Shown: in pieces, positions 1 through 53,566 of the stretch
How the letters are laid out: every line of letters starts with the position of its first letter
Position numbering within the stretch: the first letter of the stretch is position 1
Origin: Bacteroides sp.
Lineage (GTDB): Bacteria > Bacteroidota > Bacteroidia > Bacteroidales > Bacteroidaceae
DNA length: 53,566 bases
NCBI GenBank assembly: GCA_017472925.1
Contig: JAFUNS010000004.1
Span: 1 to 53,566 of the forward strand
Direction of reading: 5' to 3'
Translations under genes and position numbers: made by a program
The notes under the pieces: model-generated
Told to the model about the DNA's origin: nothing
The model's database searches: none
Seen by the model: only the letters and a program-made list of their open reading frames with translations

Positions 1-139
1 ACCGGAACGGGTTGCAACAATGATTCCATGTCATTTTTTCCATAGATAGCTTCACGCCATGCACGAACCAAGAACTCCTTAGCGTTCATGCCAAGCATCT
101 TGACAGTTTCAATGACGGTCATATAGGTTAAAGCAACTT
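1..139 (-). pseudogene. IS66-type transposase (TnpC) C-terminal fragment, runs off the window
   Basis: Read on the minus strand, this stretch encodes EVALTYMTVIETVKMLG and continues past the window edge. It matches the spacing and residues of the last part of the complete IS66 transposase at 8639-10432, which has EMAATYHSVISTVKLHG. Upstream of this segment (139-150) the frame hits a stop and the similarity ends, so the 5' part of the gene is missing. The neighbouring IS66 element probably inserted into or next to it. Seen: the similarity within the window. Inferred: it is an older, interrupted element. Confidence 0.6.
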
Positions 140-255
140 CAGTAAACCACCATTACACCGTAAACCTGTGTGTCAACAAGTTACGTTCATAGTTAAATTA
201 AAAATTTTGTTTGATTTCATATTTTGCCTTATTAGGCGGCTTTATTCTGTTCTTC

Positions 256-1476
256 TTATGGACGAGGAACATATTTATTAGGAAGGAAAGACATGTCAGC
301 TTTCTCACCCTTCATCAGTCGGGTCAGTATATCTTCAATGTACTTTCCGAAGTTTACATTGTTGAGTCTGCAGCTTTCAAGCAACGAATACATGAAAGCG
401 ATGTTTTCTGCTGCAAAGTGACTGCCGGTGTGCAACCAGTTGCGCCTGCCAATAGCGATATGTCGAAACATACGTTCAATGGCATTGTTGTGCATCTCAA
501 TGCGGCCGTCCAGAAGGAACTTCTGAAAGGCTTCTTTATCATCCAGGATATAATTGACTGCCCGGTGAACTAAGGCACCATATTCTTTACCGGCCAGCCT
601 GATGGATTCAAGCTTCTTCATTATCTTTTCCACTATCCTTCGGCTGTACTTTAATCGGAACTTGAACCGTTGTTCTGATGTATGTTTCCTTCTGACCGAC
701 TCCTGCTCGATGTAAAAAAGGGCATTTATCAACAGAAGCAACGATTTCATCCGCATGTCCGTTATATAAGCATCCACTAAATAATGACGGGCATGGAACC
801 AACAAGAGCATCTCTCCACATAAAATTCAGCCAAATCATTCTCTATGGTTTCATACATCTTGGCACGGTCACAAAGAAAATACTTGATTTTGGAACCCTT
901 GAAGAAGTTTTCTTCCTGTATGCTATGGTCACGACTACCTTCCTTGTACTTCATCACCAACAGTTTTACTTCTTGTGACAGTTCTGCATGGATGTATTCG
1001 ACATTGTATTTGAAAGGTGCATTCATATTCTCGCGGCTGCGTACCAGAATACGGGTTTCATCATTCTGTGCAAAGAAAGATTGTCTGATAGCATCCAGCA
1101 TCAATCCTTCAAGCTGCAGACGAAGAAGTTTCATAATCTCATGCATCCATTCATTTAAGGATGATTGGGGGATATGGGTATCCATGCCTTCAAGCATTTC
1201 AAGGATACGATTTTCACTCAGATGCATACCAAACTTGGATTCCAAATAGAATCGGGCAAAGCTGGGCATGATAGGATTTCCCTTGATGATGCATTCAGGA
1301 TGCGGATCATTGCCTTGCACATTGAAACGCCCAATCTTGTATTTCGTACAGGTGGTTTTCGGACCTTCATAAGTAAACAGATATACATACCAGGTATCCA
1401 AATCGTCATCCTTTGACTTGCGCTTGATCAGTTGCCACCTTACGTTGTTAGGAAGATTAGAAGTATCTATGTCCAT
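256..1476 (-). CDS. tnpC: IS66 family transposase TnpC, catalytic part
   Basis: This 406-residue protein is the DDE transposase part of an IS66 element. It shows the late IS66 landmarks: a CWFHARHYLVDA block, then DGRIEMHNNAIERMFRHIAI with the catalytic Glu in the NNAIER context, then GRRNWLHTGSHFAAENIAF and a C-terminal helix. The N-terminal coiled-coil that TnpC normally carries is encoded separately just upstream (1563-1769), with an AT-rich gap of about 86 bases between them. Either this IS group naturally splits TnpC into two ORFs, or this copy is broken. The start ATG at 1476 follows AATAAGTAA, which is a weak ribosome site. Confidence 0.75.
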   Translation of the reverse strand: MDIDTSNLPNNVRWQLIKRKSKDDDLDTWYVYLFTYEGPKTTCTKYKIGRFNVQGNDPHPECIIKGNPIMPSFARFYLESKFGMHLSENRILEMLEGMDTHIPQSSLNEWMHEIMKLLRLQLEGLMLDAIRQSFFAQNDETRILVRSRENMNAPFKYNVEYIHAELSQEVKLLVMKYKEGSRDHSIQEENFFKGSKIKYFLCDRAKMYETIENDLAEFYVERCSCWFHARHYLVDAYITDMRMKSLLLLINALFYIEQESVRRKHTSEQRFKFRLKYSRRIVEKIMKKLESIRLAGKEYGALVHRAVNYILDDKEAFQKFLLDGRIEMHNNAIERMFRHIAIGRRNWLHTGSHFAAENIAFMYSLLESCRLNNVNFGKYIEDILTRLMKGEKADMSFLPNKYVPRP

Positions 1477-1562
1477 TTACTTATTCATAGTATGAATGAT
1501 ACTGATAATCTGTTACTTAAACAAATCTATAAAGTTAATAAAAGTTATCACTTATTTGATTA

Positions 1563-1769
1563 TCAATGGTTTACATTGTACCTGAATCTTAAATCAGCTT
1601 TCAATTCTTCTATTTGCTTTCGTAATGCCATAGCTTCCTTCTCTTTACGCTCATACTCCTGGGCAAGCTGGTCAGCATATGCATTAACCTGAGCTGTACG
1701 GCGCTCAGATGCGGCAACAAGAGCTTTCAATCTTTCAATTTCTGCATGTGCATCCATATCAAATAACAA
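1563..1769 (-). CDS. IS66 TnpC N-terminal coiled-coil segment (separate short ORF)
   Basis: This 68-residue ORF begins at an ATG that overlaps the end of tnpB by 11 bases, the position where tnpC starts in IS66 elements. Its sequence is almost wholly coiled coil (AEIERLKALVAASERRTAQV, then EYERKEKEAMALRKQIEELK), as in the leucine-zipper-like N-terminus of TnpC. It ends at a stop after RFRYNVNH, and the catalytic part resumes at 1476. It is probably the 5' piece of a split or damaged transposase gene rather than an independent protein. Confidence 0.55.
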   Translation of the reverse strand: MLFDMDAHAEIERLKALVAASERRTAQVNAYADQLAQEYERKEKEAMALRKQIEELKADLRFRYNVNH

Positions 1770-2091
1770 GTTTATGTTGTACTGCTGTAGAAAGAAGCAG
1801 TATCAAGGTTTCACGACTTATATGGTGTGAGGACTTGCTTTCTTCAAAACAAGGCTTAAGAAAACGACCATCATCGAACCATTTTTCATACATCACATAA
1901 CCATTTAGGTCATAGTGTAATATTTTCACTTTCTTATAGTCCTTGGAATAGAAGATGAAAGCTTCATCATAACACAATGGATTACGTTTCATCACTTCAC
2001 GGACTATTTGAGCCAGTCCTTCACGCCCTTTACGCATATCAGTAGGACAAGAGCTGATATAATAGCTGGTACGATTGGTAAAGTTTAACAT
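1759..2091 (-). CDS. tnpB: IS66 accessory protein TnpB
   Basis: This 110-residue protein has the TnpB (IS66 Orf2) pattern. There is a short lead of aromatic residues, then CPTDMRKGREGLAQIV, then AFIFYSKDYKKVKILHYDLNGYVMYEKW and a basic tail. TnpB is required along with TnpA and TnpC for IS66 transposition, although its biochemical role is not settled. It starts 2 bases after the tnpA stop and its end overlaps the tnpC N-terminal ORF by 11 bases, consistent with one polycistronic IS transcript. Length and motif order are normal for the family. Confidence 0.9.
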   Translation of the reverse strand: MLNFTNRTSYYISSCPTDMRKGREGLAQIVREVMKRNPLCYDEAFIFYSKDYKKVKILHYDLNGYVMYEKWFDDGRFLKPCFEESKSSHHISRETLILLLSTAVQHKLVI

Positions 2092-2093
2092 GG

Positions 2094-2411
2094 TTAGGAC
2101 ATTTTACGCAGCAGCTCAGCAGCTACCAACAGGTTATTACTCTTAATCTCAACCATGTCTCCTGTAGGACTTGACAACACGAGTTGTGCAACTTGCCAGA
2201 CGGAAGGCACGGTCTTTTCTTCCAAAGACAATGAAATGAAACCGGGAGCTGTCGGAGCTGCTTCTGCCTTACGAGGGGGATAGTTCTTCTTGTATTCGAT
2301 GAGCCAATCATAATCAACTCCTTCTTCCTTGCAGTATTTTCTCAAACTGCGACCACTACGATGTTGGTTGTAATCCTGCATCACTTTTTCAAAGTATTCT
2401 TTCGTCTCCAT
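2094..2411 (-). CDS. tnpA: IS66 accessory protein TnpA
   Basis: This 105-residue protein sits first in the IS66 gene order. Its N-terminus (FEKVMQDYNQHRSGRSLRKY followed by CKEEGVDYDWLIEYKK) resembles the helix-turn-helix of IS66 Orf1 proteins, which read like a shortened IS3-type OrfA. The C-terminal half is a low-conservation linker ending in an amphipathic stretch, NNLLVAAELLRKMS. It is followed at once by tnpB. A -7-like box 146 bases upstream (2557-2564), near the element end, probably drives it. Confidence 0.8.
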   Translation of the reverse strand: METKEYFEKVMQDYNQHRSGRSLRKYCKEEGVDYDWLIEYKKNYPPRKAEAAPTAPGFISLSLEEKTVPSVWQVAQLVLSSPTGDMVEIKSNNLLVAAELLRKMS

Positions 2412-2556
2412 TCAAATTATGTTTTGATTCGGAAACGAAGGTAGGGAGAATATTTAGGACTACCTTACGCTATAACGGTCGTTTACTCTTGTAAAGGAAC
2501 CAGAGTTTTTCAAAATCACTATTGCTATACATAAATCTTGTTTTTGATTGATGATG

Positions 2557-2564
2557 CAAAGGTA
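2557..2564 (-). promoter_or_regulatory. Probable IS66 promoter -7 box
   Basis: The minus strand reads TACCTTTG here, an exact TAnnTTTG box, with TTG about 20 bases upstream at the inner edge of the element terminus. It faces tnpA. Confidence 0.5.
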
Positions 2565-2662
2565 TTTTGAACTTGTTTAGCAGTCAATACGTCATTTTGG
2601 ACGCTTACTAGTCTTATACGTTTACTCTTATTTTATAATCAAAAAATCACGTTGCTTAAAAC

Positions 2663-3796
2663 CTAAGCCTGACATAAGCTATATATTTGTTGCATTATTT
2701 TTTCAGGTGAAAAATACTCTAATCTTTGAAGTCCCATTTCTGCATAATGAGTACGCATTAATTCGTTTGTCATCACTTGTTCCATTGCATTTGCTAACTG
2801 CTGTACATCTTGCTCAACTACAATTCCATATATACTATCACTCAATATTTCTGTAGGCCCTGTTACATTAGTAGAAATTACAGGTTTAGAGAGAGCAAAA
2901 GACTCGCCTATAACAATAGAAAAACCTTCTTGCTGTGAAGAGAGGACGAAACAATCTACAAGTTTTAAAAAGGGATATGGATTCTTCTGCATACCATGAA
3001 AGATTACAATATCAGTTGTTCCTACAATTTTGCTTTTTTGCTCAAGTTCTTGTCTAAGAGGGCCATCTCCTATTATCCATATCTCAAAATCATAGCCTTT
3101 TTCTTTTAATATTTTGGAAGCTTCTATTAATCTATCTTGTCTCTTAGCTTCAATCATACGACCAATATTGATAAAAGTAAATTTCTTTTTGTTGATAGAT
3201 AACAACTCCTCACTCTTCGATAATACACTATCTTTGTTTACGAAATTATAAACAATATGTTGCTGAACTTTTCCATCTATCTTAAAGACCAAATTAAAAG
3301 CTGTTTTTGCATCTTTTGATACAAAAACAATTTTGTCCATAGCATTGTATGCTGCTTCTTGCTCTCGTATGTCGCCATGAAAATATCTTAGTCCCCAATT
3401 ACTAACGCTAAGGTCACTATGAACCCAAGATATATTATTGTTACTTCTATCTAATATTAGAGTATGAAGCTTATGAGCGAGGCCTTGACAAAAAGATATT
3501 ATAGCATCATACCTTGTACAGATTTTAGATTCAATAATTCGTCTCTCAAACCAATTACGACTTCTCAATATTGAAAAAAACTTTCTTTTAAATCTTGTTA
3601 TGAGCGTTTCTTTTTCCTTGTAAATATAGAGCACATTAACGTTCTTATTTATATTAGTAAGCAATGGCCCCGCCTGAGTATAAAGGAGTAAATCTACCCG
3701 ATATTTAGAATAGTCAAATTTATCAAGAAAGTCACACAATACCTTCTCAGCACCTCCTATGTGTAACGAATGTATAATAAATAGTATATGTTTCAT
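2663..3796 (-). CDS. Family-4-like glycosyltransferase of the polysaccharide locus
   Basis: This 377-residue protein fits the GT-B fold retaining glycosyltransferases (GT4 type). The N-terminal Rossmann domain opens with HILFIIHSLHIGGAEKVLCD, including the glycine-rich acceptor-side loop. The C-terminal nucleotide-sugar domain has INIGRMIEAKRQDRLIEA, then IIGDGPLRQELE, then EGFSIVIGESFALSKPVIST with the EX7E motif. It should add a sugar to the lipid-linked repeat unit on the cytoplasmic side. It overlaps the flippase gene by 1 base and ends the BCCT-to-glycosyltransferase operon. Donor and acceptor cannot be told from sequence. Confidence 0.9.
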   Translation of the reverse strand: MKHILFIIHSLHIGGAEKVLCDFLDKFDYSKYRVDLLLYTQAGPLLTNINKNVNVLYIYKEKETLITRFKRKFFSILRSRNWFERRIIESKICTRYDAIISFCQGLAHKLHTLILDRSNNNISWVHSDLSVSNWGLRYFHGDIREQEAAYNAMDKIVFVSKDAKTAFNLVFKIDGKVQQHIVYNFVNKDSVLSKSEELLSINKKKFTFINIGRMIEAKRQDRLIEASKILKEKGYDFEIWIIGDGPLRQELEQKSKIVGTTDIVIFHGMQKNPYPFLKLVDCFVLSSQQEGFSIVIGESFALSKPVISTNVTGPTEILSDSIYGIVVEQDVQQLANAMEQVMTNELMRTHYAEMGLQRLEYFSPEKIMQQIYSLCQA

Positions 3797-5325
3797 TAAT
3801 TTGAAATAAATAGTTTTCTTGCAATTCGAATAATAATAAATTTTTCCGTTTTATTCAAGACAATAATATAAATAGCAGTACCAACAAATATAATATCTAA
3901 AATACCAAATAAAATTATCCACCTAAAATCATCAGGTATACACAAGAACTGACTTAAGCACCAATGCAATAATATTATTACTACCATGAGTAAGTAACAC
4001 GGAATTTGCACTTTAATTATATATAAGCTCGTTGGAAAATTTAACTGTAGCTTAGCAATGAGCACAATAGCACAAAAATTTATAAATTCCACAAAAGCCA
4101 TTCCTATAAAAACGGAATAAAATGGGAATCTCATTTTAAGAAGAACGTATGCAAGTGGAAGACTTAATATTAAAAGAATAAATTCACAAATCTGATATTG
4201 CTTTATTTTACCTGCCGCTTTGAAGACTAAATCTATCGGTTCATGAAAACTTCTAATCATCATATATACTAGAATAGCTCGCATCAATGGGACCGTATAC
4301 CCTGGTATTTGTCCTAACCATATCTGAAGCACCTGCGGCAAAAAGATAAATAGTGGGACTGCCATGATAGTGTATAGAGCAAACACTAACTTTGAAGATT
4401 GAAAAAGTAATCCATAAAATTGATCATATTCCTTTTGCGCATATTTCACAGTACTTTGTGGTCGATAGGCTGTTGTGATATTCCCTAGTAGTTGTTGTAA
4501 AATATTTTTTATCTGATATGAAATACCTCTAGCTGCATTTACAGCAACTCCTCCAAATAAGTTAAGCAACATATTGATACCCTCATTCGTTAGTGAAAAA
4601 GCTAAATTACCTGCAAAATTCCACCCCGCAAATGAAGAAAGCTCTTTAAAAAGTTTATTATCCCATTGCCACTTAAATTTAGATTCATTGAAGTACGAAA
4701 CACAGTATACATAATGTACAAAGCAAACAATCAATGACATTATGAATACAAGTAACCCATAATTGATAAGACTATCGAAAGGAAGTTTAGTAATAAGAAA
4801 AACAATCAGTAATTTTCCAAGAGCTTCTAATATAGCTATATATGCATAGATATCCATCTTTTCCCGAGATACGATAACTGCATCATAGGGAATGGTGAGA
4901 ATGGATACAACAGAAGCCAAAATAGAAAACTGAAAAACCCATTTTGCTGCAAACAATCTATCCGATGGTATATTTAAATCTGGTAACATATAATAACCTG
5001 CAATTTCTACTATAATAAAGAAGAATAATGCTACTAAAATATGAATTATCAGACTTAAAGAGAAAACCTTGCTAGCATCACCTCCATCTCTTGCGTGTTC
5101 ATAATTCAAAAAACGTTGTACGGCACAAGAGAACATGCCTCTAAGGGATGCAAACAACATAACTATGCCACCAACTAAATTATATATACCATAATTATCT
5201 ACTCCAAGTTCTTTCAATAAAACACGAGCTGTATAAAAGGTTATAGCTACTGTAACAATCATTCTCAAATAGAGAAAGATTGCATTCTTAGCAATTGTTT
5301 TATTATTTGTCTTATACTGCATCAT
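3796..5325 (-). CDS. Wzx-type polysaccharide flippase (MOP superfamily)
   Basis: This 509-residue protein is built of about 12-14 hydrophobic helices spread over the whole length, with short charged loops. It starts NNKTIAKNAIFLYLRMIVTV and continues VLLKELGVDNYGIYNLVGGI, the opening typical of Bacteroides O-antigen/capsule flippases in the MATE-like MOP group. The role is to move undecaprenyl-linked repeat units from the inner to the outer leaflet of the cytoplasmic membrane. The gene overlaps the ATP-grasp gene upstream by 4 bases and the glycosyltransferase downstream by 1 base, so all three are probably translationally coupled. Low GC is typical of capsule loci. Confidence 0.9.
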   Translation of the reverse strand: MMQYKTNNKTIAKNAIFLYLRMIVTVAITFYTARVLLKELGVDNYGIYNLVGGIVMLFASLRGMFSCAVQRFLNYEHARDGGDASKVFSLSLIIHILVALFFFIIVEIAGYYMLPDLNIPSDRLFAAKWVFQFSILASVVSILTIPYDAVIVSREKMDIYAYIAILEALGKLLIVFLITKLPFDSLINYGLLVFIMSLIVCFVHYVYCVSYFNESKFKWQWDNKLFKELSSFAGWNFAGNLAFSLTNEGINMLLNLFGGVAVNAARGISYQIKNILQQLLGNITTAYRPQSTVKYAQKEYDQFYGLLFQSSKLVFALYTIMAVPLFIFLPQVLQIWLGQIPGYTVPLMRAILVYMMIRSFHEPIDLVFKAAGKIKQYQICEFILLILSLPLAYVLLKMRFPFYSVFIGMAFVEFINFCAIVLIAKLQLNFPTSLYIIKVQIPCYLLMVVIILLHWCLSQFLCIPDDFRWIILFGILDIIFVGTAIYIIVLNKTEKFIIIRIARKLFISN

Positions 5326-6509
5326 TTAGAATACTTTGTAAGTATTGTTGTAATGGAGGCAAATTTTGATTTAATTATACCTCGTATAAATCTTACAATT
5401 TTTTTTCTGAACGGTTTTTGATCCTTTTTATTATAGATTAATTTACATTCGCAATTATAAAAATCACTGAACCATTTAATAAAACCAATTTTATGATAAG
5501 ACATACATTCACCAAAATCGGCAAACTCCGACATTGCATTAAATTCCTTTAGATGTATAAAATCTTCTAAATATAATGAATCATTAATCGTAGATATTGC
5601 CCAACGGAAAGGTAAGTTAAAACCTCCATATGTAAATGCATACCCCCAACCAGAATGTCTAAAATTTACTTCCAAGAAATACAATTGGTCATCTTGGCCA
5701 ACCATAAATTCTATACAGAAGATACCTGTATATTTTGACTCGCTAATAATATTTTTAATCTTATCAGTTAGTTCTTCATCTAAAAAAGGAGTGAATTTCA
5801 TATAATTCCCATAAGATCCTGGAATAAATCTATAATATCCACACCCATATGGCATATACACCTGTTCACCTCCATTAATACTAATACCATCTATACATAG
5901 CTCATTTTTTTTCTCTATGAATTCTTGCACTAGTATATTTTCTTCTTTTATATGTTTGTATGCTTCTAATAATTGATTTTCATCTTTACATATGAAAGCT
6001 TGGTCTTTCCATGCTCCTCCTTTAGCTGAAGTTATGGCTTTGGTAAATACAGGATATTTTAATGTGGTTGGTAAATTACCAACTTTAAGCATTTCTTCCT
6101 TAGGTATTCTTACACCACATTTCTCAGCAATCTTTGTTATCTGATACTTATTTTGCACAATCTCTATATTACCTTGTGCATTTGAAAAGAAAAATTTATC
6201 CTTTAATATTTTATAATGTTTATCAATAATCAAACCTGTATCATCACTACCATTATAAATAAAAGGTCTTAATGGCTCATTTGAATAATTTTTTATTAAA
6301 AAATCAACCCCCTCTTCATTTGAATTAAACAAATGAAGCTCACCAATATACTTACTATGAAGCACTAGTTGCGGATTTTGCGAACATAACAAGACTATAG
6401 GTTTAATTCCTTCCTCACCAAGACTTCTAATAATTGCTAACGGGTTATAGTGGTCTCCTACCAAGCATATATGCTTATGCTTGTATATTTCGTGATTCTT
6501 ATCAATCAT
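5322..6509 (-). CDS. ATP-grasp family ligase in the polysaccharide locus
   Basis: This 395-residue protein reads as a carboxylate-amine/thiol ligase of the ATP-grasp superfamily. The N-terminal preATP-grasp domain begins KHICLVGDHYNPLAIIRSLG. The middle has YPVFTKAITSAKGGAWKDQA and ENILVQEFIEKKNELCIDG, which hold ATP-binding lysine and glutamate positions. Near residue 280 comes YFLEVNFRHSGWGYAF, the E-x-N-x-R metal site. Such enzymes form an amide or similar bond via an acyl-phosphate. In this context it may join an amino acid or another amine to a sugar acid in the repeat unit. It lies 2 bases after the beta-barrel gene. The substrate is unknown. Confidence 0.8.
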   Translation of the reverse strand: MIDKNHEIYKHKHICLVGDHYNPLAIIRSLGEEGIKPIVLLCSQNPQLVLHSKYIGELHLFNSNEEGVDFLIKNYSNEPLRPFIYNGSDDTGLIIDKHYKILKDKFFFSNAQGNIEIVQNKYQITKIAEKCGVRIPKEEMLKVGNLPTTLKYPVFTKAITSAKGGAWKDQAFICKDENQLLEAYKHIKEENILVQEFIEKKNELCIDGISINGGEQVYMPYGCGYYRFIPGSYGNYMKFTPFLDEELTDKIKNIISESKYTGIFCIEFMVGQDDQLYFLEVNFRHSGWGYAFTYGGFNLPFRWAISTINDSLYLEDFIHLKEFNAMSEFADFGECMSYHKIGFIKWFSDFYNCECKLIYNKKDQKPFRKKIVRFIRGIIKSKFASITTILTKYSK

Positions 6510-6511
6510 AC

Positions 6512-7177
6512 TTATTTTTTAGTTTTAAGTTTAAAATCCACACCAATTACTATACGAGGGTTCTCTTCAAAGAAATTATTTCCCCACATATAGAAATTCC
6601 AATCTTTATATGTATAATAGAAACCAGCTGCAACATCAATTTTATTTTCAAATTTCCAATCATGAAGGATTCCTAGCATGGGGGTAATGCCACCTTTATC
6701 CTTTAAATAGACGTAATAACCAAGATACCACCACTGATTCCAAGTATTATCAGCATTTTTATTTATACCAGCCCAGGTATTAGATACCCAAAACAAATTT
6801 CCATCAGAGGTTATGGAACCATTTTGATATAAGCCGAGAGTTAAATAATTAAACTCAAAGTTGTTTCCCATATCAAAAGATGGTGTTGCCTGCAAACCAA
6901 TACCATACCACTTATTAAACCTATATCCGCCTCGGACCAAAAAACCCCAATATACACTATTATTATAACTATAAATATCCGTTCCTGCTGCTGCATAATC
7001 TGTAATACCATACTGAAAAGTTGTATAAGACTCTTGCGCATTAATCGAAGGACGGAATTTTAAGGAAGTGTATCCATAAATATTACCATCACCTGCAGTT
7101 CCAGCAAAATAGGGTATTTGTGCATAGGTAGTCAATGCGAAAAAGGCAAAGATTACCACTATAAATAGTTTCTTCAT
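6512..7177 (-). CDS. Secreted protein, probable small outer-membrane beta-barrel
   Basis: This 221-residue protein has a clear Sec signal peptide (MKKLFIVVIFAFFALTTYAQ, cleavage likely after YAQ). The mature part alternates aromatic and polar residues, with strands such as YGFLVRGGYRFNKWYGIGLQ-like segments, and ends IVIGVDFKLK, like the last strand of a beta-barrel. I do not recognise a named family. It sits 9 bases after the BCCT transporter gene and 2 bases before the ATP-grasp gene, so it belongs to the same transcript. One reading is an outer-membrane channel supplying the transporter. Another is a surface factor for polymer modification. Confidence 0.6.
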   Translation of the reverse strand: MKKLFIVVIFAFFALTTYAQIPYFAGTAGDGNIYGYTSLKFRPSINAQESYTTFQYGITDYAAAGTDIYSYNNSVYWGFLVRGGYRFNKWYGIGLQATPSFDMGNNFEFNYLTLGLYQNGSITSDGNLFWVSNTWAGINKNADNTWNQWWYLGYYVYLKDKGGITPMLGILHDWKFENKIDVAAGFYYTYKDWNFYMWGNNFFEENPRIVIGVDFKLKTKK

Positions 7178-7186
7178 ATCATTAAC

Positions 7187-8524
7187 TTAACTTTTAATCT
7201 GAAATTTCTTGAAATAAAAAATAGAAACATATACAATAAATATGATAGCTATAAGTATCATGAAAGGGACAAATAAGAAACTTAATCCCTGAACAGCTGA
7301 TGTGGTACCAGAACCCACTAGCAAAAGAACAGTCACAAATAAGACCTCTAAAAGCACCCACATTATCTTTCGGTACACAACAGGTATTTTACTTCCCTTG
7401 GATATAATATTATCCATGGCAAAAGACATACTATCTGCTGAGGTAACATAAAATAAGGACATCAGAAGAATAAAAATAGGAGGAATAAAGGAATACTTCT
7501 TTATAGATAAATAAGGTAATTCTGTTATAGCATTTCCATTATTAAGCAATTCCATTCCTATTGAATTTCCGACAACCATATACAAGGTAATAAGAATGGA
7601 AGGTACAACTACCGTATAAAATACAACAGAGCGAATTGTACGTCCTTTACTGATTGTTACGATAAATGGAGCTGTAAATGCTGCCCATGAAATCCACCAT
7701 ATCCAATAGTAAACAGTCCAATCTTTTTGAACAGATCTACCATCATATATGTTATTATAAAAAAAATCAGATAAAAATGATCCAATTGCATCTACCCCAT
7801 TAGCTACTGTACGAGATGGAGCGCATAAAATCATAATAAACATAAATATATATAAGAGAATCATAGAAAAAGAAGCAAACTTCTTCATGCCCCTATGAAT
7901 TCCACGTAACAACGAAATTGTCACAAGTGCTCCAAGCAATACCACAAGAGCATAACTTGGTATACTGATACCATAAACATTCTCTAAAGCCCCTGAAATA
8001 GTAATAACTCCTAATGCGAATGAAGTTCCTATACCTAGCATCATTAACAAACCATAAACATAAGTTTTTATATTTCTAAGCCAGTTAGGCAAAAGGTTAT
8101 ACTTCTGATCATAAATTTCAAATATTGCAAATGTAACATAAAAAGCCCATGGTATAACAATCCAATGATTTATTGTCAAACCTATGGGATTGCGAACTTC
8201 CGAATATTGACTAAGAGCAGCGGCTTCATTAAATCCATAGACCATAATGCCTACACCCATTCCAAGTGTAAAAAGTAAATTAAAGTACGCAAAGTCACTA
8301 AATTCGACTACACCCGGGACTCTCTCCTTATTAAAAAGATTAATAAGGCAAAACAACACACAGAAGAGTGCAAACCACATTATAAGTCCATTTAAAGGAC
8401 TCAGAATCTCAAGGGAGTTGTTTGGAAACAATCCCATCACGCCCATACCAAGAACAACTAACACCAACGCTACGAAGAACCAAATACGACGTGAAGCAAG
8501 TAAATTCTTACTAATTTTCTCCAT
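7187..8524 (-). CDS. BCCT family transporter (betaine/choline/carnitine type)
   Basis: This 445-residue membrane protein has about 12 hydrophobic segments and the BCCT signatures. TLGMGVGIMVYGFNEAA matches the glycine-rich stretch of TM3, and WTVYYWIWWISWAAFTAPFI followed by SKGRTIR matches the tryptophan-rich TM8 segment. It is shorter than typical BCCT carriers, which exceed 500 residues, mainly at the C-terminus. The family takes up quaternary amines such as betaine, choline and carnitine using ion gradients, or exchanges them. Its place as first gene of a glycan operon is unusual. The complete IS66 element ends 27 bases upstream of its ATG, so the native upstream region has been separated from it. 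Confidence 0.85.
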   Translation of the reverse strand: MEKISKNLLASRRIWFFVALVLVVLGMGVMGLFPNNSLEILSPLNGLIMWFALFCVLFCLINLFNKERVPGVVEFSDFAYFNLLFTLGMGVGIMVYGFNEAAALSQYSEVRNPIGLTINHWIVIPWAFYVTFAIFEIYDQKYNLLPNWLRNIKTYVYGLLMMLGIGTSFALGVITISGALENVYGISIPSYALVVLLGALVTISLLRGIHRGMKKFASFSMILLYIFMFIMILCAPSRTVANGVDAIGSFLSDFFYNNIYDGRSVQKDWTVYYWIWWISWAAFTAPFIVTISKGRTIRSVVFYTVVVPSILITLYMVVGNSIGMELLNNGNAITELPYLSIKKYSFIPPIFILLMSLFYVTSADSMSFAMDNIISKGSKIPVVYRKIMWVLLEVLFVTVLLLVGSGTTSAVQGLSFLFVPFMILIAIIFIVYVSIFYFKKFQIKS

Positions 8525-8550
8525 TATAATTATTTATTTATTTGTAATAA

Positions 8551-8570
8551 GTAAGTACTCAAATTAGGGC
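8551..8570 (+). repeat. IS66 terminal inverted repeat, tnpC side
   Basis: It is 19/20 identical to the reverse complement of 11230-11249. The direct repeat TTGTAATAA abuts it at 8542-8550. Confidence 0.92.
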
Positions 8571-8578
8571 ATACCCCT

Positions 8579-8602
8579 TAGAAAGGCACTTTTTCAGTGC
8601 CC
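8579..8602 (-). terminator. Weak intrinsic terminator after IS66 tnpC
   Basis: On the minus strand GGCACT and AGTGCC form a short stem closed by a 5-base loop and followed by TTTC. It lies between the tnpC stop and the element end, so it could limit read-through from the IS into the BCCT operon. Confidence 0.45.
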
Positions 8603-8638
8603 TCAACGAGATATGTTAAAATTTAAACGATTTATTAA

Positions 8639-10432
8639 CTATTGGCATACTGCCATTTCGATATTTCCAGGTGTAAGGCAAAAGAAATCCCTACATCCGT
8701 TAAAGATTTTTGTGAAAAAAGTTCCGAGATAGTTCCAAACGGACTTCCCGTGAAGTTTCACCGTACTGATGACACTATGGTACGTAGCAGCCATCTCCAC
8801 ACCTTCATCACTGCCGAAGTGGAGCATACAGTTGCGCTGGGTTGTCAATTTACGGATACATCGCTCTGCCAGATTATTGTCTATAGGTAACTCTCCATCT
8901 TCCAAAAAGGCAAAGAGTTCGTCCCAAAAATGATTCAGATAATTAAGAGCTTCTGTATAGTATGGACTTCGGAACTCAGCATCTTTAGACAACTCTGCAT
9001 CAAGCCTGCTACGAATCCTTATCACTATTTCCTTGGTCTCTAAACTTTGCCGTTCCTTCAAACGTTCTTCAGATGTAAGACCTGCTTCATCGTATCTATG
9101 TTCACGAAAAAACAATTCGCCAAAATCATTTGAGAACAATGCCGCATTCGGTTCGCTACCCTGATTGGCAGCCTTGACAAACTTATTATTGTTATGCGAC
9201 ATACAGACCTGATGAATGGTATCCTTGAATTGGGCTGACTTCAATTCGTCACCTATAAATACATAAGCATTATAGCCGTCAGTCATAACGCTCTTCAATT
9301 CAGCATCACCCAAGAAGTTAGTAAGCACATCACGACCTCTGGAACCATCCTCATAGAAGAATATACAAATCTTTTCGGACTTGTTCACCAAAACCCAAAT
9401 ATAGCATTTCTTATAATGGTCATACTTACGAACCTTGCACCAAGTCTCGTCACAGTTCACGATGGAATCCTTCTCCAAAGCAATCGATTTGAGAACAACA
9501 ATAAGCTGGTCAAGATACTTCTTTCCCTTTTTCAACCAATTACGTAAGGTATTGGATGAAATAGTCATACCCATATCGGTAAGCCATTGATGCAGAAGTC
9601 CAAAGGTCACGTTCTTTACATACACTTCATAAGCGATAGCCTGAAGGAAATCAGGAGTAGCCTTGGTTCCTTCAAACTTGGTTACAACTTCAGGATGTCC
9701 TTGACTGGGAAAATAGCCCCACTTGGGTTTCTTACCAGGTTCTGCATAATGAACCATTTCAAAACGCTCTTCTACAAGACAGGTCTTAAAACTAAAAACT
9801 TGAACCGTTTTCGTTTCAATGACATGTCCCGGAACCTTGCTACGGTCGGAAGGATGATAAACAGGTTCACCTTCCACACCCATTGTCTTATATTCATCCG
9901 GACGATTGGATAAATCACGCTCCTTCTTCGGTGGTTGGTTTTCCGGATTCCCAGCTTCATTATTGACAGAATCCGTACGCAAAGTATCATCAGTACCATC
10001 AAACTCTTCCTTTTCCTTATTACGGTCAGGCTCATCTGGCTTATCAGAATCTTTCTTCACTTTCTGACGCTTGTCACCGAAACGATTGGCATTGGCGTAT
10101 TTCAATCGCTCGTCAAGACGTTGGGCTTTGCGTTCGGCAGCCTTACGCTTGCGGGTTTCTTCATCCAAACGGGACAGAAGCTTTTGTTGGTCAGCCTGCA
10201 AAGCTGCCATTGATTTTTGCATCTCCTGCTGAGTTCTCAGAAAATCTTCAAGCACAAGTTCCATAGCACGCTTATCCAAGTCAAGGTTAGTGACGCGGTC
10301 AGCCAAGTAATCAATAAAGCGGTCTTTCTGATCTTCGGACATATCTTCACTGCGGTTTAAAGCCGGACGCGAGAAAGTATCCCGCATCAACAGCTCGCGC
10401 TTCTGATTGACTATTTCCGATAATTTGAACAT
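8639..10432 (-). CDS. tnpC: IS66 family transposase TnpC
   Basis: This 597-residue protein is a full IS66 DDE transposase. Residues from about 60 to 120 are a coiled coil (RTQQEMQKSMAALQADQQKL, then RKRKAAERKAQRLDERLKYA), followed by an acidic, poorly conserved linker. The catalytic domain shows NCDETWCKV, SVMTDGYNAY and LPIDNNLAERCIRKL, which supply the two Asp and the Glu. The C-terminal tail HSVISTVKLHGKSVWNYL is shared with the fragment at the window start. It lies 71 bases after tnpB. Nothing in it looks damaged. Confidence 0.95.
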   Translation of the reverse strand: MFKLSEIVNQKRELLMRDTFSRPALNRSEDMSEDQKDRFIDYLADRVTNLDLDKRAMELVLEDFLRTQQEMQKSMAALQADQQKLLSRLDEETRKRKAAERKAQRLDERLKYANANRFGDKRQKVKKDSDKPDEPDRNKEKEEFDGTDDTLRTDSVNNEAGNPENQPPKKERDLSNRPDEYKTMGVEGEPVYHPSDRSKVPGHVIETKTVQVFSFKTCLVEERFEMVHYAEPGKKPKWGYFPSQGHPEVVTKFEGTKATPDFLQAIAYEVYVKNVTFGLLHQWLTDMGMTISSNTLRNWLKKGKKYLDQLIVVLKSIALEKDSIVNCDETWCKVRKYDHYKKCYIWVLVNKSEKICIFFYEDGSRGRDVLTNFLGDAELKSVMTDGYNAYVFIGDELKSAQFKDTIHQVCMSHNNNKFVKAANQGSEPNAALFSNDFGELFFREHRYDEAGLTSEERLKERQSLETKEIVIRIRSRLDAELSKDAEFRSPYYTEALNYLNHFWDELFAFLEDGELPIDNNLAERCIRKLTTQRNCMLHFGSDEGVEMAATYHSVISTVKLHGKSVWNYLGTFFTKIFNGCRDFFCLTPGNIEMAVCQ

Positions 10433-10503
10433 ACTTATACCGTTTATTTAACGATATAAAGATACGAAAAAATATTGAAACAGCCACACAAAATAACAAT
10501 TAT

Positions 10504-10839
10504 TTATCTGATATTCAGAGATTTAATTATTGGATTCTCCAACAACAAAACAACATCCTTCCAATCAATCCGATAAGTCGTTTCATCACCTACCTTCACG
10601 ATTTTCATGAACTGGTAGCCGGGAACAAACTTCTTTTCAAACAGACTATAAGCACGTTTGTCAAAACTGAACATACGAACTATTCTACGGTCTTTGGACA
10701 TAAAAATAAACACATCACCATCAGAAGGTTCACGTTGAAGCTGTTCGCGGATGACAGACAAAACACGAGGATGCTTACAACGCATATCTGTAAAATTACG
10801 GATGTAATAGAAATGGTTCAAACCGGTTATATTCAACAT
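10504..10839 (-). CDS. tnpB: IS66 accessory protein TnpB
   Basis: This 111-residue protein starts MLNITGLNHFYYIRNFTDMR and carries the TnpB core GDVFIFMSKDRRIVRMFSFD, then LFEKKFVPGYQFMKI. The frame is open for 74 further codons upstream, but those codons overlap tnpA and read as its shadow. I therefore chose the ATG at 10839, which overlaps the tnpA stop by 7 bases in the usual IS66 arrangement. The length agrees with the TnpB of the other element in this window. It is an accessory transposition factor of unresolved biochemical role. Confidence 0.9.
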   Translation of the reverse strand: MLNITGLNHFYYIRNFTDMRCKHPRVLSVIREQLQREPSDGDVFIFMSKDRRIVRMFSFDKRAYSLFEKKFVPGYQFMKIVKVGDETTYRIDWKDVVLLLENPIIKSLNIR

Positions 10840-11183
10840 AGAACCTCCAACTTCTCTATCAACGCACGAAGAGATTGATAGCTTAAATTCTTCTGATGGA
10901 TATGTAAACCATTGCTTATACGCAAGTCGATGAGGATACGGACTGAATCCTTCGGAGAAATTGGTGATGGCTCCAAATTCTTGGGAGACGAAGTTTCCTT
11001 CACCAAGGGGATACCATCCACTTGAACTTCCACAACCTTCTTGCGTGTATCCTTGTACCATTTTGAAAAAATGTTGTACGGAACTTTATTCTTTAAACAG
11101 AATGTCTCAATAGACATACCTAGAGGCAAAGCCTCTGTTTTGTATTGAAAGTAGAATCTTTCAAGATCTTCGCTGCTATACAT
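10833..11183 (-). CDS. tnpA: IS66 accessory protein TnpA
   Basis: This 116-residue protein is first in the IS66 gene order. It has a helix-turn-helix-like N-terminus: SSEDLERFYFQYKTEALPLG, then SIETFCLKNKVPYNIFSKWY, where the 'WY' ends the recognition helix. The C-terminal half is variable and ends SYQSLRALIEKLEVL. It probably binds the element ends. The start ATG at 11183 lies 46 bases inside the terminal inverted repeat, downstream of a TACTTTCG box. The stop overlaps tnpB. Confidence 0.85.
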   Translation of the reverse strand: MYSSEDLERFYFQYKTEALPLGMSIETFCLKNKVPYNIFSKWYKDTRKKVVEVQVDGIPLVKETSSPKNLEPSPISPKDSVRILIDLRISNGLHIHQKNLSYQSLRALIEKLEVLC

Positions 11184-11205
11184 AATTCTTTAATTTAAGT
11201 CGCAG

Positions 11206-11213
11206 CGAAAGTA
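11206..11213 (-). promoter_or_regulatory. Candidate IS66 promoter -7 box
   Basis: The minus strand reads TACTTTCG, one base from TAnnTTTG, 23 bases before the tnpA ATG. Confidence 0.35.
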
Positions 11214-11229
11214 TATATTTTAATTCTTA

Positions 11230-11249
11230 GCCCTAATTTGAGTGCTTAC
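11230..11249 (-). repeat. IS66 terminal inverted repeat, tnpA side
   Basis: It is the partner of 8551-8570. The second copy of TTGTAATAA follows at 11250-11258. Confidence 0.92.
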
Positions 11250-11271
11250 TTGTAATAAAAGATTTTATAGC

Positions 11272-12192
11272 TTACACACTAAAAAAATTTGAATATTCAT
11301 CTAATGTAACACCACAATATCGCATATTCCGTAAATTAAAAAACAATTCCTCAAGATTAAGATATAGATGTTCAATTGATTCATTAGTTTTAAAATAAGG
11401 ACTTCCTCCTGGCATTAGTTCAGAAGAATGCATCATGAGCTCAATATAATCCGTATTTGACGACTTTGAGACCTGTTTAACTAATTGCTTCATATCCGAA
11501 AGAGAGAACATAGCGGGGCGCAACCAAACTGTTTTTCCTAATAGTCTAGTTTTTAGTTTATGCTTCCAAGAACCGATATCTGTTTTTCTAATATTACGTA
11601 TTGTCATTGGTACTTCTAAAATTTTACCTATATAATGCGTATGAATAGGAAATTGGCTATAATCGCATCCACCTAAGACAGATTCGCCTGGTGTAGATGA
11701 CCAATCGACTAAAGGCGTGACCGAACAATCAACCTTTATATTAAAATCTTCTAGAATACGGAAATATTCTTCATTCATAACCCAACGCCCTGAACGATGG
11801 CTTACAGGAGCATGTCCAAACTTTTCGGTAATTAGTTCATAACACACTCTAAATTTTTCTTCCATAATTTCTACTGGATATTCTACTAAATACGAATTTC
11901 CCTGATATTTTCCATTCAAGTTGTAAATAGGAGGATTGTTCCAAGCGTGTACATGAATTCCTACTTCGCAAAGACCTGCGGCTTCTTTAGGTTTGATATA
12001 ATCAACAAATCTATCATCTGAGGCCATTTCATAATTGGTCAGCCATACGGGTTTAAAGCCATATTTATTGCATAAATCCTGAAATCTTGGACAGAACAGT
12101 GCATTCTCGGTCCGTACTAAATCTCCTTTTTTATAATACCACAAATTATCGCCTTCGGTATCTACGGTAATAATAAAATATTTATTATTCAT
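11272..12192 (-). CDS. Polysaccharide deacetylase-like protein (NodB-type fold)
   Basis: This 306-residue protein begins NNKYFIITVDTEGDNLWYYK, where the DTEGD block fits the first metal/catalytic Asp motif of NodB-like deacetylases. GIHVHAW fits the His-x-x-x-His-like metal motif, and PVSHRSGRW a later substrate-side motif. Similar proteins occur in capsule and lipopolysaccharide loci and are thought to act on sugar N-acetyl groups. The frame is open for 25 codons upstream to 12267, but those codons run across the IS66-type inverted repeat at 12226-12245. The ATG at 12192, preceded by CTTTGAGA, is the better start. It is now isolated between two IS66 regions. Confidence 0.75.
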   Translation of the reverse strand: MNNKYFIITVDTEGDNLWYYKKGDLVRTENALFCPRFQDLCNKYGFKPVWLTNYEMASDDRFVDYIKPKEAAGLCEVGIHVHAWNNPPIYNLNGKYQGNSYLVEYPVEIMEEKFRVCYELITEKFGHAPVSHRSGRWVMNEEYFRILEDFNIKVDCSVTPLVDWSSTPGESVLGGCDYSQFPIHTHYIGKILEVPMTIRNIRKTDIGSWKHKLKTRLLGKTVWLRPAMFSLSDMKQLVKQVSKSSNTDYIELMMHSSELMPGGSPYFKTNESIEHLYLNLEELFFNLRNMRYCGVTLDEYSNFFSV

Positions 12193-12225
12193 TCTCAAAG
12201 TGTTTAAACGTCCAAAATATGGAAA

Positions 12226-12245
12226 GTAAGCAGTCACTTTAGACC
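12226..12245 (+). repeat. IS66-type inverted repeat (tnpC side) of a decayed element
   Basis: The sequence GTAAGCAGTCACTTTAGACC matches 18-19 of 20 bases with the reverse complement of 13032-13051. It lies just upstream of the deacetylase start. Confidence 0.75.
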
Positions 12246-12325
12246 CGTTAAGATCCATAGTGAACAATTATTTATTTTAAATTAAGATTTCAGTTGATTT
12301 ATTTCGCCAAAAGAAGTCCAGGTTG

Positions 12326-13022
12326 TCATTTGTGTGCAAGCAGGTTTACCATTTCTTCCTTAGTTCCTTCGGTCATATTTTTGATTTTGCGGAACACATC
12401 ATACAAGTAAATCTGCGGATTCAGCTTATGATTCCTTATTCTTGAGTGCATTGATCTCATTGCGAAGAGCAGCAATCTCAACTTCATAAGATTGACAAAT
12501 CTCAGCTTCTCTTCTTTCATACTCGGCACGGACGCCTGCAATCACAGAATCCTTCACAGATTCAGACAAAGATACAGCACCGTTACCCATCATGAACTGA
12601 ACCAGCTGTTGCATCAGACTGGAGATTTCATCAATCTTTGCAGTAAGTTGCGTCTGGAGAGCATCCTTTTCACGTGCAAGAACATCCGCACGTCGGTCAG
12701 CCTCACGCTTGCATTTCTCGGCAGCATAACGAAGGTGTTTTTCTTCATGAAGGTCGGAAGTCAGCACCTCAACTGTATGTTCCTCAGACTTTAACATACC
12801 ATAAATTGGGATTATCTTTGGGTTTACGATAAGAAGAACGACCAAGGCAGTAGTGGCACATCTTGGTGTAACTGACACGTCGGCCTTACAAAACTCTTCT
12901 AAATCAATGCCGCCATATTCATTTAGGAACAAGCGGACTAAAAGCTGCCTTCTTTCTTTTGGTTCTTCATTATTCACTACGATTTTAATTATCGGAGTAA
13001 ATTTCTGAAGAATATATGTCAT
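12326..13022 (-). pseudogene. IS66 TnpC remnant: N-terminal coiled coil joined to C-terminal tail
   Basis: From 13022 the minus strand encodes a reading frame of 198 residues. Its second half is a long coiled coil (KHLRYAAEKCKREADRRADV, later RAEYERREAEICQSYEVEIA), like the TnpC N-terminus, and it stops at 12426. Directly after, in a different frame, comes NHKLNPQIYLYDVFRKIKNM, then LLAHK and a stop at 12326, which is the conserved last segment of IS66 transposases. The catalytic DDE domain between them is missing. This is an internal deletion with a frame change, so no active transposase can be made. Confidence 0.7.
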
Positions 13023-13031
13023 TTAAAATAC

Positions 13032-13051
13032 GGCCTAAAGTGACTGCTTAC
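13032..13051 (-). repeat. IS66-type inverted repeat, partner of 12226-12245
   Basis: The minus strand reads GTAAGCAGTCACTTTAGGCC. It is followed by CGTATTTTAA, which also resembles the sequence inside the third copy at 13646-13667. Confidence 0.75.
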
Positions 13052-13199
13052 ATTTATTGTTTATAAAAGCATTGAAGATTCTGCTTTCAGCACAATAGTA
13101 CCACACATATATATTCTTACTTAAGCCATCCCAAGACTTACTTCCATATGAAAGGTATTGTATTATAACAAGAAGCAGTATCGAGGGAGGCTAGTTAGT

Positions 13200-13448
13200 C
13201 TATCTTTTGGGAATATATAAATCCGGATTCAATCCATGTTGCTTGCAGAACTTTTCCAATTTCTTGGTCTTTTCTTCGTACCTGCGTTTGGCATGAAGTT
13301 CCAACTTCTTGATGCTGGCAATGATTTCATTAGCCGCTTTTATTTTTATTTGTTCTCCTTGTATATGGTGGTAGCGTTTATAGAGTTCTTCACCTGACAA
13401 CTCATCGGTCTTTGGTAGTTGAAGAATACCATTTTGTATTTCGTTCAA
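13200..13448 (-). pseudogene. Unidentified short ORF inside IS66 debris
   Basis: This is an 82-codon open stretch (LPKTDELSGEELYKRYHHIQ, then a lysine-rich helix, ending NPDLYIPKR) with no ATG at its beginning. The only possible initiator is TTG, directly after an in-frame stop. I do not recognise it. It lies between two IS66-type termini (13051 and 13667). Nearby, 13170-13186 reads like the end of an IS66 tnpB gene (AGAAGCAGTATC, also found at 1793-1804). It is most likely a leftover of a mobile-element gene. Confidence 0.35.
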
Positions 13449-13734
13449 TTACTGCAATACGCGGATACGTTGGTTCTAATTTTTCATACCTTTCTATCCT
13501 TGAAAAACATTGAATAAAAACAAGGTAATAATTCAATTGAAGTAATTGATATTTTCCTTCTAGGCAAGGAGAGGGGCTTGTTCCTGTATCTTGTAGAACA
13601 AGTTCAATGAAATGATCTCATGAAGATTTGATTTCAATTTAAATACAGTCTAAAGTGACTGCTAAGCATTATTCATTAAAGTTGCTCGAATAGCAACAAT
13701 ATAGATTTCAGTATCTGTATATCGATAAACAATT
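13449..13734. other. Non-coding stretch with a third IS66-type terminus
   Basis: No gene is seen. 13646-13667 (read on the minus strand: GCTTAGCAGTCACTTTAGACTG) is a slightly altered copy of the remnant's end. The rest is AT-rich and featureless. Confidence 0.5.
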
Positions 13735-15663
13735 TTATTTTTTATCGTACATTTCGTAGACGGAGTTCTTGCTCTTGAACTCGGGTACGAATTCTTTCAT
13801 CTCAATGACCATTTCGGGGATGCGGACCTCGGTGCTGTACTTGGTGAGCAACTCGATATGAGGGAGCACCTCGGCATAATTGTACTCGCGGACAGCGGCC
13901 ACATTGATCTTGGGATGTGGGGTTTCCTTGGTATTTTCCTTGTCGCTGAGGACTTCTTCATAGAGCTTTTCGCCGGGACGGAGGCCGGTGAACTTAATTT
14001 CAATGTCCTTGTCGGGACGGAAACCGGCAAGCTCAATCATGCGGCGGGCCAAATCGGCAATGCGAACGGGTTCGCCCATATCGAAGACGAAGATTTCACC
14101 ACCGTTGCCCATGGTGCCGGCTTCGAGTACGAGGCGACAGGCTTCGGGGATGGTCATGAAGAAACGGATGATATCGGGATGCGTAACCGTAACCGGACCG
14201 CCATTCTTAATCTGTTCCTTGAAACGGGGGATAACAGAACCGTTGCTGCCCAGCACATTACCGAAACGGGTGGTGATGAACTTGGTCTTGCCGGATACCT
14301 CACCCTTCTGGATGGCCATATTGAGGCTCTGTACGTAGATTTCGGCCAGGCGCTTGCTACAGCCCATGATGTTGGTAGGGTTCACGGCCTTGTCGGTAGA
14401 GACCATCACGAACTTTTCAATGCCGTACTTCACGGCGGCATCGGCCACATTACGGGTACCGTATACATTGACACGGATGGCTTCGCACGGGTTTTCTTCC
14501 ATCAAAGGCACGTGCTTGTAGGCGGCAGCATGGAACACCACTTGGGGGTGGTAGGTACGGAACACGAAGTCCAAGCGGGCTTCGCTGCGCACATCGCCAA
14601 TGACAGGCACAAACTTGAGACGAGGGAATTTTTCTTCCAGTTCCAAGCGGAGGTTGTGCATGGGGGTTTCGCCCATGTCGTAGCACACAAGCTGGCGTAT
14701 ATCGAACTTGGCCAACTGGCGGCAGATTTCACTACCGATACTACCGGCAGCACCGGTCACCAGTACGGATTTGCCCTGCAGGAGGGTGCCGATTTCCTTC
14801 ATATTGATCTGTATCTCGTCACGTCCCAAGAGGTCCTCGATATTGATACGACGGATGGAGCGGTTGATGACACCGTTCTTCATCTCTTCCATATTGGGAA
14901 CCACCAAGATACGAAGGTTCAGGTTTTCGCAATAACGTACCAGACGTTTCTCTTCCTTTTGGGCCAACTTGGGTGAGGGGAAGAGGATGCCTTCGATGTT
15001 ATGGGTGACAGCCAGGTCCTTGAGCTCGTCGATGGTATCGATATAATAGACGGGCTGGCTGGCGATGCGAAGGCTGTGTTTATTCGGATTGGTGGTGAGG
15101 AAACCGCTCACCATGTAATCCATCATATAGACATTGGAACCGCCCTGGGCCAGGGTGACACTCTCGTCGCTGGTACCGTAGACCAGAATGTGCTTGCGCT
15201 TGGTGTAGGTACTGAGGCGGAGGACGTTATAGACATTGAGCATGACCACACGGACTGCGAGTTGCAGGACTACGGTAACAAAGAAATCGGCCACTACAAA
15301 AAGGATGGCATTCTCACTCAAGATACCGGTCAGCTGGATAGCAACTAAGAAGAGGATTTCCTTTCCTGCTACGGCCACGAAGTGTCGCCAGTTCTCGCGC
15401 AAGGTGGCGTGACGGATCACATTGGCGTAGGTCTTGAAAAGGTAGGAAACCACCAACATGGACAGTAACGAGAAACCACAAAGCAGGCAGGTGGTGGTAA
15501 CGCTATAGCCATTGTGACGGAACAAGGATACCGAAAAGATGACAAACAGGGTAGCCAATACGGAAAGAACGGTATCGGCCATCAGGATAATCCAACGGTT
15601 GAGATACTTTATGTTACTGAGGCGTAGAATGATTCGTTGTAAGTGGGTCTTAATTTTACTCAT
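13735..15663 (-). CDS. Membrane-bound nucleotide-sugar 4,6-dehydratase (PglF/WbpM/CapD family)
   Basis: This 642-residue protein has four hydrophobic segments in its first 160 residues, a CoA-binding-like middle domain (RKHILVYGTSDESV), then a short-chain dehydrogenase domain. Around residue 305 lies SVLVTGAAGSIGSEICRQL, the NAD-binding glycine motif, followed later by HAAAYKHVPLMEENPCEAI and TRFGNVLGSNGSVIPRF. The family converts UDP-GlcNAc to a 4-keto-6-deoxy sugar, the first step toward many rare amino sugars. It lies 20 bases after the upxY-like gene. GC is higher than in the downstream capsule genes, as often seen for conserved first genes of Bacteroides capsule loci. Confidence 0.92.
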   Translation of the reverse strand: MSKIKTHLQRIILRLSNIKYLNRWIILMADTVLSVLATLFVIFSVSLFRHNGYSVTTTCLLCGFSLLSMLVVSYLFKTYANVIRHATLRENWRHFVAVAGKEILFLVAIQLTGILSENAILFVVADFFVTVVLQLAVRVVMLNVYNVLRLSTYTKRKHILVYGTSDESVTLAQGGSNVYMMDYMVSGFLTTNPNKHSLRIASQPVYYIDTIDELKDLAVTHNIEGILFPSPKLAQKEEKRLVRYCENLNLRILVVPNMEEMKNGVINRSIRRINIEDLLGRDEIQINMKEIGTLLQGKSVLVTGAAGSIGSEICRQLAKFDIRQLVCYDMGETPMHNLRLELEEKFPRLKFVPVIGDVRSEARLDFVFRTYHPQVVFHAAAYKHVPLMEENPCEAIRVNVYGTRNVADAAVKYGIEKFVMVSTDKAVNPTNIMGCSKRLAEIYVQSLNMAIQKGEVSGKTKFITTRFGNVLGSNGSVIPRFKEQIKNGGPVTVTHPDIIRFFMTIPEACRLVLEAGTMGNGGEIFVFDMGEPVRIADLARRMIELAGFRPDKDIEIKFTGLRPGEKLYEEVLSDKENTKETPHPKINVAAVREYNYAEVLPHIELLTKYSTEVRIPEMVIEMKEFVPEFKSKNSVYEMYDKK

Positions 15664-15683
15664 GTATATAGATGCTTTTTTAT

Positions 15684-16253
15684 TTATTCAAGGTCGGTCT
15701 TGGAGATATTGACACAGGCATAACCCAGGCATTCGATACGGATGGCTACCATGGGCTTGTCGGAATCTACCTGACAGAGTTCGCCTTCCAGTCCCTTGAG
15801 TGGGCCACGGGCGATGTGTACGGTTTCGCCTACCTGAAAGATACGGTCCTTCATCTCGACCATGGATTCGGCATGACGGAGCATGTACTGCAACCGCTCA
15901 ATCTGATGGTCGGGGATGGTGGCGGCAGTATATTGGCCGGGGTAGGTGATGGCTTTGTAAATCAACGAAATGTACCGGAACTGCTTTTCGGCCTCCTTGT
16001 CGGCATGAATGAAGACAATGGAGGGGATGACAATGCGCTCTACCTTCTTCTTGCGGTCGCTCCACTGGTGGATTTCCGTTTGGGTGGGGACGTAATTTTC
16101 TATCCCTAATTTGGTTAGCTGCTTGCCTACAGCCTTCTCGCTACGCACTTGTACCAGCACCGCTATCCACCGCTTGGAATGCGCTTCGCGGTCGTCAGTC
16201 CCATTGACCGCCGTTACCAAATTCGCATCGAGGCTGCTGTTCTTTGCATTCAT
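15684..16253 (-). CDS. upxY: UpxY-type transcription antiterminator (NusG-like)
   Basis: This 189-residue protein has an NGN-like domain (RWIAVLVQVRSEKAVGKQLT, then GIENYVPTQTEIHQWSDRKK) and a C-terminal KOW motif (VGETVHIARGPLKGLEGEL). UpxY proteins are locus-specific NusG paralogues that let RNA polymerase pass the untranslated leader of their own capsule operon. It is the first gene of the minus-strand locus and directly follows the invertible promoter segment, the same order as in Bacteroides fragilis capsule loci. The usual partner, upxZ, is not found after it. The next gene is the dehydratase. Confidence 0.92.
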   Translation of the reverse strand: MNAKNSSLDANLVTAVNGTDDREAHSKRWIAVLVQVRSEKAVGKQLTKLGIENYVPTQTEIHQWSDRKKKVERIVIPSIVFIHADKEAEKQFRYISLIYKAITYPGQYTAATIPDHQIERLQYMLRHAESMVEMKDRIFQVGETVHIARGPLKGLEGELCQVDSDKPMVAIRIECLGYACVNISKTDLE

Positions 16254-16271
16254 TTCGTCACGTATATTTGG

Positions 16272-16300
16272 TTCATCTCTTGGTAAGAGATGAATCGTTC
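16272..16300 (+). repeat. Left 29-bp inverted repeat of the invertible promoter segment
   Basis: All 29 bases equal the reverse complement of 16545-16573. The unit is itself a near palindrome (TTCATCTCTT, 3-base loop, AAGAGATGAA). The bases at both borders stop matching. Confidence 0.95.
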
Positions 16301-16355
16301 AAGTAAACGCCTGTTTCACAAATATTTGTTATAAACGAATGAGCAAAAACGCCCC

Positions 16356-16434
16356 TTGTCATCCTGAGCAAAGCGAAGGATCTGTATACATTCACGAACG
16401 CTTTACAGATTTTTCGCTACGCTCAAAATGACAC
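16356..16434. repeat. Imperfect inverted repeat, REP-like
   Basis: The arms 16356-16385 and 16405-16434 pair at 23 of 30 positions. The arms read TGTCATCCTGAGC...GAAGGATCTGT and its imperfect complement. It lies inside the invertible segment. The TGTCAT..TGAGC wording resembles dispersed repeats I associate with Bacteroides genomes; that recollection is unchecked. Confidence 0.7.
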
Positions 16435-16507
16435 TTTAAATCACACTGTAAATGAGGCTATAAGCCTTTAGGAAGCCGTTTGGAGAATAATTAATCCTAA
16501 AATTTAG

Positions 16508-16537
16508 TTGTCTATTAAAATATAATTAGTACATTTG
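16508..16537 (+). promoter_or_regulatory. Promoter inside the invertible segment, facing away from the capsule locus (OFF)
   Basis: TTG at 16508 and TACATTTG at 16530-16537 are separated by 19 bases, an exact Bacteroidetes -33/-7 arrangement. It points rightward, while upxY and the locus run leftward. No TAnnTTTG box facing left is seen between 16254 and 16544. Confidence 0.85.
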
Positions 16538-16544
16538 CAAATCG

Positions 16545-16573
16545 GAACGATTCATCTCTTACCAAGAGATGAA
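16545..16573 (-). repeat. Right 29-bp inverted repeat of the invertible promoter segment
   Basis: It is a perfect inverted copy of 16272-16300. The 244-bp segment between the repeats carries the promoter and would be flipped by a site-specific recombinase encoded elsewhere. Confidence 0.95.
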
Positions 16574-16584
16574 TCGTTTTTTTG
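16547..16584 (+). terminator. Intrinsic terminator formed by the right repeat
   Basis: A 14-bp perfect stem (16547-16560 with 16564-16577) with loop ACC is followed by a run of seven T. The T-run lies outside the repeat, so only the right-hand copy makes a full terminator. Confidence 0.85.
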
Positions 16585-16642
16585 TACTATCAAGTACTAT
16601 CAAATGTTGAAGAAAAAATGCCAGAGGGAGGGAAAGAAGGTG

Positions 16643-16715
16643 AGCCGAAAGCGGGACTCGAACCCGCGACTTGCTCATTACGAATGAGCTACTCTACCAA
16701 CTGAGTTATTTCGGC
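16643..16715 (-). tRNA. tRNA-Thr (anticodon CGT)
   Basis: On the minus strand the acceptor stem is GCCGAAA paired with TTTCGGC. The D arm contains AGTTGGTAGA, the anticodon arm reads CTCAT-TCGTAAT-GAG with CGT in the centre, and the T arm contains GGGTTCGAGTCCC. No CCA is encoded. The tRNA sits beside the capsule locus border. Confidence 0.95.
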
Positions 16716-16865
16716 AACCCCGGATTTGTAAAGTGGTGCAAAGATAGATATTCTTTTGATATGTGGTGCGGGAAAGTACCGATTTTTTTTCTGTTTATTT
16801 GGCGGTAACTCTTGCAAGTGTAATGTGATTTACCTATCTTCGCTGTCTAATCTGATTGAAATACT

Positions 16866-18389
16866 ATGGAGGACAAGCAAAAGTGTCGTATGGAGACCAT
16901 GTTCAAAAGTGCACTCGACAAAGTGACAGACTGTATTCTGGCTGTATCATTGGAGGGTAACCTGCTGTATGTGAACAAGCAATTTATAGCCATTCATGGG
17001 CTGGACAAGGACTGGCACAAATATACGGTGTTTGACTTGCCAGTCTCTTTCAATACCCCCGAACAGTTTGCCAAAAAGGTGGAGGAGATACGTCAATCGG
17101 AGGAGGAATATATATATAAGGTACATTACTGGAATGAACAAGCCTGTTTTGCGGGTTTCCTGCAGGTATCGGCCTTCCTGATGAAAGAGGGAGGTGAGGA
17201 GTCGGTGTGGTTCTTTGGCAAGGATGTGACCGACCTGATGCATAGCTACGATGAGTTGACGGAGAAGAACCGACTGCTGAATGCCATTATGGACAATGTG
17301 CCCGTGAGCTTGTTTGTGAAGGATACCGGTGACAATTTCAGGTATCTGTATTGGAACAAGGGCTTTGTGAAGATGTCGCACATCCCCGAATCGGTTGCGG
17401 TGGGGCATACGGACTATGAAATATTTCCCAATCGGGAGGATGCCGAGAAGTTCCGACGTGATGACTTGGAGGTGCTGCACACCGGAAAGCGGTTGGAAAC
17501 ACAGGAATCGTATCTGGCTGCCAATGGTGAGACACGCATCGTGGAGACCGTGAAGGCATTGGTACCCATGGAAGGACGGGCACCGCTGGTCATCGGGGTA
17601 TCACTGGACATTACCAGCTTGGAACAGATTGAACAGGACTTGATACAGGCACGTATTCAGGCTGAAGAGGCCGACCGATTGAAGACGGCTTTTCTGGCCA
17701 ATATGAGTCATGAAATACGTACGCCCCTGAATGCCATTGTGGGATTCTCACGGTTGATGGGCACGGCTCCTTCTCCCGAAGAGGAGCAGATGTACTCGGA
17801 CATCATCAACCAGAACGCGGAGATCTTGCTGCAATTGATTAACGACATTCTGGACCTTGCCAAGATAGAGGCGGGTACGCTGGAGTTTGTGAAGGTGCCG
17901 GTGGAACTGGGGGAACTGATGCGCAACGTGTACGAAATACACAAGGGGCATACGCAACCAGGTGTGGAACTGGTGCTGGATGAGGTACCTGCACCCATCC
18001 AACTAATGGAGGACAAGAACCGCCTGATGCAGGTGATGACGAACTTGATCAACAATGCCAGCAAGTTTACCTCGGAAGGGGAAATACGGATAGGCTACAC
18101 GTTGGAAGAAGACTGTATCCGCTTCTATGTGAAGGATACCGGCATCGGTATTTCGGAAGAAAAGAGAAAAGAGATATTCGGTCGCTTTGTAAAGCTGAAC
18201 ACCTTTGTACAGGGTACGGGCTTGGGACTGTCCATCTGCAAAATGATTGTAGAGCGCTTTGGCGGTGAAATCGATGTGGATTCCGTACCGGGAAAAGGCT
18301 CTACGTTTCATTTTACCCTTCCTTACAAGAAGGAAGAGAATCAGTCGCTTAAAATCTTGAACCTCATACGGAAAACACCTTCCTTGTAA
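16866..18389 (+). CDS. Soluble PAS-domain sensor histidine kinase
   Basis: This 507-residue protein has two PAS-like sensor domains: residues about 12-125, with DCILAVSLEGNLLYVNKQF, and about 135-255, with IMDNVPVSLFVKDTGDNFRY. A HisKA dimerisation helix follows, with the phosphoacceptor His282 in MSHEIRTPLNAIVGF. The ATPase domain has NLINNASKFT (N box), VKDTGIGI (G1) and GTGLGLSICKM (G2). No membrane segment or signal peptide is seen, so it should sense something in the cytoplasm. No response regulator gene is next to it. A TATCTTCG box (about 16834) likely marks its promoter. Its last 49 bases overlap the convergent alaX-like gene. Confidence 0.93.
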   Translation: MEDKQKCRMETMFKSALDKVTDCILAVSLEGNLLYVNKQFIAIHGLDKDWHKYTVFDLPVSFNTPEQFAKKVEEIRQSEEEYIYKVHYWNEQACFAGFLQVSAFLMKEGGEESVWFFGKDVTDLMHSYDELTEKNRLLNAIMDNVPVSLFVKDTGDNFRYLYWNKGFVKMSHIPESVAVGHTDYEIFPNREDAEKFRRDDLEVLHTGKRLETQESYLAANGETRIVETVKALVPMEGRAPLVIGVSLDITSLEQIEQDLIQARIQAEEADRLKTAFLANMSHEIRTPLNAIVGFSRLMGTAPSPEEEQMYSDIINQNAEILLQLINDILDLAKIEAGTLEFVKVPVELGELMRNVYEIHKGHTQPGVELVLDEVPAPIQLMEDKNRLMQVMTNLINNASKFTSEGEIRIGYTLEEDCIRFYVKDTGIGISEEKRKEIFGRFVKLNTFVQGTGLGLSICKMIVERFGGEIDVDSVPGKGSTFHFTLPYKKEENQSLKILNLIRKTPSL

Positions 18390-18805
18390 TCGTGACTGAT
18401 GATCTTGAAGGTGCCTACTTCGGAGGTGTTTGATACGTGTGCACCTATGCACAGGCATTCATCGTAATCGCCTACATGTACCACCCGTACGGTATCCGAA
18501 GCTCCTTCGGGCAACCGCTTCATGTCGAAGCGTCCCATGGCCTCGTCCTGACTGATGTATTCCATGGTTACGAGTAGGTTGCGGCGAAGTACCTCGTTCA
18601 CCGTTTCTTCTATCTGGGCTATCTGGGCTTCGGTAGGGCATTGTGGTAAAGCAAAATCCAATTTACTTTTCTTACGTTCAATGTGGGCGGATATGGCTCT
18701 GCCGCATCCGAAGAGGTTGACCATGGTGCGGTTGACAATATGTTCTGTGGTATGACTGGGACGGTGCTCTTCCTTGTTGTGAGCGTTTAAAACGGGTTGT
18801 TCCAT
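18341..18805 (-). CDS. AlaX-type alanyl-tRNA editing protein (short form)
   Basis: This 154-residue protein resembles the free-standing editing domain of alanyl-tRNA synthetase, which removes wrongly attached Ser or Gly from tRNA-Ala. The zinc-binding pattern is present: HTTEH near residue 18, and CIGAH near residue 118 followed by VSNTSEVGTFKI. The length fits the small AlaX forms that lack a glycine-rich linker or C-terminal domain. Its 3' end overlaps the histidine kinase gene convergently by 49 bases. The upstream leader has a promoter (18910-18917) and an intrinsic terminator (18839-18865), suggesting attenuation. Confidence 0.85.
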   Translation of the reverse strand: MEQPVLNAHNKEEHRPSHTTEHIVNRTMVNLFGCGRAISAHIERKKSKLDFALPQCPTEAQIAQIEETVNEVLRRNLLVTMEYISQDEAMGRFDMKRLPEGASDTVRVVHVGDYDECLCIGAHVSNTSEVGTFKIISHDYKEGVFRMRFKILSD

Positions 18806-18838
18806 GATGATTGATTTTTAATGATCTGACGTAAGGGC

Positions 18839-18865
18839 AAAAAAAAAGGGTCAACGCCTTGACCC
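18839..18865 (-). terminator. Intrinsic terminator in the leader of the alaX-like gene
   Basis: On the minus strand GGGTCAA and TTGACCC form a 7-bp stem with a 4-base loop, followed by nine T. It sits between the promoter at 18910-18917 and the ATG at 18805, so it would stop transcription before the gene unless regulated. Confidence 0.75.
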
Positions 18866-18909
18866 AACCTTTTGTTAACCTTAAATCTAATACTATGAAA
18901 AACACACTA

Positions 18910-18917
18910 CAAAGGTA
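18910..18917 (-). promoter_or_regulatory. Promoter -7 box for the alaX-like gene
   Basis: The minus strand reads TACCTTTG, an exact TAnnTTTG box. Transcription would begin near 18902, giving a leader of about 95 bases. Confidence 0.65.
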
Positions 18918-19023
18918 CGGACTTTTGGGATATCTGCAAATTATTCCATGAGAAAATGCGGTATTTAAACATAGTTTAAGAATTAGGCTTTGCATTTAGA
19001 CGTTTGTTAAGGTTTATTTTACG

Positions 19024-19031
19024 TAACTTTG
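19024..19031 (+). promoter_or_regulatory. Promoter -7 box for the HpaII-like/galM operon
   Basis: The box reads TAACTTTG, with TTTG about 20 bases upstream, 38 bases before the ATG at 19070. Confidence 0.65.
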
Positions 19032-19069
19032 CATTTGAATTCAAAAATAGATTTGTGAAGAGATAATTT

Positions 19070-20155
19070 ATGGCATTCGAAGCAACCAAAAGAGAATGGG
19101 GCGAACTGTACGCTTTCTTCCGCCTGCTGGCAGACGGATATGTACAAGCTGGGAAAGCGGATGGTACCCCCAACGAGGAAGTGCGCTGGCCGGTGGCCAT
19201 GGTGCAACGCGAAGAGCATGACGGTACACGCCAGTACATCATTGAAGAACAGGATATTCATATCTGTGGAGAAAAGATTGACAAGCTGATTCCCCGCGAG
19301 GATTTTGATGCGGTAGCACACTTGGTGCTGGAAGCGGTAAGAAATAGTCGTGAGAACGATGTGACATCGCCCGATGGGGTGGAAGAGTTTCTGGATGAAG
19401 TGGCTATCTATGACTTGGAGGCCAAGACGGACGACCGTACCGATTTTTATGTGGCCTTTTATTCGGTGGATACACCGTTGGTGGGATTCTGCGTGCGTTC
19501 CAAACTCAGTCCGATGTTCCCGTTGTTGGATGGTGGACGTTCGGCCAACTTCAAGTTTGAACAGACCGGGGTGAAGTTTGCTACGCCAACCGTGAATAAG
19601 ATCAATGCTTTTGGTGAAGAAGAGGATGTGGTGGGTCGCATGCTGATGATAGAACGCTTGGGGGGTAACCTGAAATTCAATGATGCAGCCGACAAGATTT
19701 TCCGTAGTAACTTAGGTATGATTGACCTGCATTTCCCGCGTGTATTGGGTGAGATGGCCAGAACCATGCATCTGGAAGGCATTACCAAGGTGAGCGAATT
19801 GACCGAGTACATCAAACAACTGAATCCGTTGAAGATAAAGGATGAGCTGATCACCAAGCACCGTTATTATGAATATAAGATGAAGCAGTTCCTGATGGCA
19901 CTGGCTTTGGGCATGCGTCCGGCCAAGTTGTTTAACGGAACGGATTCGGCTATTGCCGGTTTCCTGATTGTAGAGGGTCAGGGGGATGTGATAGGCTATC
20001 AGAAAGCGGATCGTGATACCTTTGCAGAATACTTGTACCAGCATACGCGGTTGGAAAAGGGGCCTACTGCCAAGGATAAGTATGGGTATTTGGAGAAGGA
20101 GAATGGAGTGTATTATTTTAAGTTGAATTTGAAGATTGGGTTGTTGAAGCGATGA
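19070..20155 (+). CDS. HpaII-like restriction endonuclease, no methyltransferase partner nearby
   Basis: I read this 361-residue protein as a member of the HpaII-type restriction endonuclease family, from its length (R.HpaII is of similar size) and layout. It has an N-terminal KREWGELYAFFRLLADG block and a central VGFCVRSKLSPMFPLLDGGR followed by SANFKFEQTG. The C-terminal half is a helical domain with RYYEYKMKQFLMALALGMRP. HpaII enzymes cut CCGG. No C5-cytosine methyltransferase gene lies in the window. It heads a long operon and overlaps galM by 4 bases. The family assignment is from memory of the pattern. The active-site residues were not assigned. Confidence 0.65.
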   Translation: MAFEATKREWGELYAFFRLLADGYVQAGKADGTPNEEVRWPVAMVQREEHDGTRQYIIEEQDIHICGEKIDKLIPREDFDAVAHLVLEAVRNSRENDVTSPDGVEEFLDEVAIYDLEAKTDDRTDFYVAFYSVDTPLVGFCVRSKLSPMFPLLDGGRSANFKFEQTGVKFATPTVNKINAFGEEEDVVGRMLMIERLGGNLKFNDAADKIFRSNLGMIDLHFPRVLGEMARTMHLEGITKVSELTEYIKQLNPLKIKDELITKHRYYEYKMKQFLMALALGMRPAKLFNGTDSAIAGFLIVEGQGDVIGYQKADRDTFAEYLYQHTRLEKGPTAKDKYGYLEKENGVYYFKLNLKIGLLKR

Positions 20156-21285
20156 TGAAAGCTAAATTATTTTTAATGATAGGGTGGGTAATGATGTTAT
20201 GTGCCTGCCAACCTCAGAAGGAATTGACCCTTTCGGGCCTGGACAAGAAGAACTTCCAGATGGAAGTGGATGGAAAGCCAACCGATTTGGTGGTGATAAC
20301 CAATGCGAATGGACTGGAAGCCTGTGTGACCAATTACGGGGCACGCCTGGTATCGTTCATGGTACCCGACAAGAACGGGGTGATGGAGGATGTGGTGACG
20401 GGATTCCCTACCATAGCTGAGTATGTGAACCAGAACCAGAACTTCGGTGCTACGGTAGGACGCTACATCGGACGTATCTTGGGACCGAGCTTTACCATCG
20501 ACTCTGTGGAGTATAAACTGCAGGGGTATGGAAAGGCTACGCACATATCGCACGGCGGAAAGCCGGGATTTGCCGGACGGGTATGGACCATTGAACAGGT
20601 GGAGAAGGATGCAGTGACACTCAGCTATCTGTCGCCTGACGGGGAAAATGGCTTTCCCGGGAATCTGCAAGTGTATCTGACTTATCGGTTGACAGCAGAT
20701 AATGCACTGGATCTGACTTATACAGCCACTACCGACCGTCCTACGGTGCTCAATCCGTCGCACCATTCGTTCTTCAACATCTCCGGGGACTTTAATAAAA
20801 CTGTGGAAGACCAGCTGATGTGGATTGATGCCGAAATGATTACTGCATACGATGCCAAGAAATGTGTGACCGGTGAATACATGGAGGTGAGCAGTACTCC
20901 TTTTGACTTCAGAGCGCCGACACCGGTGGGTGCACATATAGACGATGAAAACGACCAGTTGAAGGTGACACGCGGATATGACCACGGTTGGGTACTGAAT
21001 ACACAAGGCGATGACAGCTGTGTGGCCGCCTGGATTTATGATGAAGAAAGCGGACGGAAGATGGAAATCTATACGACTGAACCCAGTGTGCATGTGTATT
21101 CCGGCAACGGACTGAAGGGTAATCTGGTGGGAAAAGACAGTGTTGCGTATGCATCGCGTACGTCGATTTGTTTTGAAACCATGCATTATCAGAACAGTCC
21201 CAACATCGCCCATTTCCCGAGTACGGTGCTCCGTCCGGGAGAAACATTCAAGAGCCGTACGGCCTATCGTTTTGTAATAGAATAA
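20152..21285 (+). CDS. galM: Aldose 1-epimerase (mutarotase), lipoprotein
   Basis: This 377-residue protein interconverts alpha and beta anomers of aldoses such as galactose. The N-terminus is a lipoprotein signal (FLMIGWVMMLCACQPQ), so it is probably anchored in the periplasm or outer membrane. The GalM core shows TNYGARLVSFMVPDKNG, NFGATVGRYIGRI, NPSHHSFFNIS with a catalytic His, YDHGWVLN, and FETMHYQNSPN with the catalytic Glu. It overlaps the preceding gene by 4 bases (ATGA) and the next gene, a transporter, starts 3 bases later. This suggests sugar or nucleoside salvage in one operon. Confidence 0.95.
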   Translation: MMKAKLFLMIGWVMMLCACQPQKELTLSGLDKKNFQMEVDGKPTDLVVITNANGLEACVTNYGARLVSFMVPDKNGVMEDVVTGFPTIAEYVNQNQNFGATVGRYIGRILGPSFTIDSVEYKLQGYGKATHISHGGKPGFAGRVWTIEQVEKDAVTLSYLSPDGENGFPGNLQVYLTYRLTADNALDLTYTATTDRPTVLNPSHHSFFNISGDFNKTVEDQLMWIDAEMITAYDAKKCVTGEYMEVSSTPFDFRAPTPVGAHIDDENDQLKVTRGYDHGWVLNTQGDDSCVAAWIYDEESGRKMEIYTTEPSVHVYSGNGLKGNLVGKDSVAYASRTSICFETMHYQNSPNIAHFPSTVLRPGETFKSRTAYRFVIE

Positions 21286-21288
21286 GAA

Positions 21289-22557
21289 ATGACAGACAAC
21301 AAGCAGATGAAATTGCGACTGGTGGCGATGAACTTTCTGCAGTTCGCCATCTGGGGGGCTTACCTCATTTCGATGGGAACGTATCTGTTCACCGTTGGAT
21401 TGGGAGACAAGATAGGGTATTTCTATGCCGTACAAGGGGTGGTGTCATTGTTCATGCCGGCCTTGATGGGGATAGTAGCCGACCGGTGGATTCCCGCCCA
21501 AAAGCTGTTGGCCTTGTGCCATGTGGTCAGTGCACTGTGCCGGGCTGCTGTGGGGTATTATGGATGGACCGGTGGAGATTCGGTATCGTTCACCTCCCTG
21601 CATTTGTGTTACACCCTGGGCATTGCCTTCTATATGCCTACGTTGGCCCTCTCGAACTCGGTAGCCTATACAGCCCTTGAAAAAGTGAAGCTGGAACCGG
21701 TGGCAGTCTTTCCTTCCATCCGTATCTGGGGAACGGTGGGCTTTATCTGTTCCATGTTGGCTACAGACTTGTTGGGCTTCCAGACCAGTTACATGCAGTT
21801 CTTCCTAAGTGCGGCTTTGGGACTGGTTGCTGCAGTATATGCCTATATGTTGCCTGATTGTCCGGTGAACCGAAGCAAGAAAACGACTTCGTGGGTGGAT
21901 GCGTTGGGCTTGCGGGCCTTTACCTTGTTCAAACAACGCAAGATGGCGCTGTTCCTGGTGTTCTGTGTGTTGATGGGGGTATCGTTACAGATAACCAATG
22001 GATATGCCAATCCGTTTATCAGTAGTTTTGCCAGCATTCCGGAGTATGCGGATACGTTTGGCGTGCAGCATGCCAATATGTTAATATCGCTATCCCAACT
22101 GTCGGAAACAGGTTGCATCCTGCTGATTCCCTTTGCCTTGAAGCGATGGGGTATCAAACGGGTGATGCTGATAGCCATGCTGGCCTGGACGCTGCGCTTT
22201 TCTTTGTTCGGCTGGGGAAATCCGGGCGATGGCGTGTGGATGTTTGTACTGTCCATGCTGGTGTATGGCGTGGCCTTTGATTTCTTCAATATAGCCGGAT
22301 CGCTGTATGTGAATGAAGAGGCGGAACCTGCCGTGCGGTCCAGTGCGCAAGGATTGTTCATGCTGATGACCAACGGGATAGGTGCCACGGCCGGAACCTT
22401 GTGTGCCCAGTGGGTAGTGAATCGATTTGTAGACATGAAGAGTACGTTGCCACAGGTGGAGGGCTGGAGCCAGGCTTGGTTTGTCTTTGCCGGATATGCA
22501 TTGGTGGTAGCCATTCTGTTTGCCGTATTCTTTCCATATAACCATCAAAAAAAGTAA
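21289..22557 (+). CDS. MFS transporter, NupG-like (nucleoside:H+ symporter type)
   Basis: This 422-residue protein has 12 predicted membrane helices and no signal peptide. The first helices read LRLVAMNFLQFAIWGAYLIS, then a loop, then VSLFMPALMGIVADRWIPAQ, which is the MFS motif A region with the layout of nucleoside permeases related to NupG/XapB. FPSIRIWGTVGFICSM in TM5 also fits. The substrate is not provable from sequence; the neighbouring mutarotase makes a sugar equally possible. It starts 3 bases after galM and is followed by rsmE. Confidence 0.85.
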   Translation: MTDNKQMKLRLVAMNFLQFAIWGAYLISMGTYLFTVGLGDKIGYFYAVQGVVSLFMPALMGIVADRWIPAQKLLALCHVVSALCRAAVGYYGWTGGDSVSFTSLHLCYTLGIAFYMPTLALSNSVAYTALEKVKLEPVAVFPSIRIWGTVGFICSMLATDLLGFQTSYMQFFLSAALGLVAAVYAYMLPDCPVNRSKKTTSWVDALGLRAFTLFKQRKMALFLVFCVLMGVSLQITNGYANPFISSFASIPEYADTFGVQHANMLISLSQLSETGCILLIPFALKRWGIKRVMLIAMLAWTLRFSLFGWGNPGDGVWMFVLSMLVYGVAFDFFNIAGSLYVNEEAEPAVRSSAQGLFMLMTNGIGATAGTLCAQWVVNRFVDMKSTLPQVEGWSQAWFVFAGYALVVAILFAVFFPYNHQKK

Positions 22558-22561
22558 GATT

Positions 22562-23263
22562 ATGCATGTATTTTATACACCTGATATAGCTGTGAGCTGT
22601 GAACTTCCGGAAGAGGAAGCGGGACATTGTTTGCGGGTACTCCGACTGACAGTGGGGGATGAAGTGATGCTGACCGACGGGAAGGGAAACTTCTATAAGG
22701 CGGTAATCAGTGCGGCAACAGGGAAGCGTTGCCAGGTAAAGGTGACGGAAACCATACCTCAGGAAAAAGGGTGGACGGGTTGGCTGCACGTGGCCATGGC
22801 TCCCACCAAGAATATGGACCGTACCGAATGGTTTGCTGAGAAGGCAACCGAGATAGGGTTTGATGAACTGACTTTCCTGAACAGTCGTTATTCGGAACGG
22901 AAGGTGATCAAGACTGAACGTATCGAAAAGATTTTAGTATCGGCCGTAAAGCAATCATTAAAGGCTGCCAAGCCGGTGCTGAACGAGATGACGGACTTCA
23001 ATAAGTTCATTGAACGTGACTTCAAGGGGCAGAAATTTATTTGTCATTGCAATGAAGGTGAGAAGAAACTGTTGAAAGAAGCCATTGTGCCGGGTGAAGA
23101 TGCTGTAATCTTGATCGGTCCGGAAGGGGATTTCAGTGAGGAAGAAGTGGCCAAGGCAATGGCCAAGGGCTTCCAGCCCATCAGCTTGGGCAAATCGCGC
23201 CTGCGTACAGAAACGGCGGCTTTGGTAGCGGCTCATACCTTGAATTTGTTTAACCAGAAATAA
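22562..23263 (+). CDS. rsmE: 16S rRNA (uracil-1498-N3)-methyltransferase RsmE
   Basis: This 233-residue SPOUT methyltransferase methylates U1498 of 16S rRNA in the assembled small subunit. It has an N-terminal PUA-like domain (MHVFYTPDIAVSCELPEEEA, then HCLRVLRLTVGDEVMLTDG). The knotted C-terminal domain has MAPTKNMDRTEWFAEKATEI, then LIGPEGDFSEEEV and SLGKSRLRTETAAL, which form the SAM pocket. The frame is open 14 codons further upstream, but those codons overlap the transporter gene. The ATG at 22562 gives the family-typical MHxF start. Confidence 0.96.
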   Translation: MHVFYTPDIAVSCELPEEEAGHCLRVLRLTVGDEVMLTDGKGNFYKAVISAATGKRCQVKVTETIPQEKGWTGWLHVAMAPTKNMDRTEWFAEKATEIGFDELTFLNSRYSERKVIKTERIEKILVSAVKQSLKAAKPVLNEMTDFNKFIERDFKGQKFICHCNEGEKKLLKEAIVPGEDAVILIGPEGDFSEEEVAKAMAKGFQPISLGKSRLRTETAALVAAHTLNLFNQK

Positions 23264-23269
23264 ACGGAT

Positions 23270-24802
23270 ATGAAACTGAAAATGTGGAATGTACTGTGGA
23301 TGGTGCTGCTATTGGCTGCCTGTTCTCCACAGACTGAATATACGGATGCTTTGCCGAAGGATGCTTCGGTAGTAGTGTCCATGGACTTGCAGAGCATGGC
23401 CCGGAAAGCGGGGTTGGAAGGTGAGAGGAGCCGGAAGGTGACGGATAAGTTGACCCAATTGTTGAAGGGGGGACTGGAAGGTGATGCCGCCCTATTGGCC
23501 GAGAAGATGGTGAATGATCCGGCTGAATCGGGGTTGAGCTTTACAGATAAGGTTTATCTGTTTGTTACCCCTCATGCCAATGCATTCGGCGTGGTGGCTA
23601 AAGTAGGTGACGAAGGCAAACTGGAAGATTTGCTGGAAGTGTTGAAGCAGGAACAGATAGCTTCGGACCTGAAGGAAGAAAGCGGTTGCCAATGGGCACA
23701 GCTGAGACAAGCGTTGTGCGCTTTCAACAACGGTACTTTTCTGCTGATGCAACACAAATCGGGAGATGTGGAGAGTATCAAGGGTTCGCTGCTTTCGTTG
23801 ATGCGTCAGAAAGAAGGAGAAGGATTCTCGGCTTTGCCAGGGTTTGTACAGCTGACAGCAACGGGGAATGACATAGCCTCGACCATTGACCTGAGTGTTT
23901 TGCCTGATCAATGGACTACACCGTTGCGTATGGGTTTGCCGGGTGATATCCGTCTGGAGGATATCAAGTATCTGATTACGGCCAATTTTGAAAACGGTGG
24001 ATTGGTGGTACATTCCCAATCGTTGACACAGAATGCCAAGGTACAGGCATTCTATAAGGAGATGGATAAGGTTACATCTCCTTTGCAAGGCAAATATATG
24101 GATTATTTTCCGGCCAATACGTTGGCCTGGATGGGTGGACGTGTTCATGGACAGACCTTTTATGATATGATTTGTCAAAATCCTACTATCCGTAGAGCGT
24201 TGGAGAATCCTGTTCTTCCGGTAGATGTGGAACGTATCTTCTCTTCCATAGAGGGTGATTATGGCATGGGATATCTGTCGGCTGCTACTGGTGAGTTTTT
24301 GATGTATGCTGATGTAACGAATGCTGCGTTTTTGGAAACATTTGAGGAATTACGTCCGTTGTTGGCACTGACCGGTGGAGAAGTGTCGCTCTATGATACA
24401 GCCGAGAACCAGTATGCCTTGAAAACGTATGATGCCATCTATTGGTTTGGTGTGAAGGGTAAACTATTCTATGTGACAAATCGTAGGGAATTGGCCGAAG
24501 AGGCCGGTCGTACATACGGCGTATCGGTTGGCACTCGTCCCTGGGCCAGTGAAGCAAAACATAACCGTATGTTTGCTTCGGTCAATTTGTCCAAGCTCCG
24601 GGCAGATATAAACGAGCATCCTTATCTGTTGGCACCGTTGGGTAGTCAGCAGGCGGCGATGGTATTCAAGGCGATACTTGACCAATGCGATACGATGAAT
24701 GCCGGAATGGAAGACTGGAGTAAAGGTAGTTTGGTTATCCGGATGAAGGACAAACAGACCAATCCGTTACGATTGATTGTACAAATGTTGGAGAGCCTAT
24801 GA
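23270..24802 (+). CDS. DUF4836-type lipoprotein
   Basis: This 510-residue protein has a lipoprotein signal (NVLWMVLLLAACSPQ, lipid-modified Cys near residue 18). The mature part begins YTDALPKDASVVVSMDLQSM, a pattern I associate with the DUF4836 family of Bacteroidetes envelope proteins. Further matching blocks are LSFTDKVYLFVT, then YFPANTLAWMGG and VERIFSSIEGDYGMGYLSA. The function is unknown. It overlaps the ABC ATPase gene by 4 bases, and the ATPase overlaps the permease gene, so the three may form one envelope system. Confidence 0.8.
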   Translation: MKLKMWNVLWMVLLLAACSPQTEYTDALPKDASVVVSMDLQSMARKAGLEGERSRKVTDKLTQLLKGGLEGDAALLAEKMVNDPAESGLSFTDKVYLFVTPHANAFGVVAKVGDEGKLEDLLEVLKQEQIASDLKEESGCQWAQLRQALCAFNNGTFLLMQHKSGDVESIKGSLLSLMRQKEGEGFSALPGFVQLTATGNDIASTIDLSVLPDQWTTPLRMGLPGDIRLEDIKYLITANFENGGLVVHSQSLTQNAKVQAFYKEMDKVTSPLQGKYMDYFPANTLAWMGGRVHGQTFYDMICQNPTIRRALENPVLPVDVERIFSSIEGDYGMGYLSAATGEFLMYADVTNAAFLETFEELRPLLALTGGEVSLYDTAENQYALKTYDAIYWFGVKGKLFYVTNRRELAEEAGRTYGVSVGTRPWASEAKHNRMFASVNLSKLRADINEHPYLLAPLGSQQAAMVFKAILDQCDTMNAGMEDWSKGSLVIRMKDKQTNPLRLIVQMLESL

Positions 24803-25443
24803 ATACCATCACTTTGCAACAAGTACTCCCGCAAGTCTTTGCCGATAGGGACCGGATTACTTCGGATGTATGGCATCAATTCCTGGAGTGGAAAAAAGGT
24901 GAACGGGTGCTGATAGAGGCAGCATCGGGAACCGGCAAGTCGTCGTTGTGCAGCTATATCTATGGTTATCGGAACGATTACCAAGGCATTATCTGCTTTG
25001 ATGGGAAGAACATCAAAGGACTGTCGGTAGATGATTGGGTGAACATCCGTCAGTCATCGCTCAGTATGCTGTTTCAGGAGTTGCGACTCTTTCCAGAACT
25101 GTCGGCTTGGGAAAATGTACAGATCAAGAATACTTTGACAAACTTCAAACAGAAGAAAGAAATCAAGGTTTGGTTTGAGGCATTGGGTATAGCCGACAAA
25201 TGGGATGTGCCGTTAGGAAAGCTATCGTTCGGCCAACAGCAACGGGTGGCGCTGATGCGTGCCTTGTGCCAGCCGTTCGACTTTATTTTTCTGGATGAAC
25301 CGGTGAGTCATTTGGATGAGGAGAACGGACGCATCATGGCTGCTGTCTTGAGTGAAGAAGCCGACAAGCAGGGAGCCGGAATTGTGGTGACCTCCATCGG
25401 CAAGCATTTAGAATTGGATTACGATAAAACGCTGAAGCTATGA
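24799..25443 (+). CDS. ABC transporter ATP-binding protein (LolD/MacB-like)
   Basis: This 214-residue ATPase has a Walker A in EAASGTGKSSLCSY; the first Gly of the usual GxxGxGKS is Ala here. Other motifs are a Q-loop in MLFQELRLFPELSAWENV, the signature LSFGQQQRVALMRAL, Walker B in FIFLDEPVSHLDE, and a switch region ending in VVTSIGKHLELD, where the usual switch His is not obvious. It overlaps DUF4836 and the FtsX-like permease by 4 bases each. Such pairs act in lipoprotein release or export across the inner membrane, powered from the cytoplasm. Confidence 0.88.
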   Translation: MNTITLQQVLPQVFADRDRITSDVWHQFLEWKKGERVLIEAASGTGKSSLCSYIYGYRNDYQGIICFDGKNIKGLSVDDWVNIRQSSLSMLFQELRLFPELSAWENVQIKNTLTNFKQKKEIKVWFEALGIADKWDVPLGKLSFGQQQRVALMRALCQPFDFIFLDEPVSHLDEENGRIMAAVLSEEADKQGAGIVVTSIGKHLELDYDKTLKL

Positions 25444-26636
25444 GATTGGTGTGGAAATTATTACGCAGTCATGTAAGTGTGTCGCAGTTGGCCGGTTTCT
25501 TCTTGGCCAATCTTTGTGGCATGGTGATTGTGCTGCTCAGTATACAGTTCTATAACGATGTGTTGCCTGTGTTTGCGGGAGGTGACAGTTTTTTGAAGAA
25601 GGATTACCTCATTGTGAGCAAGAAGGTGAGTACACTCGGCTCGTTTGTGGGTAAGAGCCGTACCTTCTCGGAACGAGACAAGGAGGAGATAGAAGCACAA
25701 CCGTTTACCAAAGGAGTAGGAGCTTTTACTCCCTCGCAATTCAAGGTCTCGGCCGGTGTGGGAATGGAGCAGGTTGGCTTACAGATGTCAACTGCCATGT
25801 TCTTTGAATCCGTTCCCGATAAGTATGTGGATGTGAATCTGGACAAGTGGCATTTTACTCCGGGTGAGGAGACCATTCCTATTATCATCCCTCGAAACTA
25901 TCTGAACTTGTATAATTTCGGCTTTGCACAGAGCCGAAGTCTGCCTCAATTGTCGGAAGGGGTTATGGGGATGATAAACCTTGAAATCCGAATCAGTGGA
26001 AGAGGCATGCGTGATACTTTCAAAGGGAATATTGTAGGATTCTCTGACCGTCTGAATACGATATTGGTTCCCGAAAGTTTCATGAATTGGGCCAATCAGA
26101 CCTATGCTGCCGGTGAAGTGAAAGAACCGTCACGCCTCATTGTAGAGGTGAACAATCCGGCTGATGACCGCATTGCCCGTTTCTTTAAGGACAAGGGATA
26201 TGAAACCGAAGACGATAAGTTGGATGCCGGTAAAACCACCTGGTTCCTGAAACTGATTGTGGGTATTGTAATGGCGGTGGGATTTGTGATCAGTGCTTTG
26301 TCGTTCTACATCCTGATGCTCAGTATCTTCTTGTTGCTGCAGAAGAACAGCACGAAGTTGGAAAACTTGTTGTTGGTGGGCTATAGTCCTACAAAGGTGG
26401 CTTTGCCTTATCAGTTCCTGACTGTAGGTCTGAATGCTGTGGTATTATTGTTGGCTGTTGGTCTGGTGTTGCTTCTCCGTGGTGGTTACTTGGACAAGTT
26501 GCAGAATCTCCTTCCCGGTTTGGAAGGTGGAATGCTATGGCCTATGCTGGTGATTGGCTTCCTACTTTTTGTACTGGTATCGGTCTTTAATGTGTTGGCT
26601 GTCCGTCGCAAAATTAATGGTTTGATTAAGAAGTAG
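25440..26636 (+). CDS. FtsX-like ABC permease (MacB/LolE type)
   Basis: This 398-residue protein has one membrane helix near residues 18-38 (AGFFLANLCGMVIVLLSIQF). A large extracytoplasmic domain of about 220 residues follows, and then three helices in the last 130 residues (GIVMAVGFVISALSFYILML, then LNAVVLLLAVGLVLLLRGG, and MLWPMLVIGFLLFVLVSVFN). This one-plus-three layout is the MacB/FtsX permease fold. It overlaps the ATPase gene by 4 bases, so the two are clearly partners. Cargo is unknown; the lipoprotein encoded just upstream is a candidate component. Confidence 0.85.
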   Translation: MRLVWKLLRSHVSVSQLAGFFLANLCGMVIVLLSIQFYNDVLPVFAGGDSFLKKDYLIVSKKVSTLGSFVGKSRTFSERDKEEIEAQPFTKGVGAFTPSQFKVSAGVGMEQVGLQMSTAMFFESVPDKYVDVNLDKWHFTPGEETIPIIIPRNYLNLYNFGFAQSRSLPQLSEGVMGMINLEIRISGRGMRDTFKGNIVGFSDRLNTILVPESFMNWANQTYAAGEVKEPSRLIVEVNNPADDRIARFFKDKGYETEDDKLDAGKTTWFLKLIVGIVMAVGFVISALSFYILMLSIFLLLQKNSTKLENLLLVGYSPTKVALPYQFLTVGLNAVVLLLAVGLVLLLRGGYLDKLQNLLPGLEGGMLWPMLVIGFLLFVLVSVFNVLAVRRKINGLIKK

Positions 26637-26640
26637 AATT

Positions 26641-27054
26641 ATGATAAAGCAAGTAGAATTTATATTGCGGGGCCGTAGTCGTGGTTTTCACCTGATAACT
26701 GAAGAGGTGAAACGCCAGTTACCTCCGTTGCCGAAAATGGGGTTACTCAATCTCTTTATACAGCATACCAGTGCGGCGCTGAGCATCAACGAGAATGCTG
26801 ATCCGGATGTGCGCGTAGATATGGAATCCATCTTCAACCATTTGGTGAAGGAGCGTGAACCTTATTATGAACATGTGTTTGAAGGCGATGATGATATGCC
26901 TGCCCATGCCAAATCGAGTATTATCGGTGCCAGTTTGAGCATTCCCATTACTGACGGTCGTCTGAACTTAGGAACCTGGCAAGGCATTTATCTTTGTGAG
27001 TTCCGCAATTATGGCGGTAGCCGTAGAGTGGTGGCCACTATTATTGGAGAATAA
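26641..27054 (+). CDS. yjbQ: YjbQ family protein
   Basis: This 137-residue protein belongs to the YjbQ/UPF0047 family, reported to have weak thiamine-phosphate synthase activity in some members. It shows LFIQHTSAALSINENADPDV with the conserved HTSA block, DMPAHAKSSIIGASLSIPIT, and LGTWQGIYLCEFRNYGG at the C-terminus. Length and motifs are typical. It starts 4 bases after the permease gene and ends the operon; a strong terminator follows at 27072-27126. Confidence 0.93.
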   Translation: MIKQVEFILRGRSRGFHLITEEVKRQLPPLPKMGLLNLFIQHTSAALSINENADPDVRVDMESIFNHLVKEREPYYEHVFEGDDDMPAHAKSSIIGASLSIPITDGRLNLGTWQGIYLCEFRNYGGSRRVVATIIGE

Positions 27055-27071
27055 AAAGCTTTAGCTTGGAT

Positions 27072-27126
27072 GAGTTGAACTTTCCCGCTTCAAGAATTGT
27101 TAGAGCAGGAAAGTTCAACTCTTTTT
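27072..27126 (+). terminator. Strong hairpin terminator abutting the tolC-like start codon
   Basis: The perfect 14-bp arms 27072-27085 and 27108-27121 are followed by TTTTT (27122-27126). The ATG of the next gene begins at 27127 with no space between. The 3' arm holds the only purine-rich stretch (GGAAAG) upstream of that ATG. Confidence 0.85.
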
Positions 27127-28548
27127 ATGCCATACAGACTATTGTTATTTTCAGCTTGTCTCCCCCTAATGCTACAAGCGCAGAAGGGGGAGATTCCGCT
27201 ATCTCTGAGAGAGGCATCCATCGGCATGTTCAAAGGGAATCCAACGCTACAGATAGCCGATAAGGCTGTAGGAATAGCCCGAAGTGAACGGCAGAAACTG
27301 AATGCTTTCTGGTATCCCATGCTGAATACATCGGGCATGTATGTACATTTGTCTGATAAGGTAGAGGTCCGTCAGCCTCTTCAAACGTATACCGAGCCTG
27401 CCAAGGAATTAGTTCAGCAATTGTTGCCCAATGATGTCTTGTTGCCGGGCTTGCTCGACCAACTGGGCAGTTATACCTTGACAGTCCCTTTATTCCAACG
27501 CAATCTTACTACAGTTGATGCTACAATGTCGTGGCCACTCTTTACCGGTGGTAAACGTATTTTTGCTACCCGTATCGGTAATCGGATGGTGGATTGGGCC
27601 GAAGTTGGCAAACATGAGACGGCCGCTATGCTCCAAACCGAATTGATAGAAACTTATTATGCCTTACGCTTGGCTATACAGGTGGTTGAGGTGAGAGAGA
27701 AAACCTATGGCAGTTTGCGGCGTCATTATGAGAATGCCCGTAAATTGGAAGCCAATGGAATGATAACCAAGGCGGAACGCCTGTTTGCCGAGGTGAATTG
27801 TCAAGAAGCCAAACGCGAATGGGAGGCAGCTAAACAAGATAAGGTAGTGGCTCATCAAGCCCTCTGTGCATTGTTGGATGGAGAAAATAAAAGCATGGAG
27901 ATACTTCCGGTATCCACTCTTTTCCTGCCCGAACACTTTCCCGATCAGTCTTATTTCATGAATCTGCTGGAGGGAAATAATTATACCATTCAGAAACTGA
28001 GGTTGGAAGGAATGATGGCCGATAACCAACTGCGTATCAGTCAGAGTGCCTATCTGCCAACCATTGCCTTGTTTGGTAAGCAAACGCTCTATGCCAAGCA
28101 TCTGCCACGTAACTTGATGCCACGGACGGTAGTTGGTGTGGCTTTTACCTGGAACTTGTTTGATGGCTTGAACAGAGAAGCGGATGTGCGTAAAGCCCGG
28201 TTGACCAAAGAAGCGTTGGTCTTGGGGAAAGAAAAGGCCGAGGATGCTTTGGAAGTGATGGTACAGAAACTCTATGGTGAATTGAAGCAGGCGCAGGAGG
28301 AAGCTGCTACCCTGCAAACTACCATCGATATGAGTAGTGAACTGCTTCGTATCCGTCGTAAATCGTTCGGCGAGGGAATGGCTACCTCTACCGAGGTAGT
28401 TGATACCGAAGTGATGCTTGCCAAAGTGCGTGTTGCCATGCTGATGGCATATTATCAGTTTGATGTATCATTGGCATCGCTTTGCTCCTTGTGTGGTGTA
28501 CCGGAACTGTTTTGGGAATATTATGAAGAATCGTGTGCTGCTAAATAA
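27127..28548 (+). CDS. TolC family outer-membrane efflux protein
   Basis: This 473-residue protein forms the outer-membrane exit duct of an efflux or secretion system. The ATG at 27127 gives a clean signal peptide (PYRLLLFSACLPLMLQAQ). The mature part begins EIPLSLREASIGMFKGNPTL, the typical start of the first long helix, and has two related halves of long helices, with GITLSWPLFT-like strand segments (DATMSWPLFTGGKRI and GVAFTWNLFDGLNREA). The terminator stem directly before the start codon is odd. It overlaps nothing and leads an operon with a membrane fusion protein and two ABC-2 permeases. Confidence 0.9.
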   Translation: MPYRLLLFSACLPLMLQAQKGEIPLSLREASIGMFKGNPTLQIADKAVGIARSERQKLNAFWYPMLNTSGMYVHLSDKVEVRQPLQTYTEPAKELVQQLLPNDVLLPGLLDQLGSYTLTVPLFQRNLTTVDATMSWPLFTGGKRIFATRIGNRMVDWAEVGKHETAAMLQTELIETYYALRLAIQVVEVREKTYGSLRRHYENARKLEANGMITKAERLFAEVNCQEAKREWEAAKQDKVVAHQALCALLDGENKSMEILPVSTLFLPEHFPDQSYFMNLLEGNNYTIQKLRLEGMMADNQLRISQSAYLPTIALFGKQTLYAKHLPRNLMPRTVVGVAFTWNLFDGLNREADVRKARLTKEALVLGKEKAEDALEVMVQKLYGELKQAQEEAATLQTTIDMSSELLRIRRKSFGEGMATSTEVVDTEVMLAKVRVAMLMAYYQFDVSLASLCSLCGVPELFWEYYEESCAAK

Positions 28549-28555
28549 AAGAAGT

Positions 28556-29539
28556 ATGGAAAATCAGAACAAATTATTGGCCAAAATCTTTATCGTCGTT
28601 ATCATGTTGGTGGTATTGGTGTCGATGGTTGGAATAATGTCGATGTGCCACAAACCTGTGGTGTTGCAAGGACAAGTGGAGGCAACTGAAATACGCATAT
28701 CGGGTAAACTCCCCGGACGTATCGATACATTCTATGTGTCGGAAGGTCAGCAGGTAAAAGTTGGTGATACATTGGTGCTTATCAACAGTCCTGAAGCCTG
28801 GGCCAAGTTGCAACAAGCTACTGCCATGGAGAATGTAGCTAAGTTTCAGAATGAAAAGGTAGATGCCGGAACGCGTTTGCAGATAGTGCGTACGGCCGAA
28901 GAACTGTGGAACAAGAGTAAGAGTGACCTGCAGCTGGCCGAAGTGACTTACCGTCGCATTCAGGCTTTGTACAATGATAGTGTAGTCAGTCTTCAACGGA
29001 TGGACGAAGTCAAGGCCATGTACAAGGCTGCTTTGGCTGCCGAACATGCTTCGTACCAGCAATATCTGTTGGCTAAGGACGGGGCACAGCAAGAAGACAA
29101 GGAAAGTGCTCGTTCGTTGGTGAATGCTGCACAAGGTACGGTCAATGAAGTACAGTCCTTGTTGTTGGATGCCCGGTTGGCTGCTCCAGCCGATGGAGAA
29201 ATAGCTACCGTTTATGTCAAGCGTGGGGAATTGGTGGGTGCAGGTACCCCCATCATGAATTTGGTGGTGCTTGACGATATTCATATAATCTTGAATGTAC
29301 GCGAGGATTACCTTTCCCATTTCCAGATGGGTGAGGTGTTTGTTGGGAAAGTACCGGCTCTGGATGGAGATGAGATTGTTTTCCGCATTTATTACATCAG
29401 TCCGCTGGGCAGTTTTGCCACATGGAAAAGTAATTTGCAAGGCGGTAACTATGATATGCGTACTTTTGAAATCAAAGCAAAACCAGTTGAAGATATTGAT
29501 GGAGTTCGTCCAGGAATGACTGTATTGGTTGAATTATAG
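28556..29539 (+). CDS. HlyD-type membrane fusion protein
   Basis: This 327-residue protein has one N-terminal membrane helix (IFIVVIMLVVLVSMVGIM), then a lipoyl/barrel-sandwich half (VLQGQVEATEIRISGKLPGR), a long coiled-coil hairpin (about residues 75-180), and the second half (LAAPADGEIATVYVKRGELV). It bridges inner-membrane pump and TolC duct. An upstream in-frame ATG (28523) overlaps the tolC-like gene end; I prefer 28556 because AATAAAAGAAG precedes it and the membrane helix then starts near residue 10. The next gene begins 3 bases after the stop. Confidence 0.9.
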   Translation: MENQNKLLAKIFIVVIMLVVLVSMVGIMSMCHKPVVLQGQVEATEIRISGKLPGRIDTFYVSEGQQVKVGDTLVLINSPEAWAKLQQATAMENVAKFQNEKVDAGTRLQIVRTAEELWNKSKSDLQLAEVTYRRIQALYNDSVVSLQRMDEVKAMYKAALAAEHASYQQYLLAKDGAQQEDKESARSLVNAAQGTVNEVQSLLLDARLAAPADGEIATVYVKRGELVGAGTPIMNLVVLDDIHIILNVREDYLSHFQMGEVFVGKVPALDGDEIVFRIYYISPLGSFATWKSNLQGGNYDMRTFEIKAKPVEDIDGVRPGMTVLVEL

Positions 29540-29541
29540 TT

Positions 29542-30708
29542 ATGCATATTCTTTTATCCGTCTTTTTTCGCGAAATTCGTCGTATGACTTCCCGCCGCAT
29601 TTATGGGGTGGCTTGCCTTGTATTGCCGTTGTTCTCCTTGATCTTTATGGCGACCATCTTCGGTAATGGACGGTTGGAGAATTTGCCGGTTGGGGTTGTG
29701 GATCATGACAATACCTCGGCCTCTCGTAACATTATCCGAAAGGTAGCGGCGACTCCTGCACTCAGCGTATCCCATCATTATGCCAACGAATCAGAAGCAA
29801 GGAAGGATGTACAGCGGAAAGTGATATACGGTTATTTGGTCATCCCCTCGGGATTCGCATCCAAAGTAGGTAATAATCAGGCAGTCACGTTGTGTTACTA
29901 TTATCACAATGCCCTGCTGGGAGTGGGTGGTGAACTCCGTTCTACGTTCGAGAGGTTATTGAAGCAATTGTCGGTCCAACCCATTGCTCTTGAAGCTATA
30001 GGATGGGGAGAAGATAAACGGGCTGTTACCTCTTTTTTGATGCCGGTAACGGAGGAAGTATTTCCGGTGTATAATTCCGAACGTAACTATTCCGTATACT
30101 TGTCGCAGCCTTTTTATTTTGTTTTTCTGCAAATTCTGTTGTTGCTGGTTACTACCTTTGCGTTGGGGAGTGAAACCAAATGGTGTACCACCAAGGAATG
30201 GTTGCAAACAGCCCAAGGAAATATTGTAGTGGCCGTAGTGGGGAAGTTACTTCCTTATACCCTTATTTTTATAGGAATGGGACTTTTAGGTAATCAGTTT
30301 TTCCTTAGATGGATGCAACCGGATTTGTCCGTCAGTTTATGGGCAATGAACGGTTTGATGGTTTTGTTTATCCTTGCCACTCAAGCACTGGCCTTATTCC
30401 TATATTCGGTATTTCCTGTTTTGGCTCTGGTTATCAGTGCGGTGTCTATGGTCGGCTCCTTAGGGGCTACCTTGTCGGGTGTAACCTTTCCGGTGGTGTT
30501 CATGGATACTCCGGTCTATGTGGTGTCTTTCTTGTTCCCTATCCGTCATTTTGTAGAGGCCGAGCAAACACTTCTCTATCTTCACGGTTCTTTTGCCGAT
30601 TGTTGGATGAGTGTGGTTTCGTTGCTCTTGTTTCTCTTGCCGCCATTGTTGTTATTACCTCGTTTAAAGTCTGTATTAATCCGTAACAATGATGAAACTG
30701 GTAGGTAA
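29542..30708 (+). CDS. ABC-2 type permease (first of pair)
   Basis: This 388-residue permease has a membrane helix near residues 20-40 (IYGVACLVLPLFSLIFMATI). A periplasmic domain follows, opening LPVGVVDHDNTSASRNIIRK, the pattern of YhhJ/YbhR-type exporters. Five helices fill the second half. It would form a dimer with the next gene's product and work with the HlyD and TolC proteins encoded upstream. No ATPase gene is in this operon, so energy coupling must come from elsewhere or be absent. It overlaps the next gene by 20 bases. Confidence 0.88.
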   Translation: MHILLSVFFREIRRMTSRRIYGVACLVLPLFSLIFMATIFGNGRLENLPVGVVDHDNTSASRNIIRKVAATPALSVSHHYANESEARKDVQRKVIYGYLVIPSGFASKVGNNQAVTLCYYYHNALLGVGGELRSTFERLLKQLSVQPIALEAIGWGEDKRAVTSFLMPVTEEVFPVYNSERNYSVYLSQPFYFVFLQILLLLVTTFALGSETKWCTTKEWLQTAQGNIVVAVVGKLLPYTLIFIGMGLLGNQFFLRWMQPDLSVSLWAMNGLMVLFILATQALALFLYSVFPVLALVISAVSMVGSLGATLSGVTFPVVFMDTPVYVVSFLFPIRHFVEAEQTLLYLHGSFADCWMSVVSLLLFLLPPLLLLPRLKSVLIRNNDETGR

Positions 30709-31861
30709 CATTCTTTGGGTGATGGCTTATGAACTGCGGAGTATCCTTCGTAGTCTTCCTGTTCTCTTGGTGATGGGTGGAGGCGTTTTTCTGTATGGGT
30801 TGCTATATAATTATATGTATAGTCCCAATGTACTGAGGGATGTTCCTGTTGTTGTAGTCGATCAAAGTCGGACGTCCTTGAGCCGCCATTACCTCCGGTT
30901 GCTTGATGCCACTCCACAAGTAAGCGTACACCAACACTCTGCCGATATGTACGAGGCTCTTCAGTATATGAAGCGTGGTGATGTTTATGGCATACTTTAT
31001 CTTCCTGCCGATTTTGATGAACGTGTGGGTCGTGGCGAGGAAGCTGTATTTCTGACTCATAATACCACGATGACCTTCCTGTATGATGCCGCTTTGCAAG
31101 AAGCGTCGAGCAGTGCGTTGTTGGCTTTGAACGATGTAGTACGTCCCCGTCAGTTGGTCTTTTTGAATCCGAATGCTGTTCCGTCCATTGTTGCTACCCG
31201 AGGCATGGGTGTACAAGGTGTTGCTATGTTCAATTCCCTTGGAGGATATGCCGATTATCTTATTCCCGGCGTGCTGATGGTTATCCTCTTTCAAACCCTG
31301 TTGATGGTTATCAGTATGCGTTGCGGTAGGGAAGCCGAGTTACAGATGCGTCCGTTGTTACCATTTGAAAACAGTGGTTTATGGGGAAGGGGATCGGTAG
31401 CTATTGTCGTTGGTAAAGCGTTGGTGTATGTGGGCCTTTATTCCTTATTTTCTGTTTTCCTGTTGGGCTTGCTCCCTTTAGTATTTGACCTGCCACATTT
31501 GGCTGATGCCTGGTTGCTTGTTCAAATCCTGATACCCTATTTGTTGGGCACCGCTTTCTTTGGTTTGGCTTGCTCTCCTTTCTTTAAGGACAGTGATTCC
31601 CCCTTGTTGCTCATAGCCTTCTTCTCGGTTGGATTGTTGTTCCTCTCGGGTATTTCCTATCCGTTGGAACTTATGCCCTGGCCTTGGCGGGTATTGCATT
31701 GCCTGCTTCCTGCTCCGGTAGGTGTCCTTGCCTTTGTAAAGGCCAATTCCATGGGAGCTTCTTTGGTCGATATTCAAGGAGAATGGTTGCTTTTGTGGTT
31801 GCAATGTGTGGTGTACTTTTGCTTGGCTTGTCTTTTTTACAAAAAGACAGGCTGTAACTAA
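30689..31861 (+). CDS. ABC-2 type permease (second of pair)
   Basis: This 390-residue permease has the same plan as its neighbour: a first helix (LRSLPVLLVMGGGVFLYGLL), the periplasmic opening DVPVVVVDQSRTSLSRHYLR, then a block of five helices ending LQCVVYFCLACLFY. The two proteins are clearly paralogues and probably pair as a heterodimer. The gene starts within the last 20 bases of the previous one. It ends the exporter operon. No strong terminator hairpin is seen in 31862-32026, which is AT-rich and otherwise featureless. Confidence 0.88.
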   Translation: MMKLVGNILWVMAYELRSILRSLPVLLVMGGGVFLYGLLYNYMYSPNVLRDVPVVVVDQSRTSLSRHYLRLLDATPQVSVHQHSADMYEALQYMKRGDVYGILYLPADFDERVGRGEEAVFLTHNTTMTFLYDAALQEASSSALLALNDVVRPRQLVFLNPNAVPSIVATRGMGVQGVAMFNSLGGYADYLIPGVLMVILFQTLLMVISMRCGREAELQMRPLLPFENSGLWGRGSVAIVVGKALVYVGLYSLFSVFLLGLLPLVFDLPHLADAWLLVQILIPYLLGTAFFGLACSPFFKDSDSPLLLIAFFSVGLLFLSGISYPLELMPWPWRVLHCLLPAPVGVLAFVKANSMGASLVDIQGEWLLLWLQCVVYFCLACLFYKKTGCN

Positions 31862-32026
31862 ATGGTTTTGAATTTGGCTTTTAAGAGTTTTTTAGGCCTC
31901 AATTCTGAGTTTTTCAACCTGTATCTATTGCATATTTTCAGTGTTTCAATCAATATATGCATGGATTTATCCATAAAGTGAAGAAAAAGTCTTTATAATT
32001 CTGCATTATTTCATGGTAAAAAGACT

Positions 32027-32034
32027 TATCTTTG
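32027..32034 (+). promoter_or_regulatory. Promoter -7 box for the acetyltransferase gene
   Basis: The box reads TATCTTTG, 18 bases before the ATG at 32053. A nearby upstream TTG overlaps this box, so it cannot be the start codon. Confidence 0.7.
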
Positions 32035-32052
32035 TTAAAAATTCCATGCCCT

Positions 32053-32649
32053 ATGACACGAAGAGAAGAACTTGAAAACAATCCGGCCCTACAGGAAGAG
32101 TTGCGCCGGATGAGCTGTGGAGAACATTACAATGCACACACCCCTGAAATGTATGCATGGAGGGACGAGGTGAAGAAACTCTTGCGGAGACTGAACATTA
32201 CAGAGTATCACGAACCCACGATGGCTGAAATTACCCGCCAACTTCTGCCCAATTCGGCACCGGATGTGTTTGTGGAGCCACCATTCCATTGCGATTACGG
32301 CAATCTGATTTATGCCGAAGAAGGAGTGTTTATCAATTTCGGATGTATCATTCTTGACGGGGGAGGGGTGTATATCGGCAAGAAGACACTCATAGCTCCG
32401 GGAGTTCATATCTTTACGGCCGAACATCCTGTAGATGCGAACGAACGTGACAAGTGGGAATCTTGTCGGCCTGTAAGAATTGGCGAACGTTGCTGGATAG
32501 GTGGGGATGTTACCATCTGTCCCGGTGTAACCATTGGCGACCGTAGCGTTATCGGAGCCGGCAGTGTGGTTACACGCGACATCCCGTCCGATTGTGTTGC
32601 AGTGGGCAATCCCTGTAAAGTAATCCGTCGGGTGAATGGCAAATCATAA
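32053..32649 (+). CDS. Sugar O-acetyltransferase (hexapeptide, LacA/Maa type)
   Basis: This 198-residue protein transfers an acetyl group from acetyl-CoA to a sugar hydroxyl. The N-terminal helical part (TRREELENNPALQEELRRMS) resembles maltose/galactoside acetyltransferases. The left-handed beta-helix follows: NLIYAEEGVFINFGCIILD, then KTLIAPGVHIFTAEHPVDA with the catalytic His, then IGGDVTICPGVTIGDRSVIG and GAGSVVTRDIPSDCVAVGNP. It stands alone between the exporter operon and the first HEPN/MNT module, with its own promoter. Confidence 0.93.
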   Translation: MTRREELENNPALQEELRRMSCGEHYNAHTPEMYAWRDEVKKLLRRLNITEYHEPTMAEITRQLLPNSAPDVFVEPPFHCDYGNLIYAEEGVFINFGCIILDGGGVYIGKKTLIAPGVHIFTAEHPVDANERDKWESCRPVRIGERCWIGGDVTICPGVTIGDRSVIGAGSVVTRDIPSDCVAVGNPCKVIRRVNGKS

Positions 32650-32734
32650 AATGAAAGAATCGGAACTATAGAGAGGATGGAAATTGTCAGTTCGGCTATC
32701 AATCCATAAAAGATGCGAAAAAAGTATGAAGCAA

Positions 32735-32764
32735 TTTGTTTCTTTTATATTTTTCGTATCTTTG
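32735..32764 (+). promoter_or_regulatory. Promoter of the first HEPN/MNT module
   Basis: TTTG at 32735 and TATCTTTG at 32757-32764 form a -33/-7 pair. The surrounding 39 bases match the promoter of the second module (39520-39557) at all but about 4 positions. Confidence 0.75.
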
Positions 32765-32785
32765 CTGATATAAATTATAATAGAT

Positions 32786-33079
32786 ATGCTTCAATTGGAT
32801 GATTGTAAAAATAAGTTAACCGACTTCAAAAGTAAATTTGGTTTGAAGTATGGGCTTGTTCGCATCGGTATATTCGGCTCTGTAGCGAGGAGGGAGAATA
32901 CGGCCAATAGCGATATAGACATTGTCGTGGAATTGGAGAAACCATCTTTACGCATAATGTATGATTTGCGGGAAAACTTAAAAGAAGTATTTGGTTGTGA
33001 TGTTGACCTCGTGAGATTCAGAGACTCATTACGTCCTTTGTTGAAGCATAATATACAAAACGAAGCCGTTTATGTCTAA
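32786..33079 (+). CDS. mntA: MntA-like minimal nucleotidyltransferase (antitoxin of HEPN/MNT pair)
   Basis: This 97-residue protein carries the MNT motif GIFGSVARRENTANSDIDIV: G-S, then the two catalytic Asp of SDIDI, with a third acidic position around DVDLV. In type VII toxin-antitoxin systems the MntA protein adds AMP to a Tyr of the HepT toxin and thereby silences it. The gene ends in an 8-base overlap with the HEPN gene, the normal order for this pair. Length is typical for minimal nucleotidyltransferases. Confidence 0.9.
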   Translation: MLQLDDCKNKLTDFKSKFGLKYGLVRIGIFGSVARRENTANSDIDIVVELEKPSLRIMYDLRENLKEVFGCDVDLVRFRDSLRPLLKHNIQNEAVYV

Positions 33080-33446
33080 AAGTTCGCGTTACACAATCAA
33101 AGATAGATTAGAACAGATAGCAGAATCCATTGAATTGATAATCTCCCGGTGTGAGAATATCCATACGGCCAATGATTTTTTGCTGTCTCCTGATAACGTA
33201 ATGAAATTTGATTCCTGTGTAATGAGGCTTCAAGCTATAGGCGAGCAGATTGGGAAAATCTTGAAGGAAGATAATTGTCCTTTAGACAAATATCCAGATA
33301 TACCATGGATGGCGGCTTATGATATGCGAAATTTCATATCTCATGAATATGCCAGCATTGACGAAGAAATCGTATTTGATGTGATAAAGGAAGATTTGCC
33401 TCCAATGCAGGAAGCTGTTGAGAAGATACTATCTGAAATGAATTGA
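33072..33446 (+). CDS. hepT: HepT-like HEPN ribonuclease toxin
   Basis: This 124-residue protein is a DUF86/HepT-type HEPN domain. The conserved Rx4HxY motif is intact near residue 90 (MRNFISHEYAS), with Arg and His as RNase residues and Tyr as the usual target of AMPylation by MntA. The N-terminal helix DRLEQIAESIELIISRCENI and LQAIGEQIGKILKE fit the helical bundle. It follows mntA with overlapping codons (ATGTCTAA). Role: a growth-arresting RNase held in check by its partner, possibly in phage defence. Confidence 0.9.
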   Translation: MSKSSRYTIKDRLEQIAESIELIISRCENIHTANDFLLSPDNVMKFDSCVMRLQAIGEQIGKILKEDNCPLDKYPDIPWMAAYDMRNFISHEYASIDEEIVFDVIKEDLPPMQEAVEKILSEMN

Positions 33447-33620
33447 AATTCTCCTTTCCCTATATGTTCAAAGAACTTGCAGACACGAAAAGTGATGAAC
33501 ATGCGAAGGTTTTAGGAATATTATATACTTGCAATCATTTCCAAACTTATACTCCATTTGCTCTCTAAAGAGAAGAATCATAAATTCTTTATTCAATAAT
33601 TTGTTTTCTTTAAACTTTTA
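33447..33620. other. Intergenic stretch after the first HEPN/MNT module
   Basis: No gene is seen. 33456-33477 (TTTCCCTATATGTTCAAAGAAC) is a copy of a sequence that also flanks the second HEPN/MNT module. The rest is AT-rich. Confidence 0.5.
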
Positions 33621-33621
33621 C

Positions 33622-33629
33622 ATACATTT
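33622..33629 (+). promoter_or_regulatory. Promoter -7 box of the leader RNA
   Basis: The box reads TACATTTG, with TTTG-like sequence about 20 bases upstream. Transcription would begin near 33636, about 305 bases before the next gene. Confidence 0.65.
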
Positions 33630-33635
33630 GCAATG

Positions 33636-33885
33636 ATTATCGCCAAAGAGTTGACGATAATCGTTTTATGGGAAAAATTAGCGTTTGCTATTATTCTATA
33701 ACCGTCTATTGAAACTTAGGAACTTTCAACGGTGAGTCAGGTTAAGAATAAGTTGCAGATGCCTACGTATAGCGTAGGTGCATCTTATTTCTTCATGACT
33801 CAAGGTATCCTAAGACCTCAATAGACAAAGATATAAAAGATGTCATCTACGCTTTTTTTATACTTGAGGAGTTTAGGATACCGCT
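33636..33885 (+). ncRNA. Structured leader RNA or small RNA with two exclusive folds
   Basis: A first small hairpin pairs GATTATCG with CGATAATC (33634-33662). A long rod follows: 33704-33712 with 33818-33826, 33715-33721 with 33808-33814, 33733-33739 with 33796-33802, AAGAATAAG near 33744 with CTTATTTCTT near 33783, then CTACG with CGTAG at the tip. A competing hairpin pairs 33804-33813 and 33816-33821 with 33873-33882 and 33864-33869. Both use 33804-33824, so they cannot coexist. A run of seven T lies at about 33853. It may be a cis-regulatory switch, or a free RNA with a rod fold like 6S RNA. Confidence 0.55.
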
Positions 33886-33940
33886 TCGCTTCAATCTTCC
33901 TTATTTTAATAGAAATATTATTCACTTAATCTATAAGGAT

Positions 33941-34612
33941 ATGAAAAGACTGTTTCTTTTTATTGTATTGTCTATTCTGACAAGTGGAGCGACTTTCGCT
34001 CAATCGGCAAAAGAATTGGCTAAAGAACGTAAAGAATTGATGAAAGCTTCAAAAGCTGAATTAAATGACAAGGCTACGAAGGCTGCCCGTAAAGAAGCCA
34101 AGAAGCTGAAGAAGGAAGGTTGGACTACCGCACCAGGTGCTCTTCCTTTGGAAAAGCAATTGGACAAATCGTATCTGATGCAATACGAATACGATGTAGA
34201 AATGTTTCCCAAGTACATCATGGGCGAAGCTATGAGCATCGGTGGAAACTACGATGCCGCCAAGATGCAAGCCTTGGAATTGGCGAAGCAGAACTTGGCA
34301 GGTCAGATTCAAACAGAAGTAACAGCCTTGATTGAAAACACGGTGGCCAACGAGCAGATGGAAGCCGAACAGGCAGCCAGTATCACCCGTAGTGTGATGG
34401 CCAGCAAGAACTTGATTTCTCAAAGCATTGGTCGTACCATCCCTGTAATAGAGGTATATCGTACGCTTTCCAACAAGAACAAGGAAGTATTGGTTCGTGT
34501 CGCTTATAACAGCGACATGGCAAAGAAAGCTGCGATGAAGGCCATCAAGGAAGATTTGGAAAAGAAAGGCGATGACCTACACAACAAGTTGGATGAACTT
34601 TTAGGCTGGTAA
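33941..34612 (+). CDS. Secreted LPP20-like protein, first gene of the caspase cluster
   Basis: This 223-residue protein has a Sec signal (KRLFLFIVLSILTSGATFAQ). The N-terminal third is a highly charged Lys/Glu helix (LAKERKELMKASKAELNDKA). The rest includes GEAMSIGGNYDAAKMQALEL, LAKQNLAGQIQTEVTALIEN and NKEVLVRVAYNSDMAKKAAM, which together recall the LPP20/FlgT-like fold of helix plus beta strands. I do not recognise a named family. It lies 7 bases before the DUF4384 gene and downstream of the structured leader. Expected place: periplasm or cell surface. Confidence 0.65.
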   Translation: MKRLFLFIVLSILTSGATFAQSAKELAKERKELMKASKAELNDKATKAARKEAKKLKKEGWTTAPGALPLEKQLDKSYLMQYEYDVEMFPKYIMGEAMSIGGNYDAAKMQALELAKQNLAGQIQTEVTALIENTVANEQMEAEQAASITRSVMASKNLISQSIGRTIPVIEVYRTLSNKNKEVLVRVAYNSDMAKKAAMKAIKEDLEKKGDDLHNKLDELLGW

Positions 34613-34619
34613 TTATCTT

Positions 34620-35489
34620 ATGCGATTCCGTCTCTTCATAACCGTCTGTCTATTTCTGTTTGCTTTGTCCGCATTGGCTCAGCGAACAGAGAAAGTGCGT
34701 GCAGAGTACATCTATCATGCTCCCGAAAACATCTCGTTGGAAGAAGCCAAGCGTATCGCTTTGGAGCGGGCCAAGATACAAGCCATTGCCGATGAGTTTG
34801 GTACCATTGTTTCGCAAAGCAATACCACGATGGTGAGCAATCGCAATGGAGAATCTTCTACTGATTTCTTCTCCTTGGGGGGAAGCGAGGTAAAAGGCGA
34901 ATGGATAGAAACCATTGGTGAACCATCGTATGACATCAACTATGAGCAAGGGATGTTGGTGGTGAAAGCCATTGTGTCCGGTCGCATTCGTGAGATTGTC
35001 TCAGCGCAAATCGACATCAAGGCAGAAGTGCTTTGTAATGGTACGGATTTGAAGTTTGCTCGTACAGATTTCAAGAACGGCGATGACCTTTATCTGTATT
35101 TCCAATCACCGGTAGATGGCTATTTGGCAGTGTATCTTTTGGAGGAAGTCAGTCAGATGGTATATTGCTTGCTTCCTTATAAAAGTTCATCAGAGGCGGT
35201 TACACCCATTGAACATGATAAACCTTATGTTTTCTTTTCTGCCAAAGATGCCGGTGACAAGGCTCATTTGGTGGATGAGTACACCATGACTTGTAATAGC
35301 TCCGTTGAACGGAATACCATTTATGTGGTCTTCTCTTCGAATGAATTTACAAAGGCCAATTCTTATAATGTGGAGGTATTGTTACCGCAGGAACTTTCGT
35401 TTGAGGAGTTTCAGAAGTGGTTGATTCGGGGGAGAGTAAAGGATAAGGTGATGGTTGTAAAACGGAAATATTTAACTATAAAGAAATAG
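34620..35489 (+). CDS. Secreted DUF4384-type protein with FlgT/LPP20-like N-terminus
   Basis: This 289-residue protein has a signal peptide (RLFITVCLFLFALSALAQ). Residues about 38-125 (SLEEAKRIALERAKIQAIAD, ending VSGRIRE) resemble the LPP20/FlgT N-terminal fold. Residues about 150-280 (NGDDLYLYFQSPVDGYLAVY, then MVYCLLPYKSS) match the DUF4384 pattern, a domain often found with caspase-like peptidases. It lies in one operon with the preceding gene, and the caspase protein follows three genes later. It is probably a periplasmic or surface partner in that system. Confidence 0.75.
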   Translation: MRFRLFITVCLFLFALSALAQRTEKVRAEYIYHAPENISLEEAKRIALERAKIQAIADEFGTIVSQSNTTMVSNRNGESSTDFFSLGGSEVKGEWIETIGEPSYDINYEQGMLVVKAIVSGRIREIVSAQIDIKAEVLCNGTDLKFARTDFKNGDDLYLYFQSPVDGYLAVYLLEEVSQMVYCLLPYKSSSEAVTPIEHDKPYVFFSAKDAGDKAHLVDEYTMTCNSSVERNTIYVVFSSNEFTKANSYNVEVLLPQELSFEEFQKWLIRGRVKDKVMVVKRKYLTIKK

Positions 35490-35494
35490 AAAAT

Positions 35495-35731
35495 ATGGAA
35501 AGTAAAGAATATGTATATAATCTTGTAAAGGATTGGTATAATGAATATTATATTAATACCAATTCAAAGCGAAAAGTCGTACAAGACAGAATTAGAAATT
35601 ACATAAATGGGTTATCACACAATTTTATTAGAGAAATATATCCTCAATCTGTGTCAACACCTATCTCATATTCTCATTTTGAAAGCGATTTAGATGAGTT
35701 CTTGATTTTACTAAAATCTAAAATATCGTAA
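35495..35731 (+). CDS. Small hypothetical protein, AT-rich
   Basis: This 78-residue protein (MESKEYVYNLVKDWYNEYYI...LDEFLILLKSKIS) has no signal peptide, no membrane segment and no motif I recognise. It looks mainly helical. It begins 5 bases after the DUF4384 gene and ends 1 base before the next, so it is probably translated as part of the operon. Its base composition is markedly more AT-rich than the two genes upstream, and it may be a dedicated partner of the AbiJ/HEPN-like protein that follows. Confidence 0.6.
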   Translation: MESKEYVYNLVKDWYNEYYINTNSKRKVVQDRIRNYINGLSHNFIREIYPQSVSTPISYSHFESDLDEFLILLKSKIS

Positions 35732-35732
35732 A

Positions 35733-36368
35733 ATGGCAAAGATGTATTCTATTGAAAGGAGAGAATATTGGTCTGAAACAAATCCATATTTAAAGGTATA
35801 TATTCGGAAAACAGAAGATATGCAAGAATTACAAATTAAATTGGAAGCCTTATCTTCAGTGAAACGTGCAAATCCGAATAAGGATTATTTTGTTGTTTAC
35901 AATAGAAATCCATATACGATTTCTGAAACACAGAAAGAAGTAGAATCATGTTTGGACAAATTTTATGATAGAGAATCTTTAGATGAATTGTCGATAATTA
36001 GTGAATCTTTAGATTGGTATGATAAAGCAAAATCTTTGTTTGAGAGTGGCTGTAAGAAATATAAATCAAGAAATGATCTTAGAGGATGTTTGGATGATTT
36101 TAGGCTATCGTTAGAATTGTTGTTGAAAGAAATATTACACAATGAAAGAACGTTAGATAATCAATTGATACCTTTAAATCAATACCTTGCAGAAAAAGGT
36201 GTTTCTTCGGAAATAAGTAATGGCTTTAGACATTTCTTGGATTGTTATAATAAATATCAGAATAATCATGTCAAGCATAATTTAAATATAGCGAAAAATG
36301 ATGCGACAATCATAATAGAACAAACTAAATCTTTGATTAACATATTAATGAAATTGAAAGGAGAATGA
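35733..36368 (+). CDS. AbiJ/HEPN-like C-terminal domain protein
   Basis: This 211-residue protein has a C-terminal helical domain: DLRGCLDDFRLSLELLLKEI, then a loop, then NNHVKHNLNIAKNDATIIIE. It resembles the HEPN-like C-terminal part of abortive-infection proteins (AbiJ-type), where an N-x-x-x-H pattern near the end is conserved. The N-terminal 90 residues have no motif I can name. No signal peptide is seen, so unlike its neighbours it is cytoplasmic. It sits 1 base after the small ORF and 1 base before the caspase gene. AT-rich. Family call is moderate. Confidence 0.55.
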   Translation: MAKMYSIERREYWSETNPYLKVYIRKTEDMQELQIKLEALSSVKRANPNKDYFVVYNRNPYTISETQKEVESCLDKFYDRESLDELSIISESLDWYDKAKSLFESGCKKYKSRNDLRGCLDDFRLSLELLLKEILHNERTLDNQLIPLNQYLAEKGVSSEISNGFRHFLDCYNKYQNNHVKHNLNIAKNDATIIIEQTKSLINILMKLKGE

Positions 36369-36369
36369 T

Positions 36370-39300
36370 ATGGTTAAAATATTTTTTAAATTATTGTTAT
36401 TGTTTATAAGCGTAAATGTTACGATATCAGTTTATGGACAAAATGATAAAATAATTCAGTTTGATAAGGGAATTAATTATTTTTATGGAGCTAATGATGT
36501 AAAACAGGATTATGACCAAGCTTATAAGTGCTTTAAATATTCGGCAGAATTAGGTATGGCTGAGGCTCAATTTATGTTGTCATTTTGTTACTTAAATGGA
36601 TTAGGAGTTGATGAAGACGAGGATGAGGCTTTCGAATGGATGTTGAAGTCTTCAGAACAAGGATTACCTAACGCCTTGTTTTGGATAGGACGATATTATA
36701 TTTATGGATTGGGATGCTTAGTTGATAAGAAGAAAGGATTTGATAATGTTCTACAAGCAGCAAATGCTGGACTTGTTGAAGCTGAATATTTTTTAGGCTC
36801 ATGTTATATGGAAGCCATAGGAACAGTAAAAAATGAGAAGAAAGGATTTGACTGGACATTGAAGGCTGCAGAAAAAGGATTGGCAGAAGCTCAAAATTCT
36901 GTTGGTTGGTATTATGCTACAGGACAAGGTGTCCCTATAAATTATAAGGAAGCCATAAAATGGTATGAAAAAGCGATGTCTCAAAATAACGCATGGGCAT
37001 ATAATAACATGGGATATATGTATTTTGAAGGTAATGGAATTGAAAAGGATATAAATAAAGCATTTGAATTTGTTGATAAAGCTATAAAAATAGACCCTGA
37101 TAATTTGAGCTTTTATGATTCAAAAGGGGAATTTTATTCAAGAATGGGAGATGAAAAACAAGCGTTGGAGATTTGGAATAAAATCATATCATTGAATCCT
37201 AAATTTGTGGAAAATGATACACGCTTTGTTCAATATATTAAAAACTTGAGTGAACGAAAAGTTCAAAAAGGAGAGGGTAAACTTATTGATGAATGGGTGA
37301 TTTATCCACAATATGATTATGCTTCTTCATTTGTTGATGGATTATCATTAGTTAAAGTTGGTGATAAATATGGATATATAAATAAAAAAGGAGAATATGT
37401 AATATCACCTAAATATATTGCAGCACGTGATTTTAAAGAAGGCATGGCTATTATAGGAATGAAAATTGGTAATAAACTTGTTTGGGGAATTATTGATGTA
37501 AATGGGAAATCTATTTGTTCTCCTATTTATTCTGAAATTAAAGATTATAGCGAAGGATATGCCGCATTTTATTCTTCAGCTTATGAAAAGTGGGGATTTA
37601 TGGATAAAAGGGGAAAAATGATTATTCCTACGGAATACGATGATGTTATTTCTTCTTTTCAGGAAGGTTTTGCACATGTCATTAAGAATGGCGTAAAAGG
37701 GTTCATAAATAAAAATGGTGAATGGGTTTGTTCTGAACAATATAATAAGATAGTATATAAGGAACTTAAACAAAGAGTATATAAAAATCAATCTGTTTTA
37801 TGTGAATTATATCCTAAAGTTAGTAATGGTAAATGGGGGTATCAAAAAGCGACTTTAGACGCTTATATTAATACAAATATACTATCGTGGGATGTTTATC
37901 TTTCAGTAAATCTACCCCCATTGGTCTCTTATGAAAATTATTTAAAATATCGCATAGAACCAAGTATAAATCAATGGCAGCAAAAAGGTGAATTTGAACC
38001 TACGACTAAATGGAAAGAAAGAGTAAACGAAACAACAAGGAAACAAAAAATTGATGAATTAACAATTGAATATAAAAAAGAGTACGAGGAGAAATTGGCT
38101 TCTTATAAGAAACGTTATACAGAATTGGTGGAAGAATACAAGGAAAAATACAATAGATGTCGTGATGAGTTCTATACACTAATTATACAATCCAAGCAGA
38201 ATGAATTTAAAATGTCGAGCTTTGATTTGTTGGTTTATGATGCAGATAATCAATCGTTTATGATTAAATCAAACATGCAGGGTGATATTCTAATGTCAGT
38301 ACCTTTAGAAGAAGCCCCTTCGTTTAAACAGAATTGGAATACAATTAAAAATACAATTACGCCAACATTTGTACCTTCTGGTAATGATGTAGTACTAACT
38401 TCTGTGACAGTAACCAATGGGAATAAGAAGTATGTATATGATAGCCATACACAAGCAAAGTATGCAATAACTGATATTAATTACAATTTTGATCCTGTAG
38501 AAATATCTATACCTGAAGTTGCGGATGTAAACTATACATTTGATCCAGTTGAAGTGATACAATCAACAGTTGTACAAACTTTACCTAATGTTAAAGGATT
38601 GGAAGCGAATAATGCAAATATTGAACGTAATATAATTAACGCAACTAAACAATCGGATGTGGATATGAATATTCCACAAAATACAATGCAAAAGAATAGT
38701 AGTACCTTTGCGGTCATTATAGCAAACGAAGATTATCAACGTGTATCCGATGTGATGTATGCAGCTAATGATGGGAAACTGTTTGCTGAGTATTGCCAAA
38801 AGACATTAGGACTTCCGCAAAATCATGTGATGGTATATAATGATGCTACATTGGGAAATATGTTGGGAGCGGTAAGTCGTATAAAAGAAATAGGTGAAGC
38901 TTACAACGGAAAAGTAAATGTGGTGTTTTATTATGCTGGTCATGGTATCCCCGATGAGACAAGTAAGGATGCCTATTTACTTCCGATTGATGGTGACGGT
39001 TCCTCTGTAAGAACATGTTATAAACAAAGTGAACTTTATACAGAACTTGCATCAATCAACGCTGAATCAATAGTCGTGTTTATGGATGCATGTTTTAGTG
39101 GCTCATTGCGTGGAAATGGTATGTTAGCTTCTGCCCGTGGTGTAGCCATCAAAGTCAAGAAAAGTAACCCTATAGGAAATATGGTAGTATTCTCTGCTGC
39201 ACAAGGTGATGAAACAGCTTACCCATATAAGGAACAACGCCATGGCATGTTCACTTACTATCTCTTGAAGAAGTTGCAAGAAACCAAGGGAGAAGCCACC

Positions 39301-39435
39301 TTGGGTGAAATAAGCGACTATGTAACGAGTGAAGTCCGCAAGCAATCCATTGTTATCAATGGAAAGATGCAGACTCCTACCTTGACATCATCGTCGGCAA
39401 TAGGGGATGCTTGGCGTAACTGGAAATTGAAATAA
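36370..39435 (+). CDS. Secreted Sel1-WG-caspase (peptidase C14-like) protein
   Basis: This 1021-residue protein has a signal peptide (FFKLLLLFISVNVTISVYG). About six Sel1/TPR repeats follow (residues 25-285, for example AEAQFMLSFCYLNGLGVDED). Then come about four WG repeats (310-460; DKYGYINKKGEYVISPKY, KWGFMDKRGKMIIPTEYDD), a coiled coil (560-615), and a duplicated motif D-x-NY-x-FDPVE (about 700 and 718). From about 778 there is a caspase-like domain with His858 in FYYAGHG and Cys908 in VFMDACFSG. The catalytic dyad is intact, predicting a cysteine protease acting in the periplasm or outside. Codon usage shifts near 38700: the front is very AT-rich, while the caspase domain resembles the upstream secreted genes. 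Confidence 0.88.
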   Translation: MVKIFFKLLLLFISVNVTISVYGQNDKIIQFDKGINYFYGANDVKQDYDQAYKCFKYSAELGMAEAQFMLSFCYLNGLGVDEDEDEAFEWMLKSSEQGLPNALFWIGRYYIYGLGCLVDKKKGFDNVLQAANAGLVEAEYFLGSCYMEAIGTVKNEKKGFDWTLKAAEKGLAEAQNSVGWYYATGQGVPINYKEAIKWYEKAMSQNNAWAYNNMGYMYFEGNGIEKDINKAFEFVDKAIKIDPDNLSFYDSKGEFYSRMGDEKQALEIWNKIISLNPKFVENDTRFVQYIKNLSERKVQKGEGKLIDEWVIYPQYDYASSFVDGLSLVKVGDKYGYINKKGEYVISPKYIAARDFKEGMAIIGMKIGNKLVWGIIDVNGKSICSPIYSEIKDYSEGYAAFYSSAYEKWGFMDKRGKMIIPTEYDDVISSFQEGFAHVIKNGVKGFINKNGEWVCSEQYNKIVYKELKQRVYKNQSVLCELYPKVSNGKWGYQKATLDAYINTNILSWDVYLSVNLPPLVSYENYLKYRIEPSINQWQQKGEFEPTTKWKERVNETTRKQKIDELTIEYKKEYEEKLASYKKRYTELVEEYKEKYNRCRDEFYTLIIQSKQNEFKMSSFDLLVYDADNQSFMIKSNMQGDILMSVPLEEAPSFKQNWNTIKNTITPTFVPSGNDVVLTSVTVTNGNKKYVYDSHTQAKYAITDINYNFDPVEISIPEVADVNYTFDPVEVIQSTVVQTLPNVKGLEANNANIERNIINATKQSDVDMNIPQNTMQKNSSTFAVIIANEDYQRVSDVMYAANDGKLFAEYCQKTLGLPQNHVMVYNDATLGNMLGAVSRIKEIGEAYNGKVNVVFYYAGHGIPDETSKDAYLLPIDGDGSSVRTCYKQSELYTELASINAESIVVFMDACFSGSLRGNGMLASARGVAIKVKKSNPIGNMVVFSAAQGDETAYPYKEQRHGMFTYYLLKKLQETKGEATLGEISDYVTSEVRKQSIVINGKMQTPTLTSSSAIGDAWRNWKLK

Positions 39436-39455
39436 GATAAAGAACCTCGTTCTTT

Positions 39456-39469
39456 GACATATTGGGAAA
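39456..39469 (+). repeat. Left arm of 14-bp inverted repeat around the second HEPN/MNT module
   Basis: GACATATTGGGAAA is the exact reverse complement of 40153-40166. Extended, its reverse complement continues CAAAGAAC, as does the copy at 33456-33477. Confidence 0.7.
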
Positions 39470-39519
39470 CGGAAATTGACTGATAAATTTAAAATACTGG
39501 AAGAAATATTGTAAAAGAC

Positions 39520-39548
39520 TTGTTTCTTTCATGTTTTTCGTATCTTTG
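39520..39548 (+). promoter_or_regulatory. Promoter of the second HEPN/MNT module
   Basis: TTG at 39520 and TATCTTTG at 39541-39548 form a -33/-7 pair. It is nearly identical to the promoter at 32735-32764. Confidence 0.75.
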
Positions 39549-39573
39549 TCGATATAAAACATGTGATAATATA

Positions 39574-39870
39574 ATGAAGACAAGAAGTGAATATTTAGAA
39601 TTGCTCAATACGCATATAACGGATTTGAAAGAACAATTTGGTGTTCGTTCGTTCCGTTTGTTTGGCTCTGTTGCTAGAAATGAACATACAGAGGAAAGCG
39701 ATGTGGATGTTTGTGTAGAAATGGAGCCTGATATGTATTTGCTTGTCGGATTAAAACAGTTCTTGGAAGCATTGTTGGGTTGTTCTGTTTATGTGATTCG
39801 AATGCATCGTAATATGAATAAATTGTTATTGAAACAAATAGAGAAGGATGGTGTGTATGTGTTCGGATAA
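39574..39870 (+). CDS. MntA-like minimal nucleotidyltransferase, second copy
   Basis: This 98-residue protein carries FRLFGSVARNEHTEESDVDV with the G-S and paired Asp of the MNT active site, and a later CVEMEPDMYLLVGLKQFLEA helix. The ATG at 39574 is preceded by the promoter TATCTTTG. The frame is open further upstream, but those codons run through the promoter. It is only moderately similar to the first copy (32786-33079), though the promoters are close to identical. Its HEPN partner downstream is truncated, so the antitoxin may now be unpaired or serve the first HepT. Confidence 0.85.
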   Translation: MKTRSEYLELLNTHITDLKEQFGVRSFRLFGSVARNEHTEESDVDVCVEMEPDMYLLVGLKQFLEALLGCSVYVIRMHRNMNKLLLKQIEKDGVYVFG

Positions 39871-40130
39871 AAAAGAAATTAGCTGCAACTTGCATGTTGA
39901 TAGAAGCTATCGGTGAGAGCATTAAGAAAATCGACAAAAACACCTATGGAAGTTTGTTACCTTTGAGACTTGAAATACCTTGGAAACGAGTTTTGGGAAT
40001 GCGTGATCATATAGCACACGGGTATTTTGATATAGATGCTGAACTTGTCTTTCAAACAGTGAAAAATAACTTGGATTCTCTACTTAACGCTGTTCGTTTC
40101 TTTATTGATGAACTGACTCATAATAAGTAA
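39840..40130 (+). pseudogene. Truncated HepT-like HEPN gene
   Basis: The frame encodes KLAATCMLIEAIGESIKKID, then WKRVLGMRDHIAHGYFDIDA with the Rx4HxY motif kept, then VKNNLDSLLNAVRFFIDELT. About the first 50 residues expected of a HepT protein, including the first helix, are absent. The nearest ATG in frame (39894) falls inside the second helix. An ATG in the MntA-overlap position (39855) runs into a stop after 19 codons. A deletion at the mntA-hepT junction is the simplest explanation. Product, if any, would be 78 residues. Confidence 0.7.
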
Positions 40131-40152
40131 TAAATCGTAAAGCTGATTCTCT

Positions 40153-40166
40153 TTTCCCAATATGTC
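40153..40166 (-). repeat. Right arm of 14-bp inverted repeat around the second HEPN/MNT module
   Basis: TTTCCCAATATGTC is the exact inverse of 39456-39469. The module and its promoter lie entirely between the two arms (about 710 bases). Confidence 0.7.
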
Positions 40167-40191
40167 CATTGAATGCATAACAGAGTAGTGT

Positions 40192-41667
40192 ATGGACATA
40201 AAAAGAAAATTGGGATTGAGTATATTGCTTGGCGTTATATCATTAGCGTTAAATGCACAAGTGAATGAATTTGAAAAGGAGTTTGAGGAATTTACCCGGC
40301 AGGCAAGGAAGAACTACAATGATTTCCGAAGTAAAGCCAATAAGGAGTATTCCGACTTCATACGGAAAGCGTGGGAAATATATCTGGCTAAACCTGAAAT
40401 CCCTAAACCGAAGGATGAACCGCCTGTGCCACCCACTCCATATCCTAAGGATGATAAAGACGAACCTATAGAAGATACCCCGAAACCTTATGATGAAGTA
40501 GTGCCTGTAGTGGAACCGGAAGCACAGCCCAAACCGGTAGACCCCATTCGGGAGGAACCTCAACCTAAGGAAGAGACTTTTTCTTTCGGGTTCTTTCAGA
40601 CGGCATGTAAGGTTAGGTTAGGGGACAACCAGCGCTTTTCATTAAAGAATACCAGCAAGAATGCATTGGCGGATGCATGGGAGCGTTTGGCAAGTAGTGA
40701 ATATAATAATGTAATTCGTGATTGTTTGGAACTTCGCATTCGACACCGGTTGTGCGACTGGGCTTACCTGTTGATGTTACAAGAACTTTCGGATGCTTAT
40801 TTGGGTAAGGGGACAAACGAAAGTACTTTGCTTTGTGCTTATCTTTATTGTCAGTCGGGTTACCAAATGCGTTTGGGATTGGGAAACAACAAACTGTATC
40901 TGATGGTGGCAAGCAAACACCAAATTTATGGACGTCCTTATTGGGAGATAGAGGGGATGTCTTACTATCCTTTGAACTGCAATGAACGGTCGCTGGAAAT
41001 ATGTGGTGCTTCATTCCCCAAAGAACAACCTCTGTCGTTGTTGGTGGCGGACATTCCTTTGTTTGCTGAACAATTGTCCAATACCAGAACGTTACAATCG
41101 GAACATTATCAAGATATGAAAGTGCAACTTGTTTCTGACAAGAATCTAATAAGCTTTTTTGATACGTATCCAAGTTCTATGATAGGGGAGAATTTCTGTA
41201 CTCGATGGGCATTTTATGCCAATACTCCTTTGAGCAAGCGTATGAAGGAACAATTGTATCCGTCCTTGTGGAATACTGTTCAAGGAAAATCGCAATTAGA
41301 GGCGGTCAATAAGTTGCTGAACTTTGTACAGACAGCCTTTATGTACGAATATGATGATAAGGTATGGGGAGGAGACCGTGCTTTTTTTGCAGAAGAGAGT
41401 CTGTATTATCCGTATTGCGATTGTGAAGACCGTTCCATTCTTTTCTGTCGGTTGGTACGTGATTTGTTAGGATTGAAGGTGTTGTTGGTGTATTATCCGG
41501 GACATTTGGCTACGGCGGTACAATTCACGGAGTCGGTTAGTGGTGATTATATTTCATTGAACAATCAGAAATTTGTAGTTTGTGATCCTACGTATATCGG
41601 TGCTCCCGTAGGAGCTACTATGCCCGATATGGATAATAGTAGTGCTACAGTTATTTTACTGGAATAG
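40192..41667 (+). CDS. Secreted transglutaminase-like cysteine protein
   Basis: This 491-residue protein has a signal peptide (LGLSILLGVISLALNAQ). A charged helix follows (FEKEFEEFTRQARKNYNDFR), then a Pro-rich linker at about residues 66-135 (PKDEPPVPPTPYPKDDKDEP). The large C-terminal part has a transglutaminase-like triad: Cys411 in YCDCEDRSILFCRLV, His438 in YYPGHLATAV and Asp465 in VVCDPTYIG. Such folds act as peptidases or cross-linking enzymes. It lies directly after the second HEPN/MNT module and may be a functional neighbour of the caspase cluster. Substrate unknown. Confidence 0.75.
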   Translation: MDIKRKLGLSILLGVISLALNAQVNEFEKEFEEFTRQARKNYNDFRSKANKEYSDFIRKAWEIYLAKPEIPKPKDEPPVPPTPYPKDDKDEPIEDTPKPYDEVVPVVEPEAQPKPVDPIREEPQPKEETFSFGFFQTACKVRLGDNQRFSLKNTSKNALADAWERLASSEYNNVIRDCLELRIRHRLCDWAYLLMLQELSDAYLGKGTNESTLLCAYLYCQSGYQMRLGLGNNKLYLMVASKHQIYGRPYWEIEGMSYYPLNCNERSLEICGASFPKEQPLSLLVADIPLFAEQLSNTRTLQSEHYQDMKVQLVSDKNLISFFDTYPSSMIGENFCTRWAFYANTPLSKRMKEQLYPSLWNTVQGKSQLEAVNKLLNFVQTAFMYEYDDKVWGGDRAFFAEESLYYPYCDCEDRSILFCRLVRDLLGLKVLLVYYPGHLATAVQFTESVSGDYISLNNQKFVVCDPTYIGAPVGATMPDMDNSSATVILLE

Positions 41668-41682
41668 ATAATGTTGTTAAAT

Positions 41683-41712
41683 AAAAAGAGAGGCCATTAG
41701 ACCTCTCTTTTT
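41683..41712. terminator. Bidirectional terminator between transglutaminase-like gene and guaA
   Basis: The 11-base arms AAAAAGAGAGG (41683-41693) and CCTCTCTTTTT (41702-41712) serve both converging genes. Confidence 0.88.
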
Positions 41713-41734
41713 GTATCTGATAATCAATTATTTC

Positions 41735-43042
41735 TTATTCCCATTCTATGGTTGAAGATGGCTTCGGTGACATGTCGTAGCATACACGATTTACATTGGG
41801 AACTTCCTTCAATATACGGTCGGTAATCTTCATGAGGATAGGCCATTCTATTTGTTCGATGGTAGCAGTCATGGCATCGATGGTGTTCACCGCGCGGATG
41901 ATGACAGGCCAATCGTATGAACGGGCATTGTTACGTACACCTACACTCTTGAAGTCGGGCACTACAGTAAAGTACTGCCATACTTTCTTGTCGAGGCCGG
42001 CGATGGCAAATTCTTCGCGGAGGATAGCATCGGCTTCGCGGAGAGCTTCCAAACGGTCGCGAGTAATGGCACCCAAACAACGTACACCCAAACCTGGACC
42101 TGGGAACGGTTGGCGATATACCATTTCGTATGGCAAACCAAGTTCTACACCACAAGCGCGAACTTCGTCCTTGAACAATTGCTTCAAAGGTTCAACCAAT
42201 TCAAACTGGAGGTCTTCGGGCAAACCACCTACGTTGTGATGGCTCTTTACCATCTTGGCTGTCTTGGTTCCTGATTCTACGATATCTGGATAGATGGTTC
42301 CTTGACCGAGGAAGTCGATGCCATCGAGTTTGCGTGCTTCTTCTTCGAATACGCGGATAAATTCACCACCGATAATCTTACGCTTCTGTTCAGGATCAGC
42401 TACACCTTCGAGTAAACCGAGGAAACGGTCGGTTGCATCAACGTAAACCAAATTTGCGCAAAGTTGGTTGCGGAATACTTCGACTACGTTTTCTGATTCA
42501 CCCTTACGCATCAAACCGTGGTTTACATGCACGCAAACCAAGTTGTCACCGATGGCTTTTAAAAGGAGGGCAGCTACAACAGAACTGTCTACACCACCCG
42601 AAAGGGCGAGGAGCACCTTCTTGTCGCCTACCTGTTGGCGGATAAGTTCCACCTGGTCTGCCACAAAGTTCTTCATGTTCCAGTTGGCTTCGGCTTTGCA
42701 AGTATCGAAAACAAATCCCTTGATGGCTTCCTTGATAGCTTCTTCGTTGTTAGCAAACTGAGCGAGTTTCACTTCGCACTTGGCCTTGTCGTGGCCAGCT
42801 GCCATAACAGGGAATCCGGCTTCGTAGATTTCTGGAAGCACATCAATTGCAACACCGTCTATTACGTTATTGGGACCACCGTTGATGATGATACCTTTCA
42901 CGTTAGGCAACGCTTTCAGTTCGGCTGCAGTGATGTCATGCGGATAGATTTCGCTGTATACACCCAATGCACGGATTGCTCTGGCAACCACGGTATTTTC
43001 GTGACTACCTAAATCCAGAATAACAATCATGTCTTGTTTCAT
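41735..43042 (-). CDS. guaA: GMP synthase with reduced, non-catalytic glutaminase domain
   Basis: This 435-residue protein makes GMP from XMP, ATP and a nitrogen donor. The PP-loop LLALSGGVDSSVVAALL (residues 148-154) and the dimerisation domain (PFPGPGLGVRCLGAITRDRL, ending IEWE) are intact. The N-terminal glutamine amidotransferase domain begins normally (MIVILDLGSHENTVVARAIR, IIINGGPNN) but has only about 110 residues instead of roughly 190. After FPVMAAGHDKAK, the nucleophile motif GxCxGxQ and the later His/Glu motif are missing. It should therefore use free ammonia or a separate glutaminase. A promoter, a short ORF and an intrinsic terminator precede it. Confidence 0.88.
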   Translation of the reverse strand: MKQDMIVILDLGSHENTVVARAIRALGVYSEIYPHDITAAELKALPNVKGIIINGGPNNVIDGVAIDVLPEIYEAGFPVMAAGHDKAKCEVKLAQFANNEEAIKEAIKGFVFDTCKAEANWNMKNFVADQVELIRQQVGDKKVLLALSGGVDSSVVAALLLKAIGDNLVCVHVNHGLMRKGESENVVEVFRNQLCANLVYVDATDRFLGLLEGVADPEQKRKIIGGEFIRVFEEEARKLDGIDFLGQGTIYPDIVESGTKTAKMVKSHHNVGGLPEDLQFELVEPLKQLFKDEVRACGVELGLPYEMVYRQPFPGPGLGVRCLGAITRDRLEALREADAILREEFAIAGLDKKVWQYFTVVPDFKSVGVRNNARSYDWPVIIRAVNTIDAMTATIEQIEWPILMKITDRILKEVPNVNRVCYDMSPKPSSTIEWE

Positions 43043-43056
43043 ATTCCTATTTACTT

Positions 43057-43239
43057 TTAAAAAAAATATAATTCATATTCATATAAAAAAGAAGCGGCGC
43101 TCCATTCCTTATGGATGCCGCATTCTTTTTCCGAAATCTCTTCCAAACGCAAAGTTTCCTTCATGTTCAAGCAAAGACTTCCTGATAGCCAGGCAGTACT
43201 ATGTGCTCTGAAAGGTCGGGTGATAACTTTACGCATCAT
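43057..43239 (-). other. Possible 60-codon leader ORF upstream of guaA
   Basis: The minus strand has an ORF starting ATGATG (MMRKVITRPFRAHSTAWLSG...YEYELYFF) right after the predicted transcription start. It runs across the intrinsic terminator at 43084-43121 and stops 14 bases before the guaA start codon. Translation through it would block terminator folding. I do not recognise the peptide, and it may be fortuitous. Confidence 0.35.
43084..43121 (-). terminator. Intrinsic terminator in the guaA leader
   Basis: On the minus strand the stem is GCGGC-AT-CCAT with ATGG-AGC-GCCGC, followed by TTCTTTTTT. It lies between the promoter and the guaA ATG, in the same direction. Confidence 0.75.
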
Positions 43240-43269
43240 ATATATTATGTATGGTTTCTAATTCGGATG

Positions 43270-43277
43270 CAAAGATA
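43270..43277 (-). promoter_or_regulatory. Promoter -7 box for guaA
   Basis: The minus strand reads TATCTTTG. It overlaps the region just downstream of the mscL stop (43279) and gives a leader of about 220 bases. Confidence 0.7.
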
Positions 43278-43278
43278 G

Positions 43279-43749
43279 TTATTTTTTTGATTGTTCCTTC
43301 AATAAATCGCGAATTTCTGTCAATAAAACTTCTTCTTTGCTTGGTGCGGGAGGTGCAGGAGGTGCTGCAGGTGCTTCTTCCTTTTTCTTCTTTTCGCTCA
43401 TCTTTTTGATGAGGCTTACAAACATGAATATAGAGAAGGCGATGATGAGGAAATCGAATGTCTGTTGCAAGAAGTTACCATAGTTTAAAGTTACAGCAGG
43501 AACGGCAGCTTGGATAACTTCGCCCGCTTCGTTCAATTTTTCAGGTACTGCTTCTTGTAATGTGCACTTCAAATCCTTGAAATCCATTCCGCCAACCAAC
43601 AATCCGATAGGAGGCATAATGATATCGTTTACCACCGAAGTGACAATTTTACCAAACGCACCACCGATGATAACACCGACAGCCATATCAACCACATTTC
43701 CCTTCATGGCGAACGCCTTGAAGTCCTGTAAAAAAGTACTTTTTCCCAT
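43279..43749 (-). CDS. mscL: Large-conductance mechanosensitive channel MscL
   Basis: This 156-residue inner-membrane channel opens under membrane tension to release solutes during osmotic downshock. TM1 lies in [20 protein letters not shown] with the conserved pore glycines. The periplasmic loop is longer than in E. coli. TM2 lies in [20 protein letters not shown], and the C-terminal cytoplasmic helix ([16 protein letters not shown]) follows an Ala/Pro linker. A TATATTCG box on the minus strand at 43779-43786 is a plausible promoter. It does not appear to share a promoter with guaA. Confidence 0.96.
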
Positions 43750-43787
43750 TTTTTTATATTTTAATATGAATTTTTGTGCGAATATAA

Positions 43788-44909
<1,122 letters not shown>

Positions 44910-44930
44910 TCCGTAACAAATTTATAATTG

Positions 44931-44968
44931 AGAGTGGATGTACAAATGTGCATCCACTCTTTTTTTTC
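44931..44968 (+). terminator. Intrinsic terminator of the GAPDH gene
   Basis: The 10-bp arms AGAGTGGATG (44931-44940) and CATCCACTCT (44951-44960) are followed by eight more T. Confidence 0.92.
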
Positions 44969-45023
44969 TCTTTTTTATGGATAATTCTACAAAATATCTA
45001 TCTTTGTAATTTGATTGAATGAG

Positions 45024-45944
45024 ATGAAGTATGATCTGATTACCATATTAGGACCTACCGCTTCGGGAAAGACTCCGCTTGCGGCTGCATTGGCTGATAA
45101 ACTCCAAACAGAGATTATCAGTGCAGATAGTCGTCAGGTATACAGACGCATGGATTTGGGTACTGGAAAGGATTTGGCGGATTATGCAGTAAACGGACAT
45201 GCTATTCCTTTTCATTTGATTGATATAGTAGAACCGGGAACCAAATACAATGTATTTGAGTATCAACGAGATTTCTTGAAAGCTTATCAGGAAGTTGTGG
45301 CAAAAGGTAAACTGCCGATTCTTTGTGGCGGTACAGGGATGTATCTGGAGTCTGTCTTGAAAGGCTACCGGTTGCTTCCTGTTCCAGAGAATCCGGAGTT
45401 GCGTGCATCCCTTGAAGGAAAGTCGTTGGAAGAGTTGACTGCATTGTTGGCTTCCTATAAGAAACTTCACAATTCTACGGATGTGGATACGCCCAAGCGA
45501 GCTATCCGCGCCATTGAAATAGAAGAATATTACAAGCAGCAACCGGTTGAACATAGAGAATTCCCCCAATTGAACAGTCTGATTATAGGGGTGGACATTG
45601 ATAGGGAACTGAGAAGGGAAAAGATTACCCGTCGATTGAAGCAACGATTGGAAGAAGGGATGATAGACGAGGTGAGAAACTTGCTTGCCGAAGGAATTGC
45701 TCCCGAAGATCTGATTTATTATGGTTTGGAATATAAGTATCTGACCCTTCATGCAACGGGACAACTGACTTTTGAAGAGATGTTCCTGCAACTGGAAACT
45801 GCTATCCATCAGTTTGCCAAGAGACAGATGACATGGTTCCGAGGTATGGAACGCAGGGGATTTACCATTCATTGGTTGGATGCAACCTTACCAACCGAAG
45901 AGAAAGTGGAAAAGATAGAACAATTATTGAACACAAGAACATAA
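45024..45944 (+). CDS. miaA: tRNA dimethylallyltransferase MiaA
   Basis: This 306-residue enzyme adds dimethylallyl to A37 of tRNAs reading UNN codons. It shows the P-loop GPTASGKTPL, then SADSRQVYRRMDLGTGK, GGTGMYLESVLKGY and the tRNA-contact block IYYGLEYKYLTLHATGQLTF. The ATG at 45024 is chosen; a TTG three codons upstream is less likely. The promoter TATCTTTG is at 44999-45006. The lipid-kinase gene follows after 4 bases, and kdsA after that. Confidence 0.96.
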   Translation: MKYDLITILGPTASGKTPLAAALADKLQTEIISADSRQVYRRMDLGTGKDLADYAVNGHAIPFHLIDIVEPGTKYNVFEYQRDFLKAYQEVVAKGKLPILCGGTGMYLESVLKGYRLLPVPENPELRASLEGKSLEELTALLASYKKLHNSTDVDTPKRAIRAIEIEEYYKQQPVEHREFPQLNSLIIGVDIDRELRREKITRRLKQRLEEGMIDEVRNLLAEGIAPEDLIYYGLEYKYLTLHATGQLTFEEMFLQLETAIHQFAKRQMTWFRGMERRGFTIHWLDATLPTEEKVEKIEQLLNTRT

Positions 45945-45948
45945 TGCT

Positions 45949-46881
45949 ATGGCAGTAGAAACAAACAGATGGGGGATTATCTATAACCCCAAAGCTGGAA
46001 GTCGCAAGACTCAGAAGAAGTGGAACGAAATCCGTGAATACATGGAAAGCCGTGGGGTGTTGTTTGACTATCTTCAATCGGAAGGATATGGTTCCGTGGA
46101 ACGTTTGGCACGCATGCTGGCCAATAATGGCTATAAGACCATTGTTGTGGTGGGTGGTGACGGTGCCATTAACGATGCCATTAATGGAATCATGACCTCG
46201 TCTGCCGAAAATAAAGGAGAGATAGCATTAGGTATTATCCCGAATGGTATCGGCAATGACTTTGCTTCTTATTGGGATTTGGATGAAGACAATTACAAGC
46301 AGGCTGTAGACTGTATAATTGACCGTCGATTGCGTAAAATAGATGTAGGACGAGTGGGATACACAGATGGCGATGTATGTAGTACCCGTTATTTTATCAA
46401 TGCCATGTACATTGGTCTGGGAGCCCGTTTTGTATGGATTTCCAATGGAACACGCCGTTTTTGGGGAATGCAATGGCTTTCGTTCATATCGTCTATGTTC
46501 TTGTTGTTGTTTGAACGTAAACTTCATCGTATGCATTTGAAGATTAATGGAGAACATATCCGTGGCAAAATAATGACTGTTTGTATCGGAAGTGCCCGTG
46601 GATATGGATTGACCCCCAGCGCTGTACCTTACAACGGATGGTTGGATGTATCGGTGATATATCGCCCGGAATTGCTGCAATTGTTGAAGGGATTGTGGTT
46701 GCTGGTGAACAGACGCTTGCTGAATCTAAAAAAAGTGGTGAAGCCTTATCGAACCCGTAAAGTGAAGATTCTTCGCGCCCAGAATGCTGCCATTAGTTTG
46801 GATGGACGTCAATTGTATCACAATTGTCCGATAGATGTGAAAATTTTACCCGAAGCGTTGAACTTGATAATACCAAAATAA
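45949..46881 (+). CDS. Diacylglycerol/lipid kinase family protein (DagK/YegS type)
   Basis: This 310-residue protein has the DagK catalytic domain: IIYNPKAGSRKTQKKWNEIR, then VVVGGDGAINDAINGIM (the GGDGT-type nucleotide motif with Ala in place of Thr), then LGIIPNGIGNDFASYW. The C-terminal beta-sandwich ends ISLDGRQLYHNCPIDVKILP. Such enzymes phosphorylate diacylglycerol, sphingoid bases or similar lipids at the membrane. The lipid used here is not shown by sequence; sphingolipid bases are plausible in Bacteroidetes. It lies between miaA and kdsA, 2 bases before the kdsA ATG. Confidence 0.9.
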   Translation: MAVETNRWGIIYNPKAGSRKTQKKWNEIREYMESRGVLFDYLQSEGYGSVERLARMLANNGYKTIVVVGGDGAINDAINGIMTSSAENKGEIALGIIPNGIGNDFASYWDLDEDNYKQAVDCIIDRRLRKIDVGRVGYTDGDVCSTRYFINAMYIGLGARFVWISNGTRRFWGMQWLSFISSMFLLLFERKLHRMHLKINGEHIRGKIMTVCIGSARGYGLTPSAVPYNGWLDVSVIYRPELLQLLKGLWLLVNRRLLNLKKVVKPYRTRKVKILRAQNAAISLDGRQLYHNCPIDVKILPEALNLIIPK

Positions 46882-46883
46882 AT

Positions 46884-47687
46884 ATGAGTGTTATAGAACA
46901 ATTGAAAGACTCGGAGAACTTTTTTCTCTTGGCTGGTCCCTGTGTGATAGAAGGAGAGGAGATGGCTCTCCGTATAGCTGAACGTGTGGTGAAAATAACC
47001 GACCGCTTGCATATTCCTTATGTGTTTAAAGGTTCGTATAGAAAAGCCAATCGTTCACGCTTGGATTCATTTACCGGTATTGGTGATGAAAAAGCTTTGA
47101 AGATTTTAGAAAAGGTACGTACTACATTCGGTGTGCCGGTTGTAACCGATATCCATACTGCCGACGAAGCTGCTATGGCAGCCGAATATGTAGATGTTCT
47201 ACAAATACCCGCATTTCTTTGCCGGCAAACCGATTTGTTGGTTGCTGCAGCTAAAACAGGAAAAGTAGTGAATATCAAAAAAGGACAGTTCTTGTCGCCT
47301 GGTGCCATGCGCTTTGCTGCCGATAAGGTGGTGGAAGCCGGTAATGCTCAAGTGATGCTGACAGAACGCGGAACAACCTTTGGTTATCAGGATTTGTTGG
47401 TGGATTACAGAGGAATCCCCGAGATGCAGTCGTTTGGACATCCGGTGGTATTGGATGTAACCCATTCTCTTCAGCAGCCTAATCAAACTTGTGGAGTAAC
47501 TGGTGGTATGCCACAATTGATTGAAACCATAGCCAAAGCCGGTGTTGCTGTAGGAGTAGACGGATTGTTTATGGAAACGCATGAAGATCCATCCGTAGCT
47601 AAAAGTGATGGTGCCAACATGTTAAAGCTTGATTTGTTGGAAGGATTGTTGGAACGTTTGGTCAGAATCAGACAAGCTATTAAATAA
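46884..47687 (+). CDS. kdsA: 3-deoxy-8-phosphooctulonate synthase KdsA
   Basis: This 267-residue enzyme condenses phosphoenolpyruvate with arabinose 5-phosphate to make Kdo-8-phosphate for lipopolysaccharide. It has LLAGPCVIEGEEMALRIAER, FKGSYRKANRSRLDSF, VVTDIHTADEA and VMLTERGTTFGYQDLLVD in the usual order. The ATG at 46884 gives the family-typical N-terminus. Upstream codons to 46824 overlap the lipid-kinase gene and are ignored. A bidirectional terminator follows and separates it from the converging Crp-type regulator. Confidence 0.96.
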   Translation: MSVIEQLKDSENFFLLAGPCVIEGEEMALRIAERVVKITDRLHIPYVFKGSYRKANRSRLDSFTGIGDEKALKILEKVRTTFGVPVVTDIHTADEAAMAAEYVDVLQIPAFLCRQTDLLVAAAKTGKVVNIKKGQFLSPGAMRFAADKVVEAGNAQVMLTERGTTFGYQDLLVDYRGIPEMQSFGHPVVLDVTHSLQQPNQTCGVTGGMPQLIETIAKAGVAVGVDGLFMETHEDPSVAKSDGANMLKLDLLEGLLERLVRIRQAIK

Positions 47688-47726
47688 AAGAAAGTGGGTG
47701 TACTTAAGAATACACCCACTTTCTTT
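47687..47726. terminator. Bidirectional terminator between kdsA and the Crp-family gene
   Basis: The 16-base perfect arms (47687-47702 and 47711-47726) have an 8-base loop. The arm ends are A- and T-rich, so they work in both directions. The Crp stop codon lies in the right arm. Confidence 0.92.
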
Positions 47727-48426
47727 ATCCTATTTTACTGATTTTCTTCAGCTTCTCTTCGTCTATAATCTTAATCTTTCTACCATCGATGGTAATTATC
47801 TTCTCGGTGGCAAAGTTGGAAAGCGTGCGGATAGCATTGGAAGTGGTCATATTCGATAAATTGGCCAAATCTTCACGCGAGAGATAAATACTCAATGTAG
47901 ATTCGTCTTCTTCCAATCCATAAGTGTCTTTAAGGAACAGCAATGATTCTGCCAATCGACCACGAATGTGCTTCTGAGTAAGGTTGACTGTTCTTTCATC
48001 TGAAATACCCAAGTCGATGGAAAGCTGGCGGATAAAGAACATTGCCAGTTCATTATTCTCTCTCAATAACTTCATAATGGCAGGCATAGGAATCAAACAG
48101 ATGGTACAAGGCTCGAAAGCTGCTGCTGCCGTAACAAAATTGCCTTCTGCAAAATAAGCGCGGTATGCAAAATATTCCTTATCCTTTATTACGCGGATAA
48201 TTTGGCTTCTACCGCCTACACCTTCTTTATAGATCTTTACTTTTCCACTGAGAAGACACATCAAGTGCATGGGTGTTTCGCCTTCACAATAGATGGTCTC
48301 GTTCTTTTTGTACTTTTGTATGGTAAAGTTCTGAGCCAAGAAATCCCTTTGCGATGCAGTCAAAGGTTGCCACAAGTCGGGTATACTTTCGGCTATTTCT
48401 GTTTCTGTTAATTCCTTTTTTACCAT
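47725..48426 (-). CDS. Crp/Fnr family transcription regulator
   Basis: This 233-residue protein has a cyclic-nucleotide-binding-like beta roll (FTIQKYKKNETIYCEGETPM, then HLMCLLSGKVKIYKEG), a long dimer helix, and a winged helix-turn-helix (YLSREDLANLSNMTTSNAIR, then TLSNFATEKIITIDGRKIKI). No Cys cluster for an iron-sulfur site is seen. The ligand is unknown. The promoter TACCTTTG on the minus strand is at 48456-48463. The gene stands alone, convergent with kdsA. Confidence 0.92.
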   Translation of the reverse strand: MVKKELTETEIAESIPDLWQPLTASQRDFLAQNFTIQKYKKNETIYCEGETPMHLMCLLSGKVKIYKEGVGGRSQIIRVIKDKEYFAYRAYFAEGNFVTAAAAFEPCTICLIPMPAIMKLLRENNELAMFFIRQLSIDLGISDERTVNLTQKHIRGRLAESLLFLKDTYGLEEDESTLSIYLSREDLANLSNMTTSNAIRTLSNFATEKIITIDGRKIKIIDEEKLKKISKIG

Positions 48427-48455
48427 TATATGCTAAATAATTATGTTATAGAGCA

Positions 48456-48463
48456 CAAAGGTA
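48456..48463 (-). promoter_or_regulatory. Promoter -7 box for the Crp-family gene
   Basis: The minus strand reads TACCTTTG, 30 bases before the ATG. Confidence 0.65.
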
Positions 48464-48538
48464 AAAATAAAAAAACAAATAAAAGAAGATAAAGTAAAGA
48501 AAATAAGCATGAAGGGAGAAAAAATCTCCCTTCATTGA

Positions 48539-50728
48539 CTATTTAGTGAATAACAGTTCTCTATATTTAGGCAAAGGCCAAATTTCATCGTCTATTTCCA
48601 ATTCCAGGAGGTCGATATGTTCACGTATTTCATCCAAATAGGGGCGTACATGCTCTTCGTAACTAAAGGCCTTTTCTATTTGACTAGGCAAACGGTTTGC
48701 TACTTTTCTCGCTTCGGTCATATCATTAACCAATTGCTTGATAGCCAATATCCTGATTTGAATTCTCTTCACCAATTCACGGCGGTCGGCACCCAGTGCT
48801 TCATACTCTTCAGCAGAGAATGTTTCTCTTAATCCGCGTAAGTTTTCAAGCAATCTGTTCTGATAAATTACGGCGGTGGGAATGATGTGGTTGATGGCCA
48901 TATCACCCAATACGCGACTCTCTATCTGTACTTTCTTGGTGTATTTTTCCAATTCTACTTCAATGCGGCAGTTCAATTCATTTTCATTGAAAATCTTTTC
49001 GCCCAACAATACAGCTCTTGATTGTGGATCGTTGAATTTCATTATGGCTTCAGGAACGTGGCATATATTGGTCAATCCTCGTTTTTGGGCTTCTTGTTTC
49101 CATTCTTCCGAATAACCGTCGCCTTCGAAACGGATGTTTTGCGAAGCGATGATGGTATCTTTCAGTACTTTGTAAAGTGCTTCCTCCTGTTCCATGCCAC
49201 CAGCTACCAAAGCATCGATTTGTGCCTTGAATTCATTAAGCTGATGCGCCATAGCTGCGTTGATGACAATCATGGATGCGGCACAGTTGGCAGATGCACC
49301 CGCTGCACGGAATTCAAAGCGGTTACCGGTAAAGGCGAAAGGCGACGTACGGTTACGGTCGGTATTATCGAGTAGAATAGCCGGTATTCTGCTGATTCCC
49401 AGTTGAAGCGCCTGCTTCTTGTCGGCCGATAATTCGGCATCACCCAATCGTTCCACTACCTCGTCGAGCATGTGCGACAAATGTCCTCCCAGGAAGATGG
49501 AAAGAATGGCAGGAGGTGCTTCGGCTGCTCCCAGACGATAGCTGTTTCCAGCACTTACAATGGAGGCTCTCAACAAGTCCTGATTCTTGTAAACCATCAT
49601 CAGCACATTGACTACGAAGGTCAGGAAAAGCATGTTTCCTTCGGCTGTTTTGGTAGGGGCAAACAAGTTGATGCCAGTATCGGTACAAAGCGACCAGTTG
49701 TTGTGCTTACCCGATCCATTTACTCCCTTGAACGGCTTTTCGTGCAACAATACGGTAAAGTTATGTTTGGTGGCCAGTCGTTTCATCAAGTCCATCACCA
49801 GCTGGTTATGGTCATTGGCTCTGTTTACATCTTCGAATATAGGAGCCAATTCAAACTGATTGGGTGCTGCTTCGTTGTGGCGTGTCTTTACGGGGATGCC
49901 CAACTTATGACATTCCAATTCAAGTTCTTTCATGAAACTGGTAACTCGCGGAGGGATGGAGCCAAAGTAATGGTCGTCCAACTGCTGGTCTTTAGGTGAA
50001 GAATGTCCCATCAACGTACGTCCTGTTATGCAGAGGTCGGGACGGGCATTGTAAAGGGCTGTATCCACTAAGAAATATTCCTGTTCCCAACCTAAATTGG
50101 CATATACGCGTTTTACATCGGGTACAAACATCTGGCATACTTCGGTTGCCGCCTTGTCTACTGCTGCCAAAGCCTTCAACAGCGGAGTCTTGTAGTCAAG
50201 TGCTTCACCGGTATACGATATGAAGATGGTAGGAATACACAAGGTAGAATCTACGATAAAGGCAGGCGATGAAACATCCCATGCCGTATAGCCACGAGCC
50301 TCGAAAGTATTACGGATACCACCGTTTGGGAAACTTGAAGCATCAGGTTCCTGTTGGATAAGCAGTTTGCCCGAGAAGCGTTCGATGATGTCGCCATCCT
50401 CGCCAAACTCAATAAAGCCATCATGCTTTTCGGCAGTACCGTCGGTCAATGGCTGGAACCAGTGTGTATAGTGCGTTACATTGAATGTCTTTGCCCAACT
50501 TTTCATGCCATTGGCAATCATATCGGCCATTTCGCGATTGAAGGGTATCCCATTTTCAATGGCATTAATCACAGCCTTATAAGCTTCACTGGGCAAGTAT
50601 TCTTGCATTTTCTTGCGGTCGAATACATGGTCACCGTAATAATCGGATAGTTTTTCGGATGGATAATCCACCTTTACGGGACGTCTGTTCGCTAATTCTT
50701 GGAGAGCGAAGAATCTCATTTTGGACAT
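48539..50728 (-). CDS. glnN: Glutamine synthetase type III
   Basis: This 729-residue enzyme makes glutamine from glutamate, ammonia and ATP. Type III enzymes are larger than type I and common in Bacteroidetes. The catalytic core shows FIEFGEDGDIIERFSGKLLI, GWEQEYFLVD with metal-binding Glu, TRHNEAAPNQFELAPIFEDV, KPFKGVNGSGKHNNWSL and NRTSPFAFTGNRFEFRAAG. The C-terminal 100 residues form helices typical of type III. The promoter TAATTTTG on the minus strand is at 50758-50765. The gene is monocistronic as seen here. Confidence 0.97.
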   Translation of the reverse strand: MSKMRFFALQELANRRPVKVDYPSEKLSDYYGDHVFDRKKMQEYLPSEAYKAVINAIENGIPFNREMADMIANGMKSWAKTFNVTHYTHWFQPLTDGTAEKHDGFIEFGEDGDIIERFSGKLLIQQEPDASSFPNGGIRNTFEARGYTAWDVSSPAFIVDSTLCIPTIFISYTGEALDYKTPLLKALAAVDKAATEVCQMFVPDVKRVYANLGWEQEYFLVDTALYNARPDLCITGRTLMGHSSPKDQQLDDHYFGSIPPRVTSFMKELELECHKLGIPVKTRHNEAAPNQFELAPIFEDVNRANDHNQLVMDLMKRLATKHNFTVLLHEKPFKGVNGSGKHNNWSLCTDTGINLFAPTKTAEGNMLFLTFVVNVLMMVYKNQDLLRASIVSAGNSYRLGAAEAPPAILSIFLGGHLSHMLDEVVERLGDAELSADKKQALQLGISRIPAILLDNTDRNRTSPFAFTGNRFEFRAAGASANCAASMIVINAAMAHQLNEFKAQIDALVAGGMEQEEALYKVLKDTIIASQNIRFEGDGYSEEWKQEAQKRGLTNICHVPEAIMKFNDPQSRAVLLGEKIFNENELNCRIEVELEKYTKKVQIESRVLGDMAINHIIPTAVIYQNRLLENLRGLRETFSAEEYEALGADRRELVKRIQIRILAIKQLVNDMTEARKVANRLPSQIEKAFSYEEHVRPYLDEIREHIDLLELEIDDEIWPLPKYRELLFTK

Positions 50729-50757
50729 CTTGTCTTTCTTTTTTTAGTTGTTGGCTG

Positions 50758-50765
50758 CAAAATTA
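50758..50765 (-). promoter_or_regulatory. Promoter -7 box for glnN
   Basis: The minus strand reads TAATTTTG, 30 bases before the ATG. Confidence 0.6.
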
Positions 50766-50866
50766 CAGTTTTTCGTCCAATTATCCATGATAATGGCAAC
50801 TATTTTTCTGAAAGTGCGCGAGATGTTAATTATACATTAAGTTGATGTTGTAATCAGGTTTTTAGT

Positions 50867-50874
50867 TATATTTG
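50867..50874 (+). promoter_or_regulatory. Promoter -7 box for the DUF5686 gene
   Basis: The box reads TATATTTG, 20 bases before the ATG at 50895, divergent from the glnN promoter. Confidence 0.65.
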
Positions 50875-50894
50875 CCAATTATTGTAAAAAAACG

Positions 50895-53108
50895 ATGTAC
50901 AGTGCAGTTCGAAATATAGTCCTGGTGCTTGTTTGCACATGTCTTTCTCTCGCAGTTAGGGCAGAGCAGAAGGAAACACCAGTCTATGCCGGTATGTCAA
51001 CCGTATCCGATACCATCTTGCAGAGCATCTTCCAGTTTTCTTCCCTGTATTCCAAGGTTGTCGATGAATACAAGGCCGATATGTATATGAAGGGGAGGTT
51101 CAAGGTACATAAAAGCAACAAACTTATCCGCTATATCCCCTCCATGTTCCGTTTGGAAAAGGGTGTGGACGAGTACATCATTGAATCCGTCAGCGAGATG
51201 CATTATACATCTCCTGATATCTATAACCGCAAGGTGAAGGCTATATTGGGTACATTTCCCAGAAACAAGGGGCAGCTTACCGATTTGACCGAATTCCTGA
51301 ACATGAATGTCTATTCGTCGTCCATGATGTCGGAAAGACTTCTGTCACCACTCGATAAGGAATCCAGCCGCTATTATAGCTATTTGTTGGATACCATCAT
51401 AGGGCCTTCCGACAACTTGGTCTATAAAATCCAGATTATCCCCAAGTACAACGGCACCCAACTGGTGAAGGGATATATCCTGGTGAGTGACCAGATTTGG
51501 AGTATCCGAGAAATCTATATGGAAGGTCAGTTTGATATGATACAGTTCAAGCTTCGCAGGGTGATGGGCGAGGCTGGTGATGAAGAGTTCCTTCCTGTGC
51601 ACTTTGACTTGAACCTCACCTTCAAGTTTATGGGTAATCACCTGGAAATGAATAATTGCGGAGAAATGAAGTACAAGCATATTTCCTTGTACAATGGTGG
51701 CCCCCGAAGAAAATCGAAGAAGAAACACTCCCACGATTTGACGGAATTTTATAGCCTGACATTCGATTCCACCCAAGTGGTGACCGATAGGGAGAAGTTT
51801 GCTGAAATGCGCCCTTATGCCTTGTTGCCCGAAGAAGATTCCCTCTACCTCACTCATTGGGCGCGTAAGGATACCCTTGCCCATCGCAAAGAACTGGTGG
51901 ATGACAAGAAAGCCAAAGCATCCGTTTTCTGGGGGCAGGTAGGTGATGTGCTCTTAGGAAACTACAATGTAAACCTTGCAGGTATGGGAAGTGTGCGTTG
52001 TTCACCACTTATCAATCCGGTGATGCTGAGTTATAGCCATAGCCGAGGCATTTCCTACAAGCAGCGCTTTAAATACAACAAGCTGTTCAACGATGGCAAA
52101 CTTCTTAAAATTACTCCGCAGGTAGGTTACAACTTTACCCGCAAGGAACTCTATGTAAAGGCCGATGCCATGTTCCAGTATTTGCCTAAAATATTAGGTT
52201 CCTTCGATGTGAGTGTAGGGAATGGTAACCGCATATTCAGTAGTGCGGTGGTTGACCAACTCAAAGCGCAGCCCGACAGTACCTTCAATTTTGACAACAT
52301 GGAGCTGGACTATTTTAAGGATGTATACCTCAATCTCTTCCACTCCATAGAACCTGTCAATGGTCTGTACATCAAAGCCGGTGTTTCCATGCACTGGCGC
52401 TATCTGGGTATTGATTTGTCGCCTAAGGTGCAAGGAACCTTGTCTTATGAAGATATTCTGAAGAAAAAGGGCATCCGTTCCAACTACAACAGCTTTGCAC
52501 CACGACTCCGCATAGAATGGACTCCTGGTTTGTATTATTATATGAACGGCAACCGTAAGATGAACATCGGCTCCAGTATGCCGACTTTCATAGTAGACTA
52601 TGAAAAAGGTATCAAGGGTGTGTTGGGAAGTACCGATGCCCACGAGCGTTTTGAGTTCGATGTGCAGCAAATTATCAAGCTTAGCCGTATCCGCTCATTG
52701 GCCTATAGGGTAGGAGGAGGGGTGTTTACCCGCATGGACAACATGTATTTTGTGGATTTCGTCAATTTCTCCCGAAGCAATATCCCCGAAGACTGGAATG
52801 ATGAGATTGGGGGTACCTTCCAGTTGCTCGACCGCCGTTGGTATAACTCATCCCGCCGGTATTGGAGAGGCAATCTCACTTACGAGTCCCCCTTTATTCT
52901 GTTGCGCCCCTTGAACCGTTTGTTGGGTAAAATTCAGCATGAGCGTCTGTATGGCGGCATCCTTTTTATGCCACATCTTAATCCATATATTGAAATAGGA
53001 TATGGAATAGGCACCCACATATTCGATGTAGGCGCCTTTGTCAGTTCCATCAATGGAGAGTTTGATACTGTAGGTTTTAAGTTTACTTTCGAGCTGTTTA
53101 ATGATTGA
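50895..53108 (+). CDS. DUF5686-type outer-membrane protein
   Basis: This 737-residue protein has a signal peptide (VRNIVLVLVCTCLSLAVRA). The N-terminal third (YSKVVDEYKADMYMKGRFKV, then SRYYSYLLDTIIGPSDNLVY and YILVSDQIWSIREIYMEGQF) has the pattern I associate with DUF5686. The last 350 residues are rich in alternating aromatic strands and end FVSSINGEFDTVGFKFTFEL, as for an outer-membrane barrel. Many family members start with a carboxypeptidase-regulatory-like domain; this one lacks it. The function is unknown. Confidence 0.8.
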   Translation: MYSAVRNIVLVLVCTCLSLAVRAEQKETPVYAGMSTVSDTILQSIFQFSSLYSKVVDEYKADMYMKGRFKVHKSNKLIRYIPSMFRLEKGVDEYIIESVSEMHYTSPDIYNRKVKAILGTFPRNKGQLTDLTEFLNMNVYSSSMMSERLLSPLDKESSRYYSYLLDTIIGPSDNLVYKIQIIPKYNGTQLVKGYILVSDQIWSIREIYMEGQFDMIQFKLRRVMGEAGDEEFLPVHFDLNLTFKFMGNHLEMNNCGEMKYKHISLYNGGPRRKSKKKHSHDLTEFYSLTFDSTQVVTDREKFAEMRPYALLPEEDSLYLTHWARKDTLAHRKELVDDKKAKASVFWGQVGDVLLGNYNVNLAGMGSVRCSPLINPVMLSYSHSRGISYKQRFKYNKLFNDGKLLKITPQVGYNFTRKELYVKADAMFQYLPKILGSFDVSVGNGNRIFSSAVVDQLKAQPDSTFNFDNMELDYFKDVYLNLFHSIEPVNGLYIKAGVSMHWRYLGIDLSPKVQGTLSYEDILKKKGIRSNYNSFAPRLRIEWTPGLYYYMNGNRKMNIGSSMPTFIVDYEKGIKGVLGSTDAHERFEFDVQQIIKLSRIRSLAYRVGGGVFTRMDNMYFVDFVNFSRSNIPEDWNDEIGGTFQLLDRRWYNSSRRYWRGNLTYESPFILLRPLNRLLGKIQHERLYGGILFMPHLNPYIEIGYGIGTHIFDVGAFVSSINGEFDTVGFKFTFELFND

Positions 53109-53196
53109 TGGAATACCCCATTATCAATAAAATAACTGAATATACTGAGTGTAATGAGTGTTTTTGTTGATGTTTATTTGTCTAAATATACCACTA

Positions 53197-53445
53197 CTAA
53201 TATTCGGATAAATACTCTTCACAATTTTTGCATCCACCATCTGCACCCTTTTTGAAATAGTGATATGCCTGTGAGGTGTCACCCAAATTTTCATAAGCCA
53301 ATGCCACATACTTATAACTGTCCAATGTACTTGGGTTGGTTTCTCCCAAGACTTTCTGACGGATATGTAAGGTAGACAAATGAAACGTTAAAGCTTGCTG
53401 GTCATCTCCCTTGTCAGTATATGCATGTTCCGCTATGTTCTACAT
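53197..53445 (-). pseudogene. Truncated TPR protein, C-terminal fragment
   Basis: The minus strand encodes NIAEHAYTDKGDDQQALTFH, then LSTLHIRQKVLGETNPSTLD and SYKYVALAYENLGDTSQAYH, ending NCEEYLSEY. These are about one and a half tetratricopeptide units of the kinesin-light-chain style. The frame closes upstream at a TAG near 53443, and no ATG is available. Sequence from 53450 to the window end shows no continuing repeat I can read. It is probably the tail of a decayed TPR gene. Confidence 0.6.
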
Positions 53446-53566
53446 ACCGTTCATTAAATTCGAATTTACTTACTTGTTAACCATTCCATCTTTGTTAGGC
53501 AAGTAATGTGTTCCGTCCGCAACTCACCAACCAATTGTGATGACACGTTGCATTTCGTGAACATAT

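Follow-up and report, generated by a model that had tools for sequence, protein, structure and literature searches.

In the Bacteroides sp. DNA stretch of 53,566 nucleotides analysed here (the window), a gene cluster is present that may belong to a conserved exported proteolytic module of the Bacteroidales, with exchangeable parts and a function in envelope conflict; judging from sequence, this reading is given slightly less than an even chance. Exported clusters in which a caspase-type enzyme is paired with a transglutaminase-type one occur in many gut Bacteroidales. At the sequence level, the C14 caspase is repeatedly accompanied by an LPP20-like protein, a DUF4384 protein and a transglutaminase-like (TG-like) cysteine hydrolase, and some copies of the cluster are headed by a structured leader RNA. 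The parts of the window locus are as follows:

32786..33079, + strand: MntA-type nucleotidyltransferase of the upstream module, probable passenger (Pfam)
33072..33446, + strand: HepT-like HEPN protein of the upstream module, probable passenger (Pfam HepT-like, E 2e-19)
33600..33630, + strand: presumed Bacteroides-type promoter match, TTTG-N19-TACATTTG (sequence pattern)
33672..33826, + strand: structured leader RNA, long hairpin (folding z, covariation, DNA identity with relatives)
33804..33882, + strand: switch-like alternative hairpin, sharing the 3' strand of the leader hairpin (folding z; re-pairing against shuffles)
33941..34612, + strand: LPP20-like protein, 223 aa, predicted exported (ORF list; relatives; LPP20 link via an intermediate)
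34620..35489, + strand: DUF4384 protein, 289 aa, predicted exported (Pfam DUF4384, E 0.0017, below cut-off)
35495..35731, + strand: 78-aa protein, predicted cytosolic, GC 26% (no convincing family assigned)
35733..36368, + strand: HEPN-like protein, 211 aa, predicted cytosolic, GC 28% (PADLOC PDC-S32)
36370..39435, + strand: Sel1-TPR-WG-caspase (C14), 1021 aa, predicted exported, His858/Cys908 (Pfam; alignment)
39577..39870, + strand: MntA-type nucleotidyltransferase of the second module, probable passenger (Pfam NTP_transf_2, E 2e-12)
39894..40130, + strand: HepT-like HEPN protein of the second module, N-terminally truncated, probable passenger (Pfam HepT-like, E 4e-14, profile positions 33-117 of 120)
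40192..41667, + strand: TG-like cysteine hydrolase, 491 aa, predicted exported, Cys411/His438/Asp465 (triad in relatives)

The genes named in an initial annotation of this DNA are all found in the ORF list on the forward strand and at the places given there, and the first five reading frames of the cluster are spaced by 7, 5, 1 and 1 bp. The view that both MNT/HEPN modules flank the cluster had to be corrected, as the second module (39577-40130) sits between the caspase and TG genes, inside the cluster. The signal peptides of the four exported window proteins were called by eye. A crude script, applied to all loci, predicted signal peptides for 23/29 LPP20, 17/19 DUF4384, 22/32 TG and 20/25 caspase ORFs, and passed over that of the window TG protein.

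The caspase is the most clearly assigned part. The 1021-residue Sel1-WG-caspase with His858 and Cys908 that had been proposed earlier is confirmed by Pfam matches to Sel1 (E 1e-43), WG (E 2e-34) and Peptidase_C14 (E 1.5e-24; 87.4 bits, above the cut-off of 21.4) and by the alignment of relatives. The His/Cys dyad is conserved in 24/24 caspases at the 28 LPP20-like loci found outside the window, and what precedes the C14 domain (Sel1, WG and a middle domain among others) varies between cluster copies. In the window gene, GC content is approximately 31% in the N-terminal part and 40% in the C14 part. When the exported cluster was searched with PADLOC, the caspase alone was matched, by a generic model (E 1e-7).

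The names LPP20, DUF4384 and TG hold only in part for the window proteins themselves. DUF4384 (18.9 bits against a cut-off of 27) and Transglut_core (13.8 against 23) remain below the Pfam cut-offs, and Pfam LPP20 leaves the window protein unmatched, with one match (E 0.011) among 14 family members. The names are nevertheless upheld via relatives, because the TG triad is conserved (Cys 29/31, His 31/31, Asp 27/31, the other four having Glu) and because a Bacteroides finegoldii relative carries LPP20 family as its record name. This relative was found with our own LPP20 profile (E 1e-16), is also matched by our own DUF4384 profile (E 1e-5), and reaches Pfam LPP20 at E 1.4e-5, with 25.8 bits against a cut-off of 25.9. 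A profile-profile comparison ties the LPP20-like family only weakly to the long LPP20 proteins (probability 9%), and PDB sequence searches with the TG, caspase, LPP20 and HEPN queries returned zero relatives.

Conservation of the cluster was studied at 28 LPP20-like loci outside the window, in 25 genomes (LPP20 matches at E<=1e-8 in a 151-genome sample and at E<=1e-10 in 61 genomes, several from a shared genus). On the same strand and within the fetched stretches, a TG gene is present at 25 of these loci, a caspase at 22 (at most five caspase candidates were scored per genome) and DUF4384 at 18. Further families of the order also have these genes side by side (L181, L183, L185, L186 and L192). 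Co-localisation, conserved catalytic residues and these copies support, at the level of sequence, the earlier proposal of an exported caspase/TG proteolytic unit. The LPP20-like gene itself is sporadic (23/151 family genomes and 4/61 genus genomes), a distribution as expected for accessory or conflict genes, and the DUF4384 gene is present in 21/151 genomes, the window genome counted. Mobile carriage of the cluster was considered and dropped: a pattern-based search of viral contigs, covering close relatives, found no close LPP20 or TG relative, and mobility is therefore unsupported. TG matched one plasmid record, where LPP20 family and DUF6175 are the names given to the adjacent genes and the eight genes shown include no caspase.

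Several clusters contain further genes. A sigma-factor-like family (c3) lies inside L116, L121, L122 and L127; the L121 member matches Pfam Sigma70_r4_2 at E 1e-4, below cut-off, and the L181 cluster has a c3 member found with our own profile and unmatched in Pfam. L194 has a Sigma70_r2 match that passes the cut-off (E 2e-8), L192 one that falls short of it (E 2e-4), a sigma gene in L120 was named by eye, and the window cluster has none. Many clusters also hold exported barrel-like, CarboxypepD_reg and lipoprotein genes (partly by eye), which suit surface assembly equally well. The cluster could be an assembly or maturation machine without a defence role, in which the caspase and the TG-like enzyme process or crosslink the outer-membrane proteins of their neighbours. 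This is considered rather unlikely: the frequency of such surface genes and the LPP20-like genes without a nearby caspase (6/28 loci, also B. finegoldii) agree with it, whereas the variable caspase N-termini and neighbours, the sporadic distribution and a leader common to restriction-type genes argue against it.

The cytosolic genes have a different distribution. Using phmmer at E<=0.01, neither the window HEPN gene nor the MNT/HepT genes were matched in the fetched stretches at any of the 28 other loci, and 0/16 HepT matches in the 25 cluster-bearing genomes fall on cluster contigs. For these genes, the lack of co-conservation that the initial annotation had named as counting against its own proposal thus applies, and the HEPN/MNT modules were rejected as system members. 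Joint action of the exported cluster with the two HEPN/MNT modules as a single system is very improbable, as their proximity is seen in the window only, MNT/HepT was not found at the other clusters and the second module is truncated; its HEPN protein is 78 aa long, with about 25-32 positions missing from the N-terminal end of the HepT profile. The two window MNT proteins are 36% identical to each other, and both pairs remain under the NCBIfam equivalog cut-off of 60 (MNT 44.1 and 47.6 bits, HepT 30.0 and 30.1 bits). Judged by sequence, both modules, the truncated one included, are most plausibly passengers.

The 211-aa protein had been called AbiJ/HEPN-like; it matches PADLOC PDC-S32 (E 3e-31), and Pfam gives zero matches. 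The usual R-x4-6-H motif is absent: six aligned sequences share an invariant QNNHVKHN in which the R is missing. In the structure model (mean pLDDT 65.5), the C-terminal half is helical, and a structure search placed the HEPN protein 2hsb at rank 10 (E 1.7, TM 0.64 by target), with nothing at E<=0.001. The gene is present in 2/151 genomes, the window genome counted; no phage or plasmid record was matched at E 1e-4, and one viral contig has a relative. Two of its five relatives (L034 and L035) adjoin helicase and methylase genes (by eye). The preceding 78-aa protein weakly resembles an 89-aa protein encoded behind the LPP20 gene of G077 (E 1e-4 in a pairwise comparison). The HEPN-like gene lies in an AT-rich cassette between the cluster head, with 76% DNA identity to G568, and the C14 domain.

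Chance may have brought the two MNT/HepT modules and the genes for the HEPN-like and 78-aa proteins into a variable region as passengers unlinked to the exported unit, which is a serious possibility although held at well under an even chance. Their absence from the 28 other loci, the rarity of the 211-aa gene, the presence of HepT in 18/40 genomes of the genus, which shows that such genes are common, and the strong GC break agree with this; the 1-bp gaps on either side of the HEPN gene and the occupation of this slot by another HEPN gene in G568 speak against it. In G568, which is of another genus, a different HEPN gene directly precedes the exported Sel1-caspase, which keeps a link between HEPN and caspase under consideration. 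Its 157-aa product has R-x4-6-H as RNSIAH (by eye) and matches Pfam HEPN pEK499_p136 at E 1.3e-4 (22.1 bits, below the cut-off of 26.6). Pairs of protease and HEPN could survey export, with a phage-imposed Sec or membrane block leaving a retained protease that activates the cytosolic HEPN, otherwise kept off, to cut RNA. This arrangement in two genera with two HEPN types would fit, as would a homologue of the window HEPN in G123, separated by 53 nt from the gene for an exported trypsin-like protease that it follows, and the relatives beside helicase and methylase genes. Export surveillance is nevertheless improbable, with three cases only, 0/28 other clusters with such a HEPN and a window HEPN that has QNNHVKH in place of the usual R-x4-6-H.

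The cluster is preceded by a presumed promoter match of the Bacteroides type, TTTG-N19-TACATTTG; over its full length, the + strand of the window has five exact occurrences of this pattern. The leader hairpin that follows folds with a z of -6.85, and its covariation is strong, with two-sided changes at 43/52 pairs among 36 distinct sequences and counts that lean towards the model structure. DNA identity is 81% with G157, 78% with G123 and 76% with G568, in the last case running on into LPP20/DUF4384. The alternative hairpin has z values of -3.2 in the window and -4.5 and -1.8 in two relatives, and its re-pairing beats shuffles (p<=0.05) in 19/36 leader copies. In Rfam 15 the leader is unmatched at E<=0.5 in the window and at E<=0.1 in the loci of nine relatives, where a few weak matches fall elsewhere. 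A retron reading (TAGC, inverted ends) was dropped because a reverse transcriptase had not been noticed.

Thirty-seven high-scoring leader copies were collected from the loci of the best genomes, additional sites in G607 and G619, a site in the window genome, and L142; this set is not a strict top 37, as a few 69-71-bit places and many weaker matches (134 genomes) were left out. Ten of them precede caspase/LPP20 clusters and 15 precede genes for methylases or SNF2/ResIII proteins, of which 11 were assigned by Pfam and four (L216, L217, L239 and L240) by eye. A TAnnTTTG-like box lies about 40-47 nt upstream of strong-class copies (by eye) and was not seen before several weak-class copies. The view that the weak-class matches (69-95 bits) are mere hairpins was rejected: they have in common 18/34 of the unpaired columns conserved in the strong class, and when 69 loci (984 kb) were searched, the only matches apart from the known L142 and L054 copies reached 32 bits (L190) and 27 bits (the L054 copy, other strand). 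As the leader is found at only 2/28 other LPP20 loci (E<=0.01; some loci begin near a contig end), it is no general cluster part. Its relatives before DNA-restriction genes hint that the cluster may act in conflicts with viruses or rivals. The defence link raised in the initial annotation thereby gains indirect support, although only a minority of clusters carry the leader. A more specific two-compartment immune module, in which an exported protease and a cytosolic HEPN RNase are coupled by a phage export block, the retained protease activating the RNase, and the leader is a control RNA that Bacteroidaceae-type genomes place before both restriction operons and exported caspase clusters as a conflict regulon, is quite improbable.

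In the favoured reading of an exported envelope module, LPP20 and DUF4384 would form an envelope scaffold or sensor, and the variable domains of the caspase would recognise a signal or substrate and trigger it. When phage, rivals or damage attack the envelope, the caspase may then respond by cutting targets there; an anti-sigma factor and the TG-like enzyme are possible ones. In the window copy, the AT-rich cassette would have introduced the cytosolic HEPN-like gene, whose translation comes immediately ahead of that of the caspase, with the MNT/HepT modules as likely passengers. This reading is favoured by co-localisation, the conserved catalytic residues, the sigma-factor-like genes in some clusters, the AT-rich cassette, the leader common to methylase/helicase genes and the sporadic distribution; the lack of a sigma gene in the window cluster, the rarity of the leader at other LPP20 loci, the generic PADLOC match and the neighbouring surface genes count against it. 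Exported caspase/TG-type clusters whose active sites are conserved and whose domains can be exchanged, in several families, would place caspase chemistry in the envelope. In addition, the leader RNA ties some caspase clusters to restriction-type genes through one control element, which makes the function testable: an inducer of one should induce the other.

Bacterial caspase homologues have been discussed chiefly as cytosolic death or immunity proteases. Orthocaspases and metacaspases share the C14 domain and His/Cys dyad with the window caspase, whereas here the protein is predicted to be exported, DUF4384 and the LPP20-like protein are separate genes and a TG-like partner is present. The literature search found no description of a set of exported C14 caspase, DUF4384, LPP20-like and TG-like proteins. 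Sel1 and TPR are reported among the commonest partner domains of prokaryotic caspase homologues, some of which have a possible N-terminal signal (PMC3501461), and DUF4384 is reported on cyanobacterial caspase homologues (PMC7475262). Solo AbiJ HEPNs are reported in operons with R-M systems (PMC3710099). The 211-aa protein resembles PDC-S32/AbiJ-type HEPNs in its PADLOC match and in the restriction-type neighbours of two of five relatives (by eye), and differs in its place before an exported caspase and in the missing R-x4-6-H; its AbiJ membership is putative. The two MNT/HepT pairs resemble Type VII MntA/HepT at the Pfam level, but they are below the NCBIfam cut-offs and the second HepT is truncated. 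Leader elements for processive antitermination of the UpxY/RfaH/LoaP type are structured, lie a short way downstream of the promoter and introduce operons that are long or variable. The window leader may be comparable to them in position and structure.

The exported cluster proposed in the initial annotation is real and conserved as a unit, as seen from co-localisation and intact active sites, and the coordinates and catalytic residues reported for it were correct. It occupies the + strand from 33941 to 41667; the draft genome that contains it has 2.8 Mb and is 79.7% complete. The distances among its first five genes are 7, 5, 1 and 1 bp.

Features of the locus, in order along the window
32786-33446: MNT/HepT (nucleotidyltransferase/HEPN toxin-antitoxin) pair, immediately upstream of the cluster
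33672-33826: structured leader RNA with a hairpin of ~120 nt
33941-34612, + strand: LPP20-like exported protein, 223 aa
34620-35489, + strand: DUF4384 protein
next, + strand: 78-aa protein
next, + strand: HEPN-like cytosolic protein, 211 aa
next, + strand: Sel1-TPR-WG-caspase, 1021 aa (His858, Cys908)
39577-40130, + strand: second (inner) MNT/HepT pair
40192-41667, + strand: transglutaminase-like (TG-like) exported cysteine hydrolase
41735-43042, - strand: 435-aa protein, by eye GMP synthase-like, whose short N-terminal amidotransferase part appears to lack the usual catalytic motifs

A family sample of 151 genomes, including the window's own, was searched with each cluster protein. The LPP20-like protein was found at 26 places in 23 genomes, the DUF4384 protein in 21 and the TG-like protein in 46, while the caspase query matched in 52, many of these matches being to Sel1 repeats only. 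A search of the genus (LPP20-like protein in 4 of 61 genomes, the window's included) added three places. The neighbourhoods of all LPP20 places were fetched and then profile-scored, and 28 places in 25 genomes lie outside the window. TG is present on the same strand at 25 of these 28 (distance up to 5.1 kb), a caspase at 22 (up to 6.9 kb) and DUF4384 at 18; two of the three places lacking TG (L039 and L040) are close to a contig end. The caspase active-site His and Cys are present in 24 of 24 proteins, and the TG residues in most (Cys 29/31, His 31/31, Asp 27/31). Gene order is not constant, and two same-genus relatives have the order LPP20, DUF4384, TG, middle-domain protein and caspase.

Around LPP20, DUF4384 and TG, the clusters carry differing sets of barrel-like, CarboxypepD_reg, LRR- or WG-like proteins and lipoproteins, and some have a sigma-like factor with a partner bearing a membrane helix (by eye). 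Caspase-profile proteins range from 278 to 1127 aa, and their N-terminal parts are unlike one another. One fetched locus (L041, about 1-8663) holds two caspase-profile genes and DUF4384, together with kinase-like, FHA-like and PP2C-like genes recognized by eye. Composition, co-localisation and intact active sites are shown, as are export signals by eye. The exported head proteins and the variable caspase most likely act in the envelope, presumably within the periplasm or on the outer membrane, with the TG-like protein as a second enzyme. The trigger would most likely be an envelope attack, and in some clusters the sigma factor is most likely coupled to the module; cleavage of targets and a function in defence are presumed.

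The TG protein occurs in 79 of 344 genomes of the order. Among 20 neighbourhoods chosen by hand for fetching, LPP20 was present in 10 and a caspase was near in 6 (one on the opposite strand); the LPP20 profile had no match in the other 10. A TG form of ~870-900 aa was found in five of the 20, two of them with LPP20, and therefore the wider TG family also has other contexts. These long proteins (e.g. L175-L179), which have an extra C-terminal part of ~400 aa, turn up across many further families of this order. The eight genes shown for Bacteroides finegoldii (NZ_OY725910.1) comprise DUF6175, a pair of LPP20 family proteins, one hypothetical protein and a TG-like protein, but no caspase.

Both MNT/HepT modules, previously described as framing the cluster, are incidental passengers, because none of 16 HepT matches in the 25 cluster-bearing genomes searched lies on a cluster contig, HepT is frequent among same-genus genomes (18 of 40) and the HepT of the inner module is truncated. 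The two MNT proteins share only 36% identity, and thus the modules are not a recent duplication.

The 211-aa protein, included in the initial annotation as AbiJ/HEPN-like, has no Pfam match and matches the PADLOC model PDC-S32. The gene is a rare cassette, and this slot offers one parallel to it. Only one of the 151 family genomes besides the window's own has it (2 in all). GC content is 26-28% in the 78-aa and HEPN genes, compared with ~31% for the caspase N-terminus, 40% for the C14 domain and 42-44% for the LPP20, DUF4384 and TG genes. The parallel is found in a genome of another genus (G568), where window positions 33671-35423 (leader, LPP20 and most of DUF4384) are matched at 76% DNA identity. 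The DNA match stops 66 bp short of the DUF4384 stop, while protein likeness reaches the last residue. There, a 157-aa gene (GC 28%, RNSIAH motif) starts overlapping the DUF4384 stop and is followed directly by a Sel1-caspase whose C14 part is alignable with the window's. The 211-aa query had no match within this stretch, and this 157-aa HEPN gene stands in its place; therefore, two unrelated-looking HEPN genes occupy the same slot. In another relative (G123; L129 5297-7227), a homologue of the 211-aa protein lies 53 nt downstream of an exported trypsin-like protease, a possible protease-HEPN pair. Among five relatives of the 211-aa protein from named genomes, two (L034, L035) are flanked by helicase-like and methylase-like genes, and three (L031, L032, L033) are not between such genes, all judged by eye. 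Since such slot and pair cases are few, and searches found this gene type in none of the 28 other clusters, both readings, passenger and partner, are kept. In L235 (1298-2042), two small proteins without matches, one of 117 aa and one of 152 aa that contains hydrophobic stretches, are encoded between a leader RNA and a caspase; their genes are perhaps another slot cassette.

Of all parts of the locus, the leader RNA has the greatest novelty. The sequence 5' of LPP20 is conserved over ~300 bp in a relative (G157) and over 215 bp in G123, ahead of the first gene of the operon there. The hairpin has a folding z of -6.85, and Rfam scans gave no match on it. A covariance model built from three sequences matched in 134 of 399 family genomes (E<=0.001); inspection covered mainly the high-scoring copies. 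In the alignment of 37 high-scoring copies (window, L142, L054, L226-L245 and L212-L225), 36 of them distinct, pairing is kept in 94.4% of cells and two-sided changes occur at 43 of 52 pairs. Two-sided cells number 374, whereas shuffles gave 112 and sliding gave 43-66. The 3' strand can instead pair with downstream sequence; this alternative looks switch-like, but no more than 19 of the 36 copies do better than shuffles at p<=0.05.

Genes following the 37 leader copies
Caspase/LPP20 clusters (10): window, L142 (LPP20 and TG present, no caspase found), L054, L227, L229, L230, L233, L235, L243, L244
Methylase or SNF2/ResIII helicase genes (15): by Pfam L212, L213, L214, L218-L222, L224, L241, L245; by eye L216, L217, L239, L240
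Exported- or lipoprotein-looking proteins, by eye (8): L226, L228, L231, L234, L238, L215, L223, L225
Other (4): L242, acyltransferase; L236, formyltransferase-like gene at 375 nt; L232, no near same-strand gene; L237, contig end

The restriction-type genes include HsdM, Mod, an EcoRI-type methylase and SNF2 helicases. Strong copies (16, >107 bits) precede caspase or exported genes, whereas weak copies precede mostly restriction-type genes; the two classes have 18 of 34 conserved unpaired columns in common. The copy at L242, on C69 of the window's own genome, is a second, weaker one 5' of a hexapeptide acyltransferase gene. Of the 28 LPP20 loci outside the window, just 2 were found to have the leader, which counts against a general role in the clusters.

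In the accessible parts of the literature, mostly outside subscription journals, no account was found of an exported LPP20-DUF4384-caspase-TG cluster, the leader RNA was not found described, and PDC-S32 was not found by name. A 2012 study lists caspase homologues that bear Sel1 and others that may have a signal peptide (PMC3501461), DUF4384 has been described on caspase homologues from cyanobacteria and alphaproteobacteria (PMC7475262, PMC6426788), and operons of HEPN genes with Sel1 proteins (AbiU2), and also with restriction systems, are on record (PMC3710099). The exported cluster is a new variant among bacterial caspase operons.
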